A stretch of DNA of 64,000 nt from NCBI GenBank assembly GCA_002840975.1, contig PHDN01000004.1, positions 62,001-126,000 of the forward strand, written 5' to 3'. Numbering within the stretch: position 1 is the first letter of the stretch; every line of letters starts with the position of its first letter. Positions 1-64,000 of this stretch are shown one piece after another. The DNA is from Bacteroidetes bacterium HGW-Bacteroidetes-16 (GTDB lineage: Bacteria > Bacteroidota > Bacteroidia > Bacteroidales > F082). The position numbers and the translations under genes were made by a program. Under the pieces are notes generated by a model. That model had not been told where the DNA came from, ran no database searches, and worked only from the letters and a program-made list of their open reading frames with translations.

Positions 1-338
1 TAGCAATCAGCCGCGCGCAGATAGGCGGTTAAGAATTCTGTAAACAGGATAGTCTCAGGATTTTTTACCCGTTCACTTTCAGGTGGATAGTTCAAGCTGT
101 TTAACTGGTTAACAGACCCTGAATTTTCCGAAATATTGATCAGGTCATGAATGCGTTGATCCATAAAGGCAGTTACCCGGGCCGTCTTCTCAACCCGTAC
201 AAAGGTGAGTTGTTCAAAAGTACGCCCAATCAATGCTTCTTTGGCTTTTGAATAAAAGATGGTGTCGATGGCCAAAAGAGGCAACAAGCTCAATACAAAA
301 AAATTAATAATGAGTTTTTTGGTTACAGTAATCCTCAT
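1..338 (-). CDS. Membrane sensor protein, N-terminal part (cut by window edge)
   Basis: Reading leftward from the ATG at 338 there is an open frame of 112 codons that runs off the window. The product begins MRITVTKKLI and has one hydrophobic segment at about residues 8-26, followed by a soluble stretch rich in charged residues (RVEKTARVTAFMDQRIHDL). This layout, one membrane anchor followed by an extracytoplasmic helical region, is typical of sensor histidine kinases and chemoreceptor-like proteins with a periplasmic sensing domain. The output domain lies outside the window, so the class is inferred. A TAnnTTTG promoter element lies 23 bases upstream of the start. Confidence 0.55.
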   Translation of the reverse strand, partial: MRITVTKKLIINFFVLSLLPLLAIDTIFYSKAKEALIGRTFEQLTFVRVEKTARVTAFMDQRIHDLINISENSGSVNQLNSLNYPPESERVKNPETILFTEFLTAYLRAADC

Positions 339-361
339 AACGGTCGCATTGGCTTTTCAGG

Positions 362-369
362 CAAAGCTA
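362..369 (-). promoter_or_regulatory. Bacteroidota -7 promoter element (TAGCTTTG)
   Basis: On the minus strand this reads TAGCTTTG, an exact match to the Bacteroidota -7 consensus TAnnTTTG, 23 bases before the ATG of the sensor at 338. No clear -33 TTTG is visible. Confidence 0.45.
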
Positions 370-393
370 ATGAAAACATAAACAGGAATAAAA

Positions 394-534
394 ATGAAGA
401 TTGCCCATGTAACCAAAGATGAAAAAATGAAAAACCTGGTGAGGGATTATGAAGTATTGATGAAAGACACCGTCCAGGAATTCGGTCTGTTCGAAATTAT
501 GGAAGCACCCCATAGTTGGGTTGTGGAGGAATAA
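394..534 (+). CDS. Small hypothetical protein, 46 residues, possibly a gene remnant
   Basis: An ATG-started frame of 46 codons with an acidic, tryptophan-containing end (HSWVVEE). It is divergent from the sensor gene at 338 and ends 3 bases before the stop codon of the transposase remnant on the other strand. I do not recognise the family. It could be a genuine small protein or the 5' piece of a gene interrupted when the insertion sequence arrived. Nothing in its surroundings suggests a function. Confidence 0.3.
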   Translation: MKIAHVTKDEKMKNLVRDYEVLMKDTVQEFGLFEIMEAPHSWVVEE

Positions 535-537
535 GGG

Positions 538-1109
538 TCAGTCTTCCCACTCCTGGCTTAAGCCAGGTTCCCTTGAGTTTGGCCAATTTCTTATATATAA
601 CGGTGCTAAAACGCTGAGGTTTTTCCCATTTTGAAGGCTTGGTAATACAATATATTTGTTCACGAAGTCGCCGAAATTCATTCCAACTTCTTTTGCTTGC
701 AAATGAGTTCTAATATTGTTAAGTAAATCACCAGTAGTAATTCTATCTTTATTTTCGTTAGTATACCATTTTGGTCTTGGAATAGTTGGATTACCTGATT
801 TTTGATACGCTCTGTGACTTACAATATTCAGCTTCCATACATAAGTTCTTTTAAAAGTTTCCATGAATCACGATTCGAGAATGCGTCATGACATTCGTTT
901 ATCAAGTCATCCAATTCATCAATTAAGTTTCTTTGGAAAGTTTTTTTAGTCTCCAATTCTATCGAATTAGGTCTTTTAAGAACCATTTTTTTCTTGTTCT
1001 CAATAACCCATTCGACAACTTCTCCTTTCTCAAATTCCATTGCTTGTGCAACGGCAGATGGAAAATTAATGCACCATTGTTCGCTGGCCTCTCCTTTAAT
1101 TGATTGCAT
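538..1109 (-). pseudogene. Insertion-sequence transposase remnant (AbrB-like N-terminus plus C-terminal end)
   Basis: Two overlapping minus-strand frames make up the remnant. The first (start at 1109, stop at 828) encodes a SpoVT/AbrB-like domain (QWCINFPSAVAQAM, then FEKGEVVEWVIENKKK) followed by a helical segment ending INECHDAFSNRDSW. I recall this combination from the N-terminus of a group of DDE insertion-sequence transposases. The second (864 to 538, another frame) resembles the extreme C-terminal end of such transposases, with a short tail after VLAPLYIRN. The several hundred residues that should carry the DDE catalytic core are missing, so the element has an internal deletion and a frame change. 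No convincing terminal inverted repeats or target duplication were found. Confidence 0.55.
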
Positions 1110-1175
1110 TTTTGTTGGATATCCTATGATTACAAAATTTAATATAACTAGTCTTATAACTAGATACATAACTAT

Positions 1176-1215
1176 AAAAAAAGTCAAAAGATCTACATTC
1201 TTTTGACTTTTTTTT
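1176..1215. terminator. Bidirectional intrinsic terminator hairpin
   Basis: A perfect inverted repeat: AAAAAAAGTCAAAAG (1176-1190), a 9-base loop, then CTTTTGACTTTTTTT. The stem is followed by a T run on both strands. On the minus strand it would stop transcripts from the ABC transporter genes before they reach the transposase remnant. Confidence 0.6.
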
Positions 1216-1240
1216 ATCTAGTTAAATACAAACTCAAGGG

Positions 1241-1270
1241 AAAGCCGAATCTGTTGATTAGGCTTTTTTT
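1241..1270 (+). terminator. Intrinsic terminator-like hairpin
   Basis: AAAGCCGAATC (1241-1251), loop TGTT, GATTAGGCTTT (1256-1266), continuing in T residues to 1270. The stem has 11 pairs with one mismatch. The T run lies on the plus strand, where no nearby gene needs it. It could be an end of the lost insertion element or a stem in the 3' end of the minus-strand transporter transcript. Confidence 0.4.
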
Positions 1271-1300
1271 ATGTAAACAGGGGCAGTTAAAATATACATA

Positions 1301-3751
1301 CTATTGTACCTTGAGCGCAACGGACGGATTTTCATTCACCACTTTTACCGAACGCACCAGTACCGTAAAAAGCGCGACCAACAAGGCTAGTAGAATACTC
1401 ACAATAAAATAGCCGATGTGGATAGAAATATGGTAGGCAAATCCCTCAAGCCATTTATTGATCAAAAAAAATACAATGGGTGTTGCAATAAGGCCTGACA
1501 AAAAAACCAATTTCAGATAGCCCAGAGCCAACATGGTAATTAATTGTTTTTCAGATCCGCCCAACACCCTTCGGATGCCAATTTCACGTGTACGCTGTTG
1601 TATAAGGAAAGAGGAGAGGCCATAAAGGCCCAGACTGGAGATAAAAACCACAAACAACGAAAAGTAAAAAAACAGGTTGAGCATTTTTTTATCTCCACTG
1701 TACAAACTCCCGATCTTCGACTGCAATGAAATCATGTGTAAAGTACCTCCTGAAGGGACTTTTTTCCAGGTGTCGCTGATGTGCAATTCAGCTTCTTCAT
1801 GTCTTCCGGGCACAACCTTTACCATGATATATCGTGACACATGCGGTGTAAGCAGAAACACCATGGGATCCACATCCTGATGCAAAGAGGATGAGTTGAA
1901 ATTCCTGACGACACCTACAATTTTGCCTCCTTTTTTTCCTGCATAATTAAACGGAACCCCAACCACAGTATCGAGGCCTAAAAAATCAACAGCAGCTTCG
2001 TTTATGATAAATCCGGTCGCGGTATCATCACTGGGGAAATCATCAAAATACCGGCCGCTGATCAATGGAATATTCAGTAACCTGAAAAACCCGTATCCAA
2101 CCTCAAAATAATTGATGGTCTGCACCGGAATTGCATTGGTATCACCCACCTGAAAAAGCATTTTGCCTTCGGTATATCCCGGTACGTTTTGAGTTGATGA
2201 CACCTCGAGGATGGAACCATGCTTTGCCAACAGATCCATGGTTTGTTTAATTTGCTGTCGGAAATTGGTATCGCGGGGAACATTGATCACATATACATTC
2301 TCCGCATCAAAACCCAATTCATGATTTTTCAGGAAATTGATTTGTGAATACACAATGATGGTAGCCATGATCATACCGATTGATACTATGTATTGGATAA
2401 TAACCAGAAAATGCCTCATGATGCCAGCCGTAAACTGTTGCTTTCCAAATTTCCCAGACGAAAAAGAAGTGCCTTTTAACACGTGGGCAGGTTTGAACGA
2501 ATTGAGTACGAAAGCCGGAAAACTACCTCCAATAATAGAAAGTATTGATAAAAGCGCCAGCAGGACTATACCGAACGGAAAATTTTCCCGTGAAACAAGG
2601 CTATCCAATAAACTCAGGTTTTTATCTACCAATTGATTAAACTGTGGCATTAACCATTCAACCAATGCCAGTGCTAAAACAAAGGCAATTAGCGTGATAA
2701 TCAGCGATTCAACGATATATTGAACTGCCAGTTGTCTGGGTAAGGCACCCAGAACTTTGCGCATGCCAATTTCGCGCGAGCGCTTTAACGATCGTGCTGT
2801 TGTCAGGTTTATATAGTTGATGGAAGCCGTCAGCAAAATAAACAATGCGATCACTGCAAAGACATAAAGATTTCCCACATCCACGTTGGTGGGAGAATCA
2901 TACATCAGGCTCGAATTGAAATGTACAAGGGAAACCGACTCGAGAAAATACTGCATACTCCCAACCACATTCAGTTTTTCCTCCTGAATATACGCGGTCT
3001 CGCCCACGCGCTCAAACTCATTGAATCGATATTCAAAATCATCCGGATTAACAGTGTCTGCAAGTTTTACATAGGTATAACAGGTCATCCAGAAATAATC
3101 ATGTTCCAGGATTTTTAGTTCCTTTTCATTTAATGAAGAAACGGAAACGATGGCATCAAAATTCAGATGCGACAGCTTTTGTCTCATGTCGATGACTCCT
3201 GTAACCAGGTATTCACGCAGGTTTGTTCGAAGCTTGTTGCCAATTGCGGGTTTATCACCAAATATTTTTTTAGCAGTGGTTGAATTGATTACGATTGAAT
3301 TGGGTTTCAGCAATGCTGAATCACGGTTCCCTTCTAGAAAATGATAATCAAATATCCTGAAAAAGCTGCCATCTGCCAGACTAATGTCGGGTATTTCGAA
3401 GACCTCCCCATTCCAGGTAATGGTCGACACATCATTTTCATCTGCCGGATCGGTAAAAAATAAGTTGGTAGCTTCCTCAACACCGTGAAATTCATTGCGT
3501 AAATCGCTGGCCAACCTAAAAGGGGTCAATGCGATTTTTTCCGAATTCCCCTCCAGGGAGTATTCATTTGTAATCCGGTAAATTTTTTCATTATCTGACC
3601 AAAACCGGTCATACCTGACTTCGCTTTCGATGAAGAGGTAAATAAAGATAAAAACAGCGATGCCCAGCATTAAGCCTGCTACATTGAGTAATGTATAGCC
3701 TTTTTGCCGAACCAGCACCCTGATTCCAATCTTAAAATAGTTTCCGGTCAT
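1301..3751 (-). CDS. ABC transporter permease, MacB/FtsX type (816 residues)
   Basis: The protein has the layout of the large Bacteroidota FtsX permeases: an N-terminal membrane helix (about 20-42), a long periplasmic MacB_PCD-like domain, three helices at about 290-415, a further helix and periplasmic domain (from about 450), and three C-terminal helices (about 690-810). Two FtsX hallmarks are visible, EIGMRKVLGA after the first helix pair and EIGIRRVLGGS in the second half, showing the duplicated permease. MacB/LolCDE-type proteins do not carry solutes through a channel; they use ATP to drive extraction or extrusion by periplasmic motion. The ATPase gene ends 9 bases upstream, so the two form one operon. 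The facing NtrC-type two-component pair is the likely regulator. Confidence 0.88.
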   Translation of the reverse strand: MTGNYFKIGIRVLVRQKGYTLLNVAGLMLGIAVFIFIYLFIESEVRYDRFWSDNEKIYRITNEYSLEGNSEKIALTPFRLASDLRNEFHGVEEATNLFFTDPADENDVSTITWNGEVFEIPDISLADGSFFRIFDYHFLEGNRDSALLKPNSIVINSTTAKKIFGDKPAIGNKLRTNLREYLVTGVIDMRQKLSHLNFDAIVSVSSLNEKELKILEHDYFWMTCYTYVKLADTVNPDDFEYRFNEFERVGETAYIQEEKLNVVGSMQYFLESVSLVHFNSSLMYDSPTNVDVGNLYVFAVIALFILLTASINYINLTTARSLKRSREIGMRKVLGALPRQLAVQYIVESLIITLIAFVLALALVEWLMPQFNQLVDKNLSLLDSLVSRENFPFGIVLLALLSILSIIGGSFPAFVLNSFKPAHVLKGTSFSSGKFGKQQFTAGIMRHFLVIIQYIVSIGMIMATIIVYSQINFLKNHELGFDAENVYVINVPRDTNFRQQIKQTMDLLAKHGSILEVSSTQNVPGYTEGKMLFQVGDTNAIPVQTINYFEVGYGFFRLLNIPLISGRYFDDFPSDDTATGFIINEAAVDFLGLDTVVGVPFNYAGKKGGKIVGVVRNFNSSSLHQDVDPMVFLLTPHVSRYIMVKVVPGRHEEAELHISDTWKKVPSGGTLHMISLQSKIGSLYSGDKKMLNLFFYFSLFVVFISSLGLYGLSSFLIQQRTREIGIRRVLGGSEKQLITMLALGYLKLVFLSGLIATPIVFFLINKWLEGFAYHISIHIGYFIVSILLALLVALFTVLVRSVKVVNENPSVALKVQ

Positions 3752-3760
3752 AAAAACTGT

Positions 3761-4450
3761 TTAATCGAGTTTGTTCAGGTTTTCGTTGATAATCTGACCA
3801 TCGAACAGGTGCACCACTCGCCGGCTAAAAGCGGCATCACGTTGCGAGTGGGTGACCATAATGATGGTGGTCCCTTCCTTATTTAAGGCATCGAGCAGGT
3901 TCATCACTTCCTCTCCATGCATGCTATCGAGGTTTCCGGTTGGCTCATCAGCCAAAATCAGAGGTGGGTTTGCCACCACGGCACGGGCTACTGCAACGCG
4001 CTGCTGCTGTCCTCCTGAAAGCTGTAAAGGGAACATATTGCTTCTATGGGCAATCTGCATCTTTTCCAACAACGCTGTAACACGCTCTTGACGGGCTTTT
4101 TTCTTCCACCCAAGGTATTGAAGGGGTAACTCAACATTTTCGTAAACCGTAAGTTCCTCTATCAGGTTAAAATTTTGAAACACAAACCCAATGTGGTTTT
4201 TTCGAAGGATCGTCCGCTGCTTTTCTTTGAGTTTGGTAACGTTATGCCCCAACAGAAAAAAGGAGCCGGTATTCCAATCATCAATCATTCCCAGGATATT
4301 AAGCAACGTAGTTTTCCCGCATCCGGAAGGGCCCATTACCGCGACAAAATCACCCTCCTTAACATTGAAGTTGATGTTGCGCAAGGCGATTGTTTCTACC
4401 GATTCTGCCTGAAAAATCTTCTCCAGACCACTGGTTTCTATGATGTTCAT
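3761..4450 (-). CDS. ABC transporter ATP-binding protein, LolD/MacB type
   Basis: A 229-residue stand-alone nucleotide-binding subunit of the usual length for the LolD/MacB group. Walker A is GPSGCGKTT (40-48), the Q-loop glutamine is in FVFQNFNL (about 92), the signature is LSGGQQQR (144-151), Walker B is LILADEPT (164-171) and the switch histidine is H201. The ATG lies about 210 bases from the divergent sigma-54 activator gene. It forms an operon with the permease that follows. The substrate cannot be told; members of the group move lipoproteins, macrolides, peptides or cell-envelope material. Confidence 0.92.
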   Translation of the reverse strand: MNIIETSGLEKIFQAESVETIALRNINFNVKEGDFVAVMGPSGCGKTTLLNILGMIDDWNTGSFFLLGHNVTKLKEKQRTILRKNHIGFVFQNFNLIEELTVYENVELPLQYLGWKKKARQERVTALLEKMQIAHRSNMFPLQLSGGQQQRVAVARAVVANPPLILADEPTGNLDSMHGEEVMNLLDALNKEGTTIIMVTHSQRDAAFSRRVVHLFDGQIINENLNKLD

Positions 4451-4490
4451 GTGTTCGAGTTAGGGTTTCGTTCAACCTGTTAACAAAATT

Positions 4491-4507
4491 TAACTAATAC
4501 TATGCCA
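4491..4507 (-). promoter_or_regulatory. Candidate sigma-54 (-24/-12) promoter of the ABC transporter operon
   Basis: On the minus strand the sequence TGGCATAGTATTAGTTA fits the -24 element (TGGCA) exactly. The -12 position reads GT rather than GC at the correct 10-base distance from the GG. It ends about 40 bases before the ATPase start, and the facing gene encodes a sigma-54 activator. The imperfect -12 keeps confidence modest. Confidence 0.4.
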
Positions 4508-4661
4508 TTCAATTTATCTCACTGTAATTCAGCGTGTTGAAATAATATTTAAGTACATCTGTAACTATTCGTGTTCGAAATCGTCCATATTGTTGTGCAA
4601 AGGTGAACAAAATAAGTTTACTTTTATTGGGTATTACCTTCTCCATTAACTCGAAACTAAA

Positions 4662-6041
4662 ATGACAAAAATAAAGGCCCGTGTACTAATTGTTGATGAT
4701 GACGCGGATATTTTGTTGGCAGCAAAAATGTTTCTACGACAACACATTGAAATTGTCCATACCGAAAAAAATCCGGCAAATCTCCCGGACATATTAAAAA
4801 ACGAAGTGTTTGACCTCATTCTGCTCGATATGAATTTCTCGCGCGATGCAACCAGCGGACAGGAAGGGTTTCATTGGTTAAACGTGATACTTGAACAGGA
4901 TCCAGCTGCCACGGTCATTTTTATAACCGGCTACGGCGACATTGAGTTGGCCGTTCAGGGTATAAAAGAGGGAGCCACCAATTTCATCCTTAAGCCCTGG
5001 GAAAATCGCAAGCTATTGGCTACCATCGAAACTTCGCTTCGGGTGCGCGAATCAAAGGTTGAACTGGAGAGCCTGCGATCAACACAAAAAATGTTGATTG
5101 CCGATCAGGACCAGGCCTACAGCAATTTAATAGGTAACTCACCGGCCATGCAAAAGGTGATGAAAATGGCCTATCGTGTGGCTGGAACGGATGCTAACGT
5201 GTTGATACTTGGAGAAAATGGTACCGGAAAAGAGGTTGTGGCCAGGGCCATTCACCGGGCATCGAAGCGAAAAGACAAGGTGTTCATTAATGTAGATTTG
5301 GGAGCCATTACCGAAAGCTTGTTCGAAAGCGAGTTGTTTGGCTATAAAAAAGGAGCATTCACTGATGCCAAAGAGGATCGCGCCGGACGTTTTGAAGCAG
5401 CAACCGGAGGCACTATTTTTTTAGATGAAATTGGCAATTTAAGTCAGAACCTGCAATCAAAATTATTGAGTGTACTCCAAAGCCGTCAGGTAGTTAGACT
5501 GGGCTCAAACAAAGAAATACCTATCAACGTCAGGCTCATATGTGCCACCAACATGCCACTTTACCAAATGGTAAGTGAAAATAAATTCAGACAGGACTTA
5601 CTGTATCGAATCAACACGGTCGAAATCAAGTTACCGCCCTTGCGCGAACGACTCGAAGACATTGAACCCCTGGTAGAATTCTACATTGATACTTATTGCA
5701 TTAAGTACAAGGTAGCTAAAAAGCGCATCAATGCCGGCACATTAAAACGGCTTCAAATACACGATTGGCCAGGTAACATCCGCGAACTGCAACATGCCGT
5801 TGAACGCGCTGTTATTTTAAGCGAAAACACCATCCTGGAACCTCACGACTTCTTTGTTAGCGAAAATGAAGACAGGCAGTCGGACCAGTTTAATGCCGAT
5901 AATTTGAATCTTGAGGAAGTGGAAAGGGTTTTGGTTCGAAAAGTAATCGATAAACATGGGGGCAACATTAGCCGGGCGGCTAAGGAGCTGGGATTGACAC
6001 GTGCCTCTTTATACCGAAGAATTGAGAAATATGGTTTATAA
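4662..6041 (+). CDS. Sigma-54-dependent response regulator, NtrC family
   Basis: 459 residues in three domains. The receiver (1-125) has acidic pocket DDD 12-14, phospho-acceptor D56, T89 and K111. The AAA+ domain (about 155-385) has Walker A GENGTGK (184-190), the sigma-54 contact loop GAFTDA (231-236; consensus GAFTGA, with D a frequent variant in this phylum) and Walker B IFLDEIGNL (252-260). A Fis-type helix-turn-helix closes the protein (ISRAAKELGLTRASLYRRI). It should activate sigma-54 promoters when phosphorylated by the overlapping downstream kinase. The divergent transporter operon with a -24/-12-like sequence is the natural target. A near -7 box (TACTTTTA) lies upstream. Confidence 0.93.
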   Translation: MTKIKARVLIVDDDADILLAAKMFLRQHIEIVHTEKNPANLPDILKNEVFDLILLDMNFSRDATSGQEGFHWLNVILEQDPAATVIFITGYGDIELAVQGIKEGATNFILKPWENRKLLATIETSLRVRESKVELESLRSTQKMLIADQDQAYSNLIGNSPAMQKVMKMAYRVAGTDANVLILGENGTGKEVVARAIHRASKRKDKVFINVDLGAITESLFESELFGYKKGAFTDAKEDRAGRFEAATGGTIFLDEIGNLSQNLQSKLLSVLQSRQVVRLGSNKEIPINVRLICATNMPLYQMVSENKFRQDLLYRINTVEIKLPPLRERLEDIEPLVEFYIDTYCIKYKVAKKRINAGTLKRLQIHDWPGNIRELQHAVERAVILSENTILEPHDFFVSENEDRQSDQFNADNLNLEEVERVLVRKVIDKHGGNISRAAKELGLTRASLYRRIEKYGL

Positions 6042-7386
6042 ACGCTTTAGGATACAGATCATCATCAGGGTGGTGCTTATGGCCATTACCCTATTCTTTG
6101 TATTTTATCTTTTTCAAAAGCCTGCTTATCTGGTAAGTACCCTCATTTTGATTCTGATCAGTATCGCGCAGGTAATTTCGCTGATCCGTTACACGGAACA
6201 AACAAATCGGAAACTGGCCCGTTTTTTTGAATCCATCAGACATGCCGATTTCTCTACCTCCTTTTCGGAAAACGAGTTGGGGAAAAGTTTCGAAGGCTTA
6301 AACAACGAATTCAATCAGGTAATTGCAGCTTTCAACAAAAACAAAACCGAGAAGGAAGAACACTTTAATTATCTTCTCACTGTAATTCAACATGTGAGCA
6401 TAGGCATCATTGTGTTTAAACGCGATGGAAATGTGGATGTATTTAATAACGCAGTTAAACATCTGTTGCAAATTAACCGACTCAGAAAAATCAGTCACCT
6501 GAAAGAAGTTTCGAACGAACTCCCTGAAAAGTTGCTCTCCATGAGGGCAGGCGATAAAACCCTTTTCAAACTATTTGTAAACGATGAATTGCTGCAACTT
6601 TCGATGCATGCCACCGAATTTAAAATGCGCGGCGAGGAATATACATTGGTTTCTTTTCAGGACATCCATCCCGAGTTGGAACAAAAGGAAATTGAATCGT
6701 GGCAAAAACTGATCCGTGTGCTGACGCACGAAATCATGAACTCCATTACACCCATCTCCTCTTTGGCTGCCACCATTAAAGAAATTTTGGAAGAGAGAAG
6801 AGACCACTATCCCCCAAGAGATGAACAGGAAGCCGAAGATATTGAAAGCGTTACACAGGCCGTTGCAACCATCGAAAACCGGGGGAAAGGGCTGTTAAAC
6901 TTTGTGGAATTATACCGAAACCTAACACGAATACCAAAACCTCATTTTCGATATTTTAAGGCAAGCACCCTGTTCGAAAGTACCATGGAGCTGATGAACC
7001 CAAAGATTGAGCAACTTAACATCAAATGCACCACCCGAATCTTTCCCCAGGACCTGAAAATTCTTGCCGATCCTGATTTAATCGATCAGGTGTTGATCAA
7101 TTTAATACTGAATGCCATAGATGCTGTGGCCGAGGTCGATAAACCCCAGATCACCATTGTGGCATCTGTTAACCTGAATAACAGAACCACCATTGAGGTA
7201 GCCGATAACGGTAAAGGAATCAACCAGGATATCCTGGACAAAATTTTCATGCCCTTTTTCACATCAAAGAAAAGTGGCTCGGGCATTGGTCTGAGCCTTT
7301 CACGCCAGATCATGCAAATGCACAAAGGAACTATCAGCGTTCGTTCCAAGCCTGGTGAAGGAGCCAATTTTACGGTGATTTTCTAG
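6031..7386 (+). CDS. Sensor histidine kinase partner of the NtrC-type regulator
   Basis: I place the start at the ATG at 6031, which overlaps the end of the regulator gene by 11 bases; a GTG at 6001 is possible but would extend the overlap without adding a domain. The protein has two adjacent membrane helices (about 10-28 and 33-53) with almost no periplasmic loop, a PAS-like middle region, the H-box in VLTHEIMNSITPISSL, N-box NLILNAIDAV, G1 DNGKGI and G2 GSGIGLSLSRQIM. The near absence of a periplasmic domain suggests it senses something in the membrane or cytoplasm, for example a signal from the transporter itself. Translational coupling supports a cognate pair. Confidence 0.9.
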   Translation: MVYKRFRIQIIIRVVLMAITLFFVFYLFQKPAYLVSTLILILISIAQVISLIRYTEQTNRKLARFFESIRHADFSTSFSENELGKSFEGLNNEFNQVIAAFNKNKTEKEEHFNYLLTVIQHVSIGIIVFKRDGNVDVFNNAVKHLLQINRLRKISHLKEVSNELPEKLLSMRAGDKTLFKLFVNDELLQLSMHATEFKMRGEEYTLVSFQDIHPELEQKEIESWQKLIRVLTHEIMNSITPISSLAATIKEILEERRDHYPPRDEQEAEDIESVTQAVATIENRGKGLLNFVELYRNLTRIPKPHFRYFKASTLFESTMELMNPKIEQLNIKCTTRIFPQDLKILADPDLIDQVLINLILNAIDAVAEVDKPQITIVASVNLNNRTTIEVADNGKGINQDILDKIFMPFFTSKKSGSGIGLSLSRQIMQMHKGTISVRSKPGEGANFTVIF

Positions 7387-7606
7387 TGCTGTCTTTTATA
7401 AACACTGCATGTTGCAAAATACCTCATTGTGACTGATAATGCTCTTATACCGAGGAAGATGGTTATCAGGGCTAAATCATCAACCTTTTTATGCCCATGA
7501 TCTTTAACCAATATTGAAATTACTGCACTATTAAAACAATTAATGTATATTTACCTCATCATTTAACAAACTCTTTTAACCTATTTCTCTTCATAAAGTT
7601 GCGGGG

Positions 7607-10600
7607 ATGAGAACATTAAACACCTTTTTTACTTTTCTTATATGCATCTTTTTAATTCTTCAAAGTTGCGGTGAAACCAAAATCCAACAGAAAAATGAAA
7701 AGATTCAGCAGCTGTCAAATCTTTTGGCTGAAAAAAAACCGATTACGGTTCCGGGAATAAACGATTCGCTTTTAGTTGGAGTTCTTGGTGAAAATGGGCT
7801 GAAACACCCAAATTTCTTCTCAGGTGGAAAATGTGAAACGATTGTTTTTAATATACTTACAGGAGTTACCCCGGGAATTTCGTTCCTCCCTCAAACCATT
7901 GAACAAAAGATTGCAGGCGATCAGCCTGTGAAGAGTAAAGCACCTGTAATCATCCAGGTCCCAAAATCAAAACTATCAGCTGCTAACACAACACTTATTG
8001 AGCCCCAGATAGTTACATTGGTGCCGCGGGAGTTGGAAATGAGTCTGGACAGTCTTGCCCTATTTGATAAAAAAGCACTTGAAAGCGGTCTCATCACCAT
8101 TCAACACGAAGATTCTATTTTCCCTCCCATCAGGATATTTGCCCAACAGCCAAAGCATATTGAAGCCTTACCCTTTAGATATAAAGAAAATGCGCTGTTC
8201 GACCTGAGCTTTTTAGATGCTGATCAGGAATTACCCAATTCATACATCAGGGCCATTACGGAAGATAAAAATGGTACCATGTGGTTTGGAACTCACACCG
8301 GGGGGCTCATATCATACAACGGTTCATTCTTTAACCAATACACCATGCCGTGCGGACTTTCGTCGGACATGATACTTTCACTAATTAAAGACAAAAATGA
8401 CCATTTCTGGATGGGCACACATGGCGGTGGAGCCGATTATTTCGATGGTAAAAAAATTACACGGTACACCAAAAGACAAGGGATGCCGTCAAATATCATC
8501 CTGGCCATCATGGAAGATCATTTAGGGAATATTTGGTTTGGTACTACCAATGGTGTTTCATGTTTTGATGGAGCAACTTTAGTCACTTACACAACCAATC
8601 AGGGCCTTGCCGGCAACAATGTTGTATCTGTATTTGAAGACAACAACAACAATATTTGGTTTGGAACCAACAAAGGCGCTACCAGATTTGATGGAACCAC
8701 TTTTGTGACGTTTACTTCAGCGGACGGCCTTCCTTCAGATTACATCCTGACCATCGCTCAAGACCACCTCGACAATATTTGGTTTGGAACCAATGGTGGT
8801 GGGATTTCAAAATTTGATGGTGTCACATTCACCAATTACAGCACCGATCAAGGATTAGGAGGCAACGCTATTTTGTCGATTATTGAAGACCATGATGACG
8901 ATAACTTGTGGTTTGGAACTTTTGGAAACGGTGTCACCCGGTTTAATGGAACTACTTTTTCAAGTTACAATTCCGGGCAGGGTTTAAGCGATGATTACGT
9001 GCGTACTTTATTTGAAGATGACCAGGGGAACCTCTGGATTGGAACCGATGGTGGTGGTGTTTCTCATTTTAATTTCAACAGTTTTGTCCACTTTACCAAG
9101 GAACAGGGACTAAGCGACAATCTGGTGTTATCGATTTTTCAGGATAAAGAAACCAGGTTTTGGTTTAGTGTTTTCGGAGATGGCTTGCTCATTTTAAACG
9201 ATCCCAATCCTCCAAGCGAAAACAGCACTTTTTTGCATATCAACAGCAAGCAAGGGCTGGCGCACGACATTGTAACCTCAATGATCGAGGATTCAAATAA
9301 TGATTTTTGGTTTGCTACTTTTGGAGGTGGGGTGAGCAAAATGAGTGCAAAAGATTTTGAAACAGGAAAGATCACGTTTACAAACTATTCGGTGGATCAG
9401 GGACTACCAAGTGATATTGTCAGGGCAGTAATTCAGGATAAAAAGGGTGATATTTGGTTTGGAAGTGAAGGCGGTGCCACCAAATTCGATGGACAGAAGT
9501 TCTATACACTCAATCAGAAAAATGGCCTTGGCAGTAGTAAAGTACTGAGTATTTGCGAGGACCAAATGGGAGCACTCTGGTTTGGCACTATGGATGGCGG
9601 GGTTTCTCGATTATTTCAGGATACGCTCGTAAACTATACCACTGAACAAGGCCTTGCCAACAACACGGTGTGGACTATCATCCAGGATCATCAGGGCATC
9701 ATGTGGTTTGGAACAGACGGTGGCGGGGTAAGTGCATTTAACGGACAATCGTTTAGAACCTTTACTACAGAAGAAGGGTTGGGTAACAATTATGTTTTTT
9801 CACTTTCATGTGACAACAGCAATTCTATCTGGGCAGGAACTATCAGAGGACTTACCCAGATTATGGTTCCCGATAGTTTAAGTTCAAATAATGAACATTT
9901 TATTAATGACACATTTGTCATGCAAAATTACACCAAAATGGATGGGCTTGTCGGGGTTGATTTTTATACCAATGCCGTGTTTCATGATCAAAACAACCGC
10001 ATGTGGTGGGGAACCGACAAGGCGCTTTCGATGCTTGATTTAAACACTTATAAATCCAGCAAAAACGCACCAAATGCCCAACTGAATGCCATTTTGTTGA
10101 ACGATAAATCATATGTTTTCGATGAGCTAAAATCAAACACATCCAAATATTCCCAATCAGAAATCCGCTTTGGCGAGGTGCTGCCTTTTTCAAACTTGCC
10201 TGCAGATTTAAGCCTTCCTTATCACATAAACCACCTTACCTTTCAATTTTGTGCCGCCGACTGGGGTGCACCGCATCAGGTGCAATACCAGTATAAACTC
10301 GTAGGATTTGACGATGAATGGAGCTTGTTGAGCAAAGAAAATGTTGCCGATTACCGCAACATTACCCCGGGCCACTTTACATTTTTACTTCGCGCTACCG
10401 GAAAAGCAGGAGTTTGGAGCGAAACCATTAAATACCCATTTGTCATCAGATGGCCGTGGTATTTATCCTGGTGGTCCGTTGTTATCTATATTTTGGTTTT
10501 TATCCTTGGAATTTGGCTCATTATCAAGTGGAGGGTCAGCATCATTCAAAAACAAAAAACTGCCCTCGAAGGCATGGTCCGCCACCGGACCAATGAACTT

Positions 10601-12790
10601 AAAAATGCATTACAACTGGCTGAACAGGCTACCAATGCCAAAAGTCAGTTTTTAGCCACCATTTCTCACGAAATTCGCACACCACTCAACGCAGTTGTTG
10701 GCCTTACCCATTTGGCGCTTAATACTTCCCTGACAGGAAAGCAGGAAGATTATTTGCAGAAAATTGACCGATCGGCAGCCACCCTGCTTGGTTTAATCAA
10801 CGACATTTTGGATTTCTCCAAAATTGAAGCCGGTAAAATGCAACTTGAGAAGGCGAGTTTTGATCTGGAAATCGTGCTCAGCTCAATCATGACCCTAAAC
10901 GCACAAAATGCAAATGAAAAAAACCTGGAGTTTGTGATCAACATTGCCAGGGATGTTCCCCGTAAGTTAATTGGCGACCCATTGCGGTTAGGGCAGGTGC
11001 TAACGAACCTATGCAACAATGCCATTAAATTCACCTCTACAGGCGAAGTGGTCATTCAGGTTGATTTGGATAAAAAAATAAGCGAAACCGAATGTTTCTT
11101 ACAGGTCTCCGTTAAAGATACGGGAATTGGAATCAGCGAAGAGCATATTCCTGTCCTCTTTGATGAATTTAAACAAGCCGACAACTCGATTACCCGAAAA
11201 TTTGGCGGAACAGGGCTTGGGCTCAGTATCAGCAAGTTGCTTATTGAAATGATGGATGGCCGCATCTGGCTTGAAAGCGAACCTGGTGTAGGCAGTACCT
11301 TTTATTTTACCTGCAAGGTCGGCGTTCAACCCGGAAACACATTCCCGTGCCAATCAGTTCCCGAAGCATTAAAACAACTCGACATTCTGGTGTGCGATGA
11401 CAACCATTCCGCGCTGAAATCACTCGTTGACATACTTAACTCATTTTCACTAAAAGTGAACACGGCTACTTCAGGGGAGGAAGTACTTAACATTATCAAG
11501 AATAAACCAGTGGACTTGTTGCTGATAGACATGCATTTGACCGGTATGAGCGGACTCGACACGATTATCACCATCAAAGAAAATCCCCATTTTTCGCCAA
11601 TGAAATCGATCCTGGTTGCCGGTACCGAAAAAAGCAAGAAAAACTTTGAGCAAACCATTTCCAACATCGATGGATACCTAAGCAAACCCTTTATCCCTTC
11701 GGTAGTAATAGAAAAAATAGGTACCGTAGTCGGGTTGTCAAAAGCATGTGCCGAATCCCAGACTGAAAAATCCTCCCTTCTTGAAAACGCCATAAAAAAA
11801 CTGGCAAGAAGTCGGGTCCTATTAGCTGAAGACAATGAAATCAACCAACAGGTAGTACTTGAATTACTTGAAAACGTCGGGATTAATGTCCACTTGGCAG
11901 ACAATGGTGCCATAGCCATACAAAAAGCGTTAAAAATGCATTTCGACCTGATTTTGATGGACTTGCACATGCCTGTGATGGATGGATACAAGGCATCCAT
12001 TCAAATCCGTAAACACGATAAACAGGTGCCGATCATCGCCATCACGGCTGATGCCACGAGTTCCACCTGGAAAAAATGTGATGAGTCGGGAATTAACGAT
12101 ATCATTACCAAACCCATCGACACAGATTTATTTTTTAAGCAATTGTTAAAATGGATTTCTCCCGGGAATGATCCTGAATTAAAAACCATTCCCTCCTCTG
12201 ATATATCCGGAATCTATTTCCCCTGTATACCCATCGGTGATTTGGATGCACGTTCCGGCATTCGAAGGTTCGGTAACAATGAAGGCCTTTATTTAAAAAT
12301 GCTGAAAAAATTTGTTTCTTCCAATAAGCAAACCTGCGCTCATCTTCGACAACTCGTTGGTCAGGGTAATTTTGAGCAAGCACATCTCATGATTCACACA
12401 TTGAAAGGAGAAAGTGGAAATATCGCGGCCGATCATGTATACAAACAATCGCAGTTGGTTGAGCAGGCGGTTTTGAACAAAGATTTAAGCCTCTTTGAAA
12501 AAGAGATGAACTCGCTCGAGACTAAACTGGTGGCCATTTCAAAATCCTTAGAAGACCATTTTCAGGAAACTTCGGACAGCTCTGAAAAAGCAGAAAAAAT
12601 ATCGAAAGAAACCATCGTTTTATTGATGGGATATTTGAGAGAAAAGAACCCAAAAGCCCTTGACCTGCTTGATGAACTTGCTTCCAAAGGAATGAGCAGG
12701 GCACAACTGGATACCATCAATGCTGCCGTAAACAACGAGCATATTGATGAGGCCATTATCGTGCTGAATAAGCTATTAGAAGAACTTTAA
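7607..12790 (+). CDS. Giant hybrid sensor kinase: two propellers, Y_Y_Y, kinase, two receivers, HPt
   Basis: 1727 residues. An N-terminal signal peptide ends in a lipobox-like LQSC (C21). From about 210 to 770 there are 14 repeats with cores such as WFGTNGGG (Reg_prop), enough for two seven-bladed propellers. A Y_Y_Y domain follows (about 860-935), then one membrane helix (about 950-975). The cytoplasmic part has HisKA with H1021 in ATISHEIRTPLN, a HATPase with GTGLGLSISK, receiver 1 (about 1257-1375, D near 1306), receiver 2 (about 1400-1515, D near 1451) and an HPt domain with H1597 in MIHTLKGESGN. The classical Bacteroides HTCS ends in an AraC domain; this one has none and must pass phosphate to a separate regulator. 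Such periplasmic propellers commonly sense glycans, but no polysaccharide-utilisation genes adjoin it. Confidence 0.92.
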   Translation: MRTLNTFFTFLICIFLILQSCGETKIQQKNEKIQQLSNLLAEKKPITVPGINDSLLVGVLGENGLKHPNFFSGGKCETIVFNILTGVTPGISFLPQTIEQKIAGDQPVKSKAPVIIQVPKSKLSAANTTLIEPQIVTLVPRELEMSLDSLALFDKKALESGLITIQHEDSIFPPIRIFAQQPKHIEALPFRYKENALFDLSFLDADQELPNSYIRAITEDKNGTMWFGTHTGGLISYNGSFFNQYTMPCGLSSDMILSLIKDKNDHFWMGTHGGGADYFDGKKITRYTKRQGMPSNIILAIMEDHLGNIWFGTTNGVSCFDGATLVTYTTNQGLAGNNVVSVFEDNNNNIWFGTNKGATRFDGTTFVTFTSADGLPSDYILTIAQDHLDNIWFGTNGGGISKFDGVTFTNYSTDQGLGGNAILSIIEDHDDDNLWFGTFGNGVTRFNGTTFSSYNSGQGLSDDYVRTLFEDDQGNLWIGTDGGGVSHFNFNSFVHFTKEQGLSDNLVLSIFQDKETRFWFSVFGDGLLILNDPNPPSENSTFLHINSKQGLAHDIVTSMIEDSNNDFWFATFGGGVSKMSAKDFETGKITFTNYSVDQGLPSDIVRAVIQDKKGDIWFGSEGGATKFDGQKFYTLNQKNGLGSSKVLSICEDQMGALWFGTMDGGVSRLFQDTLVNYTTEQGLANNTVWTIIQDHQGIMWFGTDGGGVSAFNGQSFRTFTTEEGLGNNYVFSLSCDNSNSIWAGTIRGLTQIMVPDSLSSNNEHFINDTFVMQNYTKMDGLVGVDFYTNAVFHDQNNRMWWGTDKALSMLDLNTYKSSKNAPNAQLNAILLNDKSYVFDELKSNTSKYSQSEIRFGEVLPFSNLPADLSLPYHINHLTFQFCAADWGAPHQVQYQYKLVGFDDEWSLLSKENVADYRNITPGHFTFLLRATGKAGVWSETIKYPFVIRWPWYLSWWSVVIYILVFILGIWLIIKWRVSIIQKQKTALEGMVRHRTNELKNALQLAEQATNAKSQFLATISHEIRTPLNAVVGLTHLALNTSLTGKQEDYLQKIDRSAATLLGLINDILDFSKIEAGKMQLEKASFDLEIVLSSIMTLNAQNANEKNLEFVINIARDVPRKLIGDPLRLGQVLTNLCNNAIKFTSTGEVVIQVDLDKKISETECFLQVSVKDTGIGISEEHIPVLFDEFKQADNSITRKFGGTGLGLSISKLLIEMMDGRIWLESEPGVGSTFYFTCKVGVQPGNTFPCQSVPEALKQLDILVCDDNHSALKSLVDILNSFSLKVNTATSGEEVLNIIKNKPVDLLLIDMHLTGMSGLDTIITIKENPHFSPMKSILVAGTEKSKKNFEQTISNIDGYLSKPFIPSVVIEKIGTVVGLSKACAESQTEKSSLLENAIKKLARSRVLLAEDNEINQQVVLELLENVGINVHLADNGAIAIQKALKMHFDLILMDLHMPVMDGYKASIQIRKHDKQVPIIAITADATSSTWKKCDESGINDIITKPIDTDLFFKQLLKWISPGNDPELKTIPSSDISGIYFPCIPIGDLDARSGIRRFGNNEGLYLKMLKKFVSSNKQTCAHLRQLVGQGNFEQAHLMIHTLKGESGNIAADHVYKQSQLVEQAVLNKDLSLFEKEMNSLETKLVAISKSLEDHFQETSDSSEKAEKISKETIVLLMGYLREKNPKALDLLDELASKGMSRAQLDTINAAVNNEHIDEAIIVLNKLLEEL

Positions 12791-12924
12791 TCCAAAATGG
12801 GCATCATACCAATTATTAACAAGAGTTACCTTCAACCCGTATTTGTTGCAAAAAGGTTAATTTTGGTAAAAACCATAAAAAAAACCGCACCCACACAATT
12901 CAACATACATACCAATGCTCGTTA

Positions 12925-13305
12925 ACGCTGGAATCCGCGCGCTTTCCAGACTTCGATAATGCGCCCCACACTAAAAGCCTTTATTATGAACACCTGAAAA
13001 ATTCGGGCGAATTGCCCATCATCGGTGTGAATACGTTTTTGGGAAGCGGGAGATCGAAAACCGTCATCCCTGGAGAGGTGATCCGCGCTACCGAACAAGA
13101 AAAGCAATACCAGATCCACATGCTGGAACAACTTCACGCAACCTGGAAAGAGGAAAGTACAGTAGCTTTGAAGTTGTTACAGAAAAAGGCCATCAACAAC
13201 CATAATGTGTTCGAAGCCCTGATGGAAGCCACCAAAACTTCCTCCATCGGACAGATCACCAACGCGTTGTTTTCGGTGGGCGGGCAGTATAGGAGGAATA
13301 TGTAA
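12925..13305 (+). pseudogene. 3' remnant of a methylmalonyl-/isobutyryl-CoA mutase (IcmF-type) gene
   Basis: In this frame the translation matches the extreme C-terminus of the fused isobutyryl-CoA mutase (IcmF) family: YYEHLKNSGELPIIGVNTF, then VIPGEVIRATEQEKQYQI, and the ending MEATKTSSIGQITNALF with VGGQYRRNM just before the stop. Only about 120 residues of a protein that normally exceeds 1000 remain, and the cobalamin-binding, GTPase and catalytic barrel parts are missing. The frame stays open a little upstream but without recognisable similarity. An ATG at 12990 cannot give a functional enzyme. The remnant lies between the hybrid kinase and butyrate kinase, so short-chain acyl-CoA metabolism was once more extensive here. 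Confidence 0.8.
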
Positions 13306-13894
13306 TGGTTGAATCTTGAATATAACTTAAAGAAGGTAATTCTTACTTCAATAAAAACTTAATTGTTAATACAATTTGACAAAGAATATACTGCTAAAAT
13401 ATTTACGCATTAAAATAATTGTCAAAATATCTTACTGCCATTTCTTCTTTTCGAAGAAATAGAAAGATTAGCGAAACAGGGAAAAACCATTTATGGCTAT
13501 CATTTGGATTAAAAATCTATTCAATCCAGCTCAAAAAGTTATCTTTATGGATTACTTCAAAACTGGCGCAGGGATAAGTGCGTAACCACACTATTTGAAT
13601 TTTAGCTTTCTGTATTTACCCAAATTTGATAATCACTTCGTTAGTCGAATGTAAAGGTTCATGATAATTATCAAAAGGTAACCGAAAAACATGAATTTGG
13701 AAGTTGCGTATATGAAATGGTACATTATTTATAACTCACCTAAATATCCAAAAAATACAACTTTATTGGAATTCAATCTGAAAATTCTACTACTTATTTG
13801 GATTTCATTCTTAAAAAGTTGAAAATCGGAAGAAATTCTTCTTTCTTCAATCCTCACAATTTTTCCCTATTTTTATCCTCTCAAAAATTTGATC
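13306..13894. other. Gene-poor 589-base stretch, probably decayed DNA
   Basis: AT-rich, no convincing gene. A plus-strand frame at 13414-13605 reads like protein (LFEEIERLAKQGKTIYGYHLD, then a stop, then YLYGLLQNWRRDKCVTTLF), without a start codon and with one in-frame stop, so it may be another eroded gene. A weak -7 box (TATTTTTA, 13869-13876) could serve butyrate kinase. Confidence 0.35.
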
Positions 13895-14971
13895 ATGATT
13901 AATAAAAATATCCTGGTTATCTATCCTGAAGTTAAGGTAACCAAGCTGGCTGTTTACCGCAACACGGAACCTATTTTCCTGAAGACCATCAAGCACCTTC
14001 CTGAAGAACTGGCACAGTATAACAAGGTGGGAGATCAAAAAGGGTTTCGCCTTAAAGCCATAATGAGTGAACTGGAGAAAAACAACATCAACCTGGAAGA
14101 CATTGAGTTGGTGATGGGCCGTAGCGGTATGGTAAAGCCTGTTTCTCAGGGCGTTTACCTGATTGACGAAAACATGGTGAACGACCTTGAACGGGGTGTA
14201 ATGGGCGTTCATGCCACCAACCTGGGTGGAATTCTGGCCTTCGAAATTGCCAACACAATTGGCAAGAAGGCGTATATGGCCAACCCGGTAGTAGTGGACG
14301 AACTAAGCGATGTAGCCCGGGTGACAGGGCATCCGTTGTTTAAGCGAAAATCTATCTTTCACGCCCTCAACCACAAACATGTGGCTTCCAAATATGCCAA
14401 GTCGGTAAATAGACCTTATGAAGACCTCAACCTGATTGTATGTCATATCGGCAGCGGGGGCATTAGTATCGGAGCACATGAAAAAGGCCGGGTAGTAGAT
14501 GTAAATCAGGCTTTTGACGGTGGCGGGCCATTTTCTGTTACGCGAACCGGTACGCTACCTATGGGCCAGCTGGTAGAACTGTGCTTCAGCGGAAAATACA
14601 CCAAAGAAGAGATCATGGAAATGCTCACCTCAAAAGGAGGCTACATGGCTTATCTGGGCACCGACAGCATCACAGCAATCAATGCCCGAATCGCAGCCGG
14701 AGATGAACAAGCCAGATTTATTTCCTATGCTTTATCGTATCAGGTTAGTAAAGAAATTGCCTCCCATGTGGCTACCCTGTCAGGAAAAGTGGATGCCATC
14801 ATCCTCACCGGCATGATCTTCGACAGCGACTCCTTCCTCGAAAATGTAAAAAATCGCATCGGACACATTGCCCCCATCGCCCTTTATCCATCGGTGAACG
14901 ATTTTGAAGCATTGGCCCTCTTTGGTCTTCACGTGTTGAAAGATGAAATTCCCGTGAAGGAATACAAATAG
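13895..14971 (+). CDS. buk: Butyrate kinase
   Basis: 358 residues, the usual length of butyrate kinases of the acetate/sugar-kinase (ASKHA) superfamily. Family features are visible along the chain: ILVIYPEVKVTKLAVY at the N-terminus, VMGRSGMVKPVSQGVY, the domain joint LIVCHIGSGGISIGAH with the phosphate-binding glycines, QAFDGGGPFSVTRTGTLPM, and ILTGMIFDSD near the end. It converts butyryl phosphate and ADP to butyrate and ATP (or branched-chain analogues), the last step of butyrate fermentation. I chose the ATG at 13895 over an in-frame TTG at 13889. No phosphotransbutyrylase gene is in the window. The next gene starts 2 bases after the stop. Confidence 0.95.
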   Translation: MINKNILVIYPEVKVTKLAVYRNTEPIFLKTIKHLPEELAQYNKVGDQKGFRLKAIMSELEKNNINLEDIELVMGRSGMVKPVSQGVYLIDENMVNDLERGVMGVHATNLGGILAFEIANTIGKKAYMANPVVVDELSDVARVTGHPLFKRKSIFHALNHKHVASKYAKSVNRPYEDLNLIVCHIGSGGISIGAHEKGRVVDVNQAFDGGGPFSVTRTGTLPMGQLVELCFSGKYTKEEIMEMLTSKGGYMAYLGTDSITAINARIAAGDEQARFISYALSYQVSKEIASHVATLSGKVDAIILTGMIFDSDSFLENVKNRIGHIAPIALYPSVNDFEALALFGLHVLKDEIPVKEYK

Positions 14972-14973
14972 GC

Positions 14974-17445
14974 ATGAACCTGTTAAATAAAACGCGATTT
15001 TCGTTTCCGGGACACATAATAAAGCCACTTGGCCTTTTGGCAGCAGTCCTTCTTTTCCCTTTGGTCATCCTGGGTCAGCGTTATTTCACCAACCTCGAAG
15101 ACAGCCTTCCATCAGGTCATTGGATTGGAACACAAACCATTGATACAGGTACAGCCTTTTCAGGAAACCATGCTTCCATAACGAAAAATGGTCAACCGTA
15201 CGGGATTGGATTTGAAAGCTATTTCCCGGATGATGTCTTGGGTAAAAATACATGGTTGAAAGTCAGTTGTCAGGTAACTGCAGATCAAATGGATGCCCGG
15301 GCCCTGTTCGTCATCACCCTGACCGAGAAAGAACAAGTGAAGTTCTGGTATGGAATTGATCTGAAACCCTCCCTCCAGATTCCGGGAGAATGGAATGGAG
15401 TATCGGACAGCGTCATGATCCCGGCAAACTTAACGAAAAACGCGGGCATAAAAGCCTATTTCTGGAATCAACAACCAGAAATTCCCGTATGGATGGATGA
15501 TCTTCAAATCAGTTTTTTAACTGTAAATAATCCGACTTTTTTGCCTGAAGTTAAGATTGATCAACCAACTGATGATGAATATGAAATGGCTGAGATTTTG
15601 TTTTCCAATGCATTCTATCAGATACTTTATAACAAAAAACAACAGGAAGTGGCCATTTTGGATCAGGCGAACAATCAGTTGGTCAAATCGATCCGGTATT
15701 ACTCACATAGAACATTAAAAGGCAAAGTTTATGAGGGCCTTGTGCATCCGGAGTTTGTCCGGAAAAAGGTTCGTCAACTGGAAACGGAAATTTACTTTCA
15801 GATCAAAGCGCCTGATTCAAGACTTGAATGTATTCTCCATTGCCAAAACAGCCAGCCTGAAATCAGGGTGGAAATCAATGAAAAATACAGGAAGAAACAA
15901 GAAGTTGGCCGTGAGTCGGTTGTTTTCAGCAGCGATCAACCGGTATCAAAGGTTTTCAGGGCCAACAGACAAGTGGATACTGCCGATTTACAACCCGAAT
16001 ATTGGCTCGACAAACAAGGTGTTCAATTTGGTTCTAAAAATGAAGGTTGGTCGGTTTATCATGTGCCGGATGTCAGCTCGTTACAACTCAATACGATAAA
16101 AAATCAACTTTGGGTCAACCTGGATTACGAACGCGACCATCCTTTTTTTAGGTTTCCGTTAAATCCTGACAGCAGCGAGTGGAAAACCGATGAGTCGGCT
16201 TCACTTTATCGAAGGGGTGACCAACGGCAGTTTTCATTTAAAATCAATCTGCTGAATACTGGCAAGGAAATTCCGCTGTTGATGAAAAATCCGGGTGGCT
16301 ATTTAGCTACATATATCTGGACCGAACATGCCGATTGGACCAATATCCAAACCCACAGAGCCACCTATTTTGGTTCTGAAAAAATCACCCTTGCCAAAGA
16401 TGCCATTGGTGGTTTTGTTAAATATGGCATTCCGGTCACCAAGAGTGTGTTTTATGCCAATCCCGACAATATCCGGAATGATGAAATTTCTGGCGGTCGT
16501 TTTCCTGGTTTGGAAAGCAGCATAAAAAACGATCCGGTGTTTTTCGACTTTTTAACCCGGATCAACCTTAAAGGAAGCGAAATTTGTTTGCATACCCCCG
16601 AACAATATACCACCACTCCCCAAATGTTAAGGGAAGCGTTGTCCTATATGCAGCAACACTTTGGCAGTTCTTCATGGATTGATCATGGCAATAACAATGG
16701 AGCGCAAAATAACAGGGAAGACCTTGTTTGCGATGCGACGTTGAGAAAATCGAAGTTCTTTGCATTGAAAATCTGGCCTGAATACGGCATTCATTATGTG
16801 CACAACAGCTATTATGAGGACATGAAAGGGATTGATTTCTGGCAATTTGGCAGGAGCATCGCGAAGCCTTACAACGGATTTGGCGATTTTTGGCCAAAAG
16901 CCGATTACTGGGTGCACCGCTCCAAATCCGCATCGTTGATCCACTGGCCAACCACCAGCGTACTGTTTATCGACCAGGATGGTTTGTGGGATTATTATTT
17001 CAACAAAGCCAATCTGGAAAACTTTGTCAATCAGTGGGGAACGGTGATCAATCACTGTTATCCCGCCTGGGTTGATCCCAAAAAGGGATTCTGGACTTAC
17101 GGTGTAGATTCTTCGCTGGTAGCTCAACCGGGATTCAACCAAACATTGGCTGCCATGGCTGAATTGCGCGATGCCGGACAACTCAATGTGTGTACAGTTA
17201 AAACTTATCTTGACTATAGAATTGCTTTGGAAAGCGTAAATTATACCCTGTTCCAGGATGGTCATATCCTTTTAACCAATCAGGGGAATCAGGATATAAA
17301 TCAGCTGGCTATGACCACTTTGGGAGATTTTGTTCTGGTAAATGGATTAAAACCTGCTCAAAAAATTACCGATGAAGGATTGGTGTTTTGGTTTGACCTT
17401 CCGGCAGGAAAATCGGCAAGTATCCGGGTATTAACTCAAAAGTGA
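14974..17445 (+). CDS. Large secreted or anchored protein of unknown function, perhaps carbohydrate-esterase-like
   Basis: 823 residues with a hydrophobic N-terminal segment (about 16-33) ending near a possible cleavage site at LGQ. The first 180 residues look like a beta-sandwich module. The middle is beta-rich. The segment from about 440 (TEHADWTNIQTHRATYFG, EICLHTPEQYTT, WIDHGNNNGAQNN) has spaced His and Asp residues reminiscent of a polysaccharide-deacetylase (NodB-like) barrel. That is a suggestion from pattern only; I cannot name the family. A short beta domain closes the protein and there is no T9SS tail. It starts 2 bases after butyrate kinase, so the two are probably co-transcribed, an odd pairing of a fermentation enzyme and an exported protein. 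Confidence 0.7.
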   Translation: MNLLNKTRFSFPGHIIKPLGLLAAVLLFPLVILGQRYFTNLEDSLPSGHWIGTQTIDTGTAFSGNHASITKNGQPYGIGFESYFPDDVLGKNTWLKVSCQVTADQMDARALFVITLTEKEQVKFWYGIDLKPSLQIPGEWNGVSDSVMIPANLTKNAGIKAYFWNQQPEIPVWMDDLQISFLTVNNPTFLPEVKIDQPTDDEYEMAEILFSNAFYQILYNKKQQEVAILDQANNQLVKSIRYYSHRTLKGKVYEGLVHPEFVRKKVRQLETEIYFQIKAPDSRLECILHCQNSQPEIRVEINEKYRKKQEVGRESVVFSSDQPVSKVFRANRQVDTADLQPEYWLDKQGVQFGSKNEGWSVYHVPDVSSLQLNTIKNQLWVNLDYERDHPFFRFPLNPDSSEWKTDESASLYRRGDQRQFSFKINLLNTGKEIPLLMKNPGGYLATYIWTEHADWTNIQTHRATYFGSEKITLAKDAIGGFVKYGIPVTKSVFYANPDNIRNDEISGGRFPGLESSIKNDPVFFDFLTRINLKGSEICLHTPEQYTTTPQMLREALSYMQQHFGSSSWIDHGNNNGAQNNREDLVCDATLRKSKFFALKIWPEYGIHYVHNSYYEDMKGIDFWQFGRSIAKPYNGFGDFWPKADYWVHRSKSASLIHWPTTSVLFIDQDGLWDYYFNKANLENFVNQWGTVINHCYPAWVDPKKGFWTYGVDSSLVAQPGFNQTLAAMAELRDAGQLNVCTVKTYLDYRIALESVNYTLFQDGHILLTNQGNQDINQLAMTTLGDFVLVNGLKPAQKITDEGLVFWFDLPAGKSASIRVLTQK

Positions 17446-17455
17446 TTTTGTAAAA

Positions 17456-17923
17456 TCAAAGTTTTCTTTTCATCACAAGCGCATCACAACCATCGTGATA
17501 GTACTCAGGAATGATTTTCACTGACGTGAATTTATTTCGCTCATAAAGTTGAATGGCACCCGAATTGGTTGTTCTTACTTCCAACTTTAAACTGGATTTT
17601 GAACTGTTTTCTGCTGTTTTCAATGCGAAATCTATTAAGTACTGACCAACCCCTTTTCCGCGGAAAAGCGACGATACCGCAATGGAATATATCCGCATTT
17701 GATGGCTGTTTTTACGCATCAACAGGATAACATAACCTGCCAACGTATTCTTTGTTTCAGCGATATAAAACAATGAGCTTGCGCTTTTCATCAGATATTG
17801 CATCTGCCTTTCCCCAAAGGCATCCGAACCAAAACTTTCTGTTTCAATGGCCATCACGGCATCCAGATCAGACAAGGTAGCTTTTCTGATGTTGATGTTG
17901 GATGTAAGGGTTCTTACTTTCAT
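17456..17923 (-). CDS. GNAT-family N-acetyltransferase coupled to an ATP-grasp ligase
   Basis: 155 residues from the ATG at 17923, which is one base past the stop of the upstream ATP-grasp gene; a longer frame (17986) would overlap that gene and adds no domain. The fold is a standard GNAT: NINIRKATLSDLDAVMAIE at the start, then VSSLFRGKGVGQYLIDFA, the acetyl-CoA pyrophosphate loop, and a C-terminal YERNKFTSVKIIPEYY. It resembles RimI-type and amino-acid acetyltransferases. Gene order (RLAN/RimK ligase then GNAT) argues that it acetylates the product or substrate of the ligase rather than a ribosomal protein. Confidence 0.85.
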   Translation of the reverse strand: MKVRTLTSNINIRKATLSDLDAVMAIETESFGSDAFGERQMQYLMKSASSLFYIAETKNTLAGYVILLMRKNSHQMRIYSIAVSSLFRGKGVGQYLIDFALKTAENSSKSSLKLEVRTTNSGAIQLYERNKFTSVKIIPEYYHDGCDALVMKRKL

Positions 17924-17924
17924 T

Positions 17925-19394
17925 TTATCGATGTTTTCTTTCGAGTCGATCGAGAAACTCGCGTAAAATAAGTCGATACAGTTCATCTCCTAAAATGGCG
18001 TCTTCCACACCATGGTCGATGGAAGGATTATCGTTGACCTCAATAATAACCGATTTTTCGTTAAAGGCTTTAATGTCAACACCATATAGTCCTTTTCCGA
18101 TGGCCGAGGCAGCATCGAGGGCGTTGCGCATTACATGTTTTGGGACTTTGTTAACAGGTACTGTCTCGAACGAGCCCATTTGGGTTTTCCCGCTACTATC
18201 GTGGTTATAGATCTGCCAATGACCGCGCGCCATGAAATACTTACAGGCAAAAAGCGGTTCTCCATTGAGTATTCCAATTCGCCAATCGAAATCGGTTGGC
18301 AGGAATTCCTGTGCCAGTACGATGGCCGTTTTATCAAATAAAGTTGCCAGGATTTTCAGGTAATCATCTTCATTGGTTGCCTTACCCATGCCATGAGAAA
18401 AGGATCCATCCGGTACTTTAAGCACGATGGGCGAACCTAAGATTTCACTTATTTCTTTCCATCCGACAGGTTCCGACTTAAAAATAAGTTGTGATTTAGG
18501 TGTGGGGATCTCCTCTTTGTCGAGTAATTCTTTTAAGTAAACCTTGTTGGTACAGCGAATGATGGAGAGCGGGTCATCAATCACCACCATATCGGCCTGT
18601 TGTGCCAGATAAGCCATGCGATACGTGATGTGATTGAGCGAGGTTGTCTGCCGGATAAACAACGCATCATATTCCATAAGCCTGTATATGTCATGAGCCG
18701 TAATCAGTTCCGCATTAATATTTAATTTACGTGCCTGGATCAGGAACCGGTTCAAGGCACCTTTATTGCTGGGTGGAAGCAGGTCATCCGGGTCGATGAG
18801 AATAGCGAGATCGTAACGCGCGGGTTTTTTAGCACGTGGATGACGCCAGACTTTTTTGCTAAAAGTATCCAATGCACGTGCAAAGCTATCCTGTTGGGCA
18901 TCGTTTAACTCATCCAAACCCAAGGGCCTGATAGACTCGATCTGGTTCTTTTCGCGGAAAGCAAAATGCACCCGCAACATGGGACATGGATTTTGTTCGA
19001 AAATATACCGCGCCACTTTTTCCATAGCCACTTCACTGGTTGTGCCAAAAAAAATATCAAGTGTAATGTTCTCCTCGGGGGATACCTGAATCGATTGCAT
19101 CCAACGGTAGGTAATTTTTTGCATCTGATTGTCGAGCCGCATTACAGCACCCGTTTCGAGGCGATTAATGACCTCTATATCCGGCATCACCTTGTGTCCA
19201 CGGGCTTGTGCAAGTAACGAGCAATAGTATCCTTCTGAATGGTAATCGAGTTTATTACACAGGTTGATCACGAAAAACTGCTTCTGGTTAAGCTCCTGGT
19301 TTTGAAGGTAATCACCAACGGTCAATATGCTTTCGGTATCGTAATAAGGTGTCCATCTATCTAAAGTATCGAGTACAACAAGTGTAGAGTTCAT
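17925..19394 (-). CDS. RimK-like ATP-grasp ligase with N-terminal RLAN-type domain
   Basis: 489 residues. The first 200 or so resemble the RLAN domain found before some RimK-like ligases (QFFVINLCNKLDYHSEGYYC, then LLAQARGHKVMPDI). The C-terminal 280 form an ATP-grasp domain with PIVLKVPDGSFSHGMGK (nucleotide lysine and glycine loop), FDWRIGILNGEPLFACKY and the metal-binding IIEVNDNPSIDHG. Such enzymes join a carboxylate to an amine through an acyl phosphate. Comparative work on amidoligases linked this family to GNAT genes and to peptide or small-metabolite synthesis; the product is unknown. It is not the 300-residue ribosomal S6 ligase RimK. Confidence 0.88.
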   Translation of the reverse strand: MNSTLVVLDTLDRWTPYYDTESILTVGDYLQNQELNQKQFFVINLCNKLDYHSEGYYCSLLAQARGHKVMPDIEVINRLETGAVMRLDNQMQKITYRWMQSIQVSPEENITLDIFFGTTSEVAMEKVARYIFEQNPCPMLRVHFAFREKNQIESIRPLGLDELNDAQQDSFARALDTFSKKVWRHPRAKKPARYDLAILIDPDDLLPPSNKGALNRFLIQARKLNINAELITAHDIYRLMEYDALFIRQTTSLNHITYRMAYLAQQADMVVIDDPLSIIRCTNKVYLKELLDKEEIPTPKSQLIFKSEPVGWKEISEILGSPIVLKVPDGSFSHGMGKATNEDDYLKILATLFDKTAIVLAQEFLPTDFDWRIGILNGEPLFACKYFMARGHWQIYNHDSSGKTQMGSFETVPVNKVPKHVMRNALDAASAIGKGLYGVDIKAFNEKSVIIEVNDNPSIDHGVEDAILGDELYRLILREFLDRLERKHR

Positions 19395-19526
19395 GAAATA
19401 GTTTATTCAAGTTTAAAACGGTAAAAATCGTATTTTTTTTACACCTTTGGTTTTGATCAGTAAAATACTTTAACAAAATTTATCAATTTGGCCGAAAGTA
19501 AGTACCATCAGCCCTTTGATCATTGT

Positions 19527-19534
19527 TATCTTTG
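19527..19534 (+). promoter_or_regulatory. Bacteroidota -7 promoter element (TATCTTTG)
   Basis: Exact TAnnTTTG match 16 bases before the ATG at 19551. It also argues for that start, since a longer frame from 19488 would begin upstream of the promoter. Confidence 0.5.
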
Positions 19535-19550
19535 CCAAAATTTATTGAAA

Positions 19551-20396
19551 ATGAAATATTTTTTTACCACCGTCCTCATCGGATTTGTACTCTTAATGGC
19601 TTGCCAATCAGAAACTAAAGACAAACCAGGGAAAACAGTGCCTCCTGAAAAACAAGGCGATGCCGTGGTAACAACATCAACAGACGATCAAGAAGCCATC
19701 ATTACCTTTCAACCTAAGTCTGGCGGTTCAAAACCAATGGAGGTTAATATGTCGGAATCACCAGTAACTAACGGAAATAACGCAGATCTAACTCCTGAGG
19801 AGAAAGAGAAAATCCTTGAAAAGCGCAGGGCAAAAACCGCTTTTAACAATGGGTTGCAATACTACCGCGAAGAAAATATGAACGAGGCTATTAAGTCTTT
19901 TATTCAGGTTCTGGAGCTGGATCCAAACAACGATAAGGCCTATTTTAATTTAGGTAAAATTTACGCCATGCAAAACCAACCCGATCTGGCCTTATCTTAT
20001 TATGAAGACGCGATCAAATATAATCCTTCCGATTCAGGCTCACTGGTTGGTATGGGCATGATTTATTTCAAGCGGGGCGATTTGGCAAAAGCAATGGATT
20101 ATTATAACCGAGCCATCCAAGTAGCTCCCAAATACGGCCTAGCCTATTACAACCGCGGTACTGTTGCCGGACAATTAAAAGATTACACGGCTTCCATCTC
20201 CGATTTGACCAACTCGATACGATATGAACCAAATAATGACAAGGCTTATATGAACAGGGGTCTCGCCTTTTTTTACACCAAACAACATGACCTGGCTTGT
20301 ACAGACTGGAAAAAAGCAGCTGAAATGGGAAATCCGGAAGCGGTAAAAGCCGTGGATATTTATTGCAATCCATCGAAACCCCAAGAAAACAAATAG
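19551..20396 (+). CDS. TPR-repeat lipoprotein
   Basis: 281 residues from the ATG at 19551. A lipoprotein signal peptide ends in LLMAC (C17), followed by an acidic disordered linker to about residue 85. At least four tetratricopeptide repeats follow (EAIKSFIQVLELDPNNDKAY, LALSYYEDAIKYNPSD, KAMDYYNRAIQVAPKYGLAY, DLTNSIRYEPNNDKAYMNRG), and a final pair of helices has cysteines C265 and C277. It is probably anchored in the outer or inner membrane as a protein-protein scaffold. It converges with hflX, one base apart. No specific partner is suggested by the neighbours. Confidence 0.85.
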   Translation: MKYFFTTVLIGFVLLMACQSETKDKPGKTVPPEKQGDAVVTTSTDDQEAIITFQPKSGGSKPMEVNMSESPVTNGNNADLTPEEKEKILEKRRAKTAFNNGLQYYREENMNEAIKSFIQVLELDPNNDKAYFNLGKIYAMQNQPDLALSYYEDAIKYNPSDSGSLVGMGMIYFKRGDLAKAMDYYNRAIQVAPKYGLAYYNRGTVAGQLKDYTASISDLTNSIRYEPNNDKAYMNRGLAFFYTKQHDLACTDWKKAAEMGNPEAVKAVDIYCNPSKPQENK

Positions 20397-20397
20397 C

Positions 20398-21585
20398 TTA
20401 ATAAAGAAAATTGTTGTAAGGATAACGGATAGCGTGCACCACCTTTATTTCCTCATAAAGCAACTGTTTCAACTCGTCGAAATTTTCTTTGGTTTTGGCA
20501 GAAATAAAAATACAGGGATGATTTTCTTTGGCCATCCAGGTATGTTTTAACTCGGCCAGACTAAATGGGGTTTCATCCTCAGGATTTTTTTCATCCGGTT
20601 TATTATATGAATAAGCATCCAATTTATTAAAAACCATGATGATTGGCTTATCTCCTGCACCAATTTCGGTAAGTGTTTGAGTTACGGTTTGTATCTGGTC
20701 TTCGAATTCAGGATGTGAAATATCCACCACGTGAAGCAGGATGTCTGATTCGCGCACTTCGTCGAGGGTTGATTTAAACGACTCCACCAGACTGTGGGGC
20801 AATTTGCGTATAAATCCAACGGTATCTGACAACAGAAAAGGCAGGTTTTCGATCACAACCTTGCGGACAGTGGTATCGAGTGTGGCGAAGAGTTTGTTCT
20901 CGGCAAATATCTCCGATTTGCTCAACAGGTTCATCAAGGTTGATTTTCCCACATTGGTATAACCTACCAGTGCTACGCGAATCATGCTACCGCGGTTTTT
21001 ACGCTGGGTGGCCATTTGCTTGTCGATATCAATCAACCGCTTCTTGAGTAAGGCGATTTTGTCCCTGATAATACGCCGGTCTGTTTCAATTTCCGTTTCT
21101 CCCGGACCGCGCAGGCCGATCCCTCCCTTTTGTCGTTCAAGGTGGGTCCACATACCGGTGAGCCGTGGCAGCAGGTATTGATATTGAGCCAGCTCTACCT
21201 GTACTTTGGCATGGGCAGTTTGGGCCCGTTTCGCAAAAATATCCAGGATGAGGTTCGTTCTGTCAAGCACCTTGCATTCCAGTTCTCTTTCCACATTCCG
21301 CAGTTGCGATGGGCTTAATTCATCATCAAAAACCACCAGGTCAATTTCTGCGGCTTCGATGTAGGCTTTTATTTCATCCAGTTTTCCGGTTCCTACAAAG
21401 GTCTTTGGATTGGGAGTGTCGAGTGCCTGAATAAACCTGTTTATGGGAATTCCACCTGCCGTATCTACCAAAAAGGACAATTCATCCAGGTATTCATTGG
21501 CTTTATCCTTATCGGTTTCACGGGTAATTAAACCAACAAGGATGGCTCTTTCGGCTATTTTCTGAAATGTGTTTTTTTCTATCAA
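20398..21585 (-). CDS. hflX: GTPase HflX (ribosome splitting)
   Basis: 395 residues with the HflX order: N-terminal domain with FVGTGKLDEIKAYIEAAEID, the glycine-rich helix-linker region GGIGLRGPGETEIETDRR, then the G domain with Walker A LVGYTNVGKSTLMN (about 206-219), switch I FATLDTTVRK, G3 LLSDTVGFIRKLPH and G4 NKLD. HflX binds 50S subunits and splits stalled 70S ribosomes. Its start overlaps the 3' end of trpS by 4 bases, so it is translationally coupled to trpS on the same transcript. Confidence 0.96.
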   Translation of the reverse strand: MIEKNTFQKIAERAILVGLITRETDKDKANEYLDELSFLVDTAGGIPINRFIQALDTPNPKTFVGTGKLDEIKAYIEAAEIDLVVFDDELSPSQLRNVERELECKVLDRTNLILDIFAKRAQTAHAKVQVELAQYQYLLPRLTGMWTHLERQKGGIGLRGPGETEIETDRRIIRDKIALLKKRLIDIDKQMATQRKNRGSMIRVALVGYTNVGKSTLMNLLSKSEIFAENKLFATLDTTVRKVVIENLPFLLSDTVGFIRKLPHSLVESFKSTLDEVRESDILLHVVDISHPEFEDQIQTVTQTLTEIGAGDKPIIMVFNKLDAYSYNKPDEKNPEDETPFSLAELKHTWMAKENHPCIFISAKTKENFDELKQLLYEEIKVVHAIRYPYNNFLY

Positions 21586-22598
21586 GTGAAGGGGTAGTAT
21601 TTTCTGAAACCAATGATCTGACGAACTTCTTCCACGGTATGACGTCCGCTTTCGCGAGCCTTTTCGGCACCCCGGTTCATGACGCGGGTAATATAATCCT
21701 GATCGGCATTAAGTTCTGTAATCCGTTCTCTAAAAGGAGCTGTAAAGGCGATCATATCTTCGGCCAGTTGCTTTTTAAGGTCTCCGTAACGGATGCTGCA
21801 GTTGTTGTACTGGTCGTTGAAATAATCGACCACATCGGGTTGTGATACTACCTTTAGCAACGAAAACAGGTTTTCTATGGGTTCGGGTTTCACCTGGTTC
21901 AACTCCGTTGGGCCTCTGTCGCTGACTGCACGCATCACCTTTTTGCGGAGCACTTTTGGATCGTCCATTAAGAAAATGGCATTGCCTTCTCCTTCGGATT
22001 TACCCATTTTCCCAGAACCATCGAGTCCGGGAATTTTCACCAATTCTTCCCCAAAATTATAAGCTGAAGGTTGTGGAAAAAAATCTACTTTATACATATG
22101 ATTAAACCGGCGTGCAAAGGTACGGGCCATTTCCAGGTTTTGTTCCTGATCTTTCCCAACAGGCACTTTATTGGCCTTATGAATGATGATATCAGCGGCC
22201 ATCAAAGTTGGGTACGTTAACAGACCCGCGTTGATGTTATCGGGTTGTTTACGGGCTTTTTCCTTAAAGGTAGTTACTCTTTCGAGTTCGCCCATGTATG
22301 CATTCATATTCAGGAAAAGGTAAAGCTCGGCCGTTTCCGGGAGATCGCTTTGCAGATATAGGGTGGCCTTTTCAGGATCGAGGCCGGCAGCCAGATATTC
22401 CACAAGCACCTGACGTACATTTTGTTGCAGGTTTCCGGGTGTGGGATGTGTGGTAAGCGAGTGATAGTCAGCAATAAAAAAGAAACAGGTATGGGTTTCC
22501 TGCATCTTGACAAAATTCTTTACCGCACCAAAGTAGTTACCCAGGTGTAGGTTGCCTGTGGGTCGAATGCCACTCAATACAATTTCTTTCTTTTCCAT
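21582..22598 (-). CDS. trpS: Tryptophan-tRNA ligase
   Basis: 338 residues, normal for bacterial TrpRS. The class I signature appears as PTGNLHLGNYFG (12-23) in place of HIGH, and the KMSKS loop is GKMGKSEG. The motif AADIIIHKANKVPVGKDQEQ is characteristic of TrpRS. It charges tRNA-Trp with tryptophan using ATP. It is first in a two-gene unit with hflX. The promoter box lies 4 bases from the ATG, so its mRNA may have no leader. Confidence 0.97.
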   Translation of the reverse strand: MEKKEIVLSGIRPTGNLHLGNYFGAVKNFVKMQETHTCFFFIADYHSLTTHPTPGNLQQNVRQVLVEYLAAGLDPEKATLYLQSDLPETAELYLFLNMNAYMGELERVTTFKEKARKQPDNINAGLLTYPTLMAADIIIHKANKVPVGKDQEQNLEMARTFARRFNHMYKVDFFPQPSAYNFGEELVKIPGLDGSGKMGKSEGEGNAIFLMDDPKVLRKKVMRAVSDRGPTELNQVKPEPIENLFSLLKVVSQPDVVDYFNDQYNNCSIRYGDLKKQLAEDMIAFTAPFRERITELNADQDYITRVMNRGAEKARESGRHTVEEVRQIIGFRKYYPFT

Positions 22599-22602
22599 GT
22601 GG

Positions 22603-22610
22603 CAAAAGTA
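22603..22610 (-). promoter_or_regulatory. -7 promoter element of trpS (TACTTTTG), 4 bases from ATG
   Basis: Minus strand TACTTTTG then CCAC then the ATG. With the usual start about 4-7 bases downstream of the element, transcription would begin at or next to the start codon. Confidence 0.55.
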
Positions 22611-22975
22611 GTAAAAAGCAGGTTATTGTAAACAGACCCTGATGCAGGCAATATTCGTGCTTCTGTATTGAACTGAACATGAACCATTTTGTTGATTTCC
22701 AGTATAGATCAGGGGATTGAAATCAACTGGTCATTTTGATGGCAGCGGTAAAATAATCTAATTGAATGGCGTTGTCACCTTCACTACTCTCCCACTAAAC
22801 CTGACATACAATGATTCCAGGTTGATGCCATTGCATTATGAAAAGGATGATTAAACGTCTTTAATTACTGATATATAATGAATTATCTGTTTTATTAAGA
22901 ACTATTTTAATATTGGCTTAACAAGTAAATACTATTTTTCTACTTTTGTCGATAATATAGAATTCGGATAAGTAA
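22611..22975. other. Intergenic stretch between trpS and the TetR-like gene
   Basis: 365 bases between divergent genes. Apart from the two -7 boxes at its edges I see no gene, strong hairpin or repeat. Confidence 0.5.
22941..22948 (+). promoter_or_regulatory. -7 promoter element (TACTTTTG) of the TetR-like gene
   Basis: Exact TAnnTTTG match 27 bases before the GTG start at 22976. Confidence 0.45.
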
Positions 22976-23593
22976 GTGAAAAAGGAGTTAAATCAGTTTA
23001 TTACAACCATTAGGAACATGACCAACCTACAGGGTACGGAGGCTGTTACATTGGATAAACTCCTTGTCATCCCTGAATTTGAGACCGAGCTTCGTAAGTA
23101 TCGAATCGATTCCGATGAACAACTGGTGACTCTCATTCTTGAGAATGAGCGTAGTATGTTCGAAGTGATATTTAAGGATTACAACTTCGATGGAAATGAA
23201 GATGCCATCGACATCTTGTTTACAGTGAGTAAGGAAATGTCGGCCAAATTTCGTAATCTAAGTCCTTCTGTTACTCACGATTATAAATACAAGCATCCTA
23301 AAATCTATCAAAAGCACCTGGATAAACGGATCATGTTTATTAACGAAAAAATTCAGGTAAACATGCGCAAAGGAATCAGCCAGGGCATGTACCGCGATGA
23401 TTTGAGTATTGAACTGGTGGCTCGAAGATACATTAGCCGGCTTCTTGATATTCACGATATAGAAACCTTTCCTCCTGAACAATTCTCGTTTAACACCCTT
23501 TTCGATCAAATGTTTGAGAATTTTGTGATGAGCATTGGCACTCAAAAAGGGATTGATTATTACAACGAGAAAAAGCAGTCCACCTCTTTTTAG
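22976..23593 (+). CDS. TetR-like protein with degenerate DNA-binding region
   Basis: 205 residues from a GTG (an ATG at 23018 is the next choice). From about residue 65 on it looks like the ligand-binding/dimer half of Bacteroidota TetR regulators (HPKIYQKHLDKRIMFINEKI, then RKGISQGMYRDDLSIELVAR and RRYISRLLDIHDIETF). The N-terminal 60 residues keep the helical pattern but do not show the usual helix-turn-helix consensus: in the place of a recognition helix ending in YYHFKNK-like residues it reads IPEFETELRKYRIDSDEQL. It may be a TetR-fold protein that has lost or changed DNA binding. The assignment rests on pattern recognition of the C-terminal half. Confidence 0.55.
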   Translation: MKKELNQFITTIRNMTNLQGTEAVTLDKLLVIPEFETELRKYRIDSDEQLVTLILENERSMFEVIFKDYNFDGNEDAIDILFTVSKEMSAKFRNLSPSVTHDYKYKHPKIYQKHLDKRIMFINEKIQVNMRKGISQGMYRDDLSIELVARRYISRLLDIHDIETFPPEQFSFNTLFDQMFENFVMSIGTQKGIDYYNEKKQSTSF

Positions 23594-24870
23594 TTGATCA
23601 CCAGCTTCCTGGTTACTGTTTGTTTATTTTCCCCGCTCATTTTCATTAAATACATGCCGGAAGGTATACCATCCGCATGGAGGTCCACTTGATTTTGTCC
23701 GGAGATCAGATTTTCGGTGTGTTTATAAACCGCTTTCCCGCACAGGTTAAATAAATCAACATAAAGTCTGGTTGGTTTCGCAGTGGTTATTGTTAACCTG
23801 ATTTTGGATGAAACAGGGTTGTTAAACCGGATGTTCTGAAAATCGCCGGCAAGCCAGTCGGAAACGCCAAGGGTTTTGTCCACGGCCAGTTTTAAGGTCA
23901 CCGGCAGGTGATCCGAATTTTCGTAGAGGGCTGTCAATACATCGGGAGGCACACTTGTATTGGTTGGCGAGGCTGTGATATCCTTGTTGAAATGAAGTCC
24001 GTCTTGTCCTATCGCATGGTACGAACCCGGAACATAGGTCAGGTGCTTAACTCCAAATTTGAGGTTATTCGACATCAGTATAAAATCAAATCGGTCGTCC
24101 ATTCCCCCACTCGCCGGACACCCGGATGATGTTAAATGTGTGCTTTGGGTATGGTAAGCCGCAAATGCGGAATTGTTATTCCAGTCACCCGGCTTGTCGA
24201 TGGGATCGTAAAAACGCAACGAGGAATTGGCATATTGTGTAAAAGTCTGGTAAGCGTCTTCAGAGCTTGAATACAGGTTAAAATCACCACTTAATAAATA
24301 ATTGTCATCACGTCCATAGTTTTCAAGAAAGTTCATGGTGTTTTGTGCCATGGTAGCTCTGTTTTCCGTATCACCTGCTGTATTACCAGCCTTTAGATGG
24401 GCTACCACACAAATTACAAACGCGGTATCTCCCTCAGCCAGGTCATTCGAATTGTAATACAACTTGTAAACATCCACGTCACGTATGGTACTTTGCGCGA
24501 TGACATGCGAATATAGCGTCAACTTTTTATGGTCGTAAAAAAGCAGGTTAACCAGGTATGGAGAAGCCGTAAAAATGAAAGGAGCCATTTTGTACTTGTC
24601 AATGCCATCGGCATTTACCGCCCGATCGAGCAAGTGCTGGTGAATGGCTCCGGACCCCGACACTTCGTTCACCGTAAAGACATCAGGTTGAATATAATTG
24701 ACAATCGTGCTGATGTAGACATCCTTATCTTCAATCTGGTTATTTTGTACCGTACAATAATCGGTGAAATTGCCATAATTCAGCAGGTTATATTGCATAA
24801 AAGTCAGCGTGTCCTGCGGAAACAAATTCAACCCTGAGAGCAGTGCAAGAAAGAGTAGTGCTTTTTTCAT
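23590..24870 (-). CDS. Secreted endonuclease/exonuclease/phosphatase-family protein with T9SS tail
   Basis: 426 residues from the ATG at 24870, which begins a signal peptide (MKKALLFLALLSGLNLFPQ). The nuclease-fold core has the family's spaced residues: MQYNLLNY near the start, VNEVSG (metal-binding Glu), LSGDFNLYSSSEDAY (Asp and Asn) and NSDHLPVTLKL (Asp-His pair). The last 75 residues form a type A T9SS sorting domain, with SSKIRLTITTAKPTRLYVDL and GMYLMKMSG and a basic end. It is thus exported across the outer membrane and probably cleaves nucleic acid or phosphoester substrates outside the cell. It overlaps the convergent TetR-like gene by 4 bases. Confidence 0.88.
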   Translation of the reverse strand: MKKALLFLALLSGLNLFPQDTLTFMQYNLLNYGNFTDYCTVQNNQIEDKDVYISTIVNYIQPDVFTVNEVSGSGAIHQHLLDRAVNADGIDKYKMAPFIFTASPYLVNLLFYDHKKLTLYSHVIAQSTIRDVDVYKLYYNSNDLAEGDTAFVICVVAHLKAGNTAGDTENRATMAQNTMNFLENYGRDDNYLLSGDFNLYSSSEDAYQTFTQYANSSLRFYDPIDKPGDWNNNSAFAAYHTQSTHLTSSGCPASGGMDDRFDFILMSNNLKFGVKHLTYVPGSYHAIGQDGLHFNKDITASPTNTSVPPDVLTALYENSDHLPVTLKLAVDKTLGVSDWLAGDFQNIRFNNPVSSKIRLTITTAKPTRLYVDLFNLCGKAVYKHTENLISGQNQVDLHADGIPSGMYLMKMSGENKQTVTRKLVIN

Positions 24871-24887
24871 TCCCGTATACTTTATAT

Positions 24888-24895
24888 CAAAAGTA
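24888..24895 (-). promoter_or_regulatory. -7 promoter element (TACTTTTG) of the secreted nuclease gene
   Basis: Exact TAnnTTTG match on the minus strand, 17 bases upstream of the ATG at 24870. It supports that start over the in-frame one at 24960, which lies upstream of the promoter. Confidence 0.5.
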
Positions 24896-25049
24896 AGCCT
24901 TCTGAAACAAAAACCTACGAAATAGTGAGGGCTCAAGGCTTTCAATACAAATAGTGGCATAAGAGGTAAACTTTTGTAATTTTAATCCATTAAAAAACGA
25001 CCTTAAAATTAGTTTAAATAATTCCTTTGGCTTTCAATTCTGACATTAC

Positions 25050-26015
25050 TTAGTTGCCTGAGTAAACACCACTTCCGATCAGGTAGTCTTTGCCTGAAAT
25101 AGGCAGGACATAAGCGCGTTTTAGTTCGTCATTACCGGTTTGATAATTTGGCCAGTAATACTCATAATATCCCCCACCCGATTTGGCGGTTTCGATCAAT
25201 CCCCTCACCAGATAATTACCCTGTGAATCCTGAATATCCCACTCATTGGTGCCCTGAATTTCCGGGGCGGGAGGCTGGGCAACGTTGTACCCGTTGTAAT
25301 CCAACACATAAAAGTATCCCGATTGATCATCGAAAAACCGAATGTTTGACAACATTGTCCTGATCAGTTCAACACCTTGAAGCGAATCCAATGAAGTCGC
25401 AGCAAAAATGCCCTCAAATCCCTGTGCCATCACACCAACATTCGATTCCACCACCTGTTCAATCATGTGTGTCCGGGTGAGATAAGTGTCATCAGAGTCG
25501 TAAAACCCGGTCAGGGTATACCAGTTTGCAGAGGGAATAGCTTTCACAAAACTGAACTTCTTTTCCACCACGTGGGTTATAGGATTGTTGTAGTAATACT
25601 CCAAAAATCCAAAACCGATGTTTTCCGAAATAGCCACCATATCCGCTACGATCAGTTTTCCGTTCGCATCGGTGGTATTTAGTGTATAAGTTCCTTGCAT
25701 CGCATCATCGGGCGGGTAGACGATGTTATAACCATTGTTTGATTCCACCACCACATATCCGGAACGGTCGTTAAAAAACCGGGTGTTTTTGCAAAAATTC
25801 TGTACAAAAACTGCCCGTTCAACACTGTCGGAGTACAACGATTTAAACACGGTATTAAAACCAGTGCCTAAATTGGTGCTGATGGTTTGTACTAATTGTT
25901 TGTTGGCCTCTTTTTGACTGACATTATCATAGACAATTGTTTCTTTGGTGCAGCTGTAAAAGGATGTGCCAAATAGCAATGAAATAAAGATAATGATTAA
26001 AACTTTAATTTTCAT
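25050..26015 (-). CDS. Double-cache lipoprotein
   Basis: 321 residues. A lipoprotein signal peptide ends in FYSC (C21). Two similar halves follow, each resembling a small cache (sCache_2) sensor domain: FFNDRSGYVVVESNNGYNIV with YPPDDAMQGT in the first and FFDDQSGYFYVLDYNGYNVA with QPPAPEIQGT in the second, each followed by GFLEYYY or GGYYEYYW. Cache domains bind small molecules such as carboxylates or amino acids. There is no membrane helix or output domain, so it is a free-standing periplasmic ligand binder. It is third in a unit after a TPR hybrid kinase and an AI-2E-type permease, only 8 bases behind the permease. Confidence 0.85.
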   Translation of the reverse strand: MKIKVLIIIFISLLFGTSFYSCTKETIVYDNVSQKEANKQLVQTISTNLGTGFNTVFKSLYSDSVERAVFVQNFCKNTRFFNDRSGYVVVESNNGYNIVYPPDDAMQGTYTLNTTDANGKLIVADMVAISENIGFGFLEYYYNNPITHVVEKKFSFVKAIPSANWYTLTGFYDSDDTYLTRTHMIEQVVESNVGVMAQGFEGIFAATSLDSLQGVELIRTMLSNIRFFDDQSGYFYVLDYNGYNVAQPPAPEIQGTNEWDIQDSQGNYLVRGLIETAKSGGGYYEYYWPNYQTGNDELKRAYVLPISGKDYLIGSGVYSGN

Positions 26016-26023
26016 AGTAAGGC

Positions 26024-27103
26024 TTAGGTAACAGGTTCTTTGTTTTTGTCATTTAGATTCAGGATGGAAACGGCATCATCCTGTGTTCCAAGAATAATGG
26101 CCATCCAGTTCATCTGTTTATTTTGTTCAAACATGATTTTTAGCGTCATGGTGAGCGGAACCGATAAAAACATGCCTACCGTTCCCAGCACAAATCCCCA
26201 AAATATCAACGAAATAAACACAATCAGCGTGGAGAGTCCCATGCCATGGCCCATCATCTTGGGTTCTACAATATTTCCAATGGTCATATTAACAACCACA
26301 TAAACGATAACCGCCCAGAAAAACCCGGCCGGACCTACTTGCACCAAGGCAAAAAGTACGGCAGGGATACCGGCGATGATGGATCCGAAATTGGGAATAT
26401 AGTTTAACAAAAAAGCGATCAAAGCCCACAGGATGGCATAATCGATTCCTACAATCAACAGGCCGATATACACCAGCAATCCGGTAAGTAAACTTACCAT
26501 GGTTTTGATGGCCAGGTAGTGGCGGATGCTTTTCCCGATCCGGGTGAGATAGGCAATTGAATCGACGTTTCCTTTTACGATGGCTTTTACCTTTAAATTA
26601 AAGCTGTTGAGTTCGAGCAATAAAAAGATGATCGTAAATACAATCAGGGCCATATTTCCCATCAACGAGCCCAATTCGGTGAGTATGCCGGCCGTATAAC
26701 TCATAATCTTAGATGGATCAAGCAAAGTGGTTAACTGGTCTTTTGAAATATTGAATCCATGTTCGTTTAAATAGCCAATCAGTCCCAATCCCATGTCGTT
26801 TAGCTTCATGCCATAGGCCGGAGCATCCTGCGAGAAAGTGGAAAGCGATTCGCTGATGATTCCGCCAAAACCAAAAACCACCAGCAAGACTAACCCAAAT
26901 ACCAAAAAAATGCCCACCCCTTGTGGAATTTTATGTTTTTCGAGCCAATAGATCGGCTGAGCCATAATGATACTAAAAAAAATAGCCATCAGAAATGGCG
27001 TAATAATCGATCGGGCTGCCATTGTCGCGGCGATGATGATTAATATGGCGGCAATATTTACCACGGAATAAGTTTGCGCGTTAAGGTACCTAATGGAGTT
27101 CAT
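26024..27103 (-). CDS. AI-2E family transporter (TqsA/YdiK-like permease)
   Basis: 359 residues with about eight membrane helices in the AI-2E pattern: a paired N-terminal set (YSVVNIAAILIIIAATMAAR and FLMAIFFSIIMAQPIYWLE), a central helix pair around residue 150, and a C-terminal set with LLNYIPNFGSIIAGIPAVLFAL and the family's GNIVEPKMMGHGMGLSTLIV. Members include putative exporters of autoinducer-2 and sodium/proton antiporters; the substrate here is unknown. A TAnnTTTG box (27125-27132) across the stop of the preceding kinase gene could give it a secondary promoter. Confidence 0.9.
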   Translation of the reverse strand: MNSIRYLNAQTYSVVNIAAILIIIAATMAARSIITPFLMAIFFSIIMAQPIYWLEKHKIPQGVGIFLVFGLVLLVVFGFGGIISESLSTFSQDAPAYGMKLNDMGLGLIGYLNEHGFNISKDQLTTLLDPSKIMSYTAGILTELGSLMGNMALIVFTIIFLLLELNSFNLKVKAIVKGNVDSIAYLTRIGKSIRHYLAIKTMVSLLTGLLVYIGLLIVGIDYAILWALIAFLLNYIPNFGSIIAGIPAVLFALVQVGPAGFFWAVIVYVVVNMTIGNIVEPKMMGHGMGLSTLIVFISLIFWGFVLGTVGMFLSVPLTMTLKIMFEQNKQMNWMAIILGTQDDAVSILNLNDKNKEPVT

Positions 27104-27129
27104 TCATCTAGATAATGTTTGAAGCAAAT

Positions 27130-30100
27130 TTACTTGCTTTTTGATAAATACTGATAGACAAGTTTGAGAAGTATGTTTTTTTGAATGGGTTTTTCGATGT
27201 AATCGTCAAAACCGGCTTCCAGGGCCAACTGCCTGTCACCGTCCACAGCGAAGGCTGTTTGAGCAATAATGGGTAATTTTGGAAAATCCTCTTTAATGAT
27301 GCGTGCAGCAACAAAGCCACTCATATCGGGCATTTTTAAATCCATCAGCACCAACCGTATTTCAGGTACCGTATGGCAAAACTCAACAGCTTCCTTGCCA
27401 TTTTTTGCCCAAATGGTGCCAAAGCCTTCCCTCTCTAGCAATACTTTTAGCAGAACATGTGCCGAAGGAATATCTTCAACAATTAAAATGGTTTTCCCTC
27501 GTACATTTTCTTGCTCCTGAATAGTAAAATCATCTGATTCAATCAATTGTTTATCAGGCAAATCAGCCGAGAGTGTAAAATAAAATGCAGATCCCTTACC
27601 AAATGTGGATTCGACCCAAATTCTGCCACCGAGCAGTTCTATATAACGTTTGGCTACCGAAAGGCCTATTCCGGCACCTTCATACTGCCGGGTAAGCGAA
27701 TCGTCGGCTTGCCGAAAAATATCAAATATAATATCAATATTCTTCTGCTGAATTCCAATACCGGTATCTATAACAAAAAAGCGATAGAACGTGTTTTCAT
27801 CATGCTTTTCAACTTGATAGCCAAAGTCAATGGTGCCTGAAGGTGTAAACTTCAACGCGTTTTTTAACAAGTTAATCAGTATCTGCTTAAGCTTACGCAG
27901 ATCGGTATAAATCTTCAGGGAAGTATCTTCTGGTACGCTTAAGTTGATGGTTACCTGTTGTTTATTAAGTTTGTTTTGCTCAAACCTGGACAGATGTTCA
28001 ACCATGCTCATGGTTTCGAAGAGGATGCCAACCGACTGATGAAGGCTGATATTATTGGTCTCGATGAGGGAAATATCAAATAAGTCTTCAACCAATTCTA
28101 ACAAATGATCGCCGCTCCTCCTAATAATACCCAGATAATCCACAACCATCTGTTTTGGTGTGTCCAGATCGATGAGGTTAGAAAAACCAATGATGGCGTT
28201 TAAGGGAGTACGAAGCTCATGCGAAAGTGTAGACAGAAAGGTAGACTTCAGCTGATCGGATTCCCTTGCTTTTTCAAGCGCTATAACCAACTCATGTTCG
28301 GTAAGCTTTTTATCGGTCACATCGAAAATCAACCCGTCGATGAGCTCTTGTTTATTTAAAATATCCTGAACCGGGACTCCGATTTCATTAATATATTTTA
28401 AGGTACTTCCTTGGTGTACAAAACGATAGGTAATGTTGTAAGGTTTATTTTCGATGATGGATTTTTGTCTGGCTTCCTGTAAGGTAGAGAGGTCATCCGG
28501 TAAAATCATCTGATCAAGCGAATTGCCATAGTCACGGCGCAGAACCGCCTCCGAATATCCTGTTAACTCAGGCAACAGATTATTGTAAAAAATCATGTGA
28601 CCAACAGGATTTGTTTCCAGCCGAAAAATCAGTCCCGGCAAATTGTTGGACAGGGTTCGGTATTTTTGCTCACTGGCTTTTAACTCGCGCAAAGTAGTTT
28701 CAAGCTGACTATTTTGCTCTTCAATGATTTTGTTTTTTTGCAGCAACAGCTTATTGTCTTGTCGCTTTTCGCGAAATTTGTTAAACAACATCAACAACAT
28801 GACAACCATCACCAGGCTAAAGGAAATCAGTATGATTTGAATCGTTTTCGATTTGGAAAGCTCAAACGCGTTAAATTTGTTCTTTTCCTTTTCAAGCTCA
28901 AACTTGATGCGCATTTGCGAAATGGCTTTGTTGTTTTTGGCCATTAGAACCGAATCGGTATAATCACGGTACAATCGATAATACTCCAGCGCAAGTGCCT
29001 GGTTGTTATTTTCCAGAAAAAGATCGTACATATTTTTGTAAATCACCGCCTTATACATATCACTTTTATTTCCTTTTTCAATATCTAGCGCCCTGTTAAA
29101 ATAAATGAGGGCACTATCGGGTACCCCCAGTTCTGAAAAATTGCCACCGATATTGTTTAGCGAGCTTATTATCAATGTGTTAATCCCTATTCGGGTGCGG
29201 ATTTTTAATGCAATTTTGTTATAAACCAGGGCTTGAGTGTAATTATCTTTAAGCGAATAAATATGAGCCAAATAAGTATAAAGTGAGGCCATTCGCTCCA
29301 GACTGTGACCCAATTCAAAATACTTAATGCTTAATTTACAGTTGCTTTCAGCTTCAATTAAATCGTTAATCGTGAGATAGTATTTTGATAAATAGGCATA
29401 AGCAGTGCCCAGCTTTTCATAATTATCAGGCATCACTTCAGCAAAGTTTCTCACCCGCAGATAACAATAAAGGGCCGAATCGAATTGTTCCTGAGCAAGA
29501 TAAGTATCACCGACAATGATTTCATAGCGCAAATAACTTTCAGGGTCCTTCGTGTATCCGGTCATAAAAGCCTTATCCAGGTAGTACCGGATATTTTCAA
29601 AATCACCCAGAATAAAATAAATGGTAGCGATTTGGTAATAAATTTCTCCTTTCTGATGTTGATTATCTGACAGTTCTGCATATTTAAGGGCTGTAAAATA
29701 ATATTCAAGACTACCCTTATATTCATGTTCAATGCTGGCTATTCTTCCAAGACTCAAATTCACTTTTAACTTCATTTCAGGCGCGTGTGAATCTTCGCCC
29801 AATTGGGAAATCCGGTTCATTTGTTCGTAAGCCAAACCTGTATTCCCCGATTGAAGGTTTAACTCGCTGAGTTGACCAAGTGCATCAATTTGATCAGAAA
29901 CAAGATCCTCCAATACAGCACGCTGGTAAATCTTGTCAGTATACAACAATGCCGAGTCAATAGAAATATTCCTGAATTCCATGGCATAACCTAGCAATTC
30001 TAAGTTAGACTTATCTGAATTGAAAACCGAATCTACAAATGGTTCACCTATTTGGGTTTCTGCTTTTAATATGTTAAAGCAAGCCGCAATTGTACTTACG

Positions 30101-30144
30101 ATTAATAATAAAATGATAAAATCAACTATTTTATTTCTATGCAT
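27130..30144 (-). CDS. TPR-containing hybrid sensor kinase
   Basis: 1004 residues. An N-terminal signal/anchor (8-28) is followed by an extracytoplasmic TPR array (about 85-400; NQHQKGEIYYQIATIYFILG and similar), a membrane helix (about 430-450), a coiled coil, a PAS domain (about 485-610; LSNNLPGLIFRLETNP), HisKA with H642 in LSTLSHELRTPLNAI, a HATPase with GAGIGLSVAK, and a C-terminal receiver with D near 935 in LMDLKMPDMSG and K in YIEKPI. No DNA-binding domain is present. It is the first gene of a unit with an AI-2E-type permease and a cache lipoprotein, which may supply the signal. Confidence 0.93.
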   Translation of the reverse strand: MHRNKIVDFIILLLIVSTIAACFNILKAETQIGEPFVDSVFNSDKSNLELLGYAMEFRNISIDSALLYTDKIYQRAVLEDLVSDQIDALGQLSELNLQSGNTGLAYEQMNRISQLGEDSHAPEMKLKVNLSLGRIASIEHEYKGSLEYYFTALKYAELSDNQHQKGEIYYQIATIYFILGDFENIRYYLDKAFMTGYTKDPESYLRYEIIVGDTYLAQEQFDSALYCYLRVRNFAEVMPDNYEKLGTAYAYLSKYYLTINDLIEAESNCKLSIKYFELGHSLERMASLYTYLAHIYSLKDNYTQALVYNKIALKIRTRIGINTLIISSLNNIGGNFSELGVPDSALIYFNRALDIEKGNKSDMYKAVIYKNMYDLFLENNNQALALEYYRLYRDYTDSVLMAKNNKAISQMRIKFELEKEKNKFNAFELSKSKTIQIILISFSLVMVVMLLMLFNKFREKRQDNKLLLQKNKIIEEQNSQLETTLRELKASEQKYRTLSNNLPGLIFRLETNPVGHMIFYNNLLPELTGYSEAVLRRDYGNSLDQMILPDDLSTLQEARQKSIIENKPYNITYRFVHQGSTLKYINEIGVPVQDILNKQELIDGLIFDVTDKKLTEHELVIALEKARESDQLKSTFLSTLSHELRTPLNAIIGFSNLIDLDTPKQMVVDYLGIIRRSGDHLLELVEDLFDISLIETNNISLHQSVGILFETMSMVEHLSRFEQNKLNKQQVTINLSVPEDTSLKIYTDLRKLKQILINLLKNALKFTPSGTIDFGYQVEKHDENTFYRFFVIDTGIGIQQKNIDIIFDIFRQADDSLTRQYEGAGIGLSVAKRYIELLGGRIWVESTFGKGSAFYFTLSADLPDKQLIESDDFTIQEQENVRGKTILIVEDIPSAHVLLKVLLEREGFGTIWAKNGKEAVEFCHTVPEIRLVLMDLKMPDMSGFVAARIIKEDFPKLPIIAQTAFAVDGDRQLALEAGFDDYIEKPIQKNILLKLVYQYLSKSK

Positions 30145-30181
30145 AGAATTTCAGCTTTTTTTCAGTACAAAACCTGAACCT

Positions 30182-30189
30182 CAAACGTA
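30182..30189 (-). promoter_or_regulatory. -7 promoter element (TACGTTTG) of the TPR kinase unit
   Basis: Exact TAnnTTTG match on the minus strand, 37 bases upstream of the ATG at 30144. Confidence 0.45.
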
Positions 30190-30324
30190 AAAATACAATT
30201 ATTATCAGGTAAATGCCTTAACGACAAGAAAAAAAAATTTAACCTGGTCATCATTGCACATTTTTTAGATTATTAAAAATGATTTTGAATAGGTGTTTTA
30301 CTGAGAAAATCGACAACTAATACC

Positions 30325-30332
30325 TATTTTTG
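30325..30332 (+). promoter_or_regulatory. -7 promoter element (TATTTTTG) of the arylsulfotransferase-like gene
   Basis: Exact TAnnTTTG match 40 bases before the ATG at 30373. Confidence 0.4.
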
Positions 30333-30372
30333 CTTCGTAGGATCCTCTTTTGTTCCAACAAAAAATTACTAA

Positions 30373-32556
30373 ATGATTAAGCTCATGAAAAATTTTATTC
30401 TATCGATCTCATTGGCTTTGTTTTTACTCTCAGGCAGTTTCCTTGCCGCGGGACAAACCGATTGGCAATATATTTCTCCATTACCGGGGTCAAAATGGAT
30501 AAACCCTGAACAAACCATTTCTTTCAGAATGGGTGAACAAATCTTGCTTTCGAGCCTGGATGGTAATTTGCTTCAACTCGAAGGAAGCAAAAGTGGTAGT
30601 ATGAACTGTGATGTTGTTTTAGCAGATGATGGACGCACCGTTATTTTTACACCCGGAAAACCATTTGCTTTTGGAGAAACCATTCAGGTGACTTTAAAAA
30701 AGGGCATCACTACCTTTTCGGGGAATATCAATGAAGAAATTACCTTTTCGTTTCAAATAAAACCACGTGAAACGATCAGTTTGCTTGCCCAATACTATAT
30801 CGACCAGGAGGAAGAGGATCTTAGTATTGTAAAAAACAATGCCGCAACTTCAACCCAAAACAAATCTGTTTCAGAACTCATCACTTATGGCGATTACGTG
30901 CTGCCCGGAAATTATATGAGTCCCACCATTACCGCGCTAAACAATCCTTTTCCCGGTTATACTTTTGCTACGCCACGACCTAATCAGGGCGCTCCTTATA
31001 AGCAATACAATGTTATTCTCGATCAATTTGGAGAGCCTGTGTTCTTTCTCGAATGGACTTCCAACTGCAACTTATTTCAAAAAACATTTGACGACAAGCT
31101 CATTTTTTGTGCCTTTTCAAATCCCAATCCATCAATTAACAAATGGTATGTATTAAACAACAAATTCCAATTTATTGATACCCTTTACATGGGCAATGGG
31201 TATACCATTGATCAACATGGAGTCTTTATGATGGAAAACGGCAATCACTTGCTTATCGCCTACGATCCACAACCTGTTGGAATGGACACTGTTTACCCGG
31301 GTGGAAACCCAAATGCCAGTGTTGTAGGGCTTATTGTTCAGGAACTCGATGCCAGTCATAATGTATTGTTTCAATGGAGAAGCTGGGATCATTTTGACAT
31401 TCTTGATGGCAATCACGTTGACTTCACGGCTGCAAGCATTGATTATGTACATGGGAATTCTGTTTGTTTAACACTTGACAACCAAATACTTATTAGTTGT
31501 CGTGGCATGGATGAAGTAACCAAAATAGATAGAAATACAGGAGATGTCTTGTGGCGGTTTGGCCTGCATGCACAAAACAATATGTTTAGTTTTACAAACG
31601 ACACCACCGGTTTTTCGCATCAACATGATACCCGTCAAATTGAAAATGGAAATTTCACGGTTTATGACAATGGAGTTTATCATACACCGCCCTTTAGCAG
31701 GGGAGTTGAATATGAGTTGGATGAAAACAACCTCACGGCCACTTTAGTTTGGGATTATTCGCATGACCCCTTGATTTATGCCAATGCCACAGGAAGCAAC
31801 CACAGGTTACCCAACGACAATTCGCTCATCTGTTGGGGCCTCAACTGGCCCATCGCTTTTACCGAAGTAAATTCAAACAACGAAATACAATGGGAATTGA
31901 ATTACCCTGATTTTATTTGGAATTACCAGGCCTTTCGCCAAACCTGGGAGACAGGATTATTTTCAACCAACTTCGACACCATCGATTATGGTTATTACCA
32001 TGATTATATTCCCTGGCCGGTTATTGTAACCATTACCAACCAATCCGACGATGAAATTACCATCAACAGCGCATCAAATCATTCTCCGGCCTTTACACTG
32101 GCAACCCAGTTGCCCCAAACACTTGCAGCACAGGAAACAAAGAATTTTATTGTCAACTTCTACCCTGAAGGACTTGGACAACAGGATTTCGAAGATGTGA
32201 TCACCTTTAATTACGATTCCTATTTTGGGGACGACTCCCTGAGTCGCCGGATAGCCCGTCAGGTCATTTTAAAAGGAACTACCATTAATCCTTCCTCCAT
32301 TGATGGATTTGAAACGAGCTCTGTCGGGGTATTCCCCAATCCAACCTCCGGCATGGTTGAGATACATTCGAAAGAGGGGACCATAGAGCAAATTACCGTG
32401 AGCAACATTTATGGGGAAGTGGTTCAGCAACAGCCTGTTTCATCCTTTTCTGAATTTAATATCGATTTGGGGGAACTGGCCAATGGCATCTACTTTATCA
32501 AAATTAAACTTCAGAACCACGATCAACAAATAGTGAAAAAGCTGATAAAAAGGTGA
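30373..32556 (+). CDS. Secreted arylsulfotransferase-like (ASST) protein with T9SS tail
   Basis: 727 residues: signal peptide (to about 27), an Ig-like N-terminal domain (about 30-140), a six-bladed propeller core of the arylsulfotransferase type, an Ig-like domain (about 545-640) and a T9SS sorting tail (about 655-727; VGVFPNPTSGMVEIHS, NGIYFIKIKLQNH). Core signatures fit the family: DGNHVDF, DYVHGNSVCLTLDNQILISC, KIDRNTGDVLWRFG and SHQHDTRQIENGNFTVYDNG, giving candidates for the conserved histidines and arginine. Characterised enzymes move sulfate between phenols in the periplasm; an outer-membrane-exported version suggests surface or extracellular action. Sulfotransfer activity is inferred. 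Confidence 0.85.
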   Translation: MIKLMKNFILSISLALFLLSGSFLAAGQTDWQYISPLPGSKWINPEQTISFRMGEQILLSSLDGNLLQLEGSKSGSMNCDVVLADDGRTVIFTPGKPFAFGETIQVTLKKGITTFSGNINEEITFSFQIKPRETISLLAQYYIDQEEEDLSIVKNNAATSTQNKSVSELITYGDYVLPGNYMSPTITALNNPFPGYTFATPRPNQGAPYKQYNVILDQFGEPVFFLEWTSNCNLFQKTFDDKLIFCAFSNPNPSINKWYVLNNKFQFIDTLYMGNGYTIDQHGVFMMENGNHLLIAYDPQPVGMDTVYPGGNPNASVVGLIVQELDASHNVLFQWRSWDHFDILDGNHVDFTAASIDYVHGNSVCLTLDNQILISCRGMDEVTKIDRNTGDVLWRFGLHAQNNMFSFTNDTTGFSHQHDTRQIENGNFTVYDNGVYHTPPFSRGVEYELDENNLTATLVWDYSHDPLIYANATGSNHRLPNDNSLICWGLNWPIAFTEVNSNNEIQWELNYPDFIWNYQAFRQTWETGLFSTNFDTIDYGYYHDYIPWPVIVTITNQSDDEITINSASNHSPAFTLATQLPQTLAAQETKNFIVNFYPEGLGQQDFEDVITFNYDSYFGDDSLSRRIARQVILKGTTINPSSIDGFETSSVGVFPNPTSGMVEIHSKEGTIEQITVSNIYGEVVQQQPVSSFSEFNIDLGELANGIYFIKIKLQNHDQQIVKKLIKR

Positions 32557-32596
32557 TTATTCCGGATACGCTCTTGCGACAAACCTGTATAACATC

Positions 32597-32863
32597 ATGA
32601 ATACGAATATTACCAACTCACTATTATTGGCCACTCTGGCCACGTTTATTGTTAATATTCCTTTTGGCTACTTGCGTGCCGGACAAAAAAAGTTTTCCTT
32701 CAGGTGGTTTCTGTATATCCATTTGCCTGTTCCACTTGTCATATTCATTCGATTTCTTTTTGAGTTGAGGTTTGAATTCATCACCTATCCGTTTTTAGTC
32801 ACGTCGTTTTTTCTGGGTCAGGCATTGGGAGTCGTCACCCGTTGGTATTTCAATAAAAAATAA
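32597..32863 (+). CDS. Small conserved-type membrane protein (88 residues)
   Basis: A short protein with three hydrophobic stretches: LLLATLATFIVNIPFGYLRA (8-27), FLYIHLPVPLVIFIRFLF (38-55) and YPFLVTSFFLGQALGVVTRW (64-83), separated by basic loops (GQKKFSFR). The positive-inside pattern and hydrophobic periodicity look like a real inner-membrane protein. I do not know its function. It follows the arylsulfotransferase-like gene by 40 bases and may share its transcript. Confidence 0.65.
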   Translation: MNTNITNSLLLATLATFIVNIPFGYLRAGQKKFSFRWFLYIHLPVPLVIFIRFLFELRFEFITYPFLVTSFFLGQALGVVTRWYFNKK

Positions 32864-32991
32864 AAATGAGAAGGAGGTATTGGATGCTAAACTCCTTGGT
32901 TATCTGATTAATGATCCTGACGAACCTTATTGAAGCCATGCACAATGGTTTATGCCATGTTGGATAATCTGAATGATCGCTCTACATAACC

Positions 32992-34494
32992 CTACCAATT
33001 CAAATAATGCACTTCAAAATGAGTGTCTTTATAGGATTCAATCAACTGTTTGCGTGCCGCTTCGGCTTCTTTTTTGGTCACATGTCCATTTGAAGTACGA
33101 AAACCCCTGTCGGCCTCCCCCCAATTGGGCACTTCTTTTAAAAGCAGGTCATTAAATTTATAGTTCAGTTCATATTTTTCGCCCAGCAAATGGACATTGC
33201 TAACATACAAATGGTAGGCAATGTTATCACCTCCCGATGGGTCACAATAGCAGGACGAAAACACGTAATAATAAAAAGGACCATTGTTGGTTTGCGGTAT
33301 GGGTGCTTCAATAAAAAGATCTTCGTTTTCATCCACAATGGCTGGATTAAGATTGTTTCGATAGATCTGTCCCACGAAGTCATAACAAATGGTCAACCCT
33401 GCCACCAACAAATCCAGGTCGCCATCCAGATCAAAGTCCTCCCAAAGCGCGGTTCCGGCGCTTACCCCCGGAATGGGGCTAATGACCTGCTGAAAATTGA
33501 AGCCTTGATTGTTTTGATAAACCAGAGTATAAGAGCGTTCTAGTGATTCACCTGTCATCACCACATCCAGGTCACCATCACGATCAAAGTCCCCCAAATC
33601 GATGGTACAGCTCTTTAATGGGCGCATGGCTACCGGCATTTGCTTAAAATACGTGCTGGCTTCGTTGCGGTAAGCAACGCAAACGGGCATTCCTTTTCCG
33701 TCTTCACCACTCAATAAAATGTCCAGGTCGTTGTCGTTATCTAAATCACCCCATACCGCCGCGCTATTTTTAAGGGCAATCAATTGCACAGCCAGCCGAA
33801 TGTATTTCCCGTTATCATTTCTGTAGACAGCCGTAATCGGTTTGCTGCCAATACTTCCCGTAATTAAAATGTCCAGGTCGCCATCCTTGTCCAAATCGCC
33901 CCAGGTAGCATTTCCATGATATATTCCGGGAAGATCGAGGTTGATATCGGTAAAAATACCCTGGTCGTTTCGATAGATCCGGGTTGAAAGTTGGTTGCTG
34001 GATTCCTTTCCCGCAATGAGCAGGTCCAAGTCCCCGTCATGATCATAATCTCCCCATTCAACAGAGCCATCCGTAACAGGAGTAAACAGTTCATTGATTG
34101 GTGTAAAACGATGGTCGTCTTCCTGTCGAAAAAGCCGGATAAAGAGTGAATTCTCCTTGGTAATCCCTGTTAAAATAACATCCTCGTCACCATCCTTGTC
34201 ATAATCAGCGGCAGCCACGGCACCCCGGTATAACGCGGGAAAAGGGCTTGTCAGCTGAACAAGATTGGTTTTATTTTGTGGTTTAGTCCATTGCGAAATC
34301 AACATTTGCTGATCTTTCAAATAATATTCCCCTGAAAGAAAAGCTTCGGGGAATAACTCGTCACCGGACGAAATCCAGGTTGCCACAGGCTCCATAACTC
34401 CTTTCATGTCAGTTTTTACAAGCTCGAATACCTGGGCTTGTATTGATATTAAGGAAGCGCTAAATAGAATACTTATCACGACTTTTTTCCACAT
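32992..34494 (-). CDS. Secreted FG-GAP/VCBS repeat protein
   Basis: 500 residues with a signal peptide (MWKKVVISILFSASLISIQAQ). From about 90 to 400 there are seven repeats with calcium-binding loops of the form DYDKDGDEDVILTG, DHDGDLDLLIAG, DKDGDLDILITG and DNDNDLDILLSG, as in integrin-like propellers. The last 100 residues are a separate domain rich in tyrosine and cysteine (YYYVFSSCYCDPSG) with a basic helical end; I do not recognise it, and it is not a T9SS tail. It is probably a calcium-stabilised propeller in the periplasm or at the surface. Function unknown. Confidence 0.8.
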   Translation of the reverse strand: MWKKVVISILFSASLISIQAQVFELVKTDMKGVMEPVATWISSGDELFPEAFLSGEYYLKDQQMLISQWTKPQNKTNLVQLTSPFPALYRGAVAAADYDKDGDEDVILTGITKENSLFIRLFRQEDDHRFTPINELFTPVTDGSVEWGDYDHDGDLDLLIAGKESSNQLSTRIYRNDQGIFTDINLDLPGIYHGNATWGDLDKDGDLDILITGSIGSKPITAVYRNDNGKYIRLAVQLIALKNSAAVWGDLDNDNDLDILLSGEDGKGMPVCVAYRNEASTYFKQMPVAMRPLKSCTIDLGDFDRDGDLDVVMTGESLERSYTLVYQNNQGFNFQQVISPIPGVSAGTALWEDFDLDGDLDLLVAGLTICYDFVGQIYRNNLNPAIVDENEDLFIEAPIPQTNNGPFYYYVFSSCYCDPSGGDNIAYHLYVSNVHLLGEKYELNYKFNDLLLKEVPNWGEADRGFRTSNGHVTKKEAEAARKQLIESYKDTHFEVHYLNW

Positions 34495-34676
34495 ATTGGT
34501 TTGTTATGAAATTAAGTCTCTAAAAATACTAACATTTTACGAAACCAATGCAGGTTGTTCGTTTAAGTATTTTCCCCAATTTTTGAAGCAAGGATTCTCG
34601 ATAAAAGGCTTGAATAGTCCCTCATTAACATTTAACTTAATCTAAATAAGTTCTTCCCCTTGAAAACATCCTTTTG

Positions 34677-34707
34677 AAAAAAAAAGGAAGCTTTTGCTTT
34701 TCTTTTT
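34677..34707 (-). terminator. Intrinsic terminator-like hairpin after the S9 peptidase gene
   Basis: On the minus strand an A-rich arm ending AAAAGC, a loop of AAAA, and GCTTCC followed by a run of nine T residues. It begins at the stop codon of the peptidase gene. The stem is weak and contains an unpaired base. Confidence 0.4.
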
Positions 34708-36841
34708 ATTTAAGAAAATCATTAAAGTACCTGCTTATTTTTTCATACAAGTGGGCTCTGTCGTTGCCACTCATGTTATGTTCGTGACCGGGATACACAA
34801 AGTAATCGATATCCTTGCGTTTTTCGATGGCAGCTTGTAAAAAGGCCAGACTTTGTTGCCAGACTACGGTAGGATCTTTTGTTCCATGAATAATCAATAA
34901 CTTACCTTGCAACTGATCCACTTTGCTCAACAGACCCGATTTTTCGTAACCATACTGATTCTCTTGAGGGGTGTCCATATACCGCTCCCCATACATTACT
35001 TCATAATATTTCCAGTCGATTACCGGACCTCCTGCAACGCCAGCTTTAAACACGCCGGGATTCTCGAGCATCAACGAAATGGTCATAAAGCCACCGTAAC
35101 TCCAACCGTCAACGCCCATACGTGTGGTGTCAACATAAGCCAATGATTTTAAGTAATTTACGCCCACCATCTGATCTCTTACTTCTACCTGACCCACCTG
35201 CCTGTGAATAATTTGTTCAAAATCGCGACCACGGTTGGCCGAACCCCGGTTATCCAGCGTCCAGATGATATATCCCTGTTCTGCCAGGTAATTGAGAAAC
35301 AATCCTGCCCCTCCCAGCCATGAATCTGTAATCAGTTGGGCATGAGGACCGCCATAAACATACACGATTACCGGATAGCTTTTAGTGCTGTCGAAATCGA
35401 TGGGTTTTATCATTCGGCAATACAGTGGGGTTCCGTCATCGGCATCCAAAGTAAAGATGGACATTTCGCCCAGTTTATATTCCGACAACGTGTTATTGTC
35501 CTTGAGCAAAACCCGGATTGTTTTGCCCTCGTTGTTGAGCAACTTAGTTTCTCGTGTAACATCGGTATTGCTATAGATATCCAACACATATTCCCCTGCA
35601 TTGCTTACCATGGCACTATGGGTTCCGCGATCAGGGGAAACGCGTAGAATTGTTCCTTTTTCGATTTCTACCCGATACACATTGTCTTCCAACGGGCTTT
35701 CTTTGGTTCCGGTAAACCACAACTGATCGCCCCTGAAACCCAGAATTCCTGTTACCACCCAAGGACCGGAAGTTAACTGACGAATCATTTCGCCATTGGT
35801 GTTGTACAAATACAAATGGTTGAACCCATCGCGTTCGCTAACCCACACGAATTGATCTTTTTGACCTGGCAGAAAATAAAGAGCATTTTCAGGCTCCACA
35901 TAATGCGGATCGGTTTCCTCAAAAAGCGTCTTAACGAATTCGCCTGTTTCCGAATCGTAACAATTGAGTTTCAGGTGATTTTGATCGCGGTTTAAAAGGG
36001 CAATGTAAATCACTTTGCTTTCTGGTCCCCAGGTCACAGCTGTAAGATACTGTTCCATGGGTTCTCCGGTTTTCATAAACACGGTTTTCCCGGATTCCAG
36101 GTTATAAACCCCCAGTGTTACCTGCTCGCTGGTCATACCGGCCATGGGGTATTTGGTGTTTTCGACCTCCGCAATCCTTGTCGTAATATTCACCAAAGGA
36201 TAATCGGTTACCATGGTTTCATCCTTGCGGTAGAACGCCAGCTTTTTGGATTCAGGTGACCAAAAGAGTCCTTTCTCGATGCCAAATTCATTTCTGTGCA
36301 CGGTTTGTCCATTTACAATTCCCGGATTCGTATCATGGGTAATTTCTATTGACTGGCCGTCAGTGGCAATAAACACATTGTTTTTAATGGTATAGGCTAT
36401 AAAACGCGAATCCTTTTCAAAATCTGCATTTTCCGCCTCGTCAGGCAGTTCGTTGATTTTAATTAGTTTTTGTGTGCTGGTTTGGTAATCAAAATATTGG
36501 TTCTTAACCGAAAACCGGCAGTTTTCATCGCCATAGCAATCCAGGTTTGGCAGGCGTTTCAGCGAATCCAATCCCAACTCTTGCATGCCCTTGTTGAGCA
36601 TATCAAGGTCAAATAAAAGCCTCTCAGTGCCTTTCTTTGCTTTTACCTGATAAAAGGACTCTTCTTTGGCAAAAGCATAAGAGTCCGTTTGCCCGATCCA
36701 TTGCAATTGAGAAATCTTCCCCGGAAAGAGGGCGCGATTCTGAAAAATGGCATCATCGGCAGTGAGTAGTTTATCCTGGGCAAGGATGGATCCGGAAATA
36801 AACAATCCGAAAAGGAATAAAGAAACAAGTGCTTTTTTCAT
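34706..36841 (-). CDS. Dipeptidyl peptidase IV-family serine peptidase (S9)
   Basis: 711 residues with a signal peptide (MKKALVSLFLFGLFISGSILAQ). The propeller half carries the family's ENTKYPMAGM stretch. The C-terminal alpha/beta hydrolase has the nucleophile in GWSYGGFM (Ser near 580), Asp in HGTKDPTVVW (near 655) and His in YPGHEHNMSG (near 688). It should remove dipeptides, typically Xaa-Pro, from peptide N-termini in the periplasm, feeding peptide fermentation. The upstream GGGP-synthase-like gene ends 21 bases before the start, so the two may be co-transcribed. Confidence 0.94.
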   Translation of the reverse strand: MKKALVSLFLFGLFISGSILAQDKLLTADDAIFQNRALFPGKISQLQWIGQTDSYAFAKEESFYQVKAKKGTERLLFDLDMLNKGMQELGLDSLKRLPNLDCYGDENCRFSVKNQYFDYQTSTQKLIKINELPDEAENADFEKDSRFIAYTIKNNVFIATDGQSIEITHDTNPGIVNGQTVHRNEFGIEKGLFWSPESKKLAFYRKDETMVTDYPLVNITTRIAEVENTKYPMAGMTSEQVTLGVYNLESGKTVFMKTGEPMEQYLTAVTWGPESKVIYIALLNRDQNHLKLNCYDSETGEFVKTLFEETDPHYVEPENALYFLPGQKDQFVWVSERDGFNHLYLYNTNGEMIRQLTSGPWVVTGILGFRGDQLWFTGTKESPLEDNVYRVEIEKGTILRVSPDRGTHSAMVSNAGEYVLDIYSNTDVTRETKLLNNEGKTIRVLLKDNNTLSEYKLGEMSIFTLDADDGTPLYCRMIKPIDFDSTKSYPVIVYVYGGPHAQLITDSWLGGAGLFLNYLAEQGYIIWTLDNRGSANRGRDFEQIIHRQVGQVEVRDQMVGVNYLKSLAYVDTTRMGVDGWSYGGFMTISLMLENPGVFKAGVAGGPVIDWKYYEVMYGERYMDTPQENQYGYEKSGLLSKVDQLQGKLLIIHGTKDPTVVWQQSLAFLQAAIEKRKDIDYFVYPGHEHNMSGNDRAHLYEKISRYFNDFLK

Positions 36842-36862
36842 GTGTTGGTAATGAAAGTTGGT

Positions 36863-37606
36863 TTAATGATTAACTGCGGAGTTGAACGAGGCTACTACTT
36901 CTGCAAACTCAATAATCAGTTTGGGGTCTTCCTCAAAACGGTTGCCTACAACGATGATATCCGCACCGGCGGCCAATATACTCCTGGCCTTTTCGGACGA
37001 TTTAATCCCCCCTCCTATAATCAGGGGAACGCCAATCGATCCCTTCACAAATGCAATCATTTCTTCCGGAACGGTTCTGAGCGCCCCACTTCCAGCGTCC
37101 ATAAAAATGGTCTGCATCCCCAACATTTCACCAGCCATGGCGGTGCATGCCGCGATGTCATTTTTATCGCTTGGGATTGGAAATGAATTGCTCATGTAGG
37201 TAACAGAAGTAGGTTTTCCGCTGTCGATGAGCATATAGCCAGTGGAGATGGTCTCCAGACCGGCCAGTTTAATATAGGGTGCCGAAAGAACGTGCATCCC
37301 GATCAGCATATCAGGGTTGCGTCCCGAAATAAGCGACAGGAATAACATGGCATCGGCATTGCGTGTGATTTGGTAACTGTTTCCGGGAAATAGAATAACA
37401 GGAATGGTGCTGTTTTCCTTTAAGATGCGTATGCAATGAAATAACATATCGCTTGTCATCAGACTGCCGCCTACGAACAAAAAATCAACACCTGCCTGTT
37501 GCGATAGCCTGGCCGTTTCAATCAGTTGATCGGGTGATAGTTTGTCCGGGTCGATGAGGACTGCCAGTTGCTTTTTAGGTCTGTGAAAAAGATCGATGGA
37601 TTTCAT
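36863..37606 (-). CDS. Geranylgeranylglyceryl phosphate synthase-family protein
   Basis: 247 residues from the ATG at 37606; an upstream in-frame TTG lies inside the promoter box and is rejected. It is a TIM-barrel prenyltransferase with the family's AVLIDPDK start, GGSLMTSDML, VILFPGNSYQIT, ISTGYMLIDSGKPTSV, MDAGSGA and the phosphate loop PLIIGGGIKSSEKA. Enzymes of this family join sn-glycerol-1-phosphate to a C20-C35 polyprenyl diphosphate, the first ether-lipid step in Archaea; many Bacteroidota carry a group II enzyme with reported GGGP synthase activity. What the cells do with the product is not settled. Confidence 0.9.
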   Translation of the reverse strand: MKSIDLFHRPKKQLAVLIDPDKLSPDQLIETARLSQQAGVDFLFVGGSLMTSDMLFHCIRILKENSTIPVILFPGNSYQITRNADAMLFLSLISGRNPDMLIGMHVLSAPYIKLAGLETISTGYMLIDSGKPTSVTYMSNSFPIPSDKNDIAACTAMAGEMLGMQTIFMDAGSGALRTVPEEMIAFVKGSIGVPLIIGGGIKSSEKARSILAAGADIIVVGNRFEEDPKLIIEFAEVVASFNSAVNH

Positions 37607-37621
37607 GAGATTGCTTTTCAA

Positions 37622-37629
37622 CAAAAGTA
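37622..37629 (-). promoter_or_regulatory. -7 promoter element (TACTTTTG) of the GGGP synthase gene
   Basis: Exact TAnnTTTG match on the minus strand, 15 bases before the ATG at 37606. Confidence 0.5.
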
Positions 37630-37675
37630 GAAAAAACCTGATAACAACCCAATGATTCTGCCCTAACTGATTTTC

Positions 37676-37709
37676 AATAAAAAGCCCTCACCGCAATAGC
37701 GGAAAGGGC
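37676..37709 (-). terminator. Intrinsic terminator after the small zinc-ribbon gene
   Basis: On the minus strand GCCCTTTCCGC, loop TATT, GCGGTGAGGGC, then TTTTTATT. Nine Watson-Crick pairs, one G-U and one mismatch, with a U tract: a good Rho-independent terminator. Confidence 0.75.
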
Positions 37710-37735
37710 CGGTTATACCCGGGATAAAAAGCTGA

Positions 37736-37921
37736 TCAGCCAGCCTGGAGGTTCTCAGCCCCCGGCAGTAATCCCTCCAGCTGATCGGGGTTGTGGATTA
37801 GCACCGGAATGTGTTGAGGACAAATCCAATAGTTATTTCCTTTAAAATCAAGTGCTATCAATGGCACTTCCTGTTCGTCGCGTTTGCAGAATACGCATAC
37901 TTTATTGGGATTTTTTTCCAT
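37736..37921 (-). CDS. Small zinc-ribbon-like protein (61 residues)
   Basis: A 61-residue protein with one CxxC (VCVFCKRDE) and a later WICPQHIPVL, giving three cysteines and a histidine spaced like a zinc-binding knuckle. The middle (VPLIALDFKGNNYWICPQH) reads as a beta hairpin. It is a recognisable type of small Bacteroidota protein, but its role is not known to me. It has its own terminator and a near-consensus promoter (GATATTTG, 37959-37966) within a long hairpin upstream. Confidence 0.65.
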   Translation of the reverse strand: MEKNPNKVCVFCKRDEQEVPLIALDFKGNNYWICPQHIPVLIHNPDQLEGLLPGAENLQAG

Positions 37922-37939
37922 GATTTATGAATTGTGGTT

Positions 37940-37979
37940 AAAAACTATATTTCGGTGACAAATATCCGAAATAGTTTTT
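37940..37979. repeat. Hairpin-forming inverted repeat upstream of the zinc-ribbon gene
   Basis: Arms AAAAACTATATTTCGG (37940-37955) and CCGAAATAGTTTTT (37966-37979), 14 pairs with a two-base bulge and a 10-base loop. The minus strand has T residues after the stem, so it may terminate the mocA-like transcript or regulate the zinc-ribbon gene, whose candidate -7 box lies in the loop. Confidence 0.6.
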
Positions 37980-38002
37980 AATTATAAGTCAACCGACATA
38001 AA

Positions 38003-38031
38003 CTTTTCCAAAGTTTGAAACTTTGGAAAAG
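38003..38031. repeat. 29-base near-perfect palindrome
   Basis: CTTTTCCAAAGTTT, a single G, then AAACTTTGGAAAAG. Every base of the 14-base arms pairs. It lies between the mocA-like stop codon and the other hairpin. It could be a terminator, a dispersed palindromic repeat, or a protein-binding site. Confidence 0.65.
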
Positions 38032-38104
38032 GGATCGTCTGCAATTATTTCTTTACCCATTTCCCCTTTTTAAACTCCTGATTCAAATAATTGCAACCTG
38101 GCGA

Positions 38105-38716
38105 TTAAACAAATGGTTTTTTTAGAAACAACCCATACTCCTCCCTGGTATTAACATTCAGCAATACCTCCTTAAATTCCACCTCCAGCTGCTTACCATA
38201 AAAGGCACCCAATAACTGTTTAAAATCATGAAATTCATTGGTTTCATTGCGTAAAACGGCCATTATACTGTCGGATATTAAAATGGGATGCCCGCCTTTT
38301 CCGGCGAAAATGGGCTTTACGTAACCGGCCTCCCCAAGACTGCAAAACAATTGTTCCAATAAAGTGATTTCCACGAAAGGATTATCAATGTTATGAATAA
38401 AACACGGTGTATTCCCCGAAAGGGCTCCTGCTCCCAGTTGGATAGAAAGCAACCTGCCTTGCTCAGGTGTTGGATTTTGGATGATTTTCACCTGTTCCGG
38501 AAGGGTTGAAAAATATTCAGGTTGATTTTCAAAATCATGGTTGTTTACCACCACCACCATTTCATGAATTCCAGCCCGCTGGTAAACGGTTATCATCCTG
38601 TGCAGGAAGGTTTCCCCTGAGGCATGCTCCAGCAGAAACTTAGGCCTTCCCATGCGCTCTGATTTACCCGCCGCAAGAATAATGACACCACAATCTGAGA
38701 GCTCCGTATTTAACAT
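38105..38716 (-). CDS. mocA: MobA/MocA-like nucleotidyltransferase
   Basis: 203 residues. The N-terminal nucleotide-binding signature is VIILAAGKSERMGRPKFLL (10-28), followed by VVVVNNHDF, NPTPEQGRLLSIQLGAG and the metal-site region CFIHNIDNPFVEITLLEQL. This is the MobA/MocA group that attaches CMP or GMP to molybdopterin. It is divergent from the ygfK-xanthine dehydrogenase operon, as mocA (ygfJ) accompanies the same genes in E. coli, so it most likely finishes the molybdenum cofactor for that dehydrogenase. Its promoter box is 4 bases from the ATG. Confidence 0.82.
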   Translation of the reverse strand: MLNTELSDCGVIILAAGKSERMGRPKFLLEHASGETFLHRMITVYQRAGIHEMVVVVNNHDFENQPEYFSTLPEQVKIIQNPTPEQGRLLSIQLGAGALSGNTPCFIHNIDNPFVEITLLEQLFCSLGEAGYVKPIFAGKGGHPILISDSIMAVLRNETNEFHDFKQLLGAFYGKQLEVEFKEVLLNVNTREEYGLFLKKPFV

Positions 38717-38720
38717 GGTT

Positions 38721-38728
38721 CAAAATTA
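38721..38728 (-). promoter_or_regulatory. -7 promoter element of the mocA-like gene (TAATTTTG), 4 bases from ATG
   Basis: Minus strand TAATTTTG, then AACC, then ATG: the same 4-base spacing as at trpS and rbfA, implying a leaderless or nearly leaderless mRNA. Confidence 0.5.
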
Positions 38729-38759
38729 CGTGAAATTCAAAACCTGCGCTACTTTTCAC

Positions 38760-38767
38760 TAAATTTG
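38760..38767 (+). promoter_or_regulatory. -7 promoter element (TAAATTTG) of the ygfK operon
   Basis: Exact TAnnTTTG match 24 bases before the ATG at 38792. An upstream in-frame TTG at 38765 overlaps this box, which argues for the ATG start. Confidence 0.5.
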
Positions 38768-38791
38768 GTGGTTCAAATTGAAAGTCCTGTT

Positions 38792-41700
38792 ATGACGGAT
38801 CACTTCACCCTTATTCCGGTCGATTTGATGTTGAAAAACATCCTCGACGAATTTCAACATACAAACCGCATTTTTGGCATACACCAAAGTCTGTTTTTTG
38901 CTCCTGTAAAAGACGACCCCATTTGCGCCAGCCGTTTTGGTCAATGGATTGAATCGCCCATCGGCGTAGCGGCAGGTCCGCATACCCAGCTTACACAAAA
39001 CATCGTGGCAGCGTGGCTTACAGGTGCCCGTTTTATCGAACTGAAAACCATCCAGACCCTCGACGAACTCCATGTGTCCAAACCCTGCATCGACATGCAG
39101 GATGAAGGTTATAACTGCGAATGGTCGCAGGAATTGAAAATCCATGAATCGTTTGACCAGTATTTAAATGCCTGGATGATCATCCATGTGCTGAAAGATT
39201 TACTCGGACATCAGCAAAAAAAACCCGGATTGATCTTCAATATGAGCGTGGGATACAACTACCAGGGAATCCTCAACGAAAATGTACAGTGGTTTTTACA
39301 ACACATGCACAATGCGGACGAAGCACTGCAACAAAAAGTAAAACTCCTTGGTCAGATTTATCCCAAAGTCAAAAAACTCAACATACCGACCCGACTCAGC
39401 AACAACGTTACTTTGAGCACCATGCACGGCTGTCCGCCGCAGGAAATTGAACAAATTGCCCATTATCTGCTGGCTGAAAAAAAGTTGCACACTACGGTTA
39501 AACTCAATCCAACTTTGTTGGGTAAAGAAACCTTGCATGAGATCATGGGTCTATCCGGTTTTGGCACCCGGATTCCTGATGCGGCTTTTGAACATGATTT
39601 GAAATATGAAGATGCAGTTCCGATGTTGCAACGGCTGCAGGCTACCGCCAATGAAATGAGACTCAGTTTCAGCGTTAAACTCACCAATACGCTTGAAAGC
39701 GAAAACCACAAACAGGTCTTTCCTTCCAACGAACCCATGATGTACATGAGTGGCCGCGCCTTGCATCCCCTTTCGGTGAAACTGGCCGAAAAACTTCAAA
39801 ATACCTTTGTTGGGAAACTTGACATCAGCTTTTCGGGCGGAGCCGATGCCTTTAATGTGGTGGAATTGGTGAATGCAGGCCTTTCTCCTGTTACTGTTTG
39901 TTCAGATTTGCTTAAACCAGGAGGCTACGGACGTTTACATCAATATATCAAAGCCTTGCGGGATGTCATGAAGGCTACTTATTCGGAAGATTTGCAGGAG
40001 ATGATCCACAAAAAAGTGCGTTGTTTCTGCTGTACCGATGAGGATGCCGCCTGGCGGAACCTGATCAAATATGCCGCCGGAATCAACCAAAATCCGGCCT
40101 ATAAAAACACAAACCTGCGTTTGCCCACCATCAAAACAGATCGTGAACTGGGAACTATTGATTGCATTCAGGCACCCTGTGTGCATACCTGTCCTACTCA
40201 CCAAGACATACCTGAATACCTGATGCAGACGGCTACGGGCGATTTTGATCAGGCGGCAAAAGTCATTTTAAAGACAAATCCCTTTCCGCAAACCACCGGC
40301 ATGGTATGCGATCACCTGTGCCAAACGCGTTGTACCCGGATTAATTACGATTCTTCGATATTGATAAGAGAAGTGAAACGCTTTGTGGCGGAAACAGTTT
40401 TAAAAAACCAGGATTCAGAAAGCCGGTTTGCATTCAATGGGAAAAAAGTGGCCATCATCGGGGCAGGTCCTTCGGGATTATCCTGTGGTTACTATCTGGC
40501 CAAAGCCGGATTTCAGGTAGACATCTACGAAAGTAAACCGCAGCCCGGAGGCATGGTAGCCGGCGCCATTCCGTCTTTCCGTTTGCCGGATGAAGATTTG
40601 AATATTGATATCAACCGGATGCTGTCGATGGGAATTAATATTCACTTTCAGTCCACCGTTGATAACAGGTTGTTTGAAACATTAAAATCAGACACTGATG
40701 CCATCTACATTGCCGCAGGAGCGCAGCAATCTGTCAAACTGAACATCCCGGGCATTCAGGCTTCGGGTGTTCTCGATCCACTCGAATTTTTATTCAACGT
40801 AAAAAAAGGGAATCCCACAGGATTGGGCCAAAATATTGTTATCATCGGGGGTGGAAATACCGCCATGGACGCGGCACGTATTGCGTTCCGGCTGGTGGGC
40901 GACCAGGGAAAAGTCACCATCGTTTATCGCCGGAGCATTGCCGAAATGCCTGCCGATCAGGAAGAAATAAGGGCAGTTCTGGAAGAAGGAATAGAGATTC
41001 TGGAGTTGGCATCGCCTGTAAAAATTGTGCAAAATCAGGGTCAGGTGCTGGGGTTACTTTGTCAGAAAATGAAATTGGGAGGGCCGGATGCTTCCGGAAG
41101 AAAAAACCCTGTTCCCATCAGTGATTCTGAATTTACCCTAGAAGCCGACACCATTATCCCGGCTATCGGACAAGAGCTGGACATCGATTTTATTGAAAAG
41201 GATGCAATTGAAAATCAACGGATTCAAACCCGTATTTCAAAAGTGTATATCGGCGGCGATGCCTTGCGGGGAGCTTCTACCGCCATCAACGCCATTGCGG
41301 ACGGTCGAAAGGCAGCCGAAGAAATTATCCGTGAAATCAATCCCGCAACAGACCTAAATCAGGAAGTTAGCCTCCGCCCCCACGATTTTGACGAACTCAT
41401 GTTCAAAAAGTCACAAAGGATCAGGGGAATTTCACCGGTGGAAACCCCTTTGACCGAAAGAAAGAATTTCAATATGGTTACCACCACACTAACCCAGGAG
41501 GAGGCTATGGCCGAGTCGTCGCGTTGTTTACAGTGCGATGTGCTTTGCAATGTTTGCACCACCGTATGTCCCAATCTGGCGTTCAGGTCGTTCCAAATCA
41601 CCCCCATACACTACAAACTAAATAAACTGGTAATCAACAACCATCAGGTAAATAATGAACCGGATGTGGATTTTGTTGTAAATCAACCTTATCAGATTCT

Positions 41701-42070
41701 TCATCTCGAAGAATGGTGCAACCAATGTGGGAATTGCACCACCTTCTGCCCGACTTCGGGTGCCCCCTGGCGGGAGAAACCACATGTATACCAAACCCGG
41801 AATGACTTTGCAGAAAGCGGGGATGGGTACTATTTTGATGAAGAAACAAGCGTTCTTCATCACATTAAAGATGGAACCCAAGCCACGCTGACCATGGACC
41901 ATGATCAGTTTATTTATCAGGAAGAAGGTGTTGAAATCCAGTTAAATCCATCTACTTTTGAAATCACGGGATGGAACCTGGATACAGAAAAGAACAAAGA
42001 ATTTACCTTGTCGACAGCCGCCGAAATGAGCGTGGTGTGGCAGGGTTTTCAACATAAAAATCAGTCTTAA
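38792..42070 (+). CDS. ygfK: YgfK-type iron-sulfur flavoprotein (purine catabolism cluster)
   Basis: 1092 residues from the ATG at 38792. The N-terminal 400 form a dihydroorotate-dehydrogenase-like barrel (GVAAGPHTQLTQNIVAAWLT, TLSTMHGCPPQEIE). A GltD-like part follows, with cysteine cluster CVHTCPTHQDIPEYL, CDHLCQTRCTRINYDSS, FAD site VAIIGAGPSGLSCGYYLAKA (about 550) and NADPH site IVIIGGGNTAMDAARIA (about 683). Two ferredoxin-like clusters close it: CLQCDVLCNVCTTVCPN (about 913) and CNQCGNCTTFCP (about 975). This is the full E. coli YgfK layout, with strong stretchwise similarity from memory. YgfK is called a putative selenate reductase subunit but belongs to the anaerobic purine/urate cluster, where it probably carries electrons for a reductive ring step. 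Confidence 0.93.
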   Translation: MTDHFTLIPVDLMLKNILDEFQHTNRIFGIHQSLFFAPVKDDPICASRFGQWIESPIGVAAGPHTQLTQNIVAAWLTGARFIELKTIQTLDELHVSKPCIDMQDEGYNCEWSQELKIHESFDQYLNAWMIIHVLKDLLGHQQKKPGLIFNMSVGYNYQGILNENVQWFLQHMHNADEALQQKVKLLGQIYPKVKKLNIPTRLSNNVTLSTMHGCPPQEIEQIAHYLLAEKKLHTTVKLNPTLLGKETLHEIMGLSGFGTRIPDAAFEHDLKYEDAVPMLQRLQATANEMRLSFSVKLTNTLESENHKQVFPSNEPMMYMSGRALHPLSVKLAEKLQNTFVGKLDISFSGGADAFNVVELVNAGLSPVTVCSDLLKPGGYGRLHQYIKALRDVMKATYSEDLQEMIHKKVRCFCCTDEDAAWRNLIKYAAGINQNPAYKNTNLRLPTIKTDRELGTIDCIQAPCVHTCPTHQDIPEYLMQTATGDFDQAAKVILKTNPFPQTTGMVCDHLCQTRCTRINYDSSILIREVKRFVAETVLKNQDSESRFAFNGKKVAIIGAGPSGLSCGYYLAKAGFQVDIYESKPQPGGMVAGAIPSFRLPDEDLNIDINRMLSMGINIHFQSTVDNRLFETLKSDTDAIYIAAGAQQSVKLNIPGIQASGVLDPLEFLFNVKKGNPTGLGQNIVIIGGGNTAMDAARIAFRLVGDQGKVTIVYRRSIAEMPADQEEIRAVLEEGIEILELASPVKIVQNQGQVLGLLCQKMKLGGPDASGRKNPVPISDSEFTLEADTIIPAIGQELDIDFIEKDAIENQRIQTRISKVYIGGDALRGASTAINAIADGRKAAEEIIREINPATDLNQEVSLRPHDFDELMFKKSQRIRGISPVETPLTERKNFNMVTTTLTQEEAMAESSRCLQCDVLCNVCTTVCPNLAFRSFQITPIHYKLNKLVINNHQVNNEPDVDFVVNQPYQILHLEEWCNQCGNCTTFCPTSGAPWREKPHVYQTRNDFAESGDGYYFDEETSVLHHIKDGTQATLTMDHDQFIYQEEGVEIQLNPSTFEITGWNLDTEKNKEFTLSTAAEMSVVWQGFQHKNQS

Positions 42071-42079
42071 GAAATTAAC

Positions 42080-43549
42080 ATGGACACAAAAGAAAGAGTA
42101 CTCGAAAACACCATCCAACGATGCAGGGAACGTCACATCATCCTTCCCACTTACAAACAAATGCGTAACCCGGAGCATATTCCTCAGAAGATTAAAGACA
42201 AGCTGGCCAATATCGGGCTGTGGGATTTGAATTCCCTCAACCTGTTCCGCATCACCTGGAAAAACGAACCCAGGGATTTTGGAGGGAAATTCGGAGACGT
42301 CAATTACCTTGAAATCCCTTCTGAACTTACGGGAGTAAAAGCCCGTATCATCGTGCTGATTGGAAAATATTTTCCCACCGGAGCCCACAAAGTAGGTGCT
42401 ACCTTTGGTCCGTTGGTCGAGAAACTGGTCACAGGTCGTTTCGATCCCACCTGCCAGAAAGCCCTCTGGCCTTCCACCGGAAACTATTGTCGCGGAGGCG
42501 CTTACGATAGTTATTTATTGGGTTGTGAATCCATTGCCGTGTTACCACAGGGCATGTCGCCTGAGCGTTTCGACTGGCTTCACAAAGTAGGAGCCGAAGT
42601 GTTTGCCACACCCGGCAGCGAAAGCAATGTGAAGGAAATTTACGACAAGGTAAAAGTCCTGAAAGCAGAGCGCGGCGACGGCATCGTCAACCTGAACCAG
42701 TTTGAAGAAATTGGTAACCCCATGTGGCATTATGCTGTTACCGGACCTGCAATGGAGGAGGTTTACAATCAAACCAAAAAACCAAACCAGCGTTTTAGCG
42801 GGGTCTTCCTGACGCAGGGATCGGCCGGAACTTTAGGAAGTACGGATTACCTCCGCGAAAAATTCCCTCACATGAAAGTCTGCGCCGGAGAGGCAGTTCA
42901 ATGTCCCACCTTGCTTGAAAACGGATATGGCGAGCACCGCATCGAAGGCATCGGCGACAAGCATGTGCCCTGGATTCACAACATCCGCAACATGGATCTG
43001 GTGGGTGCCATCGACGACAATCCAAACATCCGCCTCATGCGCCTGTTTAACGAACCCGCCGGAAGAGAATACCTGAAAAAAGAACTCCATATTGATGCTG
43101 CTCTGGTGGATAAACTGGGCCTGTTGGGTATTTCTTCCATCGCCAACCTGATGGGTTCCATCAAGCTGGCCAAGTACTACGAAATGGACGAAAACGACAT
43201 GCTCTTCACGGTAGCCACCGATTCCATGGACATGTATCAGTCGCGTCTGGCCGAAGAAAAGCAAAAACATGGCGAATTCACCAACCGGGATGCGGCCGTC
43301 AGCTTCAATTCCGACCTGCTAGGATTGAACATCGACCACATGCTGGAGATGACCTATTATCAGAAAAAACGCATGCACAACCTGAAATACTTTACCTGGA
43401 TTGAACAACAGGGCAAAACCGTGGAGGAACTGAATGCCCAGTGGTACGACGAAAATTACTGGAAATCGCGCTATGCAAAAGTTCAGGAATGGGATGACGA
43501 AATCAATGCCTTCAACGAACGTACCGGCGTGTCGAAAGAATACAATTAA
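42080..43549 (+). CDS. Fold-type-II PLP enzyme in the purine-type cluster
   Basis: 489 residues. The PLP lysine is in GKYFPTGAHKVGATFG (K104), the substrate/PLP region reads WPSTGNYCRGGAYDS, and the phosphate-binding glycine loop is LTQGSAGTLGSTDYL (about 241-255). The fold is that of cysteine synthase and tryptophan synthase beta, but the N-terminal 75 residues and the long C-terminal helical part (YYQKKRMHNLKYFTWIEQQ) are unlike those enzymes. It begins 9 bases after ygfK. In E. coli the corresponding cluster has ygeX, a fold-type-II diaminopropionate ammonia-lyase. I infer an ammonia-releasing or beta-elimination role on a diamino or imidazole-derived intermediate; the exact reaction is unknown. 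Confidence 0.82.
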   Translation: MDTKERVLENTIQRCRERHIILPTYKQMRNPEHIPQKIKDKLANIGLWDLNSLNLFRITWKNEPRDFGGKFGDVNYLEIPSELTGVKARIIVLIGKYFPTGAHKVGATFGPLVEKLVTGRFDPTCQKALWPSTGNYCRGGAYDSYLLGCESIAVLPQGMSPERFDWLHKVGAEVFATPGSESNVKEIYDKVKVLKAERGDGIVNLNQFEEIGNPMWHYAVTGPAMEEVYNQTKKPNQRFSGVFLTQGSAGTLGSTDYLREKFPHMKVCAGEAVQCPTLLENGYGEHRIEGIGDKHVPWIHNIRNMDLVGAIDDNPNIRLMRLFNEPAGREYLKKELHIDAALVDKLGLLGISSIANLMGSIKLAKYYEMDENDMLFTVATDSMDMYQSRLAEEKQKHGEFTNRDAAVSFNSDLLGLNIDHMLEMTYYQKKRMHNLKYFTWIEQQGKTVEELNAQWYDENYWKSRYAKVQEWDDEINAFNERTGVSKEYN

Positions 43550-43583
43550 CCATTTTGCTTTCGGGCATTAATTCATTTAAGAA

Positions 43584-44822
43584 ATGATGCATCAAGAAAT
43601 AACTTATTCCTGCACTACCTGTGGACAGGTATTCAGCGCTGCCGACGTCCGCTACTTATGTCCGGTTTGTGCAGAGGACAACGATCCGTTGCAACCTCCC
43701 CTGGGCGTGCTGAAAGTGATTTATCCTTATGCCGAATTGAAATCGCAAGGCATTGGATTTAAACAGCTTAAAGAAAGAGAATTTCTTGATTTATTGCCCA
43801 TTGCAAACTGCGAAAACCTTCCCCCATTAAAAATAGGAAAAACGCCTTTGTACCGGGTGCGGTCCATTCGCCATGATACCATTCCCTTTGAATTGTATCT
43901 GAAAGACGACAGCCAAAATCCGACGTATTCTTTTAAAGACAGGGCTTCGGCGATGGTATCGGCTTTCGCCAAAGAGCACGAAATCGACACCATTGTAACG
44001 GCTTCCACCGGAAATGCAGGTTCCTCGCTGGCCGGGATCTGTGCTTCACAAGGACAAAAAGCGTACGTGATCGTTCCCGAAAGTGCTCCCATCGCCAAAC
44101 TCACGCAAATCATCATGTATGGTGCAACGCTCATTCCCGTCAAGGGTACTTACGACGACGCCTTCGATTTGAGTGTGAGTGCTACCCGCGAAATGGGTTG
44201 GTATAACCGAAATACGGCCTATAATCCGATGACCATCGAAGGAAAAAAAAGCGTGTCCTTTGAGTTGTTCGAAGAACTTGGAGAAGTGGTTCCTGATGCT
44301 GTGTTTGTGCCTGTGGGCGATGGAGTGATCATTTCCGGCGTTTATAAAGGGTTCGAAGATTTGCTGAAAACAGGCATCATCGATCACATGCCCATGGTGG
44401 TGGCTGTGCAGGCCGAAGGGAGTGCCAACCTGGTAAACAACCTCGAAGGAGTGGGTTTTACCATCCGTCCCAGTCGCACCCTGGCTGATTCCATCTCCGT
44501 GGATATTCCACGAAATTTCCACATGGCCCGCCAGTTTTTGGATCTTTATAACGGAGAATGGCTCACTGTATCCGACATCGAAATCCTTAACGCTTCGGCC
44601 TTGTTGGCTAAATCATATGGATTGTTTGTGGAGCCGGCGGCCGCGGCGGCCATGGCCGGATTGCTCAAATACCATGACCAGGAACTGGTTTCGCCGGGCA
44701 GTAAAAATGTTGTGCTGCTCACCGGCAGCGGCCTCAAGGATTTGTCGGCTGTGAAGCCATTGCTTAACATGCCCAAAGCAATCGAGCCTACACTTAGCGA
44801 ACTAAAATACCTGTTGAAATGA
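43584..44822 (+). CDS. Threonine-synthase-like PLP enzyme with zinc ribbon
   Basis: 412 residues. A four-cysteine zinc ribbon opens the protein (C10, C13, C26, C29), as in many archaeal-type threonine synthases. The PLP lysine is K118 in NPTYSFKDRAS, followed by TASTGNAGSSLAG and the glycine loop VPVGDGVIISGVYKG. Its C-terminal VLLTGSGLKD is also family-typical. In an ordinary setting I would call it threonine synthase. Here it is fourth-wall tight in a catabolic operon: 34 bases after another PLP enzyme, and overlapping the xanthine dehydrogenase start by 4 bases. No homoserine kinase or dehydrogenase is near. It more likely acts on an amino acid formed by purine ring opening. Confidence 0.8.
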   Translation: MMHQEITYSCTTCGQVFSAADVRYLCPVCAEDNDPLQPPLGVLKVIYPYAELKSQGIGFKQLKEREFLDLLPIANCENLPPLKIGKTPLYRVRSIRHDTIPFELYLKDDSQNPTYSFKDRASAMVSAFAKEHEIDTIVTASTGNAGSSLAGICASQGQKAYVIVPESAPIAKLTQIIMYGATLIPVKGTYDDAFDLSVSATREMGWYNRNTAYNPMTIEGKKSVSFELFEELGEVVPDAVFVPVGDGVIISGVYKGFEDLLKTGIIDHMPMVVAVQAEGSANLVNNLEGVGFTIRPSRTLADSISVDIPRNFHMARQFLDLYNGEWLTVSDIEILNASALLAKSYGLFVEPAAAAAMAGLLKYHDQELVSPGSKNVVLLTGSGLKDLSAVKPLLNMPKAIEPTLSELKYLLK

Positions 44823-47374
44823 TATCCTTTAAACTCAATGGCGAACTTGTAAACTATTACGGAGATCCGGATGGATTTTTACTGCCCTTTTTGCGCCTCG
44901 ACAAACACCTCACGACTGTAAAAGACGGTTGCTCCGGGCAGGCTGCTTGTGGTGCCTGCACCGTGGAAATCAACGGCAAAGCCAGACTGGCTTGTGTCAC
45001 CAGGATGAAAACGCTGGAAAACGCAGAAGTGTTAACTCCCGAAGGTTTTCCTCCATCTGTGCTCGACACCATCGCCAAATCGTTTGTCAATCAGGGTGCT
45101 GTGCAGTGTGGGTTTTGTACTCCGGGGTTTATCAGCCGTACAAAAGTGCTTTTGCAGGACAAGCCAAATCCTACCATTCAGGAAATTCAGCAGGCACTCA
45201 AACCTCATCTGTGCCGGTGTACCGGATATAAAAAGATTGAACAAGCCATTGAAGTTGCTGCAGATTCGCTTGCAAGCGGAAAACACCTCGAACTGACCAA
45301 AACTAGTGGAAAAATCGGAATCCCGCATCCAAAATACGAAGCCTATCAAACCGCCATCGGTGAACGCAAGTTTGTGGACGACATGTTCCTTGACGGGATG
45401 CTTTTTGCGGCGTTAAAATTTTCGGATCATCCTAAGGCGAAAATCCTTAAAATCGATGTATCGGAAGCATTGGAAATACCCGGTGTTCATGGGATTTTCA
45501 CTGCAAACGACATTCCGGGTGAACAAAAAGTCGGCCTCATACTTCAGGATTGGTCGGTGATGATTGGCGAAGGACAAACCACCCACTACATTGGCGATGT
45601 GCTGGCAGGTGTGGTAGCCGACAGCGACCAAATTGCCCGCGAGGTGGTAGCCAGAATAAAAGTGGAATATGAGGTGCTGGAACCGGTTACCGATGTGATG
45701 AAAGCCATGGATGGTGAGCGCGTTCATTCTGAAAGGCCCAACCACTTCGATACCACACAATTCACCATTGGAGATGTCGAAACAGCCATGTCGAAGTCGG
45801 CATTTCGGTCCAAAGGCCATTATGAAACGCAACGCGTTGAACATGGTTTTATGGAAAAAGAAGCCGCCATCGCCCAACCGGATGGGAAGGGTGGAGTGGA
45901 GCTTTTCAGCCAGAGTCAGGGCGTGTATGAGGATCGCCGCCAGGTGGCCATGATCCTGGGCCTGCCTGAAGAAAAAGTAAGGGTGATCCTCGTACCCAAT
46001 GGTGGTGGTTTTGGAGGTAAGGAAGATATGACCATTCAGGGTCATACCGCCTTGTTCGCCTATTTGATGAATAAACCGGTAAAAATAACCCTACGGCGGG
46101 AAGAATCCATCCGTATGCACCCCAAACGACATCCTGTTTTCATGGATATGGAATTGGGTTGTAATGCCGATGGTAAACTCAATGCGCTTAAATTAAAAGC
46201 CGTTGGCGACACCGGGGCCTATGCTTCGGTAGGGATGAAAGTGATGGAACGCGTGGCCGGTCATGCTGCCGGAGGTTATTTTATCCCTGAGGTAGATATT
46301 GAAGCTAAAACGGTTTATACCAACAACATTCCCTGTGGAGCCATGCGCGGTTTTGGTGCCAACCAGGTGGCTTTTGCTTTGGAAAGCTGCATTGATGACC
46401 TCTGTGATCAAGGTGGTTTCGACCGCTGGCAATTTCGATACGACAATGCACTTGTGGATGGGTTGCGCACTTCTACCGGACAAAAAGTAAAAGGTGTTGG
46501 CATCCGGGCCTGTCTTGAAGCGCTAAAACCTGATTATCTGACAGCTCCTTTTTCGGGATTAGCTTGCGCCATCAAAAATTCCGGGGTGGGAAACGGCATG
46601 AAGGATGAATCACAGGTGAGCATAGAAATTCTCTCGGAAAACAAAATCCGTCTACAGCATGGCTGGACCGAGATGGGACAAGGCGTTCACAACATGGCGC
46701 TGCAAACCTTGTGCGAAGAAACCGGCGTTGATCCTAAAATCATTGAAGTGGTTGTGGATACAGAAGCACAGCTCAAAACCGGGATGACGACCAGTTCACG
46801 GGCCACCGCTTTGGTGGGGTTGGCCATCATCAACGCGGCCAAAGCATTTAAATCCGATTTAAAGCAACATTCGCTGAAAGCGTTGGTTGGCAAAACCTAC
46901 AAGGGCGAGTTTGTCTGCGACTGGACCACCAAACCCGGCACAGGTGTTGAAGACCCGATTATTCATTATTCCTACGGATATGCGGCCCAACTTTGTGTAC
47001 TCGACGAAAAAGGTGAAATCATCCGCATGGTAGCAGCACACGATGCCGGCAAAATCATGAATCCTCTGTTGTTCGAAGGACAGATCGAAGGCGGTGTTCA
47101 CATGGGTTTGGGTTACGCACTGACAGAAGATTTGCCCATGAAAGATGGTTTCTTACTCAGCGAACGCATGCGCGATTTAAAAATCCTGCGCGCTCACGAA
47201 ACCCCTGAAATCAAGGTGATTGGCGTGGAAGTTCCCGATCCTGTAGGTCCTTATGGAGCCAAAGGAATTGGCGAAATCGGCCTGGTGCCCACCGCAGCGG
47301 CTGTGGCCAATGCACTTTATGCTTTTGATGGGGTGAAGCGGATGAAATTGCCGTTGATGATAGGTAATTCTTAA
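44819..47374 (+). CDS. Selenium-type xanthine dehydrogenase, fused FeS and molybdenum subunits
   Basis: 851 residues, the length of the fused selenium-dependent hydroxylase family. Two [2Fe-2S] clusters are at the start: C38, C44, C47, C59 and C97, C100, C132, C134 (QCGFCTPGFI and CRCTGY). The molybdenum domain follows directly, with no FAD domain between, and includes FGGKEDMTIQGHTALFA, AMRGFGANQVAFALES, TEMGQGVHNM and the base-catalyst glutamate E819 in GIGEIGLVPTAAA. It should hydroxylate a purine (hypoxanthine, xanthine) or related heterocycle, passing electrons to a separate acceptor, perhaps YgfK. Selenium dependence (a labile Se ligand, not selenocysteine) is inferred from the gene family; selD, yqeB and yqeC are not in the window. 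Confidence 0.9.
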   Translation: MISFKLNGELVNYYGDPDGFLLPFLRLDKHLTTVKDGCSGQAACGACTVEINGKARLACVTRMKTLENAEVLTPEGFPPSVLDTIAKSFVNQGAVQCGFCTPGFISRTKVLLQDKPNPTIQEIQQALKPHLCRCTGYKKIEQAIEVAADSLASGKHLELTKTSGKIGIPHPKYEAYQTAIGERKFVDDMFLDGMLFAALKFSDHPKAKILKIDVSEALEIPGVHGIFTANDIPGEQKVGLILQDWSVMIGEGQTTHYIGDVLAGVVADSDQIAREVVARIKVEYEVLEPVTDVMKAMDGERVHSERPNHFDTTQFTIGDVETAMSKSAFRSKGHYETQRVEHGFMEKEAAIAQPDGKGGVELFSQSQGVYEDRRQVAMILGLPEEKVRVILVPNGGGFGGKEDMTIQGHTALFAYLMNKPVKITLRREESIRMHPKRHPVFMDMELGCNADGKLNALKLKAVGDTGAYASVGMKVMERVAGHAAGGYFIPEVDIEAKTVYTNNIPCGAMRGFGANQVAFALESCIDDLCDQGGFDRWQFRYDNALVDGLRTSTGQKVKGVGIRACLEALKPDYLTAPFSGLACAIKNSGVGNGMKDESQVSIEILSENKIRLQHGWTEMGQGVHNMALQTLCEETGVDPKIIEVVVDTEAQLKTGMTTSSRATALVGLAIINAAKAFKSDLKQHSLKALVGKTYKGEFVCDWTTKPGTGVEDPIIHYSYGYAAQLCVLDEKGEIIRMVAAHDAGKIMNPLLFEGQIEGGVHMGLGYALTEDLPMKDGFLLSERMRDLKILRAHETPEIKVIGVEVPDPVGPYGAKGIGEIGLVPTAAAVANALYAFDGVKRMKLPLMIGNS

Positions 47375-47409
47375 TCTGTAAAGTAATAACTATAATAAAC
47401 TGATCAATC

Positions 47410-48681
47410 ATGTCCATCATACTTAAAAACGCCACCTTTATCCACTGGAAATCGCTCGAACAAATTCAGACTTCCCTTAAAGTTGAACCCGGCTCTGGCG
47501 GGGGTTATTTATTGCTTCCGGCCGATCTTGAAGGCGTTGACATCAGCAAAGATGAAGTAATCGATTGCACCGGAAAGCTGGTCACCAAAGCCTTTGCTGT
47601 TGGACATCACCATGTGTATTCTGCCCTGGCCCGCGGGATGCCCGTTCCGGCAAAACAACCGGAGAACTTTATGGAAATCCTGAAATACGTATGGTGGAAC
47701 CTCGACAAGGCCCTCGACAAAGATATGATTGAAGCCAGTGCTCTGGCCACGGCCATGGCCTGTGCCAAGGCCGGATCTGCTTTTGTGATCGATCACCATG
47801 CTTCACCCAATGCCATCAGGGGTTCCCTGGAAATCATAGCCAAAGCATTCCATCGGGTAGGTGTGGGTCATTTGCTGTGTTATGAAATCTCCGACCGTGA
47901 TGGACTCGAAAAAGCTCAATCGGGTTTACAGGAAACTGAAGAATATCTGAATGCAAATCAGGGACTTGTCGGACTTCATGCTTCATTTACCGTAGGAGAT
48001 GAAACCCTGAAAAAGGCAATGAACCTGATGGAAAAGACCAACTCCGGCATCCACATCCATGTTGCGGAAGATTTGGCCGATCAAGACCACTGTCAGCAGC
48101 TTTATCACAGACGGGTAGTGGAAAGACTTCATCAGTTTGGGGTGCTCAATTCTCCAAAAACCATTTTGGCCCATTGTCTTCACCTCAGTGAAAAAGAGCG
48201 TAGTTTAATCCGAAATTCACCCGCGTGGTTAGTTGAAAATGCGGAAAGCAATCTGAATAACAACGTGGGCCACTTTCGTGGGACAGACCTGGGTAAGAAT
48301 ATCATGCTGGGCACCGATGGGATGCACAGCGACATGCTCCGAAGTGCGCAGGCGGCTTTTTTCGCCGGACAGGAAGCGGATCAAATCAACGTGCCGGAAG
48401 CCTATCGCAGGTTTAGAAATGTGCATCATTATTTAGCTGACAATCACTTTAAAGGCGATGGAGAAAACAACCTGGTAGTACTGGATTATAATTCACCAAC
48501 GCCTGTTACCACTGATAATTTCCCGGGACATTTTGTTTTTGGATTGTCATCCAACCACATCCAACATGTGATTTCAAACGGAAATTGGTTGGTGAATAAC
48601 AAAAGGCTCACCAATGTGGATGAAAAGGCGATTTTAACGTACACCAAAGAGCAGGCATTGCGCATGTGGAAAAAACTATAG
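47410..48681 (+). CDS. ssnA: SsnA-type metal-dependent aminohydrolase
   Basis: 423 residues of the amidohydrolase superfamily. Metal ligands are visible in AVGHHHVYSALARG (H66-H68), HIHVAEDLADQDHC, ILAHCLHLSEKE and LGTDGMHSDML. SsnA is a guanine-deaminase-like enzyme always found beside ygfK and the selenium hydroxylases; it is thought to deaminate or open a purine-derived ring. It is the last gene of the five-gene operon, 35 bases after the dehydrogenase. Its N-terminal strand is short and the second domain partly replaced by a C-terminal beta tail, as usual in the family. Confidence 0.92.
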   Translation: MSIILKNATFIHWKSLEQIQTSLKVEPGSGGGYLLLPADLEGVDISKDEVIDCTGKLVTKAFAVGHHHVYSALARGMPVPAKQPENFMEILKYVWWNLDKALDKDMIEASALATAMACAKAGSAFVIDHHASPNAIRGSLEIIAKAFHRVGVGHLLCYEISDRDGLEKAQSGLQETEEYLNANQGLVGLHASFTVGDETLKKAMNLMEKTNSGIHIHVAEDLADQDHCQQLYHRRVVERLHQFGVLNSPKTILAHCLHLSEKERSLIRNSPAWLVENAESNLNNNVGHFRGTDLGKNIMLGTDGMHSDMLRSAQAAFFAGQEADQINVPEAYRRFRNVHHYLADNHFKGDGENNLVVLDYNSPTPVTTDNFPGHFVFGLSSNHIQHVISNGNWLVNNKRLTNVDEKAILTYTKEQALRMWKKL

Positions 48682-48737
48682 CACCTTGTTTGGAATTACT
48701 TTCTTATCACACATGTTCATCCTTTTTCCGGCAATTA

Positions 48738-48855
48738 TTTCACGCAAAGTTCGCGAAGCCCTGTTTCACAAAGTTCGCAAAGCGATAAAATTTTTGGTTC
48801 ACAATGCTTCTTTGCAAACGCTGCGTATTATGCACTTTGTGCACTTTGCGTGAAA
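48738..48855. repeat. Inverted-arm repeat element with CGCAAAG-type units
   Basis: TTTCACGCAAAGT (48738-48750) is the exact reverse complement of ACTTTGCGTGAAA (48843-48855). Between them are further imperfect copies of the same unit in both orientations (CACAAAGTTCGCAAAGCG, CTTTGCAAACGCTG, TGCACTTTGTGCAC). The element can fold into a long interrupted stem between ssnA and the arsC-like gene. Confidence 0.65.
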
Positions 48856-48921
48856 CTTGTCTGGCTTGCCCAGGTTAGGATTAAAATAACATTTGACAGA
48901 TCATTTTTCGCAAAGAATTCC

Positions 48922-48929
48922 TAACTTTG
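48922..48929 (+). promoter_or_regulatory. -7 promoter element (TAACTTTG) of the arsC-like gene
   Basis: Exact TAnnTTTG match 21 bases before the ATG at 48951; it lies upstream of that ATG and overlaps an in-frame earlier codon, supporting the later start. Confidence 0.5.
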
Positions 48930-48950
48930 AACCTCATTAAATTGGTTGCC

Positions 48951-49292
48951 ATGATCCAGGTTTATCACAATCCGCGTTGTAAAAAATCACGTGCCGGTCT
49001 TCAGTATGTGCAGGAAAGGACTGCCGAAGTGGAGATTATCGATTACCTCAAAAATCCCCTGACCGAAATGGAATTGAAGGTATTGCTGATGAAACTCAAC
49101 AAAAAACCGCAGGAGATGGTGCGTACCCAGGAAGCTTATTTTAAAAGTGCGCTGAAAGGTCAGCAGTTTAACTACAACGAATGGATTCGGATTCTGGTTG
49201 AAAACCCGAAATTGATTAAGCGACCCATTGTTGTAAAGGGAAACAAGGCTATTTGGGGCGATCCGGTGGAAGAATTGGAGGTGCTTTTTTGA
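48951..49292 (+). CDS. ArsC/Spx-family protein (arsenate reductase-like)
   Basis: 113 residues from the ATG at 48951. The thioredoxin-like ArsC fold is clear: VYHNPRCKKSRAGLQYVQE with the catalytic-type cysteine C10, IIDYLKNPLTEMELKVLLMKL, and the C-terminal LIKRPIVVKGNKAIWGDP. Proteins like this reduce arsenate with glutathione or glutaredoxin, or act as Spx/YffB-like proteins of unknown role. There is no arsenic operon around it, so a true arsenate role is uncertain. Confidence 0.87.
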   Translation: MIQVYHNPRCKKSRAGLQYVQERTAEVEIIDYLKNPLTEMELKVLLMKLNKKPQEMVRTQEAYFKSALKGQQFNYNEWIRILVENPKLIKRPIVVKGNKAIWGDPVEELEVLF

Positions 49293-49293
49293 A

Positions 49294-49468
49294 AGTTGGG
49301 AGTCCGGAGTCCGAAGATGGAAGAAGATTGTAGTGTAAAATGAGGCATCGGATAAAATAATAATTGAAACTGAAATTGGTATTTTTTGAAATTATGAAGG
49401 GTGCTATTCGATGAAAGTAGATATTGAATTCATATGGTCTTCCGACTTCGATCTCCTGACTTCCATCT
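49294..49468. repeat. Inverted repeat with arms of degenerate 7-bp units
   Basis: Arm 1 (49294-49324) reads in steps of seven as AGTTGGG AGTCCGG AGTCCGA AGATGGA AGA. Arm 2 (49438-49468) is its imperfect reverse complement, again in 7-base steps (about 24 of 31 positions pair). The arms are separated by 113 bases of AT-rich sequence between the arsC-like gene and fumC. Confidence 0.65.
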
Positions 49469-49527
49469 ATTAAAATATAAATCAATCCATTTAAACAACT
49501 TATATTCACATACATAAATCAATCACC

Positions 49528-50913
49528 ATGAGTTTCAGAACTGAACACGACACGATGGGCGAAGTACAGGTTCCCGCCGATAAATACTGGGGAGCACAGA
49601 CTCAGCGCTCGAAAATGAATTTTAAAATCGGGACCGAAGGCTCCATGCCCGAAGAAATCATTATGGCTTTTGCCTATCTGAAGAAAGCAGCGGCTCTGGC
49701 CAATGCCGACCTGGGTGTCCTCGCCATTGAAAAAGCCACCCTGATTGCCAAAGCGGCCGATGAAATTCTGGAAGGCAAGCTGGCCGGGAATTTCCCGTTG
49801 GTCATCTGGCAAACGGGTTCGGGTACACAGTCGAACATGAACATGAACGAGGTAATTGCCAACAGAGGCCATGTAATCAGTGGAGGTTCCCTCGATGACA
49901 AAACCAAAGTGCTCCATCCCAACGATGATGTGAACAAATCACAGTCGTCGAACGACACCTTCCCTACGGCCATGCACATTGCGGCTTACAAACTGATCAT
50001 GGAAGTGACCATTCCCGGTGTTCAGAAGCTGCGTGATGCCCTGGCAGAAAAAGCCGAATCTTTTAAGTCCATTGTCAAAACCGGTCGTACCCACCTGATG
50101 GATGCCACACCGCTCACCCTCGGACAGGAATTTTCGGGCTATGTAGCCCAACTGGATTTTGGTTTGAAAGCCCTTAAAAACACCCTGCCACACCTAAGCG
50201 AGTTAGCGCTGGGAGGCACTGCCGTTGGAACCGGACTCAATACGCCCAAAGGATATTCGGAGAAAGTAGCTGCTCAAATCGCCAAGCTTACAGGGTTTCC
50301 ATTTATCACAGCACAAAACAAATTTGAAGCGTTGTCGGCACACGATGCCATCGTGGAATCCTCCGGCGCGTTAAAGCAACTGGCCGTAAGCCTGATGCAC
50401 ATTGGGAACAACATCCGTACACTGGCTTCCGGTCCACGGTGCAGCATTGGCGAAATTCAGCTTCCGGCCAACGAACCGGGATCGAGCATCATGCCCGGCA
50501 AGGTGAACCCTACCCAAAACGAAGCCCTCACCATGGTCTGTGCACAGGTCATCGGAAACGATGCGGCCATTACCGTTGGCGGGATGCAGGGACATTTTCA
50601 ACTGAATGTGTTTAAACCGGTGATGATTGCCAACCTGCTGCAAGCTGCCCGTTTGTTGGGGGATGCCTGTGTTTCATTTACCGATAATTGTGTTGTCGGA
50701 ATTGAGCCCAACTACCGTGTTCTACAGGAAAAACTTGAAAATTCATTGATGCTGGTAACCGCTTTGAATACCCATATTGGATATGACAAATCGGCCAAGA
50801 TTGCCAAGAAAGCCCATGCCGAAGGCACCACTTTGCGTGAAGCTGCTTTGGAATTGGGCTATTTAACCGATGAGGAGTTTAATCTTTGGGTAGATCCGAG
50901 GAAGATGATTTAA
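49528..50913 (+). CDS. fumC: Class II fumarate hydratase
   Basis: 461 residues, the typical length of FumC. It starts [28 protein letters not shown]-like (family opening), has the substrate-site [17 protein letters not shown], the [20 protein letters not shown] stretch, and the superfamily signature [16 protein letters not shown] with the catalytic serine loop. It interconverts fumarate and malate in the cytoplasm. Aspartase shares the fold, but the residues around NEVIANR and the HLMDATP motif fit fumarase. It stands alone and is followed by a strong terminator. Confidence 0.96.
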
Positions 50914-50933
50914 TTCAATAAGCCAACTATTTT

Positions 50934-50969
50934 AAAAAAAGCTGTCCCGGTTATCGGGGCAGCTTTTTT
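50934..50969. terminator. Intrinsic terminator between fumC and mazF (works both ways)
   Basis: AAAAAAA, then GCTGTCCCG, loop GTTAT, CGGGGCAGC, then TTTTTT. Nine-pair stem with one G-U, flanked by A and T runs, so it can end both fumC (plus) and mazF (minus) transcripts. Confidence 0.85.
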
Positions 50970-51112
50970 AATGAAATCCTTAAAAATGCGATCATAACCG
51001 AAATATTAATATGAATTTATCGGTTTGAACCGAAAAATTGATCCTTTTATTTGAATTGATTTATCAGATACGCGAAGAACCTTTTTTTATGTGTATACTT
51101 TAATGTCCCATT

Positions 51113-51445
51113 TCAATACCTTAAAATATCGTTAAGTCCCTGTTTCAATTCACTTAATTCGGCTTTTGTGATCGTTCCTAATTTACTTACCAATCGTTCT
51201 TTTAAAATAGACCTAATTTGAAAAACCATCATTTCTGACTTTTGAGAAAGGCCATTTTCCGCATTGGGTTCAAGGACAATATTTCCCTTATATTCTTTGA
51301 TTTTAGAAGTCAACGGACAAGCTATTACCACCTTGAGGTAAGTATTTAACAAATCTCCACTGACAATAACTACCGGCCGGTATCCTTTTTGTTCGCTGCC
51401 CTTTACCGGATTTAAATCGGCAAACCAGATTTCCCGCTGTTTCAT
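51113..51445 (-). CDS. mazF: MazF/PemK-family mRNA interferase toxin
   Basis: 110 residues. The N-terminal IWFADLNPVKGSEQKGYRPVVIVS is the characteristic beta-barrel opening with conserved P and the G-x-E-x-x-x-x-RP motif; ACPLTSKIKEYKGNIVLEP and LSQKSEMMVFQIRSILKERL follow. MazF cleaves single-stranded mRNA at short sequences unless held by its antitoxin. Start overlaps the antitoxin gene by 4 bases, giving antitoxin-first order. Confidence 0.93.
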   Translation of the reverse strand: MKQREIWFADLNPVKGSEQKGYRPVVIVSGDLLNTYLKVVIACPLTSKIKEYKGNIVLEPNAENGLSQKSEMMVFQIRSILKERLVSKLGTITKAELSELKQGLNDILRY

Positions 51446-51675
51446 GAATTGAGCTGTTTCAGGTAGTCTTCCATGCCTTCCTCAGCCATACTGAGGAGGT
51501 CTTTATCATTTGCTGCCTGTTTATAGGATTGAACATATTCCGCGCGGGTTAATTGATCAAGATAAATCTGTAAGGCTTTTTCAATGATTTTGTTCTTTGG
51601 CATCGACATGCGTTTAGCCATATTGTTGAGCTTAAGGAGGAGCTCATCAGGCAAGGTGCTGGTAAAGGTGATCAT
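51442..51675 (-). CDS. Antitoxin of the mazF pair, ribbon-helix-helix type
   Basis: 77 residues. The N-terminal part (FTSTLPDELLLKLNNMAKRM, then PKNKIIEKALQIYLDQL) matches the strand-helix-helix pattern of CopG/MetJ-like DNA binders rather than the SpoVT/AbrB fold of classic MazE. The acidic C-terminal tail (SMAEEGMEDYLKQLNS) would occupy the toxin. As with other such pairs it should bind the operator just upstream and repress its own operon. Confidence 0.88.
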   Translation of the reverse strand: MITFTSTLPDELLLKLNNMAKRMSMPKNKIIEKALQIYLDQLTRAEYVQSYKQAANDKDLLSMAEEGMEDYLKQLNS

Positions 51676-51682
51676 ACTTTTC

Positions 51683-51713
51683 GATTTATATTTACAAATC
51701 GCAAATATAAATC
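51683..51713 (-). promoter_or_regulatory. Promoter and palindromic operator of the toxin-antitoxin pair
   Basis: A perfect 11-base inverted repeat, GATTTATATTT (51683-51693) and AAATATAAATC (51703-51713), spaced by 9 bases. The minus-strand -7 element TATATTTG (51702-51709) lies inside its right arm, 26 bases before the antitoxin ATG. An RHH dimer bound here would block the promoter. Confidence 0.7.
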
Positions 51714-51812
51714 AAAAATGATTAATAGTCAATTCGAAATATCATCTGGAAAGCGCCTTTACTAGATCGGTCTTGATCTATCTCAAAAGATTGCTCATTA
51801 TAATTACTCTTG

Positions 51813-53801
51813 TTACTTCCCTGTTTGATCTTTCAATTGATTATTTATCAACCTGTTGGTATATTGCTGCAAAAGCGCTTTGAGCTGAAGCTCCAGACTA
51901 TCCGCAATGATGGGTTGTTCTTTAATCAGGTTGCGATTGTGGGAATGATCTAAAATGTTGTTAAATAGTGCCGTGGCTTCTTCCCCATCAAACAACAGGC
52001 TGTAATTGCCGGAAGTAATTTGCATCATCCCGCTTACGGGCTGCATCACCAACCGGGGAGCCGTGGTATCGAACAGGCTGCTGCCAAAGGCGACTTCGGT
52101 ATCCGCAAAGTTGAGATAATCGAGGATGGTGGGACCTACATCTGTTTGCTGTGCTGTGCGGTAATCAACTCCCGATAAGTTGCTGTCGCCGGGAGCAAAC
52201 AACATCATCGGAATGGCATAACGCCCCGAAGTATTTTTGTAATAACTCAATTGTTCAGAAGTGAGGCTGGCACCGGGTTCCTGTACTTTTTCCTTATCCG
52301 AAACCAGCACCGACTGGGCAGGATGATCAGCCAGAATCACAAACAAAGTGTTGTTGTACCAGGGCATGGTTTTGGCCGTTTCGAAAAACTTTTTCAGGGC
52401 ATAATCCGAATAACGAACCACTCGGTGGATGCGCAGATCGCCTTCCGGGAAACGCTTTTGATGCTGTTCAGGAACATGGTATGGATAATGCGAACTCAAT
52501 GTAAACTCGAAGGCAAAAAACGGCTGTTGAAAAGTGTTAAGCTTTTGTGCCATAAATTGCAGAAAAGGCTCATCGTAAATGCCCCAGAATCCGTCATAGT
52601 CTGCATCGTTGTTGTATTCCTGTCGGCCATAATAATCCTGAAATCCGGCATAACCTGAAAAACCGTCAAAGTCCATGGTGCCATTGGTGCCGCCATGAAA
52701 AAAAGCAGTTCTATATCCTTTTTCGTTGAGAATCTGTGTCAATCCCCGCGTTTTGTTGGTGCCGTAAACGGAGGTGATATACGGATCGTCCATCAATGCA
52801 GGAAGGCCGATCACCACCGCCGGAATGGCATCGATGGAGCGCAACCCGTTGGAAAACGCACTGTCCATCACCAGTGCATGTTGTGAAAGAGAATCCAGAA
52901 ATGGGGTAAATCCTTTATATCCATTTAAAAAACCAACATATTCGCGCGAAAAACTTTCCAGCAACAGCACCACCACATTTTTTGGATTGGGTTCTCCGCT
53001 TTTCCCAAAATGATGCACCACCGGGTAAATGCCCATCGCTTTTTCATCGGGCATAAATTTTACCGGGGTCAGTTCATCGTGACCGTATGTGGTCATGGCG
53101 GTAAATACTGAATTCAGCACCAGGGGCATATTAGCGGCTGATACCGATTTGGAGGCATGCATGATGGCCAACGGACGCAGTTGTACTCCGCCCCTGGCAC
53201 CCATCAGTGATAATCCCAACAGCAGAACAGGAGTCAGTCCTTTGACCAAAATATTAAACCAGACAGGTCTGCGGGTATCTTTTTCATTCGCTCTTTTTCC
53301 CTTTTTTTGGTTGACTTTTGGATAAATCTTCCAAACTAAAACCATTATCACCACAGCCAACACCGATACGTACCAGTAATCGGCTATAAATCCCGGAAGA
53401 AGTATTTTCACGTCATCGCTCATCACGATAAACTTCCACACATCGGCGGTGGAACGTTTTTGCACAAAGTGAAAATACACCGAGTCAGCCATGTTGGCGA
53501 TCAACAAGAAAATATTGACTGAAACAAATAATACTTTCAGACCAAGCTGGAACCCTTTTCTCATCAAAATACTGCCCAAAGGTAAAATCTGTGGCAGGAT
53601 GAACAGCATATTAAAATAGATCAGCACCGACACGTCGAAACGCATACCGAAGATAAAAATGCGGATGAGCTCCGTGACCGGGATGTCCTGATAAAGTCCT
53701 ACGTTGAAGAAATAGAAAAACAAACGGGCTACAAAAAAGAGGAACAGGGCGAGCAACAGCCGCTTGATTAACAAGCCTATTTGGTAAAAATACCCGCTCA
53801 T
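51813..53801 (-). CDS. LtaS/sulfatase-family membrane phosphotransferase
   Basis: 662 residues from the ATG at 53801, one base after the stop of the methyltransferase gene; an earlier in-frame start would lie in that gene. Five membrane helices lie in the first 240 residues (for example LLLALFLFFVARLFFYFF and VSVLAVVIMVLVWKIYP). An extracytoplasmic alkaline-phosphatase-fold domain follows, with VVVLLLESFSREYVGFL (metal Glu), NGLRSIDAIPAV (nucleophile region, Ser/Thr), FFHGGTNGTMDFDGFSGYAGF, FVILADHPAQ and AIPMMLFAPGD. LtaS-like enzymes transfer glycerol phosphate or phosphoethanolamine to lipids or glycans. The acceptor here is unknown; a Gram-negative envelope glycolipid or glycan is likely. 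Confidence 0.88.
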   Translation of the reverse strand: MSGYFYQIGLLIKRLLLALFLFFVARLFFYFFNVGLYQDIPVTELIRIFIFGMRFDVSVLIYFNMLFILPQILPLGSILMRKGFQLGLKVLFVSVNIFLLIANMADSVYFHFVQKRSTADVWKFIVMSDDVKILLPGFIADYWYVSVLAVVIMVLVWKIYPKVNQKKGKRANEKDTRRPVWFNILVKGLTPVLLLGLSLMGARGGVQLRPLAIMHASKSVSAANMPLVLNSVFTAMTTYGHDELTPVKFMPDEKAMGIYPVVHHFGKSGEPNPKNVVVLLLESFSREYVGFLNGYKGFTPFLDSLSQHALVMDSAFSNGLRSIDAIPAVVIGLPALMDDPYITSVYGTNKTRGLTQILNEKGYRTAFFHGGTNGTMDFDGFSGYAGFQDYYGRQEYNNDADYDGFWGIYDEPFLQFMAQKLNTFQQPFFAFEFTLSSHYPYHVPEQHQKRFPEGDLRIHRVVRYSDYALKKFFETAKTMPWYNNTLFVILADHPAQSVLVSDKEKVQEPGASLTSEQLSYYKNTSGRYAIPMMLFAPGDSNLSGVDYRTAQQTDVGPTILDYLNFADTEVAFGSSLFDTTAPRLVMQPVSGMMQITSGNYSLLFDGEEATALFNNILDHSHNRNLIKEQPIIADSLELQLKALLQQYTNRLINNQLKDQTGK

Positions 53802-53802
53802 G

Positions 53803-54633
53803 CTATTTCCAGGCTTTGGCCACCAGTCCGGTGCCCGTTTTATGTGTTTTGGCAACATCCATGGCATTGAGGATCAATACAAAAGGAAAGGTAACCAGGT
53901 AGTAAAAGGGTAAAAGAATATAAAACAAAGCGGAGGTATTCAGCATCATGATGGGGTATTTCATGCTGAGTTTCCAACCAATTTTTCCGGGAGGGCCATA
54001 CTGGTAGTAGACTTCAGACCGGGAAAATCCGGCTCTTTTCAATTTATCAATAATATCCTGAATGCCATAGCCATCGCGCACATGTTCGTCGATAAAACCC
54101 TGAGCACCATCGTGATGGTCATCGTGGTCATGATCGGGATGTACATCCGAGCCACCCTGATCTGACGGCGTGGAAACCAGCAACATGCCTTCAGGTTTGA
54201 GGGCTTTGTAGAAGTTATTGAATACCAGTTCGTCTTCTTCGATGTGCTCCATCACATCCACACACAACACCAGGTTGTATTTGTCGGATTCATTTATTTT
54301 GGTGAGGTCGGCTTCCGCGAAAGCGGCATTGGTCAACCCTATTTTTTTAAAAAACTGGTTACAATCGTCTATTTGCTCTTGTTTCACATCCACACCTTTG
54401 ATGGTCCAGTCCTTGTTTTTGGAGGCAAGGTAGTAGTCGTATTGACCGAAACCGGAGCCGGCATCCAGAATCATCTGGTTGCCACTGACCGATTTAGCCC
54501 ACAGTTTAACTTCTTTGCGGATGTGCCATGAGCGCAGCAACAGCAGATCGAGCAGGTGATAAAAGAGTTTTCGGAGAAACGGAGCACTGTTAAATACTAC
54601 GCCAAGTTTTCGTTTTATGGGATCGTATTTCAT
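53803..54633 (-). CDS. Class I SAM-dependent methyltransferase with His/Asp-rich insert
   Basis: 276 residues. The SAM-binding motif is ILDAGSGFGQYDYYLA (about 55-70), followed by VDVKQEQIDDC and LVLCVDVMEHIEEDELV. After the post-motif III strand there is an unusual insert around residues 168-180, HPDHDHDDHHDG, which would bind metal or act as a flexible loop. A C-terminal hydrophobic segment (PIMMLNTSALFYILLPFYYLVTF) suggests membrane association. Its stop lies 1 base before the LtaS-like gene, so the two are coupled, perhaps modifying the same lipid or glycan. Confidence 0.87.
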   Translation of the reverse strand: MKYDPIKRKLGVVFNSAPFLRKLFYHLLDLLLLRSWHIRKEVKLWAKSVSGNQMILDAGSGFGQYDYYLASKNKDWTIKGVDVKQEQIDDCNQFFKKIGLTNAAFAEADLTKINESDKYNLVLCVDVMEHIEEDELVFNNFYKALKPEGMLLVSTPSDQGGSDVHPDHDHDDHHDGAQGFIDEHVRDGYGIQDIIDKLKRAGFSRSEVYYQYGPPGKIGWKLSMKYPIMMLNTSALFYILLPFYYLVTFPFVLILNAMDVAKTHKTGTGLVAKAWK

Positions 54634-54686
54634 TTGAGTGGGTACTGAAGGTAAGTAATTAGATCAAAAATGCCTGTTGGTTTTAA

Positions 54687-55025
54687 CTATTCCTTGAGCA
54701 GGTTTTCGATGTTTTCGATGTAGTCGAGGGAGTCGTCGATATAAAAATACAATTCGGGAACAATCCTGAGCTGATGGCGGATACGGGCTCCCAGCTTCCC
54801 TCTGATTTCGCTGGTATGCTTCCGGATATTGGCGATGACGGCTTCTTTGTTTTTGGTGGCAAAAAGGCTCAGATAGACTTTTGCCGTCGACAGATCGGGG
54901 GTGACCACAATTTTGGTTACCGAGATCATGGCACCCAATCCAAGGTGGACAAAGTCGCGTTGAAAAAGTTCGCTAAAATCCTGCTGAAGCAGCTGATTTA
55001 TCCGTTGTTGACGTTTTGATTCCAT
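54687..55025 (-). CDS. rbfA: Ribosome-binding factor A
   Basis: 112 residues, the normal length. The KH-like fold is clear from KRQQRINQLLQQDFSELFQ, MISVTKIVVTPDLSTAKVYLS, IRGKLGARIRHQLRIVPELYF and the closing IDDSLDYIENIENLL. RbfA acts in late 30S maturation by binding near helix 1 of 16S rRNA. Its -7 box lies 4 bases before the ATG. Confidence 0.95.
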   Translation of the reverse strand: MESKRQQRINQLLQQDFSELFQRDFVHLGLGAMISVTKIVVTPDLSTAKVYLSLFATKNKEAVIANIRKHTSEIRGKLGARIRHQLRIVPELYFYIDDSLDYIENIENLLKE

Positions 55026-55029
55026 GAGG

Positions 55030-55037
55030 CAAAATTA
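55030..55037 (-). promoter_or_regulatory. -7 promoter element of rbfA (TAATTTTG), 4 bases from ATG
   Basis: Minus strand TAATTTTG, CCTC, ATG. Same spacing as at trpS and mocA. Confidence 0.55.
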
Positions 55038-55057
55038 GTTTTTTTTTGGATATGAAG

Positions 55058-55145
55058 GGTTTTAAAAAGTAAACCGCAGAGACGCTGAGACGCAGAGAGA
55101 TTGTTGATGAAAACTTTGCGCCTATGCGCCTTCGCGGTGAAAACC
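55058..55145. repeat. Inverted repeat with arms of 8-bp CGCNNAGN units
   Basis: Left arm (55073-55098) reads ACCGCAGA GACGCTGA GACGCAGA in 8-base steps. Right arm (55113-55138) is its degenerate reverse complement (TTTGCGCC TATGCGCC TTCGCGGT). Outer GGTTTT (55058-55063) and AAAACC (55140-55145) also pair. It fills the gap between metF and rbfA. Confidence 0.65.
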
Positions 55146-55146
55146 A

Positions 55147-56106
55147 TTAAAAAACAGCTTTTGCGATTTCCTCAATGTTATCCGATTTGCCCATGGTATA
55201 GTAGTGCAACACCGGTACTCCTGCCGCATACAGCTCTTTGGATTGTTGGATGGCCCATTCTACGCCCACCTGTCGGACCTGCTGGTTATTCTTGCATTTG
55301 ATCACTTCTTTCACCAAATCAACCGGGATGTCCACGTTGAAAGTTTTTGGGATGGCTGTTAGTTGTGAGGCGGTTGTAAATGGTTTTAATCCGGGTATGA
55401 TCGGTACCGTGATGCCTTTCTCGCGACAGCGTGTTACAAAATCGAAATATTTTTGGTTGTCGAAAAACATCTGGGTTACGATGTAAGAAGCTCCTGCCTG
55501 GATTTTCTTTTTTAAAAAATACAGGTCACTGTCCATGTTGGGCGATTCGCCATGTTTTTCCGGGTAACCGGCCACGCCGATACAAAAATTCATGGAGCGC
55601 GTGTTCAGGAGGTCTGCGTCAAGATAAATGCCCTTGTTGAGGTTGGTGATTTGTTTCACCAGATCCAGTGCATGTTCGTTGCCATCGGGTTCCGGCACAA
55701 AAATTCGGGTTCCGGGTTGAGGATCGCCACGCACCACCAACACATTGTTGATGTCGAGAAACTGGAGGTCGATGAGGGCGTTTTCGGTTTCCTCACGGGT
55801 AAAGCCTCCGCAGATGATATGTGGCACCACATCAATGCCAAACCGGTATTTGATGGCGGCAGAAATTCCCACCGTTCCCGGACGTTTGCGAACGGTATGC
55901 TTTTTCATCAGGTTGTTGGGCAGGTTTTCGTACACCACTTCCTGTTGGTGGTAGGTGATGTTGATAAAAGCCGGATCGAACTTCACCAGCGGATCGATGG
56001 CCTGTTGGATGCTGTCGAAATTGTGCCCTTTTAAAGGAGGAAGCAACTCAAACGAAAACAGTGGTTTTTTGGCTTCTGCGAGATATTGTATGATGGTTTT
56101 TTCCAT
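55147..56106 (-). CDS. metF: Methylenetetrahydrofolate reductase (NADH)
   Basis: 319 residues, typical of bacterial MetF. The barrel carries LFSFELLPPLKG with the catalytic Glu near residue 20, FINITYHQQE, HIICGGFTREETENAL, VLVVRGDPQPG, IGVAGYPEKHGESP and GASYIVTQMFFDNQ. It reduces 5,10-methylene-THF to 5-methyl-THF with FAD, providing the methyl donor for MetH. It follows metH in the same direction after 165 bases and is probably under the same riboswitch. Confidence 0.96.
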   Translation of the reverse strand: MEKTIIQYLAEAKKPLFSFELLPPLKGHNFDSIQQAIDPLVKFDPAFINITYHQQEVVYENLPNNLMKKHTVRKRPGTVGISAAIKYRFGIDVVPHIICGGFTREETENALIDLQFLDINNVLVVRGDPQPGTRIFVPEPDGNEHALDLVKQITNLNKGIYLDADLLNTRSMNFCIGVAGYPEKHGESPNMDSDLYFLKKKIQAGASYIVTQMFFDNQKYFDFVTRCREKGITVPIIPGLKPFTTASQLTAIPKTFNVDIPVDLVKEVIKCKNNQQVRQVGVEWAIQQSKELYAAGVPVLHYYTMGKSDNIEEIAKAVF

Positions 56107-56145
56107 GATGTGTTCCGGATTTTATTTCAATAAATTAACAAATGG

Positions 56146-56237
56146 TTCTTTGTGTCACTTTGTGTTGGCTCTGTGCAACTTTGTGGAACAGCTTTACCAC
56201 AGAGAACCACAAAGAAGACACAGAGTGCCACAGAGAA
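56146..56237. repeat. Inverted repeat with arms of 10-11 bp CACAGAGAA-type units
   Basis: Left arm 56146-56185 (units of TTCTTTGTGTC, ACTTTGTG, GCTCTGTGC, ACTTTGTGG) and right arm 56197-56237 (CCACAGAGAA, CCACAAAGAA, GACACAGAGTG, CCACAGAGAA). The arms are mutual, degenerate reverse complements around an 11-base centre. It lies between metH and metF. Confidence 0.7.
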
Positions 56238-56271
56238 TATTCTTGTTTTTTACTCATTTTATGTTTTCAAC

Positions 56272-59200
56272 TTATGATTCAGCCAAATTAACGGGCAATA
56301 ATTTTTCAACGGTTTCCACCGGAAGGTTTTTCCTTGCGGCATAATCCGTCAACTGATCGGGAAGCAATTTGCCCACATTAAAATACTGGGCATCGGGATG
56401 GGCGAAATAGAAGCCACTTACCGATGCTGCCGGATACATGGAGTAACTTTCGGTGAGTGTTACGCCCGTATTTTCTTCGGCCTTCAACAGATTGAAAAGC
56501 GTTTCTTTTTCAGAATGCTCAGGACAGGCCGGATATCCCGGTGCGGGGCGAATTCCGGCATATTTCTCCTTTAAAATCGACTCTATATCCAACGATTCAT
56601 TCCTGGCATAACCCCAAAGCTTTGTGCGCACCTGGTGGTGAAGCCATTCGGCAGCCGCTTCGGCCAGTCGGTCGGCCATAACTTTGAGCATGATGGCGTT
56701 GTAATCGTCCTGATCGGCTTCAAAACGGGCCACATGGGGCTCGATGCCCAAACCGGCTGTCACTACAAAGCCCCCAATATAATCGGTTTTATTTTCCTTT
56801 TCGGGAAGAATGAAATCGCTCAAACACAGGTTGGGCAAATCGCCTTCTTTTTGTTCCTGATTGCGTAGAAAATGCAAGGTATCCAAAGACCGGGTTTTAT
56901 TGTTATCCTGATAAACCCGAACACTGTCCCCATCGGCCTGGGCCGGAAAAATCCCCACCACTCCTTTGGATTGAAGCCAATTTTCCTTGCGGATGGTTTC
57001 TAGCATTTCAAGGGCTTCTTCGTAGAGTTTTTTGGCTTCAACGCCTTTGACAGGATCGGTAAAAATATCCGGATACTTGCCATTGAGTTTCCAGGCATGG
57101 AAGAAAAACGTCCAGTCGATATAGGGTATTAATTCTTCGATGGGGATATTTTCAAATACGGTGATTCCTTTTTTCACAGGGATTACCGGGTTATAAGTTT
57201 CCTTTCCGGGATAAAAAGCATTGGCCCTGGCTTTTTCAAGCGAAATATAGTGATGCTGGTTTTGCTGGTTGTTATTTTTGTAGCGAAGTTGTTCGTATTC
57301 TTCCTGAATTTGCTTTACATATCCGGGTTTTTCTTTGTCATTCAGCAACTTATCTGCCACTCCGATCACCTTGGAGGCATCGCGTACATGGACTACGGGT
57401 TGTGAATAATGGGGCGCAATTTTCACGGCCGTGTGGATGGGTGAGGTGGTGGCTCCACCGATGAGCAAAGGAATATCCATGCCTCTCCGCTCCATTTCTT
57501 TGGCCACCAGAACCATTTCTTCCAGCGAAGGCGTAATCAGTCCGCTTAATCCGAGGAGAACCGCTTTTTCTTTAATCACTGTTTCGAGGATAATTTCTGC
57601 GGGTACCATCACCCCAAGATCGATGACTTCGTAGTTGTTGCACGCCAACACTACGCCCACAATGTTCTTACCAATGTCGTGCACATCGCCTTTTACCGTG
57701 GCCAGCACAATTTTTCCATTGCTCACCTGTTTTCCCTGACTTTCGAGTTCGATGTAAGGGAGTAAGATGGCCACCGCTTTTTTCATCACACGGGCACTTT
57801 TCACCACCTGGGGCAAAAACATTCGGCCCGAGCCGAACAAATCGCCCACCTTGTCCATGCCATTCATCAACGGTATTTCGATGATGTCGAGGGCACGTGG
57901 GTAAAATTTCCGGGCTTCTTCCACATCCACATCAATAAAGTCGAGGATGCCTTTTACGAGGGCGTGTTCCAGACGTTCTTCCACCGGAAGACTACGCCAA
58001 GCGCTTACCTGCTGTTCTTTTTCGATGCCTGTATCTTTCATGTTTTCGGCGAAAGCCAGCAGGCGTTCTGTTCCATCGCGGCGGCGGTTGAGCACCACAT
58101 CTTCCACCAGCGTTTTGAGGTCGGCTGGAATTTCATCGTAAATCTGCAACATACCCGGGTTCACAATGCCCATGTCCATGCCGGCTTTGATGGCATGAAA
58201 CAGAAATACCGAATGGATGGCTTCGCGCAGGGTATCGTTGCCACGGAATGAAAACGACAGGTTGCTCACCCCCCCGCTGACCTTGGCGTGGGGCAGATTG
58301 GCCTTGATCCATTTCACCGCGTTGAGATAATCCACCGCATAGTTGTTGTGTTCCCTGATGCCTGTGGCGATGGCCAGAATATTGGGATCGAAAATGATGT
58401 CTTCGGGTGGAAAACCCGCTTTTTCAGTAAGTAGTTTATACGAACGCTCACAGATTTCAATTTTGCGCTGCAGATCGGCGGCCTGACCCGCTTCATCGAA
58501 GGCCATCACCACCACGGCGGCACCATAACGGCGCACCAGTTTGGCATGGTGCAGAAATTCTGCTTCCCCGTTTTTCAGGCTGATGGAGTTGACAATGCCT
58601 TTTCCCTGAATGCATTTTAGTCCGGCTTCTATTACATCCCAGTTGGAAGAGTCTACCATAATGGGCAACCGCGACACATCGGGATCGGAAGCCAGCATAT
58701 TGAGAAAAGTGGTCATTTCGTGGGGGCCGTCCAACATGCCATCGTCCAGGTTCACATCCAGAATCTGAGCTCCGCCTTCCACCTGGTGGCGGGCCACGGT
58801 GAGGGCTTCTTCGTATTGTTTGTTGCGAATCAGGCGGGCAAACTTGATGGATCCACTCACGTTGGTACGTTCGCCAATGTTGATAAAGTTTTTTTCTTTT
58901 TCGATTTTCACCGGTTCCAGGCCACTGATTTCAGTGATATGCTGTGGTTGTGGCGCTTTTCTGGTGGTGTATTGAGCCGCCAGTCTGGCGATCTCACGAA
59001 TGTGATCGGGCGTGGTTCCGCAGCAACCTCCCACGATGTTGAGGTTGTGGTTTTCCAGAAAGCCCTTGATGTGACGGCCCATTTGTTGGGGAGTTTCGTC
59101 GTATTCGCCAAACTGGTTGGGCAAACCCGCGTTGGGATACACACTTACATTAAAAGGAGCAATGCGCGAAAGTTCTTCCAGGTGCGGCCTGATTTGTTCC

Positions 59201-59946
59201 GCTCCCAGCGAACAATTGAGACCTATGCTCAGCAAGTGGATGTGGGAAGTGGAATTGAAAAATGCGGCCAGTGTTTGGCCCGAAAGGGTTCTGCCGCTTG
59301 CATCGGCGATGGTTCCGGAAACCATGACCGGTATGCGGACCTTTTTTTCTTCGGCCAGCAGATCGATGGCGAACAAGGCGGCTTTGGCATTGAGGGTGTC
59401 GAAGATGGTTTCTACCAGCAGGATATCTGCCCCTGCTTCGATCAGGGCTTTGGCCTGTTCGTAGTAGTTGTCGCGCAACTGGTCGAAGGTGATGTTCCTG
59501 TATCCAGGGTCGGTGACTTTTGACGACATGGACGCCATTTTGTTGGTTGGTCCCATGGCACCGGCCACAAACCGTTGTTTTTCGGGATTCGTTTTGGTAA
59601 AAGCATCGGCCGCCTTTCGGGCCAGCGTTACGGCTGCCCGGTTGAGCTCCACTACCTTGTCTTCCATGCCGTAGTCGGCCATAGAAATGCGGGTGGAGTT
59701 GAAGGTATTGGTCTCGATGATATCGGCTCCGGCCTCCAGATAGGCTTCGTGGATTTCACGAATGACCTGTGGTTGGGTGAGGTTCAGCAGGTCGTTGTTG
59801 CCTTTTTGCAGGATGGTGACATCTGTAAAAAGGGTTCCACGGTAGTCATCTTCTTCGAGTTTGTACCGCTGGATCATGGTACCCATGGCTCCGTCGAGGA
59901 CGAGTACCCGTTTTTCTATTTCGGTAAAAATTTGTGTGTTCATCAT
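56272..59946 (-). CDS. metH: Cobalamin-dependent methionine synthase
   Basis: 1224 residues, the full four-module enzyme. The homocysteine module (1-330) has [13 protein letters not shown] and zinc cysteines in [13 protein letters not shown]. The pterin module (about 350-620) has [13 protein letters not shown] and [14 protein letters not shown]. The B12 module (about 650-880) has the cobalt-ligand motif [10 protein letters not shown] (His near 754). The C-terminal AdoMet reactivation module (about 900-1210) has [15 protein letters not shown]. It transfers methyl from 5-methyl-THF to homocysteine through cob(I)alamin. A SAM-I riboswitch precedes it, as expected for methionine genes. Confidence 0.97.
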
Positions 59947-60004
59947 CGTTTCACTCCGTTTAGTTGGTGTTTGATGGTTTTTTAAGCCACGGCAAATGCT
60001 TTAC

Positions 60005-60026
60005 AAGAAAAAGAACCAGGGTTCCT
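60005..60026 (-). terminator. Possible attenuator terminator in the metH leader
   Basis: On the minus strand GAAC, loop CCTG, GTTC followed by TTTTTCTT, some 45 bases downstream of the riboswitch. The stem is only 4-5 pairs, so the call is tentative. Confidence 0.3.
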
Positions 60027-60069
60027 AAGCAGCTACCAAATTAACAAACATTTTTTTCATTAGTTAAGC

Positions 60070-60183
60070 ATTAATTTATCATTTCCTACTCATTTTGAGC
60101 GGGTTAGGTATTGGCACCTTTTCCTTGCAGCAGGTTGCCAGGGTTTCCATGAGCCTAATCTCTCCACCCTTCTTTATAAATCA
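60070..60183 (-). ncRNA. SAM-I (S-box) riboswitch upstream of metH
   Basis: The minus-strand leader contains the S-box core in order: GGGTGGAGAGATTAGGCTC, then ATGGAAACCCTGGCAACC, then GCAAGGAAAAGGTGCCAAT, then ACCTAACCCGCTC, with a small P4 hairpin CTCAAAATGAG. ATTTAT at the 5' end can pair with ATAAAT at the 3' end to close P1. SAM binding should stop expression of metH (and likely metF) when methionine and SAM are plentiful. Confidence 0.88.
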
Positions 60184-60213
60184 CTACATCCTGAACGGAC
60201 ATGAATTACGGTG

Positions 60214-60221
60214 CAAATATA
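60214..60221 (-). promoter_or_regulatory. -7 promoter element (TATATTTG) of the riboswitch-metH transcript
   Basis: Exact TAnnTTTG match on the minus strand, 30 bases before the riboswitch closing stem. Confidence 0.6.
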
Positions 60222-60268
60222 GAATTAATTTAAATAAGGGAAGTTGTTGTAATGAAAAAGTTTGATTG

Positions 60269-60300
60269 AACACGGATTAAACGGATGGGTACGGATTTAG
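60269..60300. repeat. Degenerate tandem ACGGAT repeat (single arm)
   Basis: Three imperfect units, ACACGGATT, AAACGGATG, GGTACGGATT, in 9-10 base steps upstream of the metH promoter. It looks like one arm of the same kind of element seen at 48.7-56.2 kb, but no opposite arm is evident. Confidence 0.4.
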
Positions 60301-60425
60301 GAATAGGCTGGCATAATGATATTTATTAAAAAAAGCCTATACCACAAACTCCAAATTGTTTTCCAGGGTAATACGATGGAAATCATTTCCATAGTGGTGG
60401 GCTCTCCAACAGTACCCCATTGCGC

Positions 60426-62048
60426 TCAATGGTTCAATTTGACTTTTAAAAGGAAATAATCCTTCAGCACACGTGGACGTGTGCGATAGTTAAGAAAAGG
60501 TAGCGTAAGTTGCGACACTTTGAAACCCTTCCTATGCAACAATGTATCGATCTGATATTTTGGGCAACAAATTGAATCTGCCTTGTGGTCAAATGCAATG
60601 GTATAAAGATATGGCTGTTGGGCAAGTGCAGAATCGAAAGCCATGATGGTTTTATAATCAGGCACACGATGGCCATAATAAAAATCAAAGGCGGGACGAT
60701 GGCTGTCTAAATAGCATACCTGGCCAGGTATATAGCCGAACTCTTTCATCTGGAATGCCAACTGGCTGCTTGCCTGATAATTCAATAATTTTGGATAAAA
60801 ATGTGTTGCCATGACAAAATTGAGGGCCAGGATCGAAAACAGAGAAACAACCACTGTCTTGTAGAGTAAGTTGCTATTAGACAAATAAGTGGCTGTTAAA
60901 TAGACTGCCATCGCGACCAGAACCGCCCAACCCCAAATGAAAAAACCTGGAAAAACGAACAATACAATGATGAAAGACAGGAGAAGGACAATACCGCCAA
61001 TAAAAGCCTGTACGATTAACCATGGTTTTAATAATGACTTTTTTTCCATTTCCATCAAGTCTTTGGCAATAAGCAACGAAAGCATGGGAAATACCACGTA
61101 AATATAATGTGGAAGCTTATACTGTGAAAAGGACATGGCCACGAAAATCAAAACCACGGATGAAAGCAGAAAAAAATCATTACGCACAGGCCCTTTAACA
61201 GAATGTATGATATTACCGATTAACGCCTTGAAACCAAGGACAGACCATGGAAGAAATGCCCAAAGAAAAGTATGGATAAAAAACAGTCCTTTAGTGTCGT
61301 CCATCCATTGGTTTTCTCCGGTAAAACGGCCAAAACTCTGCGTCCAGAAATAAAACTTAAGGCCTGATGCCCCGTGCTGGCCATAAAGGCTTATAATCAT
61401 CGGAACAAGCAAAACCGCGATCCAAACCAGTCCGGCTAGCCATTCCCATCGAAAAATATCTTTCCATTGTCTTTTGATCAAAAAATAAGGCACAAAGGCA
61501 ATAATGGGCATAATAAGCCCAAGCGGCCCCTTGGTCAGCATGGCCAGACCAATTCCGGTAAAAGCACCAAAAAAATGGATTGCTCGAGGTTTTCCGAGAA
61601 AAAGGTACAATTGCCACAGACTAAATATGACAAACCCCGTGAGCATGGTGTCGGTGCGCACATCGTGCACCATTAAAAAAACGGCCAGCGAAGAATAGAA
61701 TATCAAGACTGCGAGACGCGCTACAATGGGGTCATATAGTTTCCTCCCCAGTTGAAAAACAGAATAAACACCCAGAAGCAATACCAAAAACGAAGGTAGC
61801 CTGTAGACAAAATGCGAGGAGCCGAATACTTTGAACAACATGGCGGAGGTCCAAAAAAGCAAGGGGGGTTTGTCCAAATATTCAACTTCCCTCCAATGGA
61901 TGGACAACCATGAATTGTCTTCTGCCATTTGCTGACAAATGGTGGCGTATTGGGTTGCATCGTTCTCCATCAAATCAATCTTCCACATACTGTAAAGATA
62001 GAGCAGGGTGATAGAAAAAAAGAAGGCAAAGAATGTTCTTTTATCCAT
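60426..62048 (-). CDS. ArnT/PMT-type membrane glycosyltransferase
   Basis: 540 residues with about a dozen membrane helices in the first 425. The N-terminal loop carries the family's acidic site, LMENDATQYATICQQM and EYLDKPPLLFWTSAMLFK, with a second loop VHDVRTDTMLTG and LTKGPLGLIMP. These match the ArnT / dolichol-phosphate-mannose transferase (GT-C) superfamily, which moves a sugar from a polyprenyl phosphate to lipid A or protein on the outer face of the inner membrane. The sugar and acceptor are unknown; no aminoarabinose genes are near. Confidence 0.87.
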   Translation of the reverse strand: MDKRTFFAFFFSITLLYLYSMWKIDLMENDATQYATICQQMAEDNSWLSIHWREVEYLDKPPLLFWTSAMLFKVFGSSHFVYRLPSFLVLLLGVYSVFQLGRKLYDPIVARLAVLIFYSSLAVFLMVHDVRTDTMLTGFVIFSLWQLYLFLGKPRAIHFFGAFTGIGLAMLTKGPLGLIMPIIAFVPYFLIKRQWKDIFRWEWLAGLVWIAVLLVPMIISLYGQHGASGLKFYFWTQSFGRFTGENQWMDDTKGLFFIHTFLWAFLPWSVLGFKALIGNIIHSVKGPVRNDFFLLSSVVLIFVAMSFSQYKLPHYIYVVFPMLSLLIAKDLMEMEKKSLLKPWLIVQAFIGGIVLLLSFIIVLFVFPGFFIWGWAVLVAMAVYLTATYLSNSNLLYKTVVVSLFSILALNFVMATHFYPKLLNYQASSQLAFQMKEFGYIPGQVCYLDSHRPAFDFYYGHRVPDYKTIMAFDSALAQQPYLYTIAFDHKADSICCPKYQIDTLLHRKGFKVSQLTLPFLNYRTRPRVLKDYFLLKVKLNH

Positions 62049-62195
62049 AGGTCACTTTTATTAAAGGCGTAAATATCAGGCAGCAAGGTGGCAATAAAGA
62101 TAGTAAAACAAATTATATACTGGTCATATTTTTTGAATAATGTACCAACAATGTATTATTCAACCGCCCAAAAGTGGTTTTATATTGATATCAGG

Positions 62196-62531
62196 CTATG
62201 GTTTGACAAACTTTTTAGAGCTTATTGCAACCCCATTGTTGAATTGCAAAAAATAAACCCCTTTTGGTAACGCTTCAATGTTAATATGTGTATTCGATCC
62301 CTCCAGTCTAAACTGCCTGAGCTGTTGGCCGCTGATTGAAATAATGGTGCAATTCAGGACATCGGCACCTGAATTTTTTATGTTTAAAACACTTTCAGCA
62401 GGATAGGGGAATACCCTCAGGTCATTGATCCGAATTTCAGGCACCTCAATAAGCACCGAACGGTAATAATACCCTTTGACACCCAGTATCCAACCGGCAA
62501 TGGTCTCATCCCAAATATACTCACTACGCAT
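62196..62531 (-). pseudogene. Orphan T9SS sorting tail, remnant of a larger secreted protein
   Basis: 111 codons. The start of the frame reads EYIWDETIAGWILGVKGYYYRSVL, typical of the segment before a sorting tail; then a full type A T9SS tail follows (INDLRVFPYPAESVLNIKN, IISISGQQLRQF, LPKGVYFLQFNNG, KKFVKP). There is no signal peptide, and the frame stays open upstream of the ATG. A tail without a signal peptide cannot be exported, so this is most likely the 3' end of a gene whose body was deleted. The upstream secreted ORF may be its 5' end. Confidence 0.6.
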
Positions 62532-62595
62532 GGTGGTTTTTTTACTGAATCTGTTTGGGGATTTATCTGATAATAAACAATTGAATCCACAACGG

Positions 62596-62796
62596 TTACT
62601 TCGCGAAGGATGGATGATTTAATTTCATTAAATCTTGTCGAATAACTTCCAGGCTGTCTTTTTGGGTGGGAATTTTCGATTTATAGGATGCATATTCAGC
62701 ATGAATTGTCTGCAATTGTTCGTTTGCATTATTTTGCTGCGCTGACAGGCTTAATGTAAAAACCAGACAGAGAGCAATGAGTGTAATTGTTTTCAT
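62596..62796 (-). CDS. Short secreted protein, possibly 5' end of the broken T9SS gene
   Basis: 66 residues: a clear signal peptide (MKTITLIALCLVFTLSLSAQ) then a helical, charged segment (QTIHAEYASYKSKIPTQKDS). A near -7 box, TAACTTTA, is at 62845-62852. It could be a complete small periplasmic protein, or with the downstream sorting-tail fragment (different frame, 65 bases away) the two ends of one secreted protein after an internal deletion. Confidence 0.5.
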   Translation of the reverse strand: MKTITLIALCLVFTLSLSAQQNNANEQLQTIHAEYASYKSKIPTQKDSLEVIRQDLMKLNHPSFAK

Positions 62797-62901
62797 AATG
62801 TTTTGAAGAATATTAGGTTCGTTTTTAGAAATGTAAGTGTGGTGTAAAGTTAGAAAAAATCAGGAATCCCGACTTTTAAAACGGAGGATTGAAAATAATG
62901 C

Positions 62902-63240
62902 TCATGCCAGCTTCGACCCATTCGGCACCTTTTGATCCGGCACAGCCAACACAATGGCCCCATTTTCACCGGTAAAACCGGTAATCAAACATTCAGAAAT
63001 AAATGGCCCGATTTGTTTGGGAGGGAAGTTCACCACTCCGATCACTTGCTTGTTTAACAATTCTTCTTTGGTGTAAATTTCTGTAATTTGAGCACTGGAT
63101 TTTTTGATGCCTATTTCTTTCCCAAAATCAATGGTAAGCTTGTAGGCAGGCTTTCTGGCCTCAGGGAAATCCATAACCTCAATAATGGTTCCAACTCTCA
63201 GTTCTACCTGTTCAAATTCGTTCCAATTGATTTGTTTCAC
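62902..63240 (-). CDS. csaA: CsaA-type tRNA-binding-domain protein
   Basis: 112 residues, a single OB-fold tRNA-binding domain as in CsaA: FEQVELRVGTIIEVMDFPEA, ARKPAYKLTIDFGKEIG, KKSSAQITEIY, LLNKQVIGVVNFPPKQIGPF and the closing VLAVPDQKVPNGSKLA. CsaA has export-related chaperone activity in Bacillus; the free domain also resembles tRNA-binding parts of MetRS and Arc1. Cytoplasmic. It sits in the same direction as the PAP2-like gene before it, 12 bases away. Confidence 0.92.
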   Translation of the reverse strand: MKQINWNEFEQVELRVGTIIEVMDFPEARKPAYKLTIDFGKEIGIKKSSAQITEIYTKEELLNKQVIGVVNFPPKQIGPFISECLITGFTGENGAIVLAVPDQKVPNGSKLA

Positions 63241-63252
63241 GAACCTGAAGTT

Positions 63253-63864
63253 TTAAACATAATAAAACAAGATCAGCTGGCTTAAACTTCCCAATAAAAA
63301 CCCTCCATAAACCTGAGCCGGAGTGTGTGCTTTTAAAATAAGCCGTGCGGTGGCCACCATGCCGGTGACGAGAATTATCGCGTAGAGCCAAAGCGTGACA
63401 TCAACCCGGGCATTCAGCGAATATCCCATAAGGGCGCCTAAAAATCCTCCCCAGGATGTAGCGTGAAGGCTGATTTTTGTGAAGTAGTTGATGATTAAAC
63501 ACAACAAAATCAACATGGTGGCACCAATCATAAACAAAGTGATGATGCTGTTTTGCTCCATTTGTTTCAACAAATAATAGGTGAGGTAAAAAAACGCCGA
63601 AACGATAATTAAGGGTAGCGCCCTCTCCTGGCGTTCGGGCATCTCCATGCTTTTTACCACATCAAATTTTCGTAGTATCAGCAAGATGAGCCCCGGTAAC
63701 ATAAAGGTTGTCAGAAACACAATGAGGGTCATCAGATAGCGAACCTGCATGGGCATGGCCAACACAAAATGGGTGTTTAAGTTGATGAATAGCAATAACG
63801 CGTATGTGGGCACAAGCAATGGATGAAACAGAACGGAAATGACCTTGGCCGGTTTAACATGCAT
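63253..63864 (-). CDS. PAP2-like membrane protein
   Basis: 203 residues with five or six membrane helices. The C-terminal half has the pattern of PAP2-related proteins: ISLHATSWGGFLGALMGYS and ARLILKAHTPAQVYGGFLLG, giving the two histidines (HATS and KAHT) expected of the phosphatase site, although the classical KX6RP motif is not obvious. It may dephosphorylate a lipid phosphate or undecaprenyl diphosphate. Between rpoN and csaA; 12 bases separate it from each neighbour. Confidence 0.72.
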   Translation of the reverse strand: MHVKPAKVISVLFHPLLVPTYALLLFINLNTHFVLAMPMQVRYLMTLIVFLTTFMLPGLILLILRKFDVVKSMEMPERQERALPLIIVSAFFYLTYYLLKQMEQNSIITLFMIGATMLILLCLIINYFTKISLHATSWGGFLGALMGYSLNARVDVTLWLYAIILVTGMVATARLILKAHTPAQVYGGFLLGSLSQLILFYYV

Positions 63865-63876
63865 CGGATAGAGAGT

Positions 63877-64000
63877 TTATTGTAATTCTTTTCGCAATCG
63901 GGCAACGGGAATATTAAGCTGTTCGCGGTATTTGGCTACCGTGCGCCGTGCAATGGGATAGCCTTTTTCCTTTAACCGGGTAGTCAGGTATTCGTCCGTA
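63877..64000 (-). CDS. rpoN: RNA polymerase sigma-54 factor, C-terminal end (cut by window edge)
   Basis: The final 40 codons are present (TDEYLTTRLKEKGYPI, then ARRTVAKYRE and QLNIPVARLRKELQ). ARRTVAKYRE is the exact RpoN box, which reads the -24 promoter element, so the identity is secure. This is the sigma factor used by the NtrC-type activator at 4662-6041. Confidence 0.96.
   Translation of the reverse strand, partial: TDEYLTTRLKEKGYPIARRTVAKYREQLNIPVARLRKELQ

Follow-up and report, generated by a model that had tools for sequence, protein, structure and literature searches.

A putative pair of PLP enzymes in place of YgeX in an anaerobic urate degradation operon of Bacteroidota

The reductive anaerobic pathway of uric-acid degradation was established biochemically in 2025 by Li et al. 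(PMC12507026). It leads from urate via yanthine, dihydro-yanthine, ureidomethyl-hydantoin and diureidopropionate to 2,3-diaminopropionate (DAP) (PMC12507026; commentary PMC12990295). For the ureido intermediates, an R configuration has been proposed (commentary PMC12990295), and YgeX, the 2,3-diaminopropionate ammonia-lyase (TIGR03528 / PRK08206), is equally active on both isomers (Li et al., PMC12507026). Anaerobic urate breakdown influences host uric-acid levels, and its gene set is used to call capable bacteria.

Here, we compare an operon from a 64,000 nt stretch of a Bacteroidota genome (the window; assembly of 3.94 Mb in 46 contigs, 96.6% complete) with the urate cluster of E. coli and Clostridioides difficile (PMC12507026). 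The source genome encodes homologues of XdhD/XdhAC, YgfK, YgeW and YgeY as well as candidate homologues of SsnA and the HyuA-type hydantoinase. In contrast to the known cluster, it is without YgeX, whose slot is taken by two other enzymes (PLP1 and PLP2), and its genes are distributed over at least three contigs with the hydantoinase in a pyrimidine-type operon. In relatives, the pathway genes are clustered as in E. coli and C. difficile. We consider it likely that the operon, with XdhAC, YgfK and SsnA and the divergent MocA, supplies the first half of this reductive urate route, that the pathway is split over several loci, and that PLP1 and PLP2 are its last-step pair.

The operon comprises five genes on the forward strand with gaps of 9, 34, -4 and 35 bases (ORF coordinates). 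Its first gene, ygfK (38792..42070, +), encodes an NAD(P)H-dependent yanthine reductase (flavin/Fe-S) that scores 917.7 bits with TIGR03315 (cut-off 835.3) and matches E. coli YgfK with 36% over 1061 aa. The respective ORF (38765-42070) opens with a TTG at 38765, but the ATG at 38792 is the more likely start. It is followed by PLP1 (42080..43549, +), PLP2 (43584..44822, +) and xdhAC (44819..47374, +), i.e., a fused 2Fe-2S and Mo hydroxylase with Fer2_2, Ald_Xan_dh_C and MoCoBD_1/2 domains. XdhAC passes the curated model for selenium-dependent Mo hydroxylases (TIGR03311; 846.5 bits, cut-off 830.45), and selD is present in the genome; with regard to the maturation factor YqeB, only weak YqeB-like neighbours are seen in relatives. 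From sequence, XdhAC is probably a selenium-dependent reductase that turns urate into yanthine. Glu606 of E. coli XdhD, which orients the substrate, was considered as a marker of urate reduction but dropped, since its position falls within an insertion when aligned and is uninformative.

The last gene, ssnA (47410..48681, +), encodes an amidohydrolase predicted to open the dihydro-yanthine ring. SsnA is the best family for this protein, with scores below the cut-offs (PRK07203 380.1 vs. 444 bits; TIGR03314 339.5 vs. 455.5 bits); it matches E. coli SsnA with 34% over 392 aa, and ssnA is linked to xdhAC in relatives. A mocA-like gene for a MoCo cytidylyltransferase (38105..38716, -; 203 aa) lies divergently to the operon. 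Its product shows 30% identity to E. coli MocA and 95.8 bits with TIGR03310, below the cut-off of 186.45, and the divergent placement recurs in several relatives. The preliminary description of this DNA had reported the six genes with the same strands and gaps, a cluster of the selenium-type purine kind, and the replacement of ygeX by two different fold-type-II enzymes. All of this is confirmed: the type of the cluster by YgfK and the Se-dependent XDH above curated cut-offs (SsnA and MocA are best families with scores below theirs), the replacement, at the level of gene content, by both proteins matching PF00291 above cut-off (235.9 bits for PLP2) and by its being a stable feature across the phylum.

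PLP1 (489 aa) combines an OASS/CBS-like core with a conserved C-terminal extension of about 100 aa. Its predicted single-chain structure has a mean pLDDT of 71.8, i.e., it is adequate for the fold and inadequate for the active site, and the top Foldseek match is CysK (8srt, E 7.2e-15). Lys104, the PLP lysine, as well as the STGN and GSAGT motifs are invariant in 19 sequences. PLP1 shares core fold and motifs with cysteine synthase and cystathionine beta-synthase, but differs from them by its length, the extra conserved C-terminal part, an identity of about 24% and NCBIfam scores far below cut-off. Because of its size and fold, we weighed whether PLP1 is OrtB (2-amino-4-oxopentanoate thiolase). 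On family models and gene neighbours, this was rejected: no OrtB model matches, and loci L103 and L107 encode, as neighbours of 732 and 743 aa, a histidine kinase and a CDC48-type ATPase and not ornithine aminomutase.

PLP2 (412 aa) carries zinc-ribbon-like cysteines at its N-terminus, and Lys118 as well as four Cys are invariant in 19 sequences. It passes the curated thrC model TIGR00260 (186.4 vs. cut-off 167.1 bits), has the threonine synthase fold and shows about 36% to haloarchaeal proteins annotated as threonine synthase. However, in the alignment with the solved threonine synthase 6cgq, Arg, Asn and Thr are changed to Thr217, Asp246 and Ala145, respectively, at positions that we take to be phosphate ligands for O-phosphohomoserine, and these three residues are likewise invariant in the 19 PLP2 sequences. 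Furthermore, the occurrence of PLP2 follows the urate cluster, as detailed below.

With YgeX, both proteins have the PLP fold type II and the pathway slot in common, but they score far below the YgeX cut-offs. We aligned PLP1 and PLP2 with E. coli YgeX and with six further YgeX proteins encoded in the genomes studied here. Asp120 and Asp189, presumably the two catalytic bases of YgeX, are found in all aligned YgeX and in no PLP1 or PLP2, while the PLP lysine is retained.

The preliminary description had stated that ygeW, ygeY and hyuA are absent from the operon and the whole window. This holds, with no homologues of ygeW, ygeY, hyuA or ygeX elsewhere in the window, but for ygeY and ygeW the absence does not extend to the genome. 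Searching the source genome for carbamoyltransferases led to the end of contig C32 and a protein of 395 aa, i.e., YgeW, whose gene is adjacent to ygeY. Both exceed their cut-offs (ygeY 537.7 bits, cut-off 321; ygeW 672.3 bits, cut-off 453). They are part of a second operon (L024, 5079-11330) that encodes, in this order, an XDH FeS-FAD protein (498 aa), an XDH Mo protein (751 aa), YgeY and YgeW and ends with ygeW 277 bases short of the contig end. For the two xdh genes, the nearest models are those of classical xanthine dehydrogenase (xdhA/xdhB) with scores below the respective cut-offs. The sole hydantoinase-type protein of the source genome is a dihydropyrimidinase on contig C13, which shows 46% to a hydantoinase adjoining ssnA in a relative. 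Its operon (L057, 8125-17513) resembles reductive pyrimidine degradation; its genes, named by eye from size and sequence, encode PydA/PreA-like, PreT-like and amidohydrolase-like proteins, the dihydropyrimidinase, an NCS1-type permease, and aminotransferase-like and aldehyde dehydrogenase-like proteins. Since the gene belongs to such a pyrimidine-type operon, we can only infer a role of this hydantoinase in urate degradation. That is, from a complete ygeW-ygeX-ygeY-hyuA set the genome provides ygeY, ygeW and a hydantoinase, but no ygeX match above cut-off anywhere in the assembly. Its PALP-family proteins found are four, including PLP1 and PLP2, with no clear CysK or TrpB.

The block recurs in other Bacteroidota. 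Twenty loci from the same family keep PLP1, PLP2 and xdhAC in one cluster as far as their contigs extend. This cluster usually includes ssnA and often has homologues of ygeY, ygeW, hyuA, yqeA (carbamate kinase), guaD, xanQ and ghxQ on its flanks. In a sample of 395 genomes from the phylum, 34 carry PLP1, 34 carry PLP2 at the match level used, and 33 carry both (Fisher p 8e-46, ignoring relatedness, and with both genes usually in one cluster). All 20 genomes with ygfK also have PLP1. In contrast, ygeX is present in 10/395 genomes; ygfK co-occurs in 5 of them, where ygeX is always located outside the fetched ygfK stretches. For the 14 PLP1 genomes without a ygfK match plus genome G304, i.e., 15 PLP1 loci, we find ssnA, ygeY, ygeW/OTC or xdh in 15/15. 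In one of these 14 genomes (L199, 9522-12037), YgfK is represented by two separate proteins adjoining PLP1, one PreT-like (422 aa) and one PreA-like (416 aa), and similar YgfK pieces exist in other PLP1 genomes without a ygfK match. With regard to gene order, PLP2 comes after ygeY-ygeW in several other families, and several families have PLP1 between xdh and ssnA/hyuA, apart from ygeY-ygeW-PLP2. In loci L212, L213 and L214, ygeX lies away from the urate cluster, with an adjoining 560 aa ORF and a ygeV-like sigma-54 activator nearby.

When 84,980 species genomes were scanned for PLP1, at least 595 stretches matched; the best 80, which were retained, are by record title from Cloacimonadota, Chloroflexota, Halanaerobiales, Desulfobacterales, Neomarinimicrobiota and others. 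Among 65 PLP1 loci longer than 8 kb, PLP2 is found in 41 and ygeX in 1; at least two other pathway-like genes are present in 32/65, and 14/65 lack both PLP2 and purine genes as far as the fetched stretch extends. The Cloacimonadota locus L071 is a single run of hyuA-ssnA-ygfK-ygeY-ygeW-PLP1-PLP2-xdh-mocA, and a similar gene set is observed for L101 (Desulfobacterales). Locus L118 has the order ygfK-PLP1-ygeX without PLP2, such that PLP2 looks exchangeable with ygeX. Immediately after these three genes, L118 encodes a 1228 aa histidine kinase (8056-11742). Named isolates with PLP1/PLP2 homologues include Halanaerobium kushneri ATCC 700103 and Anaerotignum sp. MSJ-24. Relatives of PLP1 (about 40-42%) are also found on Rhizobium and Bosea plasmids (L179, 8959-10458; L180, 9070-10404), without PLP2 or a recognisable purine cluster. 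They are close to M20 peptidases and sulfite exporters, with RidA also nearby on the Bosea plasmid.

Since the source genome has ygeY and ygeW, and relatives carry them next to the operon, the published chemistry is expected down to DAP, i.e., the upstream reactions would, by homology, follow those of the characterised enzymes. XdhAC would convert urate to yanthine, which YgfK would dearomatise with NAD(P)H and SsnA would ring-open to ureidomethyl-hydantoin. The C13 dihydropyrimidinase may then open the hydantoin ring, after which YgeW and YgeY from C32 would remove the two ureido groups to yield DAP. The classical-type xanthine dehydrogenase beside ygeY-ygeW could feed in xanthine as urate. 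A departure from the published pathway thus looks to be confined to the last step. For this step, performed by YgeX elsewhere, the genomic data point to PLP1 and PLP2 together turning DAP into pyruvate and 2 NH3 as the most likely replacement.

How the two enzymes would share this task is a guess that we consider doubtful in its details. PLP2 may eliminate the beta-amino group of DAP to 2-aminoacrylate, which would end as pyruvate and 2 NH3, and PLP1 may take the other DAP stereoisomer or racemise D-DAP. E. coli YgeX does both jobs alone since it accepts both isomers, such that two stereospecific enzymes, or a lyase assisted by a racemase, would make a natural substitute for it. PLP2 is favoured as the lyase on gene order, namely its swap with ygeX in L118 and its position after ygeY-ygeW. 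Going further, the chances seem evenly balanced that PLP1 and PLP2 are an obligate pair (perhaps one complex) and widespread, with a new division of labour, e.g., DAP racemase and DAP lyase, that forms a second type of terminal step, shared across phyla, in anaerobic urate breakdown and is mistaken for YgeX in surveys.

Since ygeW, ygeY and hyuA are not in the window and ygeY-ygeW lies on another contig, the operon could also be read as in the preliminary description, i.e., as a distinct route for a purine or another N-heterocycle, with amino acids and ammonia formed directly by way of PLP1 and PLP2. This reading is contradicted by ygeY and ygeW above cut-off in the same genome, by ygeY, ygeW, hyuA and yqeA beside the operon in relatives, and by the single run in L071, so we give it hardly any credence. 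It is also very improbable that PLP2 is a housekeeping threonine synthase and PLP1 its unrelated neighbour. Although PLP2 exceeds the thrC cut-off and the source genome yielded no Thr_synth_N protein, a housekeeping gene would not track the urate cluster, as PLP2 does with 33 of its 34 genomes shared with PLP1, and PLP2 replaces the presumed phosphate-ligand residues seen in 6cgq.

With its OASS/CBS-like core, PLP1 could, together with PLP2, send DAP into biosynthesis by beta-replacement (e.g., to cysteine or another beta-substituted alanine) and not to pyruvate, which would fit the finding of only four PALP proteins in the genome, with no CysK or TrpB recognised among them. However, the pair is tied to the catabolic cluster across phyla, and a further enzyme would still be required for DAP to serve as carbon and nitrogen source, which renders this use of DAP quite improbable. 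Finally, one of the two enzymes might act on albizziin (2-amino-3-ureidopropionate), e.g., by racemising it or eliminating the ureido group, with the other enzyme alone handling DAP. Here, the location of PLP1 between xdh and ssnA/hyuA, and not with ygeY-ygeW-PLP2, in several families is in accordance with an earlier substrate, as is L118, which retains PLP1 despite ygeX. We still regard it as unlikely: ygeY (albizziin to DAP) is kept in most clusters, and therefore the ureido group is presumably still hydrolysed off.

A joint role of PLP1 and PLP2 in the last step has consequences for surveys. In the neighbourhood survey of Li et al., YgeX is marked by Pfam PF00291 (PMC12507026), a family that cannot separate YgeX from PLP1 and PLP2, and the string 'bacteroid' is absent from the main text of that article. 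We therefore hold, with moderate confidence, that the PLP1+PLP2 variant of the known urate pathway is undescribed; an earlier mention in other literature is possible. If the pair replaces YgeX, many environmental lineages and some isolate lineages would be overlooked by surveys with ygeX as a requirement and mislabelled by PF00291-based ones. In addition, two uncharacterised PLP enzyme families gain a specific candidate substrate.

Elsewhere in the window, we observe overlapping ORFs for a histidine kinase and a sigma-54 response regulator (4662-7386), the latter with 40% to E. coli YgeV over 321 aa, an Arylsulfotransferase-family protein with a type IX secretion-type C-terminal sorting domain (30373-32556), and a PemK/MazF-like toxin gene (51113-51445).
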